Below are positions 1 to 42,012 of a stretch of DNA of 42,012 nt, piece by piece. This stretch comes from Phycisphaerales bacterium (GTDB taxonomy: Bacteria > Planctomycetota > Phycisphaerae > UBA1845 > Fen-1342). The DNA lies in contig PMMM01000171.1 of assembly GCA_003162245.1 (NCBI GenBank), forward strand, positions 13,578 to 55,589. The letters are read 5' to 3'. Position 1 is the stretch's first letter. Each line of letters starts with the position of its first letter. The notes below the pieces were generated by a model that saw only the letters and a program-made list of their open reading frames with translations, ran no database searches and was not told the DNA's origin. The translations under genes and the position numbers were made by a program.

Positions 1-501
1 GGGCGAAGGCAGCGAGCGCCCGTGTTCCTCAGCTTCGTGCGCAGCGAAGCCGGGTGCGATGTGTTTCGGGTGGTAGTGCTGGCCCCAGCCGAGACCTTCC
101 TCCCACTTGTGCTTGTACTCGGCGTACTTGACCGTGAGAAAACCGCACGCGCCGAGGAAGGTGAGGACCAGCATGGCGGCAAGCAGCTTCTGGCGGCGGC
201 GCTGGGCGGCCCACACGCCGGTGGCCATCGTGAAGCTGCTGCACAGGAGGATGGCGGTGTTGAGGGCGCCGAGGGGTTTGCTGAGGTAGACGTGGGCGTA
301 GTAGAAGATCTCGGGGTGGTTGGCGCGGTAGACGGCGTAGACGCAGAAGAGGCCGGCGAACAGCAGGATTTCGGTCGCGAGGAAGAGCCACATGCCCTGC
401 ACGGCGGCGTCGAATTGCTGGCGCGGATTGTCAAACTGGTGCTGCAGGTGGGCCGAGTGCTCAGCGGCGGGCGGCTGACCTGTGGGCTTCAGTGTGGACA
501 T
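1..501 (-). CDS. coxC: cytochrome c oxidase subunit III, partial (3' end beyond window)
   Basis: Membrane subunit III of the heme-copper oxidase encoded just upstream. The ATG at 501 opens a frame of 167 codons with no stop before the left edge, so only the N-terminal part is seen. It has the family pattern QGMWLFLATEILLFAGLF (about residues 36-53), then the loop with NHPEIFYYAH, a second hydrophobic stretch (LGALNTAILLCSSFTMATGVWAA) and a third (LLAAMLVLTFLGACGFLTVKYAEY) followed by a His-rich segment. The gene begins 30 nt after the coxA stop in the same operon. The missing C-terminus should hold the remaining helices. The product name is secure. The total length cannot be judged. Confidence 0.9.
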   Translation of the reverse strand, partial: MSTLKPTGQPPAAEHSAHLQHQFDNPRQQFDAAVQGMWLFLATEILLFAGLFCVYAVYRANHPEIFYYAHVYLSKPLGALNTAILLCSSFTMATGVWAAQRRRQKLLAAMLVLTFLGACGFLTVKYAEYKHKWEEGLGWGQHYHPKHIAPGFAAHEAEEHGRSLPSP

Positions 502-531
502 CGTGCTCGGCTCGCTGCGGTCAGGGTACGT

Positions 532-2204
<1,673 letters not shown>

Positions 2205-2208
<4 letters not shown>

Positions 2209-3221
2209 GGCGAGCGCTCTTCCGGGCTTTTGCTAAGGGTCTTGAGGTATTCGATGATGGCGGTGATTTCCTGGTCCTTCAACTGGCCCTTGAACGTCGG
2301 CATGACGTTTTCGAAGCCCGCGACGATCTTCGCGCTGGGCGTGAGAATGGACTCGCGGATGTAGTTTTCGTCCACAATGACGCTGGGCTGGCCCTTGATC
2401 CCCACCTCGTGGCCGAAGATGCCTCTGAACGTGGGGCCGACGTGCGCGCGGCCGTCCACCGTGTGGCAGCCACTGCAGCGGCGGGAGACGAGGAGCGCGC
2501 CGACTTCGGCCGGGGTGTGGGTCTTGAACGGATCGGAAACGTCGGTGAGCCATTTCTCGTACAGGCCGGGCTCGTGGACGACGACGCGGGCGCGCATGTC
2601 GGAGTGCTGGGTGCCGCAGAATTCGGAGCAGAGGGCGAGGTATTCGCCGGTGCGGGTGGGCCGGAACCACATTTTGTTGTAGCGGCCTGGGACGGCGTCT
2701 TTCTTGATACGGAAGGCGGGGATGTAGAAGCTGTGAATGACGTCGTTCGAGGCCAGGATGAGGCGAACGGGGGTATCGATGGGGACGTGCAGCTCGGTGT
2801 CGTCGTGGCCGTTGGGGTACTTGAAGGTCCACAGCCACTTCTGGCCGGTGACGTAGATGTCCATGGCCTGGCCGGGCGGGTTCGCGAGGTCCATGAAGCC
2901 GCGGAAGCCGACGTAGAACATCACGATGACGAGGATGAGGGGGATGATGGTCCACGTCACCTCGAGCGCGAGGCTGTGCGAGCTATGGAGGCGCGGGAGC
3001 TCGCCCTCGACGCGCCGGCGGTAGCGGAGGACGAAGTACACCATGAGCGCGACGATCAGGACGAAGAAAAAGACGGACACCCAGTAGATGAAGTAAAAGA
3101 CCGCGTCCACTTCGGCGGCGTGGCCGGAGGCTTGGGGCGGCATCCAGGCCGAGCCGCCTTCGGGGGCGATGGACGGCAGGCTCGTGGCCTGAGCGAGCAG
3201 GTTGGGCAGGAGGGCGTTCAC
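2205..3221 (-). CDS. coxB: cytochrome c oxidase subunit II with fused cytochrome c domain
   Basis: Electron-entry subunit of a caa3-type oxidase, 338 aa. Two transmembrane helices lie at about 41-65 and 88-108. A cupredoxin domain follows, with the CuA ligands His163 (VIHSFYIP), Cys198, Cys202, His206 and Met209 ([12 protein letters not shown]). The C-terminal third is a class I cytochrome c with heme motif CSGCH (249-253) and probable axial Met307 (NVMPTFKG). The fused cytochrome is what makes the enzyme caa3 rather than aa3, so a separate soluble cytochrome c may not be needed. The start overlaps the end of the sco gene by 4 nt, and the stop overlaps the coxA start by 4 nt. Confidence 0.97.
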
Positions 3222-4054
3222 GGCGTGGCGACCGCTCCCTTCCGCCGGCGGCGCTCGCGACTCCAGAGCACGGACAAGAAGATGACGACGATGAGGAGCG
3301 TGAGCCCGGCGCCGGCACGGGCGACGTTCATGGCCGCGAGGCTGTAGCCGGTGCCGTCGTAGTGGTAGCAGTAGAGCAGGACGCGGTCGAGCGTGGTGCC
3401 GACTTTGCCTTCGGACGCCTCGACGAGCGACAAGCGCAGTGTCTTAGGCTCAAACGCGACGCCGTAGAGATAGCGGGAGATGCGGCCGTCCGGCGTGCAG
3501 AGAATCGGAGCAGCGACGTGCATCCACTCGCCGCGCTCCTCGTTCCAGGCGATGCGGAAGCCGGTGGCGGCGAGGACGGCGTCGATGCTCGGCTGACGGC
3601 CGACCAGGAAAGACCAGCCGGCGGCGGCCGAGGGGCGGCCGTAGTATTGCAGGTAGTTCTGGCGTTTGAGGTTGGCGAGCTGCGGGGTTTCGCGGGGCTC
3701 GAAGCTGATGGTGACGACGCGGAATTCCCGGCCGACGGACCAATCCAACTCCTTGAGCGTATCGGTCAGACCGTTGAGCATGAGGCCGCACAACATGGGG
3801 CATTTGTAGTAATTGAGGGTGAGAATGACGGGCTGCTTGCCGTCGAAGAAGTCGCCGAGGCGGACGATGCGGCCGTCGTGGGCCTGGAATTGCGTGTCGA
3901 GCGGCAGGCGGGCGTCGAGATGCTCGTCGATGCCGACGTTGACCAACTCGGGCGGCAGGGACTCGGTGCGATCCTGTCCCGGCGTGCGTGCGGCCAGGGT
4001 GCAGAGGGCGAGCAACGCGGTGGTGATGACGGATGCACGTTTTTTCCGCTTCAT
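3218..4054 (-). CDS. sco: SCO1/SenC/PrrC-family copper chaperone
   Basis: Thioredoxin-fold copper chaperone that matures the CuA site of subunit II. The 278-aa product starts with a basic segment and a hydrophobic signal or anchor (about residues 8-22). It carries the SCO copper-binding motif CPMLC (Cys85, Cys89) after NYYK, and the third ligand is probably His179 in EWMHVAAP. Before the basic C-terminus there is a second hydrophobic helix at about 245-262, which is unusual for a classical SCO but common when the gene sits in ACIII/cox operons (from memory). It has 4-nt overlaps with both the 125-aa gene upstream and coxB downstream, so it is co-expressed with its client. Confidence 0.93.
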   Translation of the reverse strand: MKRKKRASVITTALLALCTLAARTPGQDRTESLPPELVNVGIDEHLDARLPLDTQFQAHDGRIVRLGDFFDGKQPVILTLNYYKCPMLCGLMLNGLTDTLKELDWSVGREFRVVTISFEPRETPQLANLKRQNYLQYYGRPSAAAGWSFLVGRQPSIDAVLAATGFRIAWNEERGEWMHVAAPILCTPDGRISRYLYGVAFEPKTLRLSLVEASEGKVGTTLDRVLLYCYHYDGTGYSLAAMNVARAGAGLTLLIVVIFLSVLWSRERRRRKGAVATP

Positions 4055-4428
4055 GGCGAACCTCCCCTGGTCTTTGGCTCCGCCGGCACAGTGGACGGTG
4101 CGCTGGCGGTGGTCGGCGCGGACGCCGGCCGCACGCCGCCGACGTAGAGGTCGATGGCCTGGTCGATGGGGATGGCGATGAGGCCGTAGTTGGGATCGAC
4201 GACGTGGCGGTCGTTGATGCGGGCGAGCTGCTGGAACTGGAGGTCGGCGAGCTCCTGCGGTTTGGCGGCGTAGGTCTTTTGCGCGTCCTCCATGTTCTGG
4301 ACGTCCTGGAAGAGGACGACGACGAAAATGATGATGGCGAGCGCGAGGATCAGGCCGACGAGGCCGATCACGAGGGCGGCCGCGGACTGCGGGTCGTCGC
4401 CGGAATGTGCGGAGTCCAGGTCAGACAT
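4051..4428 (-). CDS. small single-helix membrane protein of the ACIII/cox operon, function unknown
   Basis: This 125-aa protein is not assigned to a named family here. An acidic N-terminus (MSDLDSAHSGDDPQS) is followed by one strongly hydrophobic helix (about residues 18-42) and then a polar domain containing DVQNMEDAQ, PQELADLQFQQLARIND and an IPIDQAIDLYV segment. It ends in an Ala/Ser/Pro-rich tail. The topology fits an N-in bitopic protein with a short periplasmic domain. It overlaps actF by 8 nt and sco by 4 nt, so it is clearly part of the operon. The position, between complex III and oxidase assembly genes, suggests a small structural or assembly factor, by inference only. The motif PIDQAIDLYV would be the best query for finding relatives. 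Confidence 0.8.
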   Translation of the reverse strand: MSDLDSAHSGDDPQSAAALVIGLVGLILALAIIIFVVVLFQDVQNMEDAQKTYAAKPQELADLQFQQLARINDRHVVDPNYGLIAIPIDQAIDLYVGGVRPASAPTTASAPSTVPAEPKTRGGSP

Positions 4429-5647
4429 TCTCGAACGCCAGTGATTCGGCCAGGCGCGGGTCGCGCGCCGGGAGCAAGGTATACCGGGACATCAGTCGCA
4501 GGAGCACGAATGCGAACAGGCCGCCGAGGCCGATGAACAGCGTGACGTCGGTCGCGTGGAGTGCGGCGATGGTTTGGCCGGGTGCGGCGGGCTGCGGGCC
4601 GACGAGGTAATACAGGTCGAGCCAGTGCATGAAGAGCAGCCAGACGGCGGCGAGGGCCAGCGGCGCCTTACGCCGTTTGGGATAGCGGGAGATCAGGGCG
4701 AGGAAGGGAGCGACAAAGTGGCCGAAAAGGAGCAGGAGGCTGACGCCGACCCACCAGGTATCGCCCTGGCGCGGGCGGAACCAGACGGTTTCCTCGGGGA
4801 TATTGCCGTACCAGATGAGCATGTACTGAGAGAAGGCGATGTAGGCCCAGAAGACGACGAAGGCGAAGGCGAGCTTGCCGACATCGTGGTAGTGCTCGAC
4901 GGTGACGGATTGCGTCAGGCGGCCGGCGCGCTGGAGCAGGTACGCGAGCACCGCCAGCAGCGCGAAGAACCCGACGACGTTGCCGGAGAAGAAGTAGACG
5001 CCCCAGATGGTGCTGTACCAGTGCGGGTTGAGGGACATCAGGACGTCGATCGCGAAGAACGTGGTGGTCAGGGCGTAGAGCAACATGCCCGGGGCGCTCC
5101 ACCATTGCATCCGGAGGGTCAGAGCCGGGTCGCCGGTGGCGTCCTGTTGGAGCGACCGCTTCAGGAAGTAGCGGGCGAGGAGTGTCCAAAGGGCGAAGTA
5201 GAACGCGCAGCGGACGATGAAGAACGGGGCGTTCAAATAGGCGGCCTTGCCTTGGAGCACCGGGTCGTGCTGGACGGCGTCGGGGTTGGTCCAGATGTAG
5301 ACGCCGGCCATGCCGGTGAGCACGGGAATGAGCAGGGGGAGAAACAGGATCGCGAGCACGGGGATCGTCGCGGCCACGAACTCCGCCAGGCGGCGAAGGG
5401 CGACGCTCCAGCCGGCGCGCGTGAGATGCTGCAACATGACGAAGAACAGGCCGCCGAGCGCCAGCGAGAGGACAAAGCAGTAGTTGAGGATGTAAGAGCG
5501 GAAGAAGACGCTCCAGTCGCCTTGTCGCCAGCCGAGCAACACGCTGGCGACGAGGCCGGCGAGCGCGAGCAGTCCGGCGGCGCTGCGAGCCGGCCAGGTG
5601 CCGCTCAGCGGGCGTGAGTCAGTCGAACTGTCCACGGTGGTGGTCAT
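4421..5647 (-). CDS. actF: alternative complex III integral membrane subunit ActF
   Basis: Polytopic quinol-oxidizing-module subunit of ACIII, a NrfD/PsrC-type fold paralogous to ActC, 408 aa with about ten hydrophobic helices. Family-like segments include NYCFVLSLALGGLFFVMLQHLTRAGW near the N-terminus, a long insertion GVYIWTNPDAV, and FFSGNVVGFFALLAV and FSQYMLIWYGNIPEETVWF in the second half. The long upstream reading frame extends into actDE, but the proper N-terminus is the ATG at 5647 (MTTTVDSSTDSRP), 16 nt after the actDE stop. No strong Shine-Dalgarno is visible there, which suggests coupling to upstream translation. The stop overlaps the next gene by 8 nt. Confidence 0.92.
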   Translation of the reverse strand: MTTTVDSSTDSRPLSGTWPARSAAGLLALAGLVASVLLGWRQGDWSVFFRSYILNYCFVLSLALGGLFFVMLQHLTRAGWSVALRRLAEFVAATIPVLAILFLPLLIPVLTGMAGVYIWTNPDAVQHDPVLQGKAAYLNAPFFIVRCAFYFALWTLLARYFLKRSLQQDATGDPALTLRMQWWSAPGMLLYALTTTFFAIDVLMSLNPHWYSTIWGVYFFSGNVVGFFALLAVLAYLLQRAGRLTQSVTVEHYHDVGKLAFAFVVFWAYIAFSQYMLIWYGNIPEETVWFRPRQGDTWWVGVSLLLLFGHFVAPFLALISRYPKRRKAPLALAAVWLLFMHWLDLYYLVGPQPAAPGQTIAALHATDVTLFIGLGGLFAFVLLRLMSRYTLLPARDPRLAESLAFENV

Positions 5648-5663
5648 GTTTTCGTCGTCGCGC

Positions 5664-6920
5664 TCACCGTTCTTCGGGCCACTGGTCGCGCGGCACGTCC
5701 GCGCGCTGGACGCTTTGGCTGAGTTGCAGGGCCCGGATGTACGCAATGATAGCCCACCGGTCGGCGGGCGGAATCTGATCGCCGTAGGGCGGCATCGTGC
5801 GGAGGCCGTGCGTGATCGTGTTGAATATGTTCCCATTCTCGCGATCGCGGACAAGGTCGCCGACCAGAGCGGTGGGCTGGACCCAGCCGGGCGTGTCGAG
5901 CCGCAGCGCGCGGGCCGAGACAATGCCGTCGCCGGCGCCGCCGAGGCCGTGGCAGGGCGAGCAGTAGATATTGAACCGCTGCTGTCCACGGCGGACGGAC
6001 GACTGGGTGACCTGCACCTGCGGCGGGAAGGTCTTGACCCACTGGCCGTCGACCTTGCCCTCGTAGAAATGCGGATCATCGAGCGGGTCGCCGCGGGCGA
6101 TCGTGCCGGGGACCTGCGGGCGCATGGCGCGGGTGTCGGCGAAGGCGAAGTTGGCTTGTTGAGTCTTGTAGCGCTCCTGATTGCCCATGTCCTGAATGGG
6201 TTGGATGCGCGGCAAGGGCGATTTGGAGAGCCGCGCCTTGGCGGCAAAGAGCGGCGGCAGCAGGGCCAGGCTCGCGATGACCATGCCGGCGACGACGAGG
6301 CCGTGCGGCCAACGGGCCGGCGACGGCAGGTCCGCGAGCGGTTCGACGTGGGTGGGGCCAAGCGCGGCCAGGAGCTGCGCAGTGCCCTGGGCGTCGAACT
6401 TTGGATCGGCGGCGTCGATGCAGACGAAGAAGCGGTCGGCGGTCACGCGTTTGAAGCGCGCGGAGCCGAACAGGCGGTTGTGATGCCAGGGCAGGCTGTT
6501 CATGGCCAACATGCCGAGGAAGGTGGCCAGGGCCGCGAAGAGCACTGTGACCTCGAAGATCACGGGGATGTTGGCGGGCAGGCTGAAACGGGGCTTGCCG
6601 CTGATGAGGAAATCGTAGCCCTGGAGGAATGTCGGGAGCCACCCGAAGTCGAGCGCCCCGGTGGCGTTCGTCCACCATTGCAGCAGCAGGCCGGTCGCGC
6701 AGCCGATCAGGCCGAAGATGAAGACAAGCCAGGGGAGGCGTGTGCGGCGGACGCCCATGGCCTGGTCGATACCGTGCACGGGGAAGGGCGAGTGGGTGTC
6801 CCAGCGCGTGTAGCCGGCGTCGCGGACGCGCTCGGCGGCTGTCACCAGCGCCCCGACCGAATCGAACTCGGCCAGGAGGGCCTGGAGGCGGCCTTCGACC
6901 TTTGGTTCCTTGGTGTTCAC
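5664..6920 (-). CDS. actDE: alternative complex III ActD-ActE fusion (membrane subunit plus monoheme cytochrome c)
   Basis: A single 418-aa frame that joins two ACIII subunits usually encoded separately. Residues 1-190 are ActD (DUF3341-type): an N-terminal soluble part with [23 protein letters not shown], two helices (about 63-82 and 118-140) and the typical [19 protein letters not shown] and [11 protein letters not shown] segments. A third helix (about 206-225) connects to a periplasmic ActE-like cytochrome c with heme motif CSPCH (320-324), GAGDG and a likely axial Met376 in [10 protein letters not shown]. The start overlaps the actC stop by 4 nt. The reading frame is continuous through the junction, so this is a genuine fusion rather than a missed stop. 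Confidence 0.92.
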
Positions 6921-8398
6921 GGCTTCTTACGCTTGTGCGCCTCGTATTCGTCCGGGTTGTAGTCGAAGGCCCGTTTTGATGGTACGTGCTCGTGCGGGTG
7001 CGGCGTCGCCGCGTGGGTCAGCGTGGCCTGCGGCATGACCGTCTTCACTTCGGCCATCGCGACCAGGGGCAGGTACCGGCAGAAGAGCAAGAAGAGCGTG
7101 AAGAAGAGGCCGAAGCTGCCGGCGAGGGTCAGCAGGTCGACCCAGGTGGGGATGAAGATGCCCCAGCTCGACGGCAGGAAGTCCTGTGAGAGCGAGGTAA
7201 CGATGATCACGAAACGCTCGAACCACATGCCGACGTTGACGGCCATCGCGACCGCGAACGCGCCCCACGCATTCGTCCGTACCCGCCGGAACCAGAGCAG
7301 TTGGGGGATCACGACGTTGCAGGCGATCATGGTCCAGTACGCCCAGGCATAGGGGCCGAGGGCGCGGGCGCGGGAGATGAAGCTCTCGTGGGGGTTGCCG
7401 CTGTACCAGGATGTGAAGAACTCCATCCCATACGCGTACGCGACCATCAGGCCGGTGAGCAACAGGACCTTGCACATGTTGTCGATGTGCCGCGGCGTGA
7501 TGAGCGCCTTGAGCCCGAACAGGCTGCGGGCCGGGATGGCCAGCGTGAGGACCATCGCGAAGCCGCCGAAGATGGCGCCGGCGACGAAGTAGGGGGGGAA
7601 GATGGTCGTGTGCCAGCCGGGGAGCTGCGAGACGGCGAAATCGAAGCTAACGACGGAGTGCACGCTGAGCACGAGCGGCGTGGCGAGGGCCGCGAGGATG
7701 AGGTAGGCGCGCTCGAAGCGGTGCCAGTGGCGCGACGAGCCGGTCCAGCCAAGGGCCAGCAGGCCGTAAACGTAATATTTCCACTTGCTGGTCGCCCGGT
7801 CGCGAAACGTGGCCAGGTCCGGGATCATCCCGGTGTACCAGAAGAGCAGCGACACGAGCATGTAGGTGCTGACGGCGAACACGTCCCACAACAGCGGGCT
7901 GCGGAAGTTGGGCCACATGGCCATCTGGTTCGGGATCGGAAACACCCAGTAGAGCAGCCAGATGCGCCCGACGTGGATCGCGGGGAACATGCCGGCACAC
8001 ATAACCGCGAAAATGGTCATCGCCTCGGCGAAGCGGTTGATGCCGGTGCGCCATTTCTGGCGGAAGAGGAAGAGGATCGCGGAGATGAGCGTGCCGGCGT
8101 GGCCGATGCCGACCCAGAAGACGAAGTTGGTGATGTCAAAGCCCCAGCCGTTGGGGATGTTGAGGCCCCACACGCCGACGCCGTTGAAGACCAGGTAGCC
8201 GATCATGGCGCCGAGGACGGCCAGGAGCGTGACGGCGATGGCGAAGGCGATGTACCAGGCGCGCGGTGGGCGTCGCGCCTCCCAGACGGCCGACACCGTG
8301 TCGGTAACGGACGTGAAGTCGTGTCCGCCGAGGACCAGCGGAGCGCGCTGGCCGGGGATGTCGAGCGTGTTGTCGATTTCGCCGACGGTGGACGCCAT
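6917..8398 (-). CDS. actC: alternative complex III NrfD-like membrane subunit ActC
   Basis: Integral membrane quinol-binding subunit of ACIII (NrfD/PsrC superfamily), 493 aa with about ten hydrophobic helices. Characteristic stretches are [21 protein letters not shown] (about residues 94-114), [24 protein letters not shown]-like [29 protein letters not shown] and [12 protein letters not shown]. Histidines in these helices are the family's candidate quinol or proton ligands. The C-terminus is a soluble His/Pro-rich tail ending in charged residues. The ATG at 8398 lies 5 nt after the actB stop, and the stop overlaps actDE by 4 nt. Confidence 0.95.
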
Positions 8399-8403
8399 GC
8401 GCG

Positions 8404-11400
8404 CTACGTTCCTCCGCTTGGCGGCAGCTTCGCCGGATTCGTCAACTTCGCCAGGTACTTGGTACGCGGCTTGATGTTCAGTTCTGCCAGCAGGGCGTAG
8501 GCGCGGGGGTGGTCGTGCAGTTTGCGCACACGGCTGGCGGGGTCGTTCAGGTCGCCGAAGACGAGCGCGTCGGTCGGGCAGGTTTGGGCGCAGGCGGGGA
8601 CGATCAGGCCGTCAGGGATGCGGTCCCAGCGCTCGTTCTTCGCTTTGATTCTCACGGCGGCGATGCGCTGCACGCAGAAGGTGCATTTTTCCATTACGCC
8701 CCGGCTGCGAACGGTGACGTTGGGGTTGTTGGCCATCTTCTCGATGTCGGTGAGGTCGAGCTGCCGGAGCTTGCCGGGAGCCGGCGCCTTGTCGCTTTTG
8801 AGGGAGCGCGGGTGCTGGGGGCCGTGGTGGTTGTAGAACCAGTTGAACCGGCGGACCTTGAACGGGCAGTTATTCGAGCAGTAGCGCGTGCCGACGCAGC
8901 GGTTGTAGACCATGAGGTTGAGGCCCTCCTCGTCGTGCACGGTGGCGGCGACGGGGCAGACCTGCTCGCAAGGGGCGTTCTCGCAGTGGACGCAGGCGAC
9001 GGGTTGATGCACGAGCGCGGACCCTTGATCGCGCGAATCCTCGCTCGCGGCGCGAAAATAGCGGTCCACGCGGAGCCAGTGCATCTCGCGGCCGCGGGCG
9101 ACTTCGTCCTTGCCGACGACGGGGATGTTGTTCTCCGCCTGGCAGGCGAGGACGCACGCCCCGCAGCCGGTGCACGCCGACAGGTCGATCGCCATGCCCC
9201 ACTTGTGGTCGAGGTACTGCTTCTCGGTCCACAACGCGGCGGCCGGCGTGACGTGCTCGACGTGTTGCGCGAAGTCGGGATGCTCTTTGTAGTGGGCGAG
9301 CGTGGCCTCGCGGACCAATTCCGGGATGCGGCGTTGTGTTTCGTCGTCGCCGACGCGCGAGCGGATCGCGTGGTGGTCCTGGGTCGTCGCGAGGTCGTGG
9401 TGCCGGCCGGTCGCTCTGACGAGGAAGGTCAGGGCGATGTCGCCATCGGCCGCGGTGCGGAACGGGTAGACGTTGGTCCCGGCGTCGTCGGCGACGGCGC
9501 CCGCGGCGGCGGCGCGGCCGTAACCGAGCGGTAGCGTGAGCGAGCCCTCGGCGTGGCCGGGGACGATGTACACCGGAATCTCCAACGCTCGGCCGCCGCG
9601 CTCGATGCGCAGGATGTTGCCGTTCTGGACGCCGAGCAGCTTGGCCTGCGTCGGGGCGATCAGCGCGGCGTTGTCCCAGGTGAGCTTGGTGATGGGGTCG
9701 GGCCACTCCTGGAGCCAGGCGTTGTTGGCGAAGCGGCCATCGTAGACGCTGTAGTCGGGTGCGAAGACGAGTTCCTCGGTGCTGCCGGCGCCGTATTCGC
9801 GGATACGGCCGATGGCGAGCGCCGGGGTGACGGTGGGCCAGGCGGTGTCGCGGATGACGCCGTCCTGTAACGCTTGGTCCCACTGCTTGGTCCAGTCGGT
9901 GCCCCAGTGGAACATGGCGCCGATCGTGCGCCGGACCAGGTCGTGGCCGCGCGTGAGCTGGTCCTCGGACAGCAGGGCGAGCAGCTCGATCGCGGTGCGG
10001 CCATCGTAGCGGGGCTCGATGAGCGGCTGGACGATGCTGAGCGTGCCGTCCCAGGCGCGGGCGTCGCCCCACGATTCGAGGTAGTGGGCTTGCGGCAGGT
10101 GCCAGGTGCATTGGCGCGAGGTCTCGTCATCGTACAGGCTGAGGTGGATCGAAGTCGGCACCTTCGCGAGGGCGTCGGCGAAGGCAGCGTCCGCGGGCGC
10201 GGCATAGACCGGGTTGCCGCCGAGGATTACGAGCGTGCTGACGGTGCCGGATTTCATCTGCTCGGTCAGTTTCGTCAGCGCGGCGCTGTGCGACGGGCGG
10301 TCCAAGTCCGGGTCGTCGGTGTACGCGAGCGTGTGGCCCGGTGCGTCCAGCCAGGTGTTGAGCACGTGGACGGCGGCGTGCACCTCGGGCGACTGCTGGG
10401 GGCCGGCGAGAATGAGGCAGCGGCCCTGGTGAGCGACCAGGTCGTCGGCGATCGCGGCGGCGGTCGCGGGGTCGAGCGGCGTCGAGCCGGGCGGGCGCGG
10501 GATCGGGCTGCGGAGTTCCTTTCCGAGCCGATGAGCGACATCGTCGGCCACGTGCTCCAGTGCCCGGCGAATCTGGCTCGACCGCACGGCGTAGCGGTGA
10601 TCGGCCATGCTGCCGGTGACAGTGAGGTTGCTCTCCAGCACGTACAGGCGGTTCATGGTGCCGTCGTCGGCGCGGCGGCGGGCGGCGAAGTCGGCGGCGT
10701 AGCGGACGGCCGCGGGATGCAGCATCAGGAAGTCGTCGTCGAAGCTGACGATGACGTCGGCCTGGTCGAGGTGCAGATGCGGGCGGTACGAGCGGCCGAA
10801 CGCCAGCCGCGTGCCTTCGCGCTCGTTGTCGCGGGAGACGGGCTCGTACTCGTACCACTGGGCCTGCGGGCAGGCGCACAGCAGGCGTGTTTTCATCTCG
10901 GCGAAGGTCGGCCCCGAGGACGCCTCGCTGAGGATGCAGAGGCCGGCGCCACCCTTGGTACGCAACTCGGCGAAATGGCTACGGGCGAAGGCCTCGAATT
11001 CCTGCCACGTGCGGTGCTTTTCACTGCCGCCGTCGGGTCCGCGCAGGCGGTGCACGGGGCTGCGGCTGCGGTCGGGGTCATAGAGGTCGAGGATGCTGGC
11101 CTGCATCCAGTGGTTGGTCTTGCCGCGGCTGAACGGGTGCTTGTCGTTGCCCTCGATCTTGGTCGGGCGGCCGTCGTAGCTGGTGACGAGCAAGCCGGTC
11201 GCGGTGCCGGCAAGCTCGAAGGCCGTCGCGTACTGCACCGGGACGCCGGGGATGCGGTCGTTGGGCTGCCTCGTGGCGGGAACGATGTTCTCCTTCGGCC
11301 AGCGGCAGCCGGTCATGCCGGCGAGCGCCAGCGAGGCGCCCATGAGCTTCAGAAACTGCCGGCGGGAGGCGCCGCCGGAGTGACCGGTTGAAAACTGGTT

Positions 11401-11514
11401 CCACAACTCCGGCGGAAACTCGGCCCCGGCCAAACGCTGGAACTCCGGCGTGTTCGCCAGCTCGTCCAAGCTACGCCAGTAGGCGAGTGCAGCGTGTTCT
11501 GGTCCGTGCTTCAC
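8404..11514 (-). CDS. actB: alternative complex III ActB (molybdopterin-oxidoreductase-like domain plus FeS domain)
   Basis: Large peripheral electron-transfer subunit. The chosen start is the GTG at 11514, which overlaps the actA TGA (GTGA) and gives 1036 aa. A longer upstream extension would lie inside actA. A canonical twin-arginine motif, SRRQFLK (residues 50-56), precedes a hydrophobic stretch ending MTGC (Cys70, a possible lipobox). Residues of about 100-730 form the molybdopterin-oxidoreductase-like domain, which in ACIII carries no cofactor. The C-terminal ferredoxin-like domain has Cys groups at 781/784/787/791 ([11 protein letters not shown]), 841/844/849/853 ([13 protein letters not shown]), 873/879/883 ([11 protein letters not shown]) and 944/947/975/979. 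Family knowledge assigns three [4Fe-4S] and one [3Fe-4S] cluster to such a domain. Confidence 0.95.
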
Positions 11515-12245
11515 CGGTGACACACCGAGCAAGTTTGCATGTACTCCACGCCGCGGATGTTGTAGTCCTGCATCAGTCGCCGTCCGAGGTCGGCGCGGGC
11601 GTCGCCGGGCGGCGGCATCCACAGCATGTCCGTGATCGCTTCGAGCGGCCGGAGGTTTGGGGCCGGATCGCGGTGACACTCGAGGCACCAGCCCATGCTG
11701 AGCGGCTTGGCCTGGTAGACGACCTCCATGCGGTCGATCCGGCCGTGGCACGTGACGCAGCCCACGCCGCGGGTCACGTGCGCGCTGTGGTTGAAGTACA
11801 CGTAGTCCGGCAGGTCGTGCACGCGGACCCACGGGATGGGCAGGCCGGCGGGCACGCGTTCACTGCCGTAGTACGCTTCCTGCAACACCGCCAACTTCGG
11901 ATTCGGCAAACCGGTCGCGGCCCGCACGCGGATGCCCGTCTGGTTGTTGTGGCAGTTGATGCAGGTTTGCGTGGGGGGCAGGGCGGCGGTGGCGGCGCGC
12001 TCGACGGTCACGTGACAGTAGCGGCAGTCGATGCCCAGCTCGCCGGCGTGCATGGCGTGGCTGTACGGAATCGGCTGCGGCGGCGAATAGCCGACGGCGG
12101 TGGCCAGCGGCGAGGCCCCGTAGGTCACCAAGAGCACGGCGTACGCGGGGAGTCCGAGCACGACCACGAGGATCAGCGCCCGGAGCTTGTTCGTCCACTT
12201 TGGAAAGAGGAAGGACGCGATGGGACCGCCTCCTCGCTGGCTCAC
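11511..12245 (-). CDS. actA: alternative complex III pentaheme cytochrome c ActA
   Basis: First gene of the operon, 244 aa. One N-terminal transmembrane helix (about residues 23-43) anchors a periplasmic domain with five CxxCH heme motifs: CRYCH (74-78), CINCH (95-99), CVTCH (163-167), CLECH (187-191) and CSVCH (239-243, at the extreme C-terminus). Five hemes and this topology match ActA of Rhodothermus and Flavobacterium ACIII. The frame opens with GTG at 12245 without a clear Shine-Dalgarno. A promoter-like pair lies only 12-40 nt upstream, so the mRNA may be nearly leaderless. The stop overlaps the actB GTG. Start confidence is moderate and function confidence is high. Confidence 0.93.
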   Translation of the reverse strand: MSQRGGGPIASFLFPKWTNKLRALILVVVLGLPAYAVLLVTYGASPLATAVGYSPPQPIPYSHAMHAGELGIDCRYCHVTVERAATAALPPTQTCINCHNNQTGIRVRAATGLPNPKLAVLQEAYYGSERVPAGLPIPWVRVHDLPDYVYFNHSAHVTRGVGCVTCHGRIDRMEVVYQAKPLSMGWCLECHRDPAPNLRPLEAITDMLWMPPPGDARADLGRRLMQDYNIRGVEYMQTCSVCHR

Positions 12246-12256
12246 CGAACGCGAAG

Positions 12257-12285
12257 ATCATGGGGTCCCGCCCGCGCGCGGTCAA
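12257..12285 (-). promoter_or_regulatory. candidate sigma70-type promoter of the act-cox operon
   Basis: Reading the minus strand, TTGACC (12285-12280) and CATGAT (12262-12257) are separated by exactly 17 nt. They match TTGACA 5/6 and TATAAT 4/6. Transcription would begin about 12250, just ahead of the actA GTG at 12245, giving an almost leaderless message. It is the only good pair seen in the GC-rich region upstream of the operon. Confidence 0.5.
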
Positions 12286-12464
12286 GGGGCGGGGCGGCTT
12301 GGCACGCCGGAGGCCGCGTAGGACGCAACGGCGTGAAGGTTGCCAACTTCGCCACGGCGCGCTACCCCTCTGTTGGCAACCTTCGGCCGGCGGGGCCGGG
12401 GAGCGGTTTCGGGCCGGCGGGCGCGGTCAAAGACCGGTTTCGGCCCGGCGCGCGGTTGGCGTCC

Positions 12465-12563
12465 GATCCGAACCCCGCACGCGAGTGCGGGGCGCCGCGG
12501 GCTGTGGTCTGATCCGAGCCCCGCCCGCGAGTGCGGGGGGCGTCCGAACGCGAGGGCGGGGCG
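12465..12563. repeat. cluster of short GNRA-loop palindromic repeats
   Basis: Related units start at 12465, 12511 and 12542, each beginning GATCCGA or GTCCGA. Unit 1 contains a perfect palindrome at 12473-12492: arms CCCCGCAC and GTGCGGGG around a GCGA loop. Unit 2 (12519-12538) keeps the same arms and GCGA loop with one mismatch. Unit 3 is a shortened copy, and a degenerate fourth lies near 12591-12619. The opening CCGAGCCCCG and the CGCGAG loop region recur in the alaS repeat array at 31540-31683. Both contain a GNRA-type tetraloop, suggesting a family of small hairpin elements that may act as RNA. Confidence 0.7.
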
Positions 12564-12686
12564 CGTCCGAACACGACGTGAGCGGGCGCCGTCCCGAACC
12601 GCGCCCGTAAGGAAAGCGGTGCCCCGCAATCCGAACCGCGCCGTGCCATTCACGTCGCGCGCCACCCCATCCCCGTATTACCGCCT

Positions 12687-14101
12687 CTAGCACGACGTCC
12701 GACGCAGCGCGCCCGCGCCCAGCGCGCCAACCGCCAGCAACAGCACCGCGGAGGGTTCAGGCAGTACGTTCAACATGATCCACTGCGTTGCTGGTACGTC
12801 CAGGGCCGAGGTCGTAAAGTTGTCGGTCAGGTCCGCCAGGTTGGCCAGTGTGTTGAATGTGAAGTCGATGCCCACCAGCCCTGCTTCTTCGGCCGGCGAC
12901 AGGCCCGCGCCGAACATGTTCGTGTCGATGAACTCGTTCAAAAACAACGAGGCCCCCCGGGCTGATAACGCAGGCGTCGTGATGGCCAGTTGGTCAAAGA
13001 GCGCAAAACTGTCAACCGGATTCGTCTGCGTGGTGTCGCGCAGCACGAAGTCCCCGAGCTGGCCAGCGAACGACAATTCGCCGTTGGGGTCCGTGAGCGA
13101 GACCTGTGCCCCGCCGAACCGGAACGCGCCGTCGGGGTCGCGTCCAATCAGCGGCATGTCCCCGACGACCAGGTTGCTGTTGAGCACCGGATCATTGCTG
13201 TAGCGCGGGTCGATGCCGCCGGACTGCCCGCCCACCGTATCGAGGATGTCGAGCGCGCCGGTGGCGAAGTGCAAACGGCCGCCGCCCGCGCCGTCGGCGA
13301 TGAACGACACCTGCGATCCGGACCGTCCATCCTTCTTGGCGCCGACCCCCTTACCAGCCGGCACGGATCGTGTCGGAGGCGGAGGCGGAGTCACGTGGTC
13401 CGCCTTGATCTTGTATTCGCTGATCAATTTTCCGACCCAGACCGGGGGCTGGCCCACCTCCTGCTGATTGAACAAGAGCTGCTCGTCGACGCTATACGTG
13501 TCCATGTGGCCATCCCCTTTATGGAGCACCTGCCCATGCGCCGCCGTCCTTACCGGCGCGTCGCTCGCAAACGTGACCTTCGTCGGGTTTGTAGTGATCA
13601 TCGGCAGCGGGCTGTCCGGTTTGTCGCCGGGGGGATGGGGCGCAACCTTGTGAACGCCATTCATGCCGGTCACGACGTTCCTCGCAACCGGTTGTTGGTT
13701 AGGGGGAGGGGGAGGGGGGGGGTTAGGCTCAGGGATCCGGCGTACATGTACAAGGTGAACTGCCAATTGTTAGACGTATACGACACCGGCCAGGCGAGCG
13801 GATTCCCGTCAGGGTCCGCCAGGACACCATCGGCGTTTTTGTCGATGCCCTTACAGGTGCCGTCTTTGATCTCGAGGTGAGTCGGGGTGTCGCTAACGAC
13901 CTCGGGCTTGACCACCTCCTCAGCGCCATCAGCTACAGGATCATCACCCTTAACCGCGGGCGAACCCTAGAATCCCAGCAGCGCGACGGGCAAGCACACC
14001 AGCCATCCGCCCGCGCCGGCTTGCAGCAGGACGCCGCCTGCGCGAAGGGCCGACCTGATGTGGCGACAAATCTTCAGCATTTGCAGTGGCTTGGGCAACA
14101 T
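12687..14101 (-). pseudogene. PEP-CTERM exported protein gene, disrupted by an amber stop and a poly-C frameshift
   Basis: Three reading-frame pieces line up as one gene. (1) From ATG 14101, 8 nt after a strong AAGGAGG, a 44-codon frame encodes a signal peptide-like leader: a basic KICRHIRSALR, then hydrophobic residues ending GGWLVCLPVALLGF. It stops at TAG 13969-13967. (2) The same frame continues after the TAG (GSPAVKGDDPVADGAEEVVKPEV...) to about 13715. (3) Across the tract C9-T-C5-T-C5 (13722-13702) the frame must change to reach the long C-terminal part, read from there to 12687. That part has Pro-rich linkers, a beta-rich domain and the terminal sorting signal LPEPSAVLLLAVGALGAGALRR, a textbook PEP-CTERM. 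No known function. It could be a decayed gene, a phase-variable gene or a sequencing artefact. Confidence 0.7.
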
Positions 14102-14616
14102 CTGCCATCTCCTCCTTTTCGCGAGGCGCCGCGCTGGTCGTCGTGCCTCGGCGCCAAAACCCGCAACGACTCCTCCGCGCCGTGCCAATGTGCTGCAGGG
14201 CGCACGCACCACAGACTACCACCCCATAACAGCGTAACACGGCAGCAGCCGCCCTCGCCAGTCGGTTCTTGAGCTGTCAGCTCCGGAGCCGACAGCGGCC
14301 AGCCGCGTACCGGCTGCAAAAGGGGCGGGAGCGGGCTGCGCGGCTCGCAGACCGGCGCCAGGAAGGACTCGTGCAGGCGGATGGCCAGCTCCATCCGGCT
14401 GGTGACCTCCAGTTTCTGGTAGAGGCGTTCGACGTGCGTCCGCAAGGTGTGGGGGGATATGTCCAAGCGGCAAGCGATGGCCGATTCCTCGTCATCCCGG
14501 AAAATACACTCGACGATCCGACCCTCGCGGCGCGACAAACGCAGCCGAGCGCGCAGAAGAGCGAAGGCGCGCTTGTCCAGGAACCGGGGGAGCATCGCGC
14601 TCGTGGTTTCAGCCAT
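14074..14616 (-). CDS. LuxR-type helix-turn-helix protein without receiver domain
   Basis: The start ATG at 14616 follows GGAGG with 8-nt spacing, and the frame gives 180 aa. Residues of about 26-85 are a GerE/LuxR-like DNA-binding domain: LSRREGRIVECIFRDDEESAIACRL, then SPHTLRTHVERLYQKLEV and SRMELAIRLHE. There is no receiver, PAS or sensor domain. The part beyond residue about 95 is low in recognizable structure and may be poorly conserved. The 3' end overlaps the start of the PEP-CTERM locus by 28 nt, and both lie on the minus strand, so the protein may regulate or simply precede that gene. The long frame upstream of 14616 is antisense to the ABC genes and is not included. Confidence 0.6.
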   Translation of the reverse strand: MAETTSAMLPRFLDKRAFALLRARLRLSRREGRIVECIFRDDEESAIACRLDISPHTLRTHVERLYQKLEVTSRMELAIRLHESFLAPVCEPRSPLPPLLQPVRGWPLSAPELTAQEPTGEGGCCRVTLLWGGSLWCVRPAAHWHGAEESLRVLAPRHDDQRGASRKGGDGRCCPSHCKC

Positions 14617-14937
14617 TGGTGCACCTCCGTCGCCGCTGAACAGAAGCGGGATTTCCAGCGAACGGGGCAGACGCGTGTTTCCTGTCCTTGCCGCCCGCGG
14701 ACGACACGCGGTTGCCGTTGGTGTCGCACCGGTACGCCCGCGCGATGTTCGGATCCAGCCTGCGCGGCGGCCCCACCAACCCGTGCCCGGTGAGCCCGCC
14801 TGGAGGCGCGCCGGCCAGTAAACCCTGTCCCCGGCGGCCCCGCAGAATTCCCCGCGCCCACAGAGAATAGTCACACCCGGCGGGCCCCGCGCTGCTGACG
14901 TGTCAACGCGACGCGCTCGGGCTACGATACTAAGCGG
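14617..14937. other. 321-bp intergenic stretch between divergent genes
   Basis: It separates the leftward LuxR-like gene from the rightward exported-protein gene. One minus-strand frame at about 14760-14660 contains YRCDTNGNRV, which fits the RHS/YD-repeat core Y-x-x-D-x-x-G-N-R. It has no start, flanking repeats or domain, so it is at most a small remnant. Just before 14938 the sequence TACGATACT could be a -10 region, but I see no convincing -35. Confidence 0.45.
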
Positions 14938-15825
14938 ATGCTCAACCGGTGGATCGGCATTTTGTCCGTCGCCGCGATGCTGCTCGCGAATGCGGCGATC
15001 GTTGTGCAGGACGTGCTGCCGCGGTGGTTTCCCGATGACGCGCCGCCGTCGGAAGCGCAGCTCCTGAGAGCGGGCGAGCGCCGGCAGGTGCAGGTGGGGA
15101 TCTATCACGCCGACGGCTGGCCCGTGGGATGTAGTTGGACGCGGAGCCATCGCAAGGCGGTGGGCGGCATCGTGCAGGTCGTGACGACGACGGTACTGGG
15201 GCCGATCCGGTTGTCCGGGGGCATGGCGGTGCCGCGCGTCCGGGTCGAGACGGAAATCACCTACCGCGCCAACGAGCTGCGGGTCGACGAGCTGGAGTTC
15301 AGCATGTTCGGGCTGGGCCTGCCGATCTCGCTCCGCGGCGCGGCGATGTCGACCGGGGAGTTCGCCGCGCGGTGGCAGGTCGCGTCGCAGCGCGGCGATT
15401 TCATCCTCGACGCCGGGGCACCGGCGGCGCTGGGCGACGTGATTCGGCCGTTCGACCGCTTGCCCGACCTGCACGTCGGTCAGAGGTGGCGGCTGGAGCT
15501 GCTCGATCCGCTGTCGCACATTCTGCCGCAGCTCCGGGACAGCGGAGTGGAGTTGGAGCCGATCGTGATCCGCGTGACGGGCAAGACGACCATCACGCAC
15601 CAGGGGCAGCCGGTCGAGACCTATGTGGTGGACGGCGGCAGCGCGACGGCCTACGTCGCGGAGGACGGCCGGGTCCTGCGGCAGGAGGTGGATGTGCCGC
15701 TGCTGGGGCGGCTGGTCCTGCTGGACGAGCCGTACGACGAGGCGGCCCTGGAGCGGGCCAAAAGGTCGGTCGCGGTGGACTGGGAAGCGGGGCGGCTTGA
15801 CAGGGACGCCGCAGGCGGGGAATAA
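14938..15825 (+). CDS. predicted exported or membrane-anchored protein paired with an ABC ATPase
   Basis: This 295-aa protein belongs to no family I recognize. The N-terminus (MLNRWIGILSVAAMLLANAAIVVQDVLP) is a signal anchor. The rest is soluble and beta-rich, with alternating hydrophobic strands, several VRVTGKTT-like and VDVPLLGRLVLL segments and a Gln-x-Val motif. It resembles a periplasmic or lumenal sensor-type domain but has no cysteines, lipobox or catalytic motif that I can name. The ABC ATPase begins 7 nt after its stop on the same strand, so the two form a short operon and probably act together. No permease gene is present next to them. Confidence 0.75.
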   Translation: MLNRWIGILSVAAMLLANAAIVVQDVLPRWFPDDAPPSEAQLLRAGERRQVQVGIYHADGWPVGCSWTRSHRKAVGGIVQVVTTTVLGPIRLSGGMAVPRVRVETEITYRANELRVDELEFSMFGLGLPISLRGAAMSTGEFAARWQVASQRGDFILDAGAPAALGDVIRPFDRLPDLHVGQRWRLELLDPLSHILPQLRDSGVELEPIVIRVTGKTTITHQGQPVETYVVDGGSATAYVAEDGRVLRQEVDVPLLGRLVLLDEPYDEAALERAKRSVAVDWEAGRLDRDAAGGE

Positions 15826-15832
15826 CGGGCAC

Positions 15833-16624
15833 ATGACGAGCGAACCCACGTCCGAGCAGCCGGTGCCCGAGGCCACCGTGGAGATTGAGGGCGTGACGAA
15901 GACCTTCGGCGAGAAGGTCGCCGTGAAGGACCTCACGCTGTCGTTGCGGGCGTCCGAGCTGTTCGCGTTTCTCGGGCCGAATGGGGCGGGGAAGACGACG
16001 ACGCTGAAAATGACCATCGGGCTGCTGCGGCCGGACGTCGGGGCGATCCGCGTATGCGGCCGCTCGATGCGGCAGGACGGCCCGGCGGCCAGGCAGCAGC
16101 TCGCCTACGTGCCCGACCAGCCGTTCGTCTACGAGAAGCTCACCGGGCGCGAGTTCATACGGTTCACGCGTGAGATGTACGGGGTCCCGGAGCAGCTCGC
16201 GGAGGAGCGGCTGGCCGAGCTGACCCGGCGGCTGGCGATGGATGAGTTCCTCGACCATCTGTGCGAGACGTACAGCCACGGGATGAAGCAGAAGCTGGCG
16301 CTAACGGCGGCCCTGATCCACACGCCGCGGGTGCTGGTGGTGGATGAGCCGATGGTCGGGCTCGATCCGCGGACCGCGCGGGCGATCAAGGACATCTTCC
16401 GCGAGCTGACCGAGCGGGGCGGCACCGTGTTCATGAGTACGCACACGCTGGGGGATGCGGAGCAGATGGCCGATCGCATCGGCATCATTCACCACGGGCG
16501 GCTGGTGGCGCTGGGGACGCTGGCGGAGCTGCGGCGGCAGTCGGCGATCGACGGCCGGTTGGAGGACATTTTCCTCCGGCTGACGGATGAGGAGGCAGGC
16601 GGAGCCGCGCCGCCGGCAAAGTGA
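15833..16624 (+). CDS. ABC transporter ATP-binding protein, orphan
   Basis: This 263-aa nucleotide-binding subunit of an ABC-2-like exporter class follows the exported-protein gene by 7 nt. The chosen start is the ATG at 15833, because the longer frame overlaps the previous gene. Walker A is GPNGAGKTT (48-56), the Q-loop region is YVPDQPFVYEKLTGREF, Walker B is VLVVDEPMVGLDP (about 167-179) and the H-loop is STHTLGDAEQ. The signature loop reads YSHGMKQK instead of LSGGQ. That form is common in the DrrA/CcmA/YhaQ-type branch whose partners are ABC-2 permeases. No permease lies adjacent, as the next gene (glpX) is on the other strand. The substrate is unknown. Confidence 0.9.
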   Translation: MTSEPTSEQPVPEATVEIEGVTKTFGEKVAVKDLTLSLRASELFAFLGPNGAGKTTTLKMTIGLLRPDVGAIRVCGRSMRQDGPAARQQLAYVPDQPFVYEKLTGREFIRFTREMYGVPEQLAEERLAELTRRLAMDEFLDHLCETYSHGMKQKLALTAALIHTPRVLVVDEPMVGLDPRTARAIKDIFRELTERGGTVFMSTHTLGDAEQMADRIGIIHHGRLVALGTLAELRRQSAIDGRLEDIFLRLTDEEAGGAAPPAK

Positions 16625-16679
16625 GCACGGGGGCGCGTCGAAGCTCGGGGGACAATCCTCGGCGGTCGCCGGCGCGGGC

Positions 16680-17750
16680 TTACAGGTGCGTATGCTGCGA
16701 CGTGCTCGCCAGATGGATCGTCTTGTACGTCAGGTCGTGGAAGGCCTTGATGTAGCGCACGGTTCGCGAGTGGGCCCGCATGACGACCGAGTAGGTGACG
16801 GCGATGTGGCCGTTGACCTGCACGCCGCGGAGCATCGTGTTGTCTGTGATGCCGGTGGCGACGAAGACGATGTCCTCGCCGACGGCGAGATCGGTGGTGG
16901 TGAAGATGCGTTTCATCAGGTCGCCGTGGCCGTCGGCCTCGAGCTGCTTGCGCTCGTCCTCGTCGCGGGGCCAGACGCGGGCGAGGATCTCGCCGCCCAT
17001 GCAGCGGATGGCGGCGGCGGCGACGACGGCCTCGGGCGAGCCGCCGATGCCCATGTACAGATCGACGCCGCTGTCGGGATCGCTGGGGGCGATGGCGGCG
17101 GCGACGTCGCCGTCGCCGATGAGGCGAATGGCGGCGCCGGTACGGCGGACGTCCTCGATGAGCTTCTGATGGCGTGGGCGGTCGAGGAGGCAGACGACGA
17201 GGTCGCGGACGCGTTTGCCGAGCTTGAGCGCGACGATTTCGAGGTTCTGCTCGATCGGGGCGCCGACGCGGACCGTGCCGGTGCCTTCGCGCACCTTGGG
17301 TCCGAAGGCGATTTTCTCGACGTAGAAGCTCGGGATCGCGGCCAGGGTGCGGTGATCGGCGCCCGAGCTTTTCGCGGCGGCGATGACCGTCAAGGCGCCG
17401 GCGAGACCCTTGGAGGTCAGGGTGGTGCCGTCGATGGGGTCGACGGCGATGCTGACGACGGGGGACCCCTCGCGCCAGGTGCCGAGCTTCTCACCGACGA
17501 AGATGCCCGGGGCCTCGTCCTTGATGCCTTCGCCGATGGTGCAGGTGCCGCACATGTCGGTGAGGTTCAACATGCCGCGGAGGGCGTCGGTGGCGGCGGC
17601 GTCGGCGGCCTCCTTATCGCCCTTGCCGATCCAGTGGAAGACGTTGAGCGCGGCGCCCTCGCAGGCGCGGAGCAGGTCCATCCCGATCAGCTCTTCGTCC
17701 TGCGTGTCCGACGCCTCCGCCGCGAACGACCCGCGCTCCCTTTCAGGCAT
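16680..17750 (-). CDS. glpX: class II fructose-1,6-bisphosphatase
   Basis: Hydrolyses fructose-1,6-bisphosphate to fructose-6-phosphate in gluconeogenesis and, in some bacteria, in sugar-phosphate recycling. Diagnostic segments are GIGDK-type IGKGDKEAADAAATDALR near the N-terminus, TIGEGIKDEAPGIFVGEKLG, the metal and phosphate motif VDPIDGTTLTSKG, and DLYMGIGGSPEAVVAAAAIRCMGGE. From ATG 17750 the protein has 356 aa, near the usual 320-340. An upstream ATG at 17804 would add 18 residues, and neither start has a strong Shine-Dalgarno. It converges on the ABC ATPase gene. The transketolase gene lies nearby on the other strand, which is metabolically related but not the same operon. Confidence 0.93.
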   Translation of the reverse strand: MPERERGSFAAEASDTQDEELIGMDLLRACEGAALNVFHWIGKGDKEAADAAATDALRGMLNLTDMCGTCTIGEGIKDEAPGIFVGEKLGTWREGSPVVSIAVDPIDGTTLTSKGLAGALTVIAAAKSSGADHRTLAAIPSFYVEKIAFGPKVREGTGTVRVGAPIEQNLEIVALKLGKRVRDLVVCLLDRPRHQKLIEDVRRTGAAIRLIGDGDVAAAIAPSDPDSGVDLYMGIGGSPEAVVAAAAIRCMGGEILARVWPRDEDERKQLEADGHGDLMKRIFTTTDLAVGEDIVFVATGITDNTMLRGVQVNGHIAVTYSVVMRAHSRTVRYIKAFHDLTYKTIHLASTSQHTHL

Positions 17751-17895
17751 GACAATACCCCATCGTGACCCCGTTGTTCCCTGGACGCCTTGTGACGACA
17801 TCATGCGCGCTCAGCCTACCGCGGACGCTAGCGGGTTTCCAGGGCGCCAAGCCCCGGGGGACGCGCGGCGACACAGCCGCGACAAGTGGAGGTAC

Positions 17896-17968
17896 GCGCC
17901 CGGAGGGATTCGAACCCCCAACCCTCGGCTCCGAAGGCCGATGCTCTATCCAGTTGAGCTACGGGCGC
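17896..17968 (-). tRNA. tRNA-Arg (anticodon TCG)
   Basis: On the minus strand 73 nt fold as a complete cloverleaf. The acceptor stem is GCGCCCG with CGGGCGC. The D-arm has GCTC paired with GAGC, the anticodon stem has TCGGC paired with GCCGA around loop CTTCGGA, and the variable loop is GGGTT. The T-arm has a GGGGG/CCCTC stem with loop TTCGAAT. Loop positions 34-36 read TCG, which decodes CGA arginine codons. CCA is not encoded. It lies between glpX and rpmH, both on the same strand. Confidence 0.96.
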
Positions 17969-18079
17969 TGAGGCTCAACAGCGTTATACAAATGTGGCGG
18001 GGTCGTCACAAGGCCGGGGCGGCGCGTGAAGAAGAGGAGGCGGCGCCTGGCGGAAAGCGGGCGACACAGAGCCGACCCG

Positions 18080-18214
18080 TTACGCGACGCTCACCTGGCG
18101 GCCGGCGCGGCGTTTACGGTTGATGAGCTTACGGCCGTTGTGCGTGCGCATGCGTACGAGGAAGCCGCACTTGCGCTTGCGTTTGATCTTGCTGATGCGA
18201 TGGGGGTAATGCAT
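18080..18214 (-). CDS. rpmH: 50S ribosomal protein L34
   Basis: A 44-aa highly basic protein. The core SKIKRKRKCGFLVRMRTHNG, followed by GRKLINRKRRAGRQ, is the classic L34 pattern (consensus K-R-x-R-x-x-G-F-x-x-R-M-x-T-x-x-G-R-x-x-L-x-x-R-R). The N-terminus is MHYPHRIS. A weak purine run, GAAAGGCTGG, lies upstream of the ATG. In most bacteria rpmH is followed by rnpA and lies by dnaA. Here the next thing downstream is the tRNA-Arg, and no rnpA frame is present. A promoter with an inverted repeat lies about 70 nt upstream. Confidence 0.95.
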   Translation of the reverse strand: MHYPHRISKIKRKRKCGFLVRMRTHNGRKLINRKRRAGRQVSVA

Positions 18215-18271
18215 GACGTTTCCAGCCTTTCATCACCGCCGGGGCGGCGGGTCAGCGTTCGTCCACGAGTT

Positions 18272-18311
18272 CCGAGCCCCTGAGTATCGCAGATTTGGGG
18301 CTCGGCGCCAA
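18272..18311 (-). promoter_or_regulatory. rpmH promoter with inverted repeat flanking its -10
   Basis: Reading the minus strand, TTGGCG (18311-18306), 17 nt, GATACT (18288-18283). Both hexamers match the sigma70 consensus at 4/6. Perfect 9-bp arms CCGAGCCCC (18272-18280 on the plus strand) and GGGGCTCGG (18297-18305) enclose the -10 in a 16-nt loop. This is an operator-like arrangement or a relic of the palindromic repeat family. Transcription would start near 18276, leaving a leader of about 60 nt before rpmH. Confidence 0.5.
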
Positions 18312-18324
18312 CCCGTCGGCCGCC

Positions 18325-18353
18325 TTGCCCGCCATGTAGCCGCTCGCTAGACT
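18325..18353 (+). promoter_or_regulatory. candidate promoter of the transketolase gene
   Basis: TTGCCC (18325-18330), 17-nt spacer, TAGACT (18348-18353). The -35 matches TTGACA at 4/6 and the -10 matches TATAAT at 4/6. It lies 52 nt before the chosen tkt ATG. It is divergent from the rpmH promoter about 14 nt away. Confidence 0.4.
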
Positions 18354-18405
18354 GCCCGCTCCTTCGGGGGCGTCAAGCGATGGGCTGGTGGTTGGGAGTG
18401 CGGGT

Positions 18406-20358
18406 ATGGCGCTGGCGGCGGCGATTCAGCGGAAGGCGGCGGAGCTGGGCAAGTTGGTGGTGGAGATGACCGCGAAGGCGGGGTCGGGGCATCCGTCGAG
18501 CGGGCTGTCGCTGGCCCACATCGTCACGTACCTGATGTACCGGCAGATGCGGTACGACCTGGCGGACCCGTGGAACCGGAACGCGGATCGGCTCGTCCTG
18601 TCGCAGGGGCACGCGGTTCCGATAATATACGCCGCATACGCTGATCTGGGCGGGACCGTGGGCAAAAGCGTGGCCGCGGCGAAGCCGCTGACGATCGCCG
18701 ATCTGGACCAGCTTCGCACGCGGGACAGCGTGCTCGATGGGCACCCGAACCCCGCGGAGGGGTTTCCGTTTTTCGATGCCGCCACGGGGAGTCTCGGGCA
18801 GGGGTTGAGCGTCGCGGCGGGGCTGGCGCTGGGGGCGCGGCTGGATGGGCGGGACCGGCGCTTCTATGTGCTGATCGGGGATGGCGAGTCGCGCGAGGGG
18901 CAAATCTGGGAAGCCGCCGACTTCGTCATGGACCACAAGCTGACGAACGTCTGCGCGGTCTTCAACGCGAACAAACAGGGACAGGCGGCCGACGTGTCGC
19001 CGCAGCAGTCGCACGAGCGGCTGGCGGCGAAGCTGCGGGCGTTCGGGTGGGACGTGATCGAGCTGAACGGACACGATCCGGACGCACTGGCGGCGGCGTT
19101 TGCCAAAGTCGGCACGACTGAGCGGCCGCTGGGGATCGTCGCGCGGACGATCAAGGGCTGGGGCGTCGAGCAGCTCACCAAGGGCAATTGGCACGGCAAG
19201 CCGCTGACGATGGCGGATTTGCCGGCGGCGTACGCGTCGCTCGACAAAACGGTGGCGGCGTACACGGGCGGCGAGGATTTGGGCCGGCCGCCGGCGCCGT
19301 CGCAGGGCGGATCGCCGCAGCGAAAGGACCCGCGCGAGGCGGTGTGGCCGACGTTCGCGGAGGCGATGGAGGGCGTCGAGCTCGGCGCGGTGCTGAAGAA
19401 GGGGAAGATGGCGACGCGGCGGGCGTACGGGGTGGGGCTGAAGGTCGCGGGGGACCTGATTCCGCAGGTCGTGTCGCTCGACGGCGACGTGGGCAACTCG
19501 ACGTTCTCCGACATCTTCGGGAAGGCGTACCCGGAGCGGTCTTTTGAGGGCAAGATCGCCGAGCAGAACCTGGTGTCGACGGCGGCGGGGCTGTCGGCGG
19601 CGGGGTTCATCCCGTTCGTGAACTCGTTCGGGAAGTTCCTCGCGCGGACGTACGACCAGGTCGAGCTGGCCAGCATCTCGCGGGCCAATATCAAGCTGGT
19701 CGGGTCGCACGCGGGGTGTTCGCTGGGGGCCGACGGGCCGAGCCAGATGTCGCTGGCGGACGTGGCGTACTTCCGGGCCTACACGGCGGTGCGGAGCGAC
19801 GACCGAACGCGGCCGCTGGTCTGGCTGTTTCACCCCGCGGACGGGCTGGCGGCGTACAAGCTCACGCGGCTAATGGTCGAGCAGCCGGGGATGTGCTACA
19901 TGCGGACGCACCGGCCGGACGTGCCGCTGCTGTACGGCGAGGAGACGAGCTTCGAGCCGGGCGGGTTCCAGGTGGTGCGCGGCGGGGACGACCTCGCGCT
20001 GGTGGCGGCGGGGTACATGGTGCACGAAGCGCTGCGGGCGGCGGACCTGCTGGCGAAGCAGGGCGTGCGAGCCACGGTTATTGATGCGTATTGCCTGCCA
20101 ATCGATGCGGAGCGGCTGATGGAGGTGCTGGTGCGGGCGGGGGCGCAGGCGCTGGTGGCGGAGGACAACTACGGCGGCGGCGTGGGGGCGGCGGTCGCGG
20201 AGATCGCTGCGCGGACGTGCCGCGTGCGGGTCGATACGTTGTGTTGCCAGCGGATACCGAAGTCGGCGCTGACGGCGGATGACATACTGGACCTGTGCGG
20301 CGTGAGCGCGCGGCAGATCGCGGATCATGCGGCGGCGCTGCTCGCTCGTCCGCGCTAG
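18406..20358 (+). CDS. tkt: transketolase
   Basis: ThDP-dependent enzyme of the non-oxidative pentose phosphate pathway, 650 aa from ATG 18406. That ATG is preceded by GGGAG at 7 nt, while a GTG at 18388 is less likely. Visible features are the active-site His29 (GSGHPSSG), His69 (SQGHAVPI), the ThDP/Mg motif GDG (158-160) with ESREGQIWEAA, and NANKQGQ. The pyrimidine-binding domain carries DGDVGNSTFSDIF and the catalytic Glu in AEQNLVSTAAGL. A C-terminal transketolase domain follows (EALRAADLLAKQGVRATVIDAY). The N-terminal half most resembles the short metazoan-type branch (SSGLSLAHI) rather than the E. coli type. This is a comparison from memory. Confidence 0.95.
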   Translation: MALAAAIQRKAAELGKLVVEMTAKAGSGHPSSGLSLAHIVTYLMYRQMRYDLADPWNRNADRLVLSQGHAVPIIYAAYADLGGTVGKSVAAAKPLTIADLDQLRTRDSVLDGHPNPAEGFPFFDAATGSLGQGLSVAAGLALGARLDGRDRRFYVLIGDGESREGQIWEAADFVMDHKLTNVCAVFNANKQGQAADVSPQQSHERLAAKLRAFGWDVIELNGHDPDALAAAFAKVGTTERPLGIVARTIKGWGVEQLTKGNWHGKPLTMADLPAAYASLDKTVAAYTGGEDLGRPPAPSQGGSPQRKDPREAVWPTFAEAMEGVELGAVLKKGKMATRRAYGVGLKVAGDLIPQVVSLDGDVGNSTFSDIFGKAYPERSFEGKIAEQNLVSTAAGLSAAGFIPFVNSFGKFLARTYDQVELASISRANIKLVGSHAGCSLGADGPSQMSLADVAYFRAYTAVRSDDRTRPLVWLFHPADGLAAYKLTRLMVEQPGMCYMRTHRPDVPLLYGEETSFEPGGFQVVRGGDDLALVAAGYMVHEALRAADLLAKQGVRATVIDAYCLPIDAERLMEVLVRAGAQALVAEDNYGGGVGAAVAEIAARTCRVRVDTLCCQRIPKSALTADDILDLCGVSARQIADHAAALLARPR

Positions 20359-20379
20359 ACTACGCGAGTGGAACAGACC

Positions 20380-21387
20380 ATGAATCTGGTCACTGGTGGG
20401 ACGGGATTGCTCGGCAGCCATATCGTCGAGCAGCTTCGCAAGCGGAACATGCCGGTGCGCGTGCTGGTGCGGCGGGGGAGCGACCGGACGTGGTTGCAGA
20501 CGCAAGGCGTCGAGTTTGCGGACGGGGACATCACGGACCCGGCGTCGCTGCAGCGGGCGTGCGCGGGGGTGGACGTTCTTTATCACGCGGCGGCGAAGGT
20601 CGGCGACTGGGGGCCGTGGGAGGATTTCCAGCGGATCACGATTGACGGGACGCGGAACGTCGTCGAGGCGGCGGTGGCCGCGAAGGTCCGCCGGCTGGTG
20701 CACATCAGCTCGATCAGTTGCTACGGGTACCACACGAAAGACGGCACGGTCGATGAGACCTTCGAGCTGGGGTACAAGCTCTACAAGTGGGCGTACTACA
20801 GCCGGTCGAAGATCGCGGCGGAGCGGATTGCGTGGGAGGCGTACAAGGCGGGGCGGATCGAGCTGACGGTGATCCGGCCGGCGTGGATTTACGGCGAGCG
20901 CGACCGGACGACGATCGCCCGGCTGTACCGGATGATCAAGGCCGGGCAGGCGAAGATCCTCGGGCCGGGCGACAACCGGCTGAACGTCGTTTATGCGGGG
21001 AATATCGCGGAGGCGGCGGTCGCGGCGGCCGGGCGGGCGGACTGCAACGGCGAGGCGTTCAATTGCAGCAACGACGGCGAGATCACACAGCAGCAGTATT
21101 TTGACTTGCTGGCGCGCGCGATTGGGGCTCCGCCGGTGACGAGGCATGCGCCGTACCGGGCGGCGTACTGCGTGGGGTTCGTGCTGGAATGCCTGGGCCA
21201 CGCATTCAAATGGGCGAAGCCGCCGTTCGTCACGCGGTACGCGGTGTGGCTGATGGGGCGGCGGTCGTACTTTTCGGCGGAGAAGGCCCGGCGCGTGCTG
21301 GGGTGGAAGGCGACGGTGCCGTACGAGGTGGGGGTGCCCAACACGGTGCGGTGGTACGAGCAGAACGTGCTCGGCGCGGGTCGTTAG
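20380..21387 (+). CDS. NAD(P)-dependent epimerase/dehydratase (extended SDR)
   Basis: A Rossmann-fold nucleotide-sugar epimerase or 3-beta-hydroxysteroid dehydrogenase-like protein, 335 aa from ATG 20380. A GTG 12 nt upstream is an alternative. The N-terminal NAD motif is TGGTGLLG, the acidic residue region is DGDITDPASL, and the active-site Tyr140-x3-Lys144 pair is in AYYSRSKIAAERI. ISSISCYGY supplies the catalytic Ser/Thr. Near-family members act on sugar nucleotides or in hopanoid/sterol pathways (HpnA-like). The substrate is not evident here. It starts 21 nt after tkt and may be co-transcribed. Its 3' end overlaps the opposing hydrolase gene by 4 nt. Confidence 0.9.
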   Translation: MNLVTGGTGLLGSHIVEQLRKRNMPVRVLVRRGSDRTWLQTQGVEFADGDITDPASLQRACAGVDVLYHAAAKVGDWGPWEDFQRITIDGTRNVVEAAVAAKVRRLVHISSISCYGYHTKDGTVDETFELGYKLYKWAYYSRSKIAAERIAWEAYKAGRIELTVIRPAWIYGERDRTTIARLYRMIKAGQAKILGPGDNRLNVVYAGNIAEAAVAAAGRADCNGEAFNCSNDGEITQQQYFDLLARAIGAPPVTRHAPYRAAYCVGFVLECLGHAFKWAKPPFVTRYAVWLMGRRSYFSAEKARRVLGWKATVPYEVGVPNTVRWYEQNVLGAGR

Positions 21388-22160
21388 GGCCGGGGGGTCA
21401 CATAGCGTCTTGCCCACGTGGCCACCATGTCCGCGACAAAGCGGGCGTCGCTCTCGCGCGCCATGAGCAGGTGATCGGCGCCGTCGAGCGCAATGAAGCT
21501 CTTCGGGTGCCTGGCCGCGTCGAAGATCCGCCGGGCGTGGTCGATGTGCACGATGTCGTCGTCCGGGGAGTGGAAGATCAGCAAGGGCCGGCCGAGGTCG
21601 GCGATGGTCTGGCGGATGTCTTGTCGCCGCAGGTCGTCGAGGAGTTGGCCCTTGATCCGCACGGGGCGGCCCGCCACCTCGATTTGGGCGGATTCGTCCG
21701 GGGCAAGGTCGGGGGCCTGGCGCGACAGGAACTCGCCCAGGTGCACGGTCTCGCTGGGGGCGGCAATCGTCACGACGGCACGGGTCTCCGGTATGCGCGC
21801 CGCGGCGACCAGCACGGCGGTCCCGCCCAGGCTGTGGCCGATGAGGATTTGCGGGGCCCGATAAGCGCGGCGGAGAAAATCGGCCGCGGCGACGAGATCG
21901 TCGAGATTCGAGGTGAAGTTCGTGTCGGCGAAGTCGCCGCTGCTTTCGCCGAGGCCGGCGAAATCGAAGCGCAGCACGGCGATGCGGTGGTCGACCAATT
22001 CGCGGCCGATCCACGTCGCGGCCTTCAAGTCCTTGGTGCACGTGAAGCAGTGGGCGAAGATGGCGAAGGCCAGCGGTTCATCGGCCGGGATGTCGAGCCG
22101 GCCGGCGATCGACTGCCCTCCGGACCCCGGGAAATCGACTCGCAGTCGCTTCGGAATCAT
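21384..22160 (-). CDS. alpha/beta hydrolase, OsmC-associated hydrolase type
   Basis: A 258-aa serine hydrolase with nucleophile Ser110 in GHSLGG. The likely acid is in the SPDDDIVHIDHA loop (Asp near 200) and the His is in DGADHLLM (about 229). The pattern FAIFAHCFTCTKDLKAA, LRFDFAGLGESSGDFADTNFTSNLDDLVAAADF is the signature of the hydrolase half of bifunctional alpha/beta hydrolase-OsmC proteins. The OsmC half is absent, since the frame ends right after the hydrolase fold. It converges with the epimerase gene and diverges from the coiled-coil gene. The substrate is unknown. Confidence 0.9.
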   Translation of the reverse strand: MIPKRLRVDFPGSGGQSIAGRLDIPADEPLAFAIFAHCFTCTKDLKAATWIGRELVDHRIAVLRFDFAGLGESSGDFADTNFTSNLDDLVAAADFLRRAYRAPQILIGHSLGGTAVLVAAARIPETRAVVTIAAPSETVHLGEFLSRQAPDLAPDESAQIEVAGRPVRIKGQLLDDLRRQDIRQTIADLGRPLLIFHSPDDDIVHIDHARRIFDAARHPKSFIALDGADHLLMARESDARFVADMVATWARRYVTPRP

Positions 22161-22430
22161 GTGCGCGCCTCCGGCGTCTGGAGCGATGCGGTCGCGGCTC
22201 AGGTGACCGCTGCGGTTGGCCGAATGTTATCGGCATCGGGCGGCGGCGGGAAACGGTGGGCGCAGCGGCCGGGGCGATGCCGGCTGAAGCTGCTTAACAC
22301 CGCGCACGATTCGGACGATGCACCCTCCGCAGGGCGGTTGCTGCGACAGCCGCGAGCGGAGCGCGCGGGAGATGGTGGTCTCTGCGCGAGTCCGAAAGGA
22401 GCGCAGCGGCAAAGAGCCGCGAGGTGCACG

Positions 22431-23843
22431 ATGAGCATGGCATCAACTCCAACTGAGGCGGTGGGCTTTGTGCTGACAACGCCCGCGCCGGGCACCGGGC
22501 TGCGCAAGACGCAGCGGCCCCCGGGCAGCCGGTCGGAACGCTGGAAGCGCTTGTGCAACGATCTTTCCGAGCGTGCCGAGGCGTTGCGTCGTTTGCGCGA
22601 CGACATTGCGCCGCGTGCGGCGGAGCTGGAGCAGCGCGCGCAAGAGCTGGAGCAGCGCTGCCGGAATGTGGACGCGCGGGCGGCCGAGCTGGAGGAAGCG
22701 AGCCGGCGCAGCGAAACGCTGGCCGGGGACATCGAGCACCACGCGGCGGAACTGCAGGCGCACCAGGAGGAGATGGAGGTCCAGCGGCAGGCGTTGGAGG
22801 CGCGCGAGGGGGACCTGCACGCGCGGACCGCGGCCCTGGAGGAGCGGGGCAACAACCTCGCGGCGCTCACGCAACAGCTCAACGAGCGCCGCCAGGAACT
22901 GGATACGCGGGCGGTTGAGTTGAACACGCGGGCCAGCGGCCTGGCGGCCGAGGCCCAGGCGGTGGACGAGCGACGGGTCGCGCTCCAGGCTCTGCAAGAC
23001 GAGCTGAAGGGGCGGGCCGGCGATCTGGACGAGCGAACCCGGGCGCTGACCGCGCGGGGCGACCGCCTCGAGCAGCAGGCGCGCACGTTACAGGACGGCA
23101 GCGCGGCGCTGGAGGAGCGCAGCCGGGCGAGCGAGGCGCGCCAGGCCGAGCTGGAAACCTGGGCGGCGCGCGTGCAGGAGCACGAGCGGGCGCTGCAAGG
23201 CGCGACCGAGGAATTGGCGCAGCATCGCCGCGAGTTTGAGGCCCAGCGGGCGGACTGGGAGCAGCGGCGGACGGCGCTCGCGCGCGAGCTGGAAGAGCAG
23301 AAGACGGCCCTGACGTTACGGGCGCAAAAGCTGGAGGAGCAGGAGCGGGCGGCGAGCGCGGCAAACGAGGAGCTGAAGCAACGGCGGGGCGCGCTGGAAG
23401 CTCAGGCGGCCGAGCTCGCGCAGCGCCAGGAAGCGCTGACGGGCCGGCAGGCGTTGCTCACGGAACGCGAGGAACAGGCTGCGCGGCGCGAGCAGGGCCT
23501 GCGCGATTGGCAGGCCAAGCTCGAGGCGAACGCGGCGAACGTTCAGCAGGAGCTCGCACGCCTCGATGGCCGCGAGCGGGCCATTGAACGCCGGACTGAG
23601 GAGCTCGCGGCTCAGGAGCGTCGGATGGGCGTGCGGCGAACCGAGTTCGAGCGCCGGCAGGCCGGGTTTGACACGCGCGTCCGCGCCCTGGCACGCTGGA
23701 TTGCGGCGTACGTGGGGTCCGCACGGGAAGCGGGCCGCGAAGAGGCGCCTGCCTTGAACGGCAGGCTGTCGCCGGAGGGCGATGAGATGGTGATGAGCCA
23801 GCCGGCGAACGCTGAACCAGCGGAGACTTGCTTGAACGAGTAA
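22431..23843 (+). CDS. long coiled-coil protein
   Basis: The start ATG at 22431 follows GAGGTG, and the protein has 470 aa. From about residue 30 to 420 it is almost uninterrupted heptad-like sequence of the type R/E-x-x-x-L-x-x-R, very rich in Glu, Arg, Ala, Gln and Leu. Short N- and C-terminal segments are non-helical. The last 40 residues (RWIAAYVGSAREAG..., then acidic) lack coiled-coil pattern. There is no signal peptide, no membrane segment and no catalytic motif. It could be a cytoskeletal or scaffold protein, a chromosome-associated protein, or a repeat-driven structural protein. Function unknown. It is divergent from the hydrolase gene, with 270 nt between them. Confidence 0.8.
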   Translation: MSMASTPTEAVGFVLTTPAPGTGLRKTQRPPGSRSERWKRLCNDLSERAEALRRLRDDIAPRAAELEQRAQELEQRCRNVDARAAELEEASRRSETLAGDIEHHAAELQAHQEEMEVQRQALEAREGDLHARTAALEERGNNLAALTQQLNERRQELDTRAVELNTRASGLAAEAQAVDERRVALQALQDELKGRAGDLDERTRALTARGDRLEQQARTLQDGSAALEERSRASEARQAELETWAARVQEHERALQGATEELAQHRREFEAQRADWEQRRTALARELEEQKTALTLRAQKLEEQERAASAANEELKQRRGALEAQAAELAQRQEALTGRQALLTEREEQAARREQGLRDWQAKLEANAANVQQELARLDGRERAIERRTEELAAQERRMGVRRTEFERRQAGFDTRVRALARWIAAYVGSAREAGREEAPALNGRLSPEGDEMVMSQPANAEPAETCLNE

Positions 23844-23906
23844 GCGTTCAGGCAACCGCCCGGCGCGGCGGCGAAGCCTCGACGATGCGCCTATGATGCG
23901 CAGCTC

Positions 23907-24884
23907 ATGGGCGCTGATGAGTTGGTGGCCGACGTGCCGGTTGCTGCCGGGTCCGCCGTCGCTGGGACGGCAACGCGGGGGCGGGTCCGTGCGGGGGTGC
24001 TCTACGGCGTGGCGGCCTACGGCCTCTGGGGGTTCTTTCCGGTTTACTTCCGGGCGATCCGGCAGGTCCCGCCGCTGGAGATCGTGTGCCATCGGGTGAT
24101 CTGGTCGCTGGCGTTTCTGTTGATCCTGATGGCGCTACGGGGCGGCTGGCGGGCCACGCGCGCGGCCGTGCGGTCGCGGCGGAACGTGGTCACGCTGGGC
24201 GCGACCACCCTTCTGATCGCGGGTAACTGGCTGGTATTCATCTGGGCCGTGGCGCACGACCAGGTGCTGGAGGCCAGCCTGGGGTACTTCATCAACCCGC
24301 TCGTGAACGTCGTGCTGGGGTTCGTTTTTCTGCACGAGCGGCTGCGGCGCTGGCAGCTCCTGAGCGTGGGACTCGCCGCCGCCGGCGTGGCGTATCTCAC
24401 GCTTGCGGGCGGGCATTTGCCGGGCGTGGCGCTGTTCCTGGCGGGGACGTTCGCGTCCTACGGTCTGTTGCGGAAGATCGCCCAGGTCGACGCCCTGGTC
24501 GGCCTCACGGTCGAGACGGCGTTGCTCGCACCGCTGGCCTTGGCGTACCTCGCGTACCAAATGGCGCACGGCACCATCAGCTTCGGGCACGGGGCCCTGA
24601 GGGTGGACGGGTTGCTTCTGTTGGCGGGCGTCGTCACCGCGGCCCCGCTGCTGTGGTTCACGGAGGCGGCGCGCCGGCTGCGCCTCACGACGATGGGCTT
24701 CCTGCAGTACATGACCCCCACCGGTCACTTCCTGCTGGCCGTGTTCGCGTTCGGGGAGACCTTTCGGTGGACACAGGGCGTCGCGTTCGCCTGCATCTGG
24801 GCCGCGCTGGCGACGTACTTGCTCGAGGCGGCCACCCGAGCGCGCGCGGGGCCCGCGGTCAGCCTGCCGCCGGGGATGGAGTAG
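23907..24884 (+). CDS. rarD: RarD/EamA-type membrane transporter
   Basis: A 325-aa ten-helix drug/metabolite transporter of the RarD branch. The family signature runs through GVLYGVAAYGLWGFFPVYFRAI and PPLEIVCHRVIWS, then TLLIAGNWLVFIWAV, EASLGYFINPLVNVVLGFVFLHERL and GFLQYMTPTGHFLLAVFAFGE. The cargo is not known; E. coli RarD is associated with chloramphenicol sensitivity only. The start ATG at 23907 precedes an extra hydrophilic N-terminus of about 25 residues before the first helix. Short 63-nt spacing from the coiled-coil gene allows co-transcription. Confidence 0.93.
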   Translation: MGADELVADVPVAAGSAVAGTATRGRVRAGVLYGVAAYGLWGFFPVYFRAIRQVPPLEIVCHRVIWSLAFLLILMALRGGWRATRAAVRSRRNVVTLGATTLLIAGNWLVFIWAVAHDQVLEASLGYFINPLVNVVLGFVFLHERLRRWQLLSVGLAAAGVAYLTLAGGHLPGVALFLAGTFASYGLLRKIAQVDALVGLTVETALLAPLALAYLAYQMAHGTISFGHGALRVDGLLLLAGVVTAAPLLWFTEAARRLRLTTMGFLQYMTPTGHFLLAVFAFGETFRWTQGVAFACIWAALATYLLEAATRARAGPAVSLPPGME

Positions 24885-25643
24885 CTGGCGCAAAAGAATA
24901 GGCCGACGCCGGTTGTCCAGTCGCGCCGCTCGGGAAAGGGTGAGCGTTGGAAGCGAAGATCTTTCCCGCGCACCGCGGTCGACAGCCGCATGCCGGCCTA
25001 TCGGCCCGTCCCGTCTTGCCGACACCGTGTCCGGAGCGTTTCGCCGCACGGACTCGGCCTATGAGTCCTGGCGTTCGGGGGCGAAGCCGATGGCGTAACT
25101 AAGATGAGTCAGCGAGCTTACAGATACTCCTCGCCCCTCGCGCTACGCCTACTCCCACTCCGCGACGCAGCCCGATGGTGCGTACGCCGCAAAGCGGACT
25201 CCGTTTGACCTGGTTTGCGCGCACCGAACGATAGCCCGCCGGCCTAGACATGCGGCCGCGCTCTTGTACGCACTACAAACCGTGAGACTCTGATCATGCT
25301 TTGCGAAACACCGTCCGCGCGACACGGACTGGTTCACCCCCGCGCCATTGCCCGGTCCTTCACCAACGACCACAACCCAGCGTGCCCTACAGACCGGGAG
25401 GCGCCCTTCTTTCCACTTCACGTCCTATTATAATCGCGCGAGCGGCCGTGTGTCAATCCGGCGTGCTCTTATCGCACGCTCGGCGTGCGACGCGTGTGCG
25501 ATGGTTCTTTGCACGGCGCCGCATCCGCACGTAAGATCGGGGCTCGCGCAAGGGCTTCCTGCGTACCGTGTTAAGGTCGTGTTGCGCCGCCGCAACGGCA
25601 CCGGCCACCAGCGACCCTGCGGCGGCGGTTTGGAGCATGAGGC
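24885..25643. other. 759-bp intergenic stretch before prpE, no gene identified
   Basis: It is less GC-biased and less codon-structured than the flanks. Short frames exist (for example 24913-25098 on plus, 25149-25421 on minus), but none has a family pattern or good ribosome-binding site. A TATAAT hexamer at 25429-25434 is a plausible -10, without a strong -35, about 210 nt before prpE. I see no tRNA, repeat or terminator-like hairpin that I trust. Confidence 0.5.
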
Positions 25644-27545
25644 ATGAGCAGTTCGCAGTACGACGCCGCCTATCGACGGTCGCTGCAAGATCCGGAAGGC
25701 TTCTGGGGCGACGCAGCCGAGGCCATCCACTGGACGCGGCGCTGGACGCGCGTGCTGGACGACTCGCGCAAGCCGCTCTACCGCTGGTTCGTGGGCGGCG
25801 AGCTGAATACGTGCTACAACGCGCTCGACCGGCACGTCGAGCAGGGGCGCGGCGACCAGGCAGCGCTGATCTACGACAGCCCGGTGACCGGGACGCTCCG
25901 CAGCTTCACGTACCGCGAGTTCCGCGACCTGACCGCACGGTTCGCCGGCGCGTTGGTGCAGCAGGGGGTTCGCAAGGGCGACCGCGTCGTCATCTACATG
26001 CCGATGGTGCCGGAGGCGCTCATCGCGATGCTCGCGTGCGCGCGGATCGGGGCGATCCACAGCGTCGTGTTCGGCGGGTTTGCGCCGAAGGAGCTGGCGA
26101 CGCGGATCAATGACGCCAAGCCGAAGCTCATCGTGTCGGCGTCGTGCGGCGTCGAGGGGAAGCGCGTCATTCCGTACAAGCCGCTGCTGGACGAGGCGAT
26201 CCAAATGGCGGCGAGCAAGCCGGAGCATTGCATCATCGTGCAGCGTCCGCAGGCGGCGGCGGCGCTGATGCCGGGGCGCGATCTGGACTGGGAAGCGGCG
26301 ATGAAGGCCGCGACGCCGGTCGATTGCGTGCCGTTGGCGGCCACCGACCCGCTCTACATTCTCTATACCTCCGGCACGACGGGCATTCCGAAGGGCGTCG
26401 TACGCGACCACGGCGGGCACGCGGTCGCGATGCAATGGACGATGAAGAACATCTACGACGTGCAGGCGGGCGACGTGTACTGGGCGGCGTCGGACATCGG
26501 GTGGGTCGTGGGGCATTCGTACATCGTCTACGCGCCGCTGCTGGCGGGCTGCACGACGATCCTGTACGAGGGCAAGCCGGTCGGCACGCCGGACGCGGGG
26601 GCGTTCTGGCGGGTCATCGCGCAGCACAAGGTGAACGTGCTGTTCACGGCGCCGACGGCGTTTCGGGCGATCAAACGCGAGGACCCGGAGGGGAAGCACA
26701 TCGGGAGGTACGATCTCGGCAGCCTGCGGGCGCTGTTCCTGGCGGGCGAGCGGTGCGATCCGGACACGCTGGTGTGGGCGCAGCAGCGGTTGGGCGTGCC
26801 GGTGATCGACCATTGGTGGCAGACGGAGACGGCGTGGGGCATCGCGGCGAACTGCATGGGCCTCGGCATGTTGCCGGTGAAGCCAGGGTCGCCGACGAAG
26901 GCGTCGCCGGGGTACGACGTGCGGATTCTCGACGAGGCGGGCGACGTGGTGCCGCCGGGGAAGACCGGGAACATCGTCGTGAAGCTGCCGCTGCCGCCGG
27001 GGTGCCTGCCGACGCTGTGGGAGAACGACGCGGGGTACGTGGATTCGTACTTGTCGCGGTATCCGGGGTATTACCTGACGGGTGACGCGGGCTATCAGGA
27101 CGAGGACGGCTATCTGTACATCATGAGCCGGATCGACGACATCATTAACGTCGCGGGGCACCGGCTTTCGACCGGCGGGATGGAAGAAGTGCTGGCGGCG
27201 CACCCGGATGTGGCCGAGTGCTCGGTCATCGGCGTGGCGGACGGGCTGAAAGGCGAGGTGCCGGTCGGACTGGTGGTGCTGAAGGCCGGGGTGCGGCGGC
27301 CCGAGGCGGAGATCGTCAGCGAGCTGGTGAAGATGGTGCGCGACAAGATCGGGGCGGTGGCGTCGTTCAAGAAGGCGGTCGTGGTGGGGCGGCTGCCGAA
27401 GACGCGCTCGGGCAAGATCCTGCGCGGGACGATGAAGAGGATCGCGGACGGCGCGGAGTACAAGGTGCCGGCGACGATCGACGACCCGGCGATCCTGGGC
27501 GAGATTCGCGAGTCGCTGGGGCGGATTGGGTATGCGCGGGAGTAG
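25644..27545 (+). CDS. prpE: propionyl-CoA/acetyl-CoA synthetase (PrpE/ACSS3-type)
   Basis: Adenylate-forming acyl-CoA ligase that activates propionate or acetate to the CoA ester in the cytoplasm, 633 aa. It has the acyl-CoA synthetase N-terminal domain (YDAAYRRSLQDPEGFWGDAAEAIHW), the P-loop YTSGTTGIPKGV (about 242), VRDHGGHAVAMQW, and DIGWVVGHSYIVYAPLLAG. The specificity and adenylate motif is DHWWQTETAW, the hinge is TGDAGYQDEDGY, and the catalytic Lys is in TRSGKILRGTMKRIADG, which is also the usual acetylation site. The VRDHGGHAVAM sequence and length agree with PrpE rather than Acs. The physiological substrate remains to be shown. A GGAG stretch lies upstream of the ATG. Confidence 0.92.
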   Translation: MSSSQYDAAYRRSLQDPEGFWGDAAEAIHWTRRWTRVLDDSRKPLYRWFVGGELNTCYNALDRHVEQGRGDQAALIYDSPVTGTLRSFTYREFRDLTARFAGALVQQGVRKGDRVVIYMPMVPEALIAMLACARIGAIHSVVFGGFAPKELATRINDAKPKLIVSASCGVEGKRVIPYKPLLDEAIQMAASKPEHCIIVQRPQAAAALMPGRDLDWEAAMKAATPVDCVPLAATDPLYILYTSGTTGIPKGVVRDHGGHAVAMQWTMKNIYDVQAGDVYWAASDIGWVVGHSYIVYAPLLAGCTTILYEGKPVGTPDAGAFWRVIAQHKVNVLFTAPTAFRAIKREDPEGKHIGRYDLGSLRALFLAGERCDPDTLVWAQQRLGVPVIDHWWQTETAWGIAANCMGLGMLPVKPGSPTKASPGYDVRILDEAGDVVPPGKTGNIVVKLPLPPGCLPTLWENDAGYVDSYLSRYPGYYLTGDAGYQDEDGYLYIMSRIDDIINVAGHRLSTGGMEEVLAAHPDVAECSVIGVADGLKGEVPVGLVVLKAGVRRPEAEIVSELVKMVRDKIGAVASFKKAVVVGRLPKTRSGKILRGTMKRIADGAEYKVPATIDDPAILGEIRESLGRIGYARE

Positions 27546-27585
27546 CGGGTGGCGTGCTCGGCACGCGGGCGTGGTGCGTGACGGA

Positions 27586-27611
27586 GGGCCCGCGCAGGAC
27601 TGTGCGGCCCC
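27586..27611. terminator. hairpin between convergent prpE and the DUF4276 gene
   Basis: Arms GGGCCCGCGCA (27586-27596) and TGTGCGGCCCC (27601-27611) pair over 11 positions with one C-C mismatch and one G-T, enclosing a GGAC loop. It sits between two convergent gene ends (27545 and 27638), where a shared bidirectional terminator would be expected. There is no T-run, so rho-independence is uncertain. Confidence 0.5.
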
Positions 27612-27637
27612 CTGGGGTGACCGTGCTGCACCGATCG

Positions 27638-28267
27638 TCAGCCGGCTTGTGCAAACAGTGGGCCGAGCTCGGCGTCCACTTCGCCGATGAACGCCGCGAA
27701 GCCGGTTTCTTGCTTGTGATTGCAGCGGGTGGCGTCCACACGTGCGGCGATGTCGGGCCAGACGTCCAGCGCGGTTTCAGGGGCGCGCGGGCTTTGCCGG
27801 TGCAGGTCTTCGAGTGCTGTCTTTGGGTACGGGCACTCGCGCACGTTTGGAACCAGCGCGTCGGGGGCCAATTGCAGCCCTTCACGCACAGCGACCGGAT
27901 CGTCGAGCAGCCAGGCTTCGTTGTGTGGGATTGCTTCGCCGAGCGCGGCGGGTAGCGGCGCGGCCCGGCTTCGGTCCGCCTCGCGGGCGAGCTTCAGTTG
28001 CCTTAGTTTCTCGGTTCGCCGGGGCTCGTCGGCGTCAACGGTCGCGACGACGCCGTCAAAGCGGGCTTGCCGCGCCTCCGTGAGGAGGTAGACGAGCTTC
28101 AGAGCGTGTCCCTTGAGGTCGTAGCCCTTGATTTTCTTCTGGCCGCGGTGCAGGCGGGGCCACGAGGCGGCATGGGCCGTGAAATCGGCCCGAAGGATGC
28201 CCCTCACAAGCGACGGCAGCGTCGCCGCGTCCCGTTCCCCGTCGCCGACGATGCGTAGCCTGATCAT
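27638..28267 (-). CDS. DUF4276/RloB-like protein with TOPRIM-type motifs
   Basis: A 209-aa protein, second gene of a two-gene module. It begins 4 nt after the ATPase stop (ATG 28267). An acidic residue near the start lies in IVGDGERD (Asp9, Glu11), a DxD-type pair is in TVDADE (Asp78, Asp80), and HNEAWLLDD comes later. The Glu followed by DxD spacing fits the TOPRIM fold of DUF4276/RloB-type proteins that occur beside AAA/OLD-like ATPases. This suggests a nuclease effector, by family analogy and not shown here. The C-terminus (FAAFIGEVDAELGPL) is typical of a helical tail. The 3' end converges on prpE. Confidence 0.75.
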   Translation of the reverse strand: MIRLRIVGDGERDAATLPSLVRGILRADFTAHAASWPRLHRGQKKIKGYDLKGHALKLVYLLTEARQARFDGVVATVDADEPRRTEKLRQLKLAREADRSRAAPLPAALGEAIPHNEAWLLDDPVAVREGLQLAPDALVPNVRECPYPKTALEDLHRQSPRAPETALDVWPDIAARVDATRCNHKQETGFAAFIGEVDAELGPLFAQAG

Positions 28268-28271
28268 CCCC

Positions 28272-29231
28272 TCATCCCCCGGGCTTCTTGATGAGCCCTT
28301 CTTCCTTCTCGTTGAACCAAACCTCCCCAAGCATGAAGTCGTCGAGGAACGCCTTAAGCCGCTCGCGATCGACGGGGTCACAGCTCCGCGAGCCGTCGTC
28401 GTTGCGGCGGAAGACAAGAACCTGGTCCTCGTCGAGATTGACGTGGTCGAGCAGGTACGGCGAATGCGTCGTCAGAATGACCTGCGCCGGGTGGCCGCAG
28501 TGAACGCCCTTCGTGATGTCGCGGAGCAGCTTCATGATGTCGGCGAGCCGGCGCGGGTGGACGCCATTCTCGGGTTCTTCGAGGAGTATGATGTTGGGCG
28601 GCGAGGGGTGGTACGCGAGAGCCACGAAGAAGAGCATCAGACGCACACCGACGGATGCGCGGTCGGCGGGAATCTCAAGACCAGAGTCAATCCTGAGGTC
28701 CAGCCTACGCGTGGCCGGATCGGGAGTAGGCACATTGACCTCGAGTAGGCCGGGTACGTACCCGCGCAGGGCGCTCACAAAGGCGTTGAATCGCTCACGG
28801 TCTCGACGCAGAAGATAGTCGATGAGCGTCGGAACAGCCTCACCGTGCGCCCCCAAGGTCGGCGCCGGGTCTTTGTCCTTCTGCCCCGGAGCTGTCATCA
28901 CTGGTCCGGTCGAAGGCAGCTCGAAAGTCTCGACCTGCCTTTCAAGATCGCACTTCGGACCGCGCACAACGTAATGGTGTCTGTCGCTCGGGTCCCTCTC
29001 GATCTGAAAAGGTACTCCACCGTACCAGGCGATTATCTTTATCGCTTGGCTCATGTCGAGCCGCCAATGGTCCGTCGTCGGCAGTTTTCCTCCGCGAAAA
29101 ACAGTCTGCAGCGCGGCAATAAAGGCCGATTTGCCCGTATCATTCTCACCAATGAGCACTGTCAGGGGGCGCAACTCGGCGCGGACGCTCGAAAGACACC
29201 GGAAATTCTGAATGTCGACTCGCTTGAGCAT
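28272..29231 (-). CDS. AAA/SMC-like ATPase of an OLD-like pair
   Basis: A 319-aa ATPase with an ABC-type head. The start ATG is at 29231; a longer frame to 29339 overlaps the alaS-proximal region. It opens MLKRVDIQNFRCLSSV, the pattern of RecF/AAA_15/AAA_21 proteins. Walker A is GENDTGKS (28-35). Walker B is NIILLEEPENGVHP and the switch histidine is in ILTTHSPYLLD. It has no fused TOPRIM domain, so the partner gene 4 nt downstream supplies it. The pair resembles OLD, PARIS (AriA/AriB) and Gabija-like ATPase-nuclease systems in layout. Codon and base use looks less GC-biased than neighbours, which fits horizontal gain. Confidence 0.8.
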   Translation of the reverse strand: MLKRVDIQNFRCLSSVRAELRPLTVLIGENDTGKSAFIAALQTVFRGGKLPTTDHWRLDMSQAIKIIAWYGGVPFQIERDPSDRHHYVVRGPKCDLERQVETFELPSTGPVMTAPGQKDKDPAPTLGAHGEAVPTLIDYLLRRDRERFNAFVSALRGYVPGLLEVNVPTPDPATRRLDLRIDSGLEIPADRASVGVRLMLFFVALAYHPSPPNIILLEEPENGVHPRRLADIMKLLRDITKGVHCGHPAQVILTTHSPYLLDHVNLDEDQVLVFRRNDDGSRSCDPVDRERLKAFLDDFMLGEVWFNEKEEGLIKKPGG

Positions 29232-29322
29232 TTCAGGCTCCGCCCGGCTTGGCTGAGCTGTCTCGGACGCTGCAATCCTCGCCCCAAGCGATGCCGCGGT
29301 CAAGCCGCGAGGCCACCGTCGC

Positions 29323-32300
29323 CTACAGCCGTTCCGCAAGCCACTTTCGCCCAGCGGCCAGCGCCTCGGCGAGCTTTTCGGGGTTCTTGCCGCCGGCTTG
29401 GGCCATGGTGGGGGGGCCGCCGCCGCCGCCGCTCACGAGGGGGGCGATGGCCTTCACGAGGTCGCCGGCTTTGAGGCCTTTCTTGATGAGGTCGGGGGTC
29501 ATGGCGGCCAGAAGAATCGCCTTGGCCGGCTCATCCTCGACCGGCGCGACGCGGACGCCGAAGAGGACGGCCGCGGAGCCGCATTTCTGCTTGAGCATGT
29601 CGGCGGCGGTTTTGAGCTGGTCGATCGGGACGTCGGGCATCTCGGCGACGACGATCGTCGTGTCGCCCTTCTTCTCCGCGTGCGCGAGCAGCTCGGTCAC
29701 CTTCTGACGCATGACGTCGGCGGCGCCGGCGGCGTCGGATTTTTGCTGCTCTTTGGCGAGCTTCTGAAGCTGTTCGATCGCACCCCGCAGCTTCGTGCGG
29801 TGCCGCGCGGAGAGCGTTGCAGTCGTCAGCGTGGTTTGAAGCGCCGCGAGCCCGTCGGGCACCGCGTCGGGCGGGCCTTTGCCTAGCGCCGTGGCCTGCT
29901 TGAGCAGCGCCTCGCCAGCCGCCGCGGCGGTTTTGGCGGCGTCGCCGGTGAGGCCGACGATGCGGCGGACGCCCTTGGCGACGGCTTCCTCGCTGGCGAT
30001 GACGAAATGCTCGATGTCGCCGGTGTTGCGAACGTGCGTGCCGCCGCAGAATTCGATGGAGACGTCGCGCCACTGCGGGTTGTCGGGGTTCTTGACGAGC
30101 TCGGCGACGGGGGCGCCGACGGAGAGGACGCGGACGCGGTCGGGGTAGCGTTCGCCGAAGACGGCTCGCAGGCCGGCGATCTTGAGGGCCTGCTGCTGCT
30201 CGACCTCCTCCGAGTGGACCGGCAGGCGGGCCTTGATCTTGTCGTTGACGAGCTGCTCGACGCGCTCGATCTCCTCCGGCGTCATGGCCCTGGGGTGCGA
30301 GAAGTCGAAGCGCGTCTTCTCCGGATCGACGAGCGAGCCCTTCTGCTGCACGTGTTCGCCGAGGACTTCGCGCAGGGCCCAGTTGAGGACGTGGGTGGCG
30401 GTGTGATTTTTCATCGTGAGCTGGCGCACATCGGGGGTTACGATGGTGAGCACACGGAAATATGCGTCCTTGTCGGCGTGATGTCGCCACTTATTCTCTG
30501 CGTAAAATGTGCCTCTCCGACAGATTCCATAGTGGAGGATAACCTCGCCCTGCCATTGGGTGTCGGTTACCTCGAACTCCGCATCGGGCCTCGTGATCGT
30601 GCCCACGTCCCCGATCTGCCCGCCCTTCTCTGCGTAGAAGGGTGACCTATCGAGGATGAGCACGGCGGGCTCCCCTTCCGGAACGGTCGCCGCGTCGATT
30701 CCAAGACTTCGGCCCGTGAGAATCGCCACGACGCGGGAATCGACCGGGCCATCGGTGCGGGTGAATTGCGTAGGACCGTATTGCTGAACGTTGGCGACGG
30801 CCACGGGGTGGTCGGTTCGGCTCGCCCGGGCCCGTTCACGGGCCTCTTCCATCAGGCGCTCGTACTCGCCGATGTCGACGGTGAGGCCTTTTTCCTGGGC
30901 CATGACCTGCGTGAGGTCGATCGGAAAACCGTACGTGTCGTGGAGTTTGAACGCATCCTCAGCCGAAACCACGGGCGGTGGCTTGAGCACCGCTAGTGTG
31001 TCTCGGTCGAGATTCGGAAGGTAGAGGTCGTCCGGAGACGACGACGGCAACGGCGACACCGGTGGGTGGATCGTAATGCTCCACCCTCCAAGCTCCCCAC
31101 GCGAGGCCATCACGAACTGCCCGCCGTGCCCGGCAGCGAAGGCCCTTCCGCACGCGTCCGCGACGGCCTGGTCGAAAAGCTGTAGGCCGCGGTCCAGCGT
31201 CCGCTCGAACGACTCTTCTTCCTCGCGCAGGACGTCCTTCACGTGCTGACGGTTCTTGCGGAGCTCGGGGAAGGCTTCGCCCATCGTGTCAACGGCGATG
31301 TCTACCAGCCGGCACAGGAATGGCTCGTGCAAGTTCAGGTATTGCCAGCCGTAGCGGACGGCCCGGCGGAGGATGCGGCGGAGGACGTAGCCGCGGCCTT
31401 CCTTGTCGGGGACGGCGCCGTCGGTGATTGCGAAAGTCAGCGTGCGGACGTGGTCGGCGATCACGCGGCAGGCTTCGGCCCGCATGTCGCCGGGGACGAA
31501 GGCGGCGTAGCGATTGGAGTCGGTCGGCGCGCCCGCTGTCCGAGCCCCGAGCGCGAGCGAGTGGGTTTTCGGTGAACCGCGATCCGTCCGGGAACCCGTC
31601 GCTTGCGGTCGGGGCTCGGTTGGGGAACCCGTCGCTGGCGCTCGGGGCTCGGATGCGGAACCCGTCGCTTGCGCTCGGGGCTCTGATGTGCCGTACGTGT
31701 ACCCGCTGATCTTCTCGATGGCCTGGATGATGGGGACGAAGACGTCGGTCGCGTAGTTGTTGTTGTGGCCCTGGAGAATCGCCGTGACGCGCTCGAAGCC
31801 CATGCCGGTGTCGACGTGCTTGGCGGGCAGCGGCGTCAGCTTGCCGTCGGGGCCGCGGTTGAACTGAATGAAGACCAGGTTCCAGATCTCGATGATCCGC
31901 GGGTCGCCGGCGTTGATGAGCTGGCCGACGTTCTTCTCCGGCGTCAGGTCGATGTGGATTTCGCTGCACGGGCCGCAGGGGCCGGTCTCGCCCATCTCCC
32001 AGAAGTTGTCCTTCTTGTCGCCGGGGTGGACATGCGAAGCGTCGACACCATCTCGCCGCAGGGTCTCGGTCCACAGGTCGCGGGCTTCGAGGTCGGGGTC
32101 GAGACCCTCGGCGGGGTCGCCGCCAAAGTACGTCGCGTGCAGGCGCGTCTTGTCGAGGCCCCAGACCCTGGTGAGCAGCTCCCAGGCCCAGGCGATCGCC
32201 TCCTTCTTGAAGTAATCGCCGAAGGACCAGTTGCCGAGCATCTCGAAGAAGGTGTGGTGATAGGTGTCGTGGCCGACGTCGTCGAGGTCGTTGTGCTTTC

Positions 32301-32520
32301 CGCCGGCGCGGATGCACTTCTGCGTGTTGACGACGCGGCGGTGCTTGGGCGTCTCGGTGCCGAGGAAGTAGGGCTTGAACTGGTTCATGCCGGCGTTGGC
32401 GAAGAGCAGCGTCGGGTCGTCGTGCGGGACGACCGGCGAGCTGGGCACGAACGTGTGGCCGTGCTTCTGGCAAAAGAAGTCGATGAAGTCCTGGCGGACC
32501 TGGGCGGCGGTTCGGGTCAC
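29323..32520 (-). CDS. alaS: alanyl-tRNA synthetase with unusual insertions
   Basis: Charges tRNA-Ala with alanine, 1065 aa compared with a usual 870-890. The start GTG at 32520 follows AAAGG with 7-nt spacing. A longer frame to 32742 lies in non-coding sequence. Landmarks are the class II motif 1 region (NAGMNQFKPYFLG), motif 2 (GNWSFGDYFKKEA), CGPCSEIH, and HVDTGMGFERV. The editing-domain Zn site is NHTATH (His706, His710), with Cys825 and His829 in CGGTHV. The C-terminal C-Ala domain ends with the poly-Gly SGGGGGPPTMAQAGG. Extra segments sit at residues about 279-333 (repeat array), about 455-515 and about 668-695. A -10-like TAGAAT lies at 32572-32567 upstream. Confidence 0.96.
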   Translation of the reverse strand: MTRTAAQVRQDFIDFFCQKHGHTFVPSSPVVPHDDPTLLFANAGMNQFKPYFLGTETPKHRRVVNTQKCIRAGGKHNDLDDVGHDTYHHTFFEMLGNWSFGDYFKKEAIAWAWELLTRVWGLDKTRLHATYFGGDPAEGLDPDLEARDLWTETLRRDGVDASHVHPGDKKDNFWEMGETGPCGPCSEIHIDLTPEKNVGQLINAGDPRIIEIWNLVFIQFNRGPDGKLTPLPAKHVDTGMGFERVTAILQGHNNNYATDVFVPIIQAIEKISGYTYGTSEPRAQATGSASEPRAPATGSPTEPRPQATGSRTDRGSPKTHSLALGARTAGAPTDSNRYAAFVPGDMRAEACRVIADHVRTLTFAITDGAVPDKEGRGYVLRRILRRAVRYGWQYLNLHEPFLCRLVDIAVDTMGEAFPELRKNRQHVKDVLREEEESFERTLDRGLQLFDQAVADACGRAFAAGHGGQFVMASRGELGGWSITIHPPVSPLPSSSPDDLYLPNLDRDTLAVLKPPPVVSAEDAFKLHDTYGFPIDLTQVMAQEKGLTVDIGEYERLMEEARERARASRTDHPVAVANVQQYGPTQFTRTDGPVDSRVVAILTGRSLGIDAATVPEGEPAVLILDRSPFYAEKGGQIGDVGTITRPDAEFEVTDTQWQGEVILHYGICRRGTFYAENKWRHHADKDAYFRVLTIVTPDVRQLTMKNHTATHVLNWALREVLGEHVQQKGSLVDPEKTRFDFSHPRAMTPEEIERVEQLVNDKIKARLPVHSEEVEQQQALKIAGLRAVFGERYPDRVRVLSVGAPVAELVKNPDNPQWRDVSIEFCGGTHVRNTGDIEHFVIASEEAVAKGVRRIVGLTGDAAKTAAAAGEALLKQATALGKGPPDAVPDGLAALQTTLTTATLSARHRTKLRGAIEQLQKLAKEQQKSDAAGAADVMRQKVTELLAHAEKKGDTTIVVAEMPDVPIDQLKTAADMLKQKCGSAAVLFGVRVAPVEDEPAKAILLAAMTPDLIKKGLKAGDLVKAIAPLVSGGGGGPPTMAQAGGKNPEKLAEALAAGRKWLAERL
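31540..31683. repeat. tandem 33-bp palindromic repeat array inside alaS
   Basis: Three direct copies of a 27-bp unit (GGAACCCGTCGCT, then CGGGGCTC at its end) start at 31591, 31624 and 31657, an exact 33-bp period. An inverted copy at 31540-31570 begins CCGAGCCCCGAGCGCGAGCG. Read in the alaS frame they give near-repeats SEPRAQATGSA, SEPRAPATGSP and TEPRPQATGSR, a proline/arginine-rich loop. The array is a multiple of three and keeps alaS open. On the alaS strand the GCAA/GCGA centre of each unit is a GNRA-type loop, as in the 12465-12563 cluster. Confidence 0.85.
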
Positions 32521-32940
32521 GATGCGGCCTTTCTGCGTTGCAGACCGGAGAATGTCCAAGCCGGGCATTCTACGCGGCGGGCGGCGGAAATGAAGGCGGC
32601 GGACGGCGGAGCGGGAGCGTCGCTCTGCCAGGCGGCGGCTCAGCAGGAGCTTCGCCCTCCCGTGGCGTGTGGGGCCGCGTGATCGCTCCACAACGACACC
32701 GGGCCGGCCACTCTGGGTGACCGGCCCGGCTCGGGTTCGCAAGACAATCTGTCAGGAGAGACAAGCGTTGGTTCACCGGACTATACGCCGGGAGAGGTGG
32801 CAAAATCCGGATGTGCGTGCGGCGGACTGACAGGGTCCCCGAATGTGGGGGCGTGGGTCACGCCGTGGGCGAGAGAGCGACAAAAAACGGAGAGACTGCG
32901 ACGGGCTTGGGGTGGTTGGCCGATAAGGCGCGGTCGGGCC
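32521..32940. other. 420-bp intergenic stretch between the PTS gene and alaS
   Basis: It contains the alaS leader (-10-like TAGAAT about 50 nt upstream of the GTG), a GC-rich inverted repeat at 32699-32729, and otherwise no gene. The left side is rich in GGCGGC tracts. No tRNA or attB-like site is visible. Confidence 0.5.
32699..32729. terminator. perfect inverted repeat, possible terminator of the PTS gene
   Basis: Arms CCGGGCCGG (32699-32707) and CCGGCCCGG (32721-32729) pair over nine positions around a 13-nt loop. It lies about 210 nt downstream of the leftward PTS EIIA gene and upstream of alaS. No U-tract follows. It could also be a structural or operator site. Confidence 0.35.
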
Positions 32941-33414
32941 CTACGCCTTCTTGATGTCGTTGGCCTCGAAGGCGACGATCGCCTCGTGCAGGGCCTCGGC
33001 GCTGGCGGCCTTGTCGACCGCGGTCCGAAAATCTTCGATGTTCATCAGGCGGCTGATCTTCGCGAGCGCCTGGATGTGCGGGCCGGGCTGGTCGGGCGGG
33101 CTGATCAAGAGCACTACGAACGTCACCGGACGGCCATCGAGGCTCTGGAAGTCGATCGGCGCCGCCGGTTTGCCGGCGGCGATCAGCAGGCGGTCGCTCC
33201 CGTCGCTCTTGGCGTGCGGGATCGCGAGCCCATATCCGATGCCGGTCGTCCCTTTCGACTCGCGCGCCAGCAGGGCTTCGAGAGCGGCGTCGCGGTTTCT
33301 GAGGGCACCGCTGCCGGCCAGGACATCGATTAGTTCGGTAATGATGCCGATCTTGTCGGGCGCGTGGAGGGGCACCCGAATGTGGTCCGGCGTCAGCAGC
33401 TCGCGCAGTTCCAT
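32941..33414 (-). CDS. ptsN: PTS fructose/Ntr-type EIIA domain protein
   Basis: A 157-aa single-domain EIIA of the mannitol/fructose family, the PtsN-type regulator of nitrogen, potassium and central metabolism in the Ntr-PTS branch. The phospho-acceptor is His67 in GYGLAIPHAKSD. ESKGTTGIGYG precedes it and FVVLLISPPDQPGPHIQALAKISRLM is the characteristic core. ATG 33414 follows AAGGCG at 7 nt. No HPr or EI genes lie in this window, so it is a lone EIIA. The gene symbol is by similarity of domain only. Confidence 0.85.
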   Translation of the reverse strand: MELRELLTPDHIRVPLHAPDKIGIITELIDVLAGSGALRNRDAALEALLARESKGTTGIGYGLAIPHAKSDGSDRLLIAAGKPAAPIDFQSLDGRPVTFVVLLISPPDQPGPHIQALAKISRLMNIEDFRTAVDKAASAEALHEAIVAFEANDIKKA

Positions 33415-33603
33415 AGTCGCGCCTTGGTCCGGGACGTAAAACGGGCAGTATAGCCGACGCGGGCGAGGTTTCCAGGTGGCGCTTCGCCGGCCTCGGACTC
33501 GCGCGACCCAACCGCGCTCGCGACCGGCCGGCCGGTCGGTTAGCATATCCGACTGCTACGGCGGCACCGCCGGTACGAGTCCAAACATGCGAGGTCTCAA
33601 GCC

Positions 33604-34746
33604 ATGAAGAAGTTTCGCCTTTTTACGCCGGGGCCGTGTGCGGTCCCCGAGGAAGTGCTGATCGAGATGGCCCGTCCGTTTCACCACCACCGGACGGACT
33701 GGTTCAAGGGGTACATGAAACAGGCCACCGAGAAGCTGAAGCAGGTGCTCTGCACGAAGAACGACGTGATCATCATCACGGGCTCCGGGACGGCGGCGGC
33801 CGAGGCCGGGATCGTGGGCTGCAATCCGCCGGGGTCGAAGCTGCTGACGATGGAGGCCGGGAAATTCGGCGAGCGGTGGGGCGAGATCGCGCAGCAATAC
33901 GGCATCAACGTGATCCGGCAGAAGGTCGAGTGGGGGACGGCGCCGACGGCCGAGATGGTCGCGGACTTCCTCAAGAAGGACCCGGCGATCACCGCGGTCA
34001 TGGTCGTGCACAGCGAGACGTCGACGGCGACGGCGTGCGACTTGAAGGCGATCGGCAAGGTCACGAGCGGGGCGGGCAAGTTGCTGCTGGCAGACTGCAT
34101 CACGTCCGCTGGGGCGTTGCCGCTGAAGCCGGACGAGTGGGGCGTGGACGTCGCGATCACCGGGGCGCAGAAGTCGCTAATGCTGCCGCCGGGGCTGGGC
34201 TTCCTGGCGGTGAGCGACCGGGCGTGGGGCGTGATCGAGAACAACAAGGGCCAGCACGCTTACTATCTGAATCTGACGAAGGCCCGCAAGATGGCGAAGG
34301 AGAACGACACGCCGTTCACGCCGGCGCATTTGCTGATTCGCGGGCTGGTGAAGGCGCTCGAGATTCTGCTGGAAGAGGGGATCGAGAATGTGTGGAAGCG
34401 CGTGGCGGCGATGGCGGCCGGGACGCGGGCCGCGGGCGAGGCGATCGGGCTGAAGGTGTTCAGCAAGTCGCCGTCGGATTCGGTGACGGCGTTGTGTCCG
34501 CCGGCGGGGATCGCGGTGAAAGACCTCCGCAACGAGTTGGAGAAGCGGTACGGCATCGAGTCGGCCGGCGGCCAGGACCAGCTCAAGGGCAAGATCTTCC
34601 GCATCGGCCACATGGGTTACATCGACGACATGGACACGCTGCTGGCGATCGGCGCCCTGGAGCAGTGCCTCTACAAGCTGGGGCACAAGTTCAACATCGG
34701 CGCCGGCGTGACCGCGGCGCAGAAGGTGTTCGCGGAGCGACTGTAG
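33604..34746 (+). CDS. class V PLP aminotransferase (phosphoserine/alanine-glyoxylate type)
   Basis: Fold-type I PLP transaminase, 380 aa. It begins MKKFRLFTPGPCAVPEEV, and the TPGP start and HHR segment (about 27-30) are those of the alanine-glyoxylate and archaeal-type phosphoserine aminotransferase branch. The PLP Schiff-base Lys is Lys190 in ITGAQKSLMLPPG, and Asp164 (LLADCITSAG) contacts the pyridine nitrogen. Candidate reactions are 3-phosphohydroxypyruvate to phosphoserine, or glyoxylate/pyruvate transamination. Phosphoserine synthesis is favoured by family frequency, but serA is not in the window. ATG 33604 follows GAGG at 9 nt. Confidence 0.88.
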   Translation: MKKFRLFTPGPCAVPEEVLIEMARPFHHHRTDWFKGYMKQATEKLKQVLCTKNDVIIITGSGTAAAEAGIVGCNPPGSKLLTMEAGKFGERWGEIAQQYGINVIRQKVEWGTAPTAEMVADFLKKDPAITAVMVVHSETSTATACDLKAIGKVTSGAGKLLLADCITSAGALPLKPDEWGVDVAITGAQKSLMLPPGLGFLAVSDRAWGVIENNKGQHAYYLNLTKARKMAKENDTPFTPAHLLIRGLVKALEILLEEGIENVWKRVAAMAAGTRAAGEAIGLKVFSKSPSDSVTALCPPAGIAVKDLRNELEKRYGIESAGGQDQLKGKIFRIGHMGYIDDMDTLLAIGALEQCLYKLGHKFNIGAGVTAAQKVFAERL

Positions 34747-34776
34747 GCGTCGGCGGGTAGTTACGGCGCGGCTGGT

Positions 34777-34798
34777 GCGCGGGTAGCTCTACCCGCGC
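34777..34798. terminator. perfect palindrome at the convergent aminotransferase/pcrA ends
   Basis: Arms GCGCGGGTAG (34777-34786) and CTACCCGCGC (34789-34798) are perfect 10-bp inverted repeats separated by CT. It overlaps the last codons and stop of pcrA and lies 31 nt after the aminotransferase stop. This is where a shared bidirectional terminator would be expected. Confidence 0.55.
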
Positions 34799-37161
34799 TC
34801 CAGCTTGCGGATCGGGGAGAACTCGAGGATCAGCGTTTTCTCGCCGTAGCCGGCGAATTTGACGCCGGCGCGTGTATTGCCTGATCCGGGGCGGATCCAG
34901 AGCAGTTGCCCGACGCCGTAGCGCTCGTGCCGGACCAGCATGCCGGGTTTCCAGTCGGCGTAGGGCGCGGTGCTGGTGGATGGTGGCGGCGGGGCCGGTT
35001 TCGGGCGACGCGGCCAGCGACGCGCGGACTCATCAGAGGTCTCGCCGGACGCCACATCGGTTTCGACCTCGTCGGAGGCTGGACGGTCGCGCAGACGCCG
35101 TTTAGGGACCAGACGTGCGGCCTCCTCCGGGGGCAAGTCCTCAACCAGCGGCACGAAGCCCTCGATCATGGATGCGCGGTCCGGCGCGCCGCGGGCGGCC
35201 GACAAGTCCTCGCAGACCAGACTCCCGTCGTCGAGCTCGGCGAGGAATTGCGACGGGCTGCGCGGCGTGGGCGTGCCGCGGATCACACGTTCGGCGGCGT
35301 GGGAGATGTACAGCCGTTCGCGGGCGCGGGTGATGCCGACGAAGCAGAGCCGCCGCTCTTCCTCGACCTCGCGGTCGGCCCGCAAGGCCCACTCGTGCGG
35401 GAGCAAGCCCTGCTCGAGCCCGACCAGGAAGACGACGGGGAACTCCAGGCCCTTCGCGGCGTGCAGCGTCATCAGCATGACGACGCCGGCGTGTTCGTCC
35501 ACCTGGTCCTGATCGCTGGCGAGGCTGACGCGGTTGAGGAAGTCCCGCAGCGCGGGCTCCTCGGTCTCCTCCTCGTAGCGAATGGCCGCGGTGACCAGTT
35601 CCTGCACGTTCGCCAGGCGATCCTCGCCGCCCGCATCGTGCTCCTTGCGCAGATCGGCCTCCAGGCCGGACTGCGTCAGCACGGTGCTCACGGCCTCCGA
35701 GACGGGCAGGTCCGCGGCCGCCTGCAAGCGGTCCAGCAGCGCCACGAACGGCGCGATCCGTCGCGCTGCGGCGCCAAGGCCGGGCACGTGCTCGGCGTCG
35801 CGCAGGACGTCGAGCAGTGTTGGGCCGCCGTCGCCGGTGGGCGCGGCGCGGCGGGCTTGCTCGGCGTGGGTCCGCAAGCGTTCGATCGTCGTCTTGCCGA
35901 TCCCGCGCGCCGGTGTGTTGATGATCCGCAGGAGCGCGATCTCGTCGGCGGGATTGACGAGCACCCGCAGGTACGCGAGCACGTCGCGGATTTCCTTGCG
36001 GTTGTAGAACTCCACGCCGCGGGCGATCTTGTAGGGAATGCCGCGGTGGCGCAGCGATTCCTCCAGGCCGCGCGAAACCGCGTTGATGCGGTAGAAGATC
36101 GCGAAGTCGCTGTAGGAGCGGCCGGCCGCGTGCAGCTCGGCGATGGTCTCGGCGATGCGCTCGGCTTCGTCGTACCCCTCCGCGAAGCGCCACACCTGGA
36201 TCGGCTCGCCGGGTCCGAGCTCCGACCAGAGCTCTTTGTGCTTGCGGCGGCGGTTGGCACGGATGAGTTGCGCGGCGACGTGCAGGATGTGGCCGGTGGA
36301 GCGGTAGTTCTGTTCGAGCCGGACGACAACCGCGTCGGGGTAGTCGCGCTCGAATTCGAGGATGTTGCGGATGTCGGCCCCGCGCCAGGCATAAATGCTC
36401 TGATCGGGGTCGCCGGTCGCGCAGATGTTCCGGTGGTGTTGCGTGAGGTAGCGGGCGATCAGGTACTGTGCGTGGTTCGTGTCCTGGTACTCGTCGATGA
36501 GCGCGTAGCGGAAGCGGATGTTCAGCCGCTCGACGATTTCCGGGTGCTCACCGAGGACGAGCGCGACACGCATCAGCAGGTCGTCGAAATCGACGGCGTT
36601 GCGGCGGCGCAGGAGCTGCTCGTACGCTTCGTAGACGTGCGCCACGGCCTGCTGCTCATACCAGTCCGCGCGGGCCTCGACATCGCGCGGCGTCTCCAGG
36701 CGACCCTTGGCCGCACTGATCCGCTCGCGCGCCGTGTCCGGCTTGAGGAACTCCTCACTGACGTCGCAAACCTCGAGCGCCTCCTTCACGACGCGGAGCG
36801 CGTCGGCTTCATCGTAGATCGAAAAGCCCGGCTGCACGTCGGCGAGCGGGCCGAACTCCCGCAGCAGGCGGGCGCCCAGCGCGTGGAACGTGTGAATCCA
36901 CATGCCGCGCGCGACGCCCAGCGTCTCGATGCGCCGCTTCATCTCGTCGGCGGCCTTGTTGGTGAACGTGATCGCGAGGACGTTGTGCGGCGAGACGCCT
37001 GAGTGCACGAGGTAGGCGGCGCGACGCGTGATGACGCGAGTCTTGCCGCTGCCGGGCCCGGCGATGACGAGCAGCGGGCCGTCGCGGTGCGTGACCGCCT
37101 GGCGCTGCGGCTCGTTGAGGTCGGCGAGAATGGCCTGCGCTGACGCGGCGGTTGGAGGCAT
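34789..37161 (-). CDS. pcrA: ATP-dependent DNA helicase PcrA/UvrD
   Basis: SF1A 3'-5' helicase for repair and replication-transcription conflict, 790 aa from ATG 37161; an alternative upstream ATG gives 826. Motifs are Q-motif NEPQRQAVTH, Walker A GPGSGKT (35-41), Ia AITFTNKAADEM, motif II DEYQDTNHAQY, III TGDPDQSIYAWRGA, IV QNYRSTG, V MTLHAAKGLEFPVVFLVGL and VI VGITRARERLY. The C-terminal domain (VRHERYGVGQL, then KFAGYGEKTLILEFSPIRKL) is the tudor-like RNA-polymerase-binding module of PcrA/UvrD. The linker between is a Pro-rich charged tail of about 80 residues. Confidence 0.95.
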   Translation of the reverse strand: MPPTAASAQAILADLNEPQRQAVTHRDGPLLVIAGPGSGKTRVITRRAAYLVHSGVSPHNVLAITFTNKAADEMKRRIETLGVARGMWIHTFHALGARLLREFGPLADVQPGFSIYDEADALRVVKEALEVCDVSEEFLKPDTARERISAAKGRLETPRDVEARADWYEQQAVAHVYEAYEQLLRRRNAVDFDDLLMRVALVLGEHPEIVERLNIRFRYALIDEYQDTNHAQYLIARYLTQHHRNICATGDPDQSIYAWRGADIRNILEFERDYPDAVVVRLEQNYRSTGHILHVAAQLIRANRRRKHKELWSELGPGEPIQVWRFAEGYDEAERIAETIAELHAAGRSYSDFAIFYRINAVSRGLEESLRHRGIPYKIARGVEFYNRKEIRDVLAYLRVLVNPADEIALLRIINTPARGIGKTTIERLRTHAEQARRAAPTGDGGPTLLDVLRDAEHVPGLGAAARRIAPFVALLDRLQAAADLPVSEAVSTVLTQSGLEADLRKEHDAGGEDRLANVQELVTAAIRYEEETEEPALRDFLNRVSLASDQDQVDEHAGVVMLMTLHAAKGLEFPVVFLVGLEQGLLPHEWALRADREVEEERRLCFVGITRARERLYISHAAERVIRGTPTPRSPSQFLAELDDGSLVCEDLSAARGAPDRASMIEGFVPLVEDLPPEEAARLVPKRRLRDRPASDEVETDVASGETSDESARRWPRRPKPAPPPPSTSTAPYADWKPGMLVRHERYGVGQLLWIRPGSGNTRAGVKFAGYGEKTLILEFSPIRKLERG

Positions 37162-37287
37162 ACCCCCATATACCCGCGCGACGGGGGCTCGTCCAACCGG
37201 AACCGCGCGACCGGTGCCGAACGAATCGTCGCCGGGTACCGGACGCTTATGAGCCGCGCGTCGTTGCACGCTGGCGAGCGACGTTTG

Positions 37288-40200
37288 TCAGCACGCCGAC
37301 CAGCCGCAGGTCGGGCATTTGCGGCAGCCTTCCTGCCGCAGCAGCGGCTCTGCGCATTCCGGGCACAACACTTTGTAGAACGGGGCGGAATCGTGCCCGT
37401 GCTTCACCTCGCCCAGCACGGCGGCGAGGTCGCAGGCCGTCAGCGCGCGGACCTCGGCCGCAGAAGGGGCCGCGACGGGGGCGGCGTCGAGCACGACGCT
37501 CTCGGTGCGCGTCTGGACGAGGGCGACGGTCTCGACCTGCTCCGTAAGCTCGTCGACTTCGTCGACCTCGGCGACCGCAACGGCGGCATCGGTGCCGAAA
37601 CCGGCAAGGCCATTGCCGTCCTCACTCGCGTCACCGCCGTCGTGCACCGCCTTGGGCGTTTGCGAACGCCTGGCGGGCGCGGCGACGCGGTGCGCGGGAC
37701 GAGTGATGACGGCATCGGCGCGGCGTTCGACAGGACGCGTTTCGGCGTGGTTGTGTCCGCCGTTGCCGTTGCCGGGCCGCACGGGTCGGTCGATCGGCGT
37801 CGTTTCCGGGTGATGAGGCGGCGGATTCGGGTTGTCCAACTCGGCCAGGTCGATCTCGCCCAGCAGCAGTGCCCGCAGGCCGAACCGCTCCTTGGCCTTC
37901 ATGTATTTCTTTAGTGCGCAGGCCAGGCCGTCGGGCAGGGACATGATGCGGCCGGCCCGCGTGGGAATCTGCATGGACGTGCCGATGCCTTCCCACTGTT
38001 TGATGAGGGCGCGCAGGCTGCCGCCGGCCCGCAGCCACAACGACGCGATGCGGCACAGCCCTTCGAGATCGCTGTTCGCCACGTCGCCGCCCTTGCCGAG
38101 CTGCGCGAAGACCTCCAGCTCGCGGTCGGCCCGCGGATCGACGGTGATCTTCACGTGCATGTTGCCGAAAGGCGTCATCTGCCGGATACGCAGACCGCTG
38201 ACGATCTCGGGCAGGTCCAGCGGCTCGATGTAAGGTGTGGGCGGCGGCGGCGGGAGGGCGGCGTCCGGCGCACAGGTCGAGCAAGGGACTTCTGCGACGG
38301 GCTCATCGTCGTGACGGGCGTTGGGCGCGTCGCCATTGCCCTTGTTCGCGACCGCAGCCGGAGCTTCGCCGACGGCTGCGCAATCATCCACATCGGTCTT
38401 GAGGGCCATAGGCTGCTCCTCGCGGCAGGCATCGCGGTAGACGGTCACGCCCTTGCAGCGCAACCGGTATGCAAGCTGGAAAATCTGCTCCACGTCGTCG
38501 CGGTTGGCGTCATGGGGAAAGTTGATCGTCTTGCTGATCGAGGCGTCGCAGTGCCGCTGAAACGCGGCTTGCATCCGCATGTGCCACTCGGGCGAGATGT
38601 CATGGGCGCACACAAAGACGCGCCGAACGTCCGGGGGAACCTCGTCGCTGTGGGCCAGCGTGCCGTCGCGCGCGAGGCGCTCGATCAACCCCTCGGAATA
38701 GAAGCCGCGCCGCTGGGCCATGTCGCAGAAGGTCTCATTCACTTCGATGAGCGGCCGCTCGCCGGGGCGCTGGCCTTTGAGCACGTTGCGCATGAAGGCC
38801 AGCGAGAACATTGGCTCGATGCCGCCGGAGCAGTTGGCGATGATGCTGATCGTGCCGGTGGGGGCGACCGTCGTGACGGCGGCGTTCCGCATGACGCGGT
38901 TGTGCTGCGTGTGCCAGCGGCTGCCCTGCCAGTTGGGGAAGCAGCCCCGCTCGCGGGCGAGTTGCTCGCTGGCGGCGTGGGCTTCGTCGTTCAGGAACTT
39001 CATGAAGCGCTCGGCCCACGCGACGCCCTCGTCGCTGTTGTACGCGACGCCGAGCTTGAAGAGCGCGTCGGCGAAGCCCATCACGCCGAGACCGATCTTG
39101 CGGTTGCCCCGGCAGATCTGCTCGATCTCGGGGAGCGGATAGTTGTTCGCGTCGATGACGTCGTCGAGGAAGCGCGTCGCGACCTGGAGCACCTCGCGCA
39201 GCCGCTCCCAGTCGACGTCCGCGGCCGGCGTGCAGGCGTCCTTGACGAACAGGCCCAGGTTCACGCTGCCGAGGTTGCACGCCTCATACGGCAGGAGGGG
39301 TTGCTCGCCGCAAGGGTTGGTCGCCTCGATCCGGCCGATGTGCGGCGTGGGGTTATCCTCGTTAATTCGGTCGATGAAAACCACCCCCGGCTCGCCGGTC
39401 TGCCAGGCGTTTGTGACGATGATCTCCCAGACGTCGCGTTTCGTGTACACACGTCCCTGCCAGGCCTCCGGCAGGGGACCGGTGAGCCGCGGCGTGCGGT
39501 AATAGCGTTCGCGTCCGGTCGGGCTGACGCGCTCGACACAGTCGACTTCGATGAGATCGTGGATCGTGTACTTCCAGATGGCGATCTGGCGCGGGATGAC
39601 GAAGGACTTGCCATTCCTGGGGTTGCGCACGACGTGGGCCGAGTTGGGATCGGCGAGGAACTCCTCCATCCAGTCGTTGGTGACCTTGACCGAGATGTTG
39701 TAGTTCGTGAACTGGTTCAGGTCCTGCTTGGCGTGCAGGAACTTCAGGATGTCGGGATGGTGGACGTACATCATCCCCATGTTCGCGCCGCGGCGGAAGG
39801 CACCCTGCTGGATGGCGTTGGTGGCCTCGCTGAACGCGCGCCAGAAGCTGATGGGGCCGCTGGTGCTGCCGCCGCTGGACCTGATGAAGTCACCGGTGGG
39901 GCGAAGCTCGTCGAAGGCGAAACCGGTGCCGCCGCCGGCCTTCTGAATAAGGGCGGTGTGCTTGATGCTGTTGAAGATGTCCACGATCGAGTCGCGGACA
40001 GGCAGAACGAAGCAAGCGGACAACATCCCCATCTCGCGCCCGGCATTCATGAGGGTGGGGGAGTTGGGCATGAACGCGCCGCTGGCGATAATCCGATAAA
40101 AAGCATCCTCCCGATGCCGCCGGTCGATCTCGGTCGCTCCGTAGAGCAGCTCGATGTCGGCGATGGTCTTCGCGACGCGGTGGAAAAGCTCGCCGGGCGA

Positions 40201-40323
40201 TTCCACGCATTGGCCGCGTTCGTTCTTCTTGAGGTAACGGGCCTCGAGGACGGTGCGCCCGTTTTCGGCGAGGGTCGGCTCGTCCGTGAACCGCGTCGGA
40301 TTTTTCGGTGCGATGTCCAGCAT
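37288..40323 (-). CDS. nrdJ: adenosylcobalamin-dependent (class II) ribonucleotide reductase
   Basis: Makes dNTPs without oxygen dependence using vitamin B12. The start ATG at 40323 follows GGAG at 7 nt and gives 1011 aa. Active-site residues are Cys104 (GMLSACFVLP) and the Asn336/Cys338/Glu340 triad (TNPCGEQPL). The glycyl-free pattern CNLGSVNLG follows. A TSCPD-type domain (FGNMHVKITVDPRADRE) lies in the C-terminal third. A low-complexity linker of about 150 residues (rich in Pro, Ala and Val) then leads to the C-terminal Cys pairs CPECAEPL, CRKCPTCGW and SAC, whose last Cys residues probably reduce the active site. No NrdA/B or NrdD is in the window. Confidence 0.96.
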   Translation of the reverse strand: MLDIAPKNPTRFTDEPTLAENGRTVLEARYLKKNERGQCVESPGELFHRVAKTIADIELLYGATEIDRRHREDAFYRIIASGAFMPNSPTLMNAGREMGMLSACFVLPVRDSIVDIFNSIKHTALIQKAGGGTGFAFDELRPTGDFIRSSGGSTSGPISFWRAFSEATNAIQQGAFRRGANMGMMYVHHPDILKFLHAKQDLNQFTNYNISVKVTNDWMEEFLADPNSAHVVRNPRNGKSFVIPRQIAIWKYTIHDLIEVDCVERVSPTGRERYYRTPRLTGPLPEAWQGRVYTKRDVWEIIVTNAWQTGEPGVVFIDRINEDNPTPHIGRIEATNPCGEQPLLPYEACNLGSVNLGLFVKDACTPAADVDWERLREVLQVATRFLDDVIDANNYPLPEIEQICRGNRKIGLGVMGFADALFKLGVAYNSDEGVAWAERFMKFLNDEAHAASEQLARERGCFPNWQGSRWHTQHNRVMRNAAVTTVAPTGTISIIANCSGGIEPMFSLAFMRNVLKGQRPGERPLIEVNETFCDMAQRRGFYSEGLIERLARDGTLAHSDEVPPDVRRVFVCAHDISPEWHMRMQAAFQRHCDASISKTINFPHDANRDDVEQIFQLAYRLRCKGVTVYRDACREEQPMALKTDVDDCAAVGEAPAAVANKGNGDAPNARHDDEPVAEVPCSTCAPDAALPPPPPTPYIEPLDLPEIVSGLRIRQMTPFGNMHVKITVDPRADRELEVFAQLGKGGDVANSDLEGLCRIASLWLRAGGSLRALIKQWEGIGTSMQIPTRAGRIMSLPDGLACALKKYMKAKERFGLRALLLGEIDLAELDNPNPPPHHPETTPIDRPVRPGNGNGGHNHAETRPVERRADAVITRPAHRVAAPARRSQTPKAVHDGGDASEDGNGLAGFGTDAAVAVAEVDEVDELTEQVETVALVQTRTESVVLDAAPVAAPSAAEVRALTACDLAAVLGEVKHGHDSAPFYKVLCPECAEPLLRQEGCRKCPTCGWSAC

Positions 40324-40458
40324 CCGAGAACTCCATTTCCGGAAGCGTGTCCGACCAACCTCACCAGGTATCGAGGTACCGTTTCGAGTCGCGCGGCCGA
40401 GTTGCGGCACCAATGCTGACGGCCACAGGCGTGACCTGCATTTAGTGGGGCAACCTTG

Positions 40459-40487
40459 ATAATAGCTCAAGATGTTGTGGTCGTCAA
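40459..40487 (-). promoter_or_regulatory. sigma70-like promoter of nrdJ
   Basis: Minus strand: TTGACG (40487-40482), exactly 17 nt, TATTAT (40464-40459), a 5/6 and 5/6 match. It lies in a conspicuously AT-rich island in this GC-rich genome. The start of transcription would be near 40452, leaving a leader of about 130 nt before the ATG at 40323. Confidence 0.6.
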
Positions 40488-40529
40488 AAGTAATGCGCAA
40501 GATAATCGCTTTTCGCATAAGTCGATAAC

Positions 40530-40576
40530 ATACAATTAGTTGCGATCAAGACCGTTGCGATGACAATATATTGTGG
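40530..40576. promoter_or_regulatory. tandem NrdR-box-like operator sites upstream of nrdJ
   Basis: Site 1 (40563-40574) is the perfect 12-bp palindrome ACAATATATTGT. Extended to 16 bp it matches the NrdR consensus ACAC-AATATATT-GTGT at 13 positions. Site 2 (40532-40543) is ACAATTAGTTGC, matching at 8 of the central 12. Their centres are 31 bp apart, the canonical three-turn spacing of paired NrdR boxes. They lie 45-90 nt upstream of the -35 of the best nrdJ promoter, so another promoter may also be used. Confidence 0.6.
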
Positions 40577-40612
40577 TCCGGACCGACCCGCCGGGCTCGG
40601 TTTCGTCGTTCT

Positions 40613-40632
40613 ATGCTAACACAATGCTAACA
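40613..40632. repeat. two direct copies of ATGCTAACA, 11-bp period
   Basis: ATGCTAACA occurs at 40613-40621 and 40624-40632. On the minus strand the pair reads TGTTAGCAT twice, one helical turn apart. The position, about 60 nt downstream of the peptidase stop and 40 nt upstream of the NrdR-like sites, would suit a regulatory protein or promoter element. Function is unknown. Confidence 0.4.
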
Positions 40633-40691
40633 TCTCCGGCGCGGCCAAGGCGGGCTGCGCGGAGTGGTGCGCGGTCTATTCGGCGGCTGGA

Positions 40692-41870
40692 TCAGGCGTT
40701 GGCGAAGGCCGCGAGCAGGGCTGCGCCAAGCGGCAGCGCGTCTTCGTCGATGTTGAAGCGCGGGTGATGGTGCGGGTATGCGCACCCCTTCGCCTCGTTT
40801 CGCGCCCCGAGAAACAGGAATGCGGCCGGCACCTTCTGGGCATAGTAGGCGAAGTCCTCGGCGCCGGCCTGGGCGGGCAAAGTGAGAAGCTGGTCCGGCG
40901 TGAAGCCGATCTGGCGGGCGGCGTGCAACGCGCGGTCCACGATCCCCGGGTCGTTGACCAGCGCCGGGTAGCCGTCCTCGAGCGTTATGTCCGCGGTTGC
41001 CCCGTGGGCCGCGGCAACGCCGGCGGCGAGCTGGCGAATGCGCGCCAACACCGTCGCGCGGGTTGCCTGACTGAGCGTGCGAACCGTGCCGCGTAACTCC
41101 GCGAACTCGGGAACGATGTTCGAGGCGCTGCCGGCCTGCAGGCACGTGACGGAGACCACGGCGCTATCCGTCATCGCGATCCCGCGGCTAACGACGGTCT
41201 GCAACGCCATGATGATCTGCGCTGCCGCCACGACCGGATCGACGCACTGGTGGGGCATGGCGGCGTGGCCGCCCTTGCCGTGTACGACGACGTGCAGGCG
41301 GTTGGTACTCGACATGAAGGCCCCGGGGCGAGTGCCGAGCGTCCCCAAGGGCATTTCGGACCAGATGTGCAGGCCGAAAACGGCCTCAACACCGTCGAGG
41401 ACGCCGCCGGCAATCATGGGCGCTGCACCGCCGGGGCCTTCCTCGGCGGGCTGGAAAATAAGCCGCACGCCGCGTCTTAGGTCGCCACGGCGCTGGCCGA
41501 GGAGCTGTGCGGCTCCGAGGAGCATCGCCACGTGGGCGTCGTGGCCGCAGGCGTGCATGAGCCCGGGCTTCTGGGAGGCGTAATCGACGCCGGTTTCTTC
41601 CTGAATGGGGAGGGCGTCCATGTCGGCGCGCAGGGCGATGGCCGGACCAGCGCCGGACGAGGCGGCCGGCGGGCGCAGGTCGGCGACGACGCCGAACGTG
41701 TCGCCGAAGCGCTCGCGGGGCTCGTAGCCCAGGGAGCGCAGCTCATCGGCCACATAACGCGCGGTCTGCTCTTCGTGCTCGCCGAGCTCGGGATGGGCAT
41801 GAAAGTGGCGGCGCCAGGCGATAAGCCGGTCGTGGATTCCTTGTGCGGCGGTGAGGAGTTGCTTGGGCAT
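40692..41870 (-). CDS. M20-family metallo-amidohydrolase/peptidase (hippurate hydrolase-like)
   Basis: Zinc amidohydrolase, 392 aa from ATG 41870, preceded by GGAG at 9 nt. A longer upstream frame adds 12 residues. It has the YkuR/AmaA/IAA-amidohydrolase pattern: RRHFHAHPELGEHEEQTARYV, LRADMDALPIQEETG, Cys108 and His110 in MHACGHDAH, and the catalytic Glu pair in QPAEEGPGGA. A dimerization lid (GKGGHAAMPHQCVDPVVAAAQI) and C-terminal HHHPRFNIDEDALPLG complete it. Substrates of this class include N-acyl amino acids and N-acetyl-diaminopimelate. None can be picked here. It lies upstream of nrdJ on the same strand, with 368 nt between. Confidence 0.92.
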   Translation of the reverse strand: MPKQLLTAAQGIHDRLIAWRRHFHAHPELGEHEEQTARYVADELRSLGYEPRERFGDTFGVVADLRPPAASSGAGPAIALRADMDALPIQEETGVDYASQKPGLMHACGHDAHVAMLLGAAQLLGQRRGDLRRGVRLIFQPAEEGPGGAAPMIAGGVLDGVEAVFGLHIWSEMPLGTLGTRPGAFMSSTNRLHVVVHGKGGHAAMPHQCVDPVVAAAQIIMALQTVVSRGIAMTDSAVVSVTCLQAGSASNIVPEFAELRGTVRTLSQATRATVLARIRQLAAGVAAAHGATADITLEDGYPALVNDPGIVDRALHAARQIGFTPDQLLTLPAQAGAEDFAYYAQKVPAAFLFLGARNEAKGCAYPHHHPRFNIDEDALPLGAALLAAFANA

Positions 41871-42012
41871 CTCGACTGCTCCGAGTACCTGAATCGCGGC
41901 AGACACTATAGCGGATGCTGCCGGGCGGCGCCATCGGGCGAACCGGGCAGTCGCCGCGACGCGCGGGGGGGAGCGGCAGGGTCATGCAGCGCAGGGCAAC
42001 CGCATTCTCCGA

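Follow-up and report, generated by a model that had tools for sequence, protein, structure and literature searches.

The window, the whole 42,012-nucleotide stretch that was analyzed, belongs to contig C244, which comes from a 4.76-Mb assembly (264 contigs, 96.8% complete) with 2-base N gaps. Between a multiheme cytochrome gene and a divergently oriented neighbor, it carries a LuxR-type regulator followed by a coding-like region that begins with a leader and ends with a PEP-CTERM-like tail (Table 1). This region falls into three pieces. The leader, which is signal-peptide-like as judged by eye rather than by a predictor, is closed by an in-frame TAG; a middle piece then continues directly in the same frame, which stays free of stops until a TGA at 13672 on the minus strand; and a C-terminal frame, which lies at −1 relative to the leader frame, opens past a TAA at 13772 and closes at a TAG at 12689, also on the minus strand.

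Table 1. Coordinates of features at the locus, numbered by window position
Feature	Position	Strand	Basis or remark
Multiheme cytochrome gene (flank)	11511-12245	-	Profile search
C-terminal frame, 359 codons from the first TTG, with PEP-CTERM-like end LPEPSAVLLLAVGALGAGALRR	12687..13766	-	Codon score, profile searches
Stretch bound to hold the frame shift	13672..13772	-	Stop positions in both frames
C9-T-C5-T-C5 tract	13702..13722	-	C9 at 13714-13722 (G9 on +), C5 at 13708-13712, C5 at 13702-13706
Middle piece, in the leader's frame, coding-like	13690..13966 (lower bound approximate)	-	+0.39 per codon, no stops
In-frame TAG closing the leader	13967..13969	-	Translation, frame analysis
Leader, 44 residues, basic N terminus and then a hydrophobic stretch	13970..14101	-	Codon score +0.31
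Start codon (ATG) of the leader frame	14101-14099	-	Read from sequence and translation
Strong Shine-Dalgarno-like AAGGAGGAG	14117-14109	-	7 nt before the start codon, read from sequence
LuxR-type HTH regulator, upstream of the PEP-CTERM gene in the same direction	14074..14616	-	Pfam GerE, 7.3e-12
Stretch repeated elsewhere	14159..14843	-	85 to 86% identity to two places in the same genome (G000) and one in the sister species (G001)
Unnamed flanking gene	14938-15825	+	Divergent to the cytochrome gene

The per-codon scores of the leader and middle piece (Table 1) and of the C-terminal frame (+0.40) are all positive, while wrong frames range from −0.66 to −0.83; the 11 confident genes of the window, on which the score was trained, reach 0.54 to 0.81. 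Over the middle piece, one alternative frame contains 9 stops and scores −0.83, and the other contains 3 stops and scores −0.68. Since all three pieces are coding-like and wrong frames are negative, their arrangement in two frames exceeds what chance would give. Frame analysis, translation and codon bias thus bear out the original prediction of such an arrangement, with a leader followed by an in-frame TAG and then by the same frame onward. A long open frame on the plus strand (12990-13880) was considered as a gene and rejected at −0.07 per codon, which is not coding-like. Structure prediction for the C-terminal part gave a mean pLDDT of 31.5. An Rfam search of 11500-15500 gave no match, and a scan of 12240-14960 for promoters and terminators returned no terminator and one promoter-like site, with none preceding the PEP-CTERM gene.

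The PEP motif of the C-terminal frame is plain by eye, and its tail scores just under the cutoffs of both profiles (Pfam PF07589, 16.8 bits versus 20.7; TIGR02595, 15.8 versus 16). Two exosortase genes are present in the genome (PF09721, E values of 4e-49 and 6.8e-17). Across the whole genome, 12 other PEP-CTERM genes were found at an E value of ≤0.001, a set from which the gene in the window is missing because its tail scores below the threshold. Each of the 12 is a single open frame that begins at a plausible start, encodes a hydrophobic leader and extends to the tail. At the locus, the signal-peptide-like leader and the tail do not share one open frame, being separated by both the TAG and the frame difference.

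One might suppose that the C-terminal protein is a gene in its own right, started separately behind a short leader peptide, and its long, clean frame would suit such a design. However, the start of the C-terminal frame shows, by eye, no signal peptide, which exosortase sorting requires, and the coding-like middle piece would have no place. We therefore regard two genes by design as very improbable.

The frame shift must lie between the stops that bound the two frames (Table 1), and the C9-T-C5-T-C5 tract, which reads the same in the window and at the matching place of the contig, lies within that stretch. The original prediction had placed the slip at this tract. While the C9 run does fall inside the possible stretch, a codon statistic for the shift site peaks slightly downstream of it, at 13682, with positions 13693-13681 within about 3 log units of the maximum; positions 13705-13711 are 6 to 10 log units worse, and the C9 run is about 10 worse. 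This argument against C9 is weak, since the region is proline-rich and of low complexity. C/G runs of at least 9 number only 20 in the genome, about half of what a Markov estimate based on a 97-kb sample would give (roughly 43). When these 20 runs were scanned for frame switches, several had faint coding signals that were one-sided and changed frame, and some of these runs lie near contig ends or N gaps.

A phase-variable surface gene, switched by slippage at C9 and caught in its off state, was among the options originally raised. In its favor are the position of C9, inside the only stretch able to hold the shift, and the scarcity of such runs in the genome. Yet no change of tract length removes the TAG, so that slippage would not yield a full open frame; the codon statistic favors positions past the tract; and none of the 12 other PEP-CTERM genes contains a C/G run of at least 8, save for one G8 in the L002 stretch. 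Together, these three observations make slippage control improbable. If true, it would lack precedent among PEP-CTERM proteins as far as the accessible part of the PEP-CTERM literature on phase variation, frameshifts and pseudogenes extends, where no such case was found.

Full-length protein could also be produced by recoding, that is, by readthrough of the amber codon combined with a −1 slip of the ribosome or the RNA polymerase on the C run. The −1 offset of the C-terminal frame has the right sign, and C9 contains the motif C CCC CCC, but one gene would then need two rare recoding events. TAG is also an ordinary stop in this genome, terminating 9 of the 21 listed genes of the window, and no CUA anticodon was found among the genome's tRNAs (46 RF00005 places; 45 ARAGORN calls, all with standard anticodons; one RF00005 place, C226:3077-3136, without an ARAGORN call). 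Moreover, the homologue described below requires neither event. We consider recoding extremely improbable. Given that TAG is ordinary, that no CUA tRNA was found and that the sibling genes are without tracts, neither genome-wide amber recoding nor a C-tract habit of the family is seen.

The main rival to a decayed gene is an intact gene obscured by assembly or sequencing errors or by a consensus of mixed strains. The assembly is metagenome-like, with its many contigs and 2-base N gaps, G-rich runs are hard to sequence, and a span of about 650 bases holds three changes, all of which could point to error. We therefore compared the stretch at 14850-34800 with the sister species. The alignments covered 12,287 coding bases and contained 1,052 substitutions and 7 indels; every indel was at an extreme gene end or a multiple of three, and none broke a frame within a gene. 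A looser count with automatic gene calls gave 15 non-triplet indels over 15,117 bases, mostly at false gene calls or alignment ends. The lack of frame-breaking indels within genes over the 12,287 bases makes scattered assembly errors unlikely, including the two errors that had been proposed for this gene. In addition, the TAG would need a separate substitution error, and none of the 12 sibling PEP-CTERM genes is interrupted. Taken together, these data make the error reading unlikely, albeit less so than the other alternatives.

The regulator upstream of the PEP-CTERM gene also carries an indel. Relative to all three of its close copies, its C-terminal part is out of frame owing to an additional C within the 14322-14325 run. 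Its HTH part is still open, with a dN/dS of 0.38 to 0.46 against the three copies (0.17 to 0.34 among the copies themselves), and its private changes comprise 9 silent and 13 amino-acid-changing ones, compared with 2/1, 4/5 and 4/2 in the others. These dN/dS values indicate that the window's regulator has not evolved as dead DNA but is under some constraint in its HTH part.

Behind the regulator, each copy of the repeated stretch (L075; L076, G000:C171; L077, G001:C56) is followed by a PEP-CTERM gene. One LuxR-type regulator stretch thus stands ahead of PEP-CTERM genes of differing sequence at four loci shared out between two sister species, and judging from these arrangements, regulator and cargo look as if they formed a unit with exchangeable cargo. 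That such a unit of regulator and surface protein might be silenced and reawakened by means of the C tract and of an amber codon, open to suppression, where the signal peptide ends is, in our estimation, very unlikely. Dispersed intergenic repeats also occur in the window at 12288-12424 and 14657-14843, with many copies on many contigs of both genomes; the former contains the inverted repeat GAAGGTTGCCAAC / GTTGGCAACCTTC. Further dispersed repeats lie in a spacer between regulator and PEP-CTERM gene (L076:6230-6690); G000 has 29 matches to them and G001 has 46.

The position of the unit is unusual. In all 13 relatives in which both flanking genes were matched on one contig, the matched parts are separated by 159 to 381 bases, versus 2,698 here. 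Among the 26 relatives, the second flanking gene was found in 24 and the cytochrome gene in 20. In the sister species, the contig begins 543 bases ahead of the second flanking gene, and its first 486 bases have no match to window positions 12246-14937. No match to the PEP-CTERM gene was found in the sister species.

We searched 114 genomes of the order with a query in which the pieces were joined. Five genomes, including the gene's own, gave matches at an E value of ≤0.01, and only one of these matches (in G079) was clear, at 2.3e-26. The G079 homologue (L119:1180-3189) is a single uninterrupted frame of 669 codons, which the C-terminal frame alone matches with an E value of 7e-30 and 30% identity over 297 aligned positions. 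The middle piece alone matches it at chance level (93 of 1,000 shuffles reach the score; BLASTP E value, 1.0). Because the middle piece has no significant match of its own, the homologue supports the C-terminal part rather than the join; the evidence that the middle piece and the C-terminal frame belong together is their codon bias, their position and the search with the joined query. A search of genome contigs with the C-terminal protein alone gave no match, while a two-sequence alignment detected one locus (L128), apparently identical to G079:C425. The C terminus of the G079 homologue carries repeats that we take, by eye, to be dockerin-like. Homologous exported proteins thus appear with different C-terminal modules, a PEP-CTERM tail in the window and, by eye, dockerin-like repeats in G079.

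These results are best explained by decay, one of the options originally put forward: the locus is probably a pseudogene, whose product would have been exported and would have ended in a PEP-CTERM-like tail, and which arrived, together with its regulator, between divergent neighbors. Two independent disabling changes (the TAG and the frame shift), the indel in the regulator, the uninterrupted homologue of the C-terminal part elsewhere and the lack of a match in the sister species argue for it. Direct observation covers the frames and their lesions, the uncommon location and the intact similar units elsewhere. A unit of regulator and PEP-CTERM gene would have been inserted between divergent genes that lie close together in the family, and the PEP-CTERM gene would later have been disabled at least twice, by an amber stop closing the signal peptide and by a one-frame shift somewhere in 13672-13772, the latter possibly from slippage in the C-rich tract. 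We infer that living cells do carry the lesions, that the gene was once functional and that the events followed this order. Since translation from the proper start stops after 44 residues, no exported, sortable product would be expected. Counting against a pseudogene are the C-terminal frame, which lacks any further stop over 359 codons and has kept its codon bias, the open, constrained HTH part of the regulator and the chance-level match of the middle piece to the homologue. With a C-terminal frame that is still clean and biased, decay would have to be recent or partial. As a decayed gene, the locus matters little beyond annotation, where automatic gene calling would probably report the 359-codon frame, wrongly, as an intact PEP-CTERM protein.

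Several known systems resemble the locus in part. Like poly-C contingency genes, such as those of Neisseria, which undergo slipped-strand phase variation, it has a C9 run inside a coding stretch; as far as the available portion of that literature describes those genes, it differs from them in carrying a further lesion beyond the reach of slippage and in having sibling PEP-CTERM genes without such runs. The uncharacterized exported protein of G079:C425 (apparently from the Planctomycetota MAG B76T1L10, JADFPW010000104.1) is homologous to the C-terminal frame, but it is encoded in one open frame and has C-terminal repeats in place of a PEP-CTERM tail. With proteins sorted by the PEP-CTERM/exosortase system (PF07589, TIGR02595, PF09721), the locus has in common a PEP-CTERM-like tail at the extreme C terminus, which scores just under both profile cutoffs, and a genome with two exosortase genes and 12 further PEP-CTERM genes, whereas its leader and tail lie in different frames with a TAG between them.
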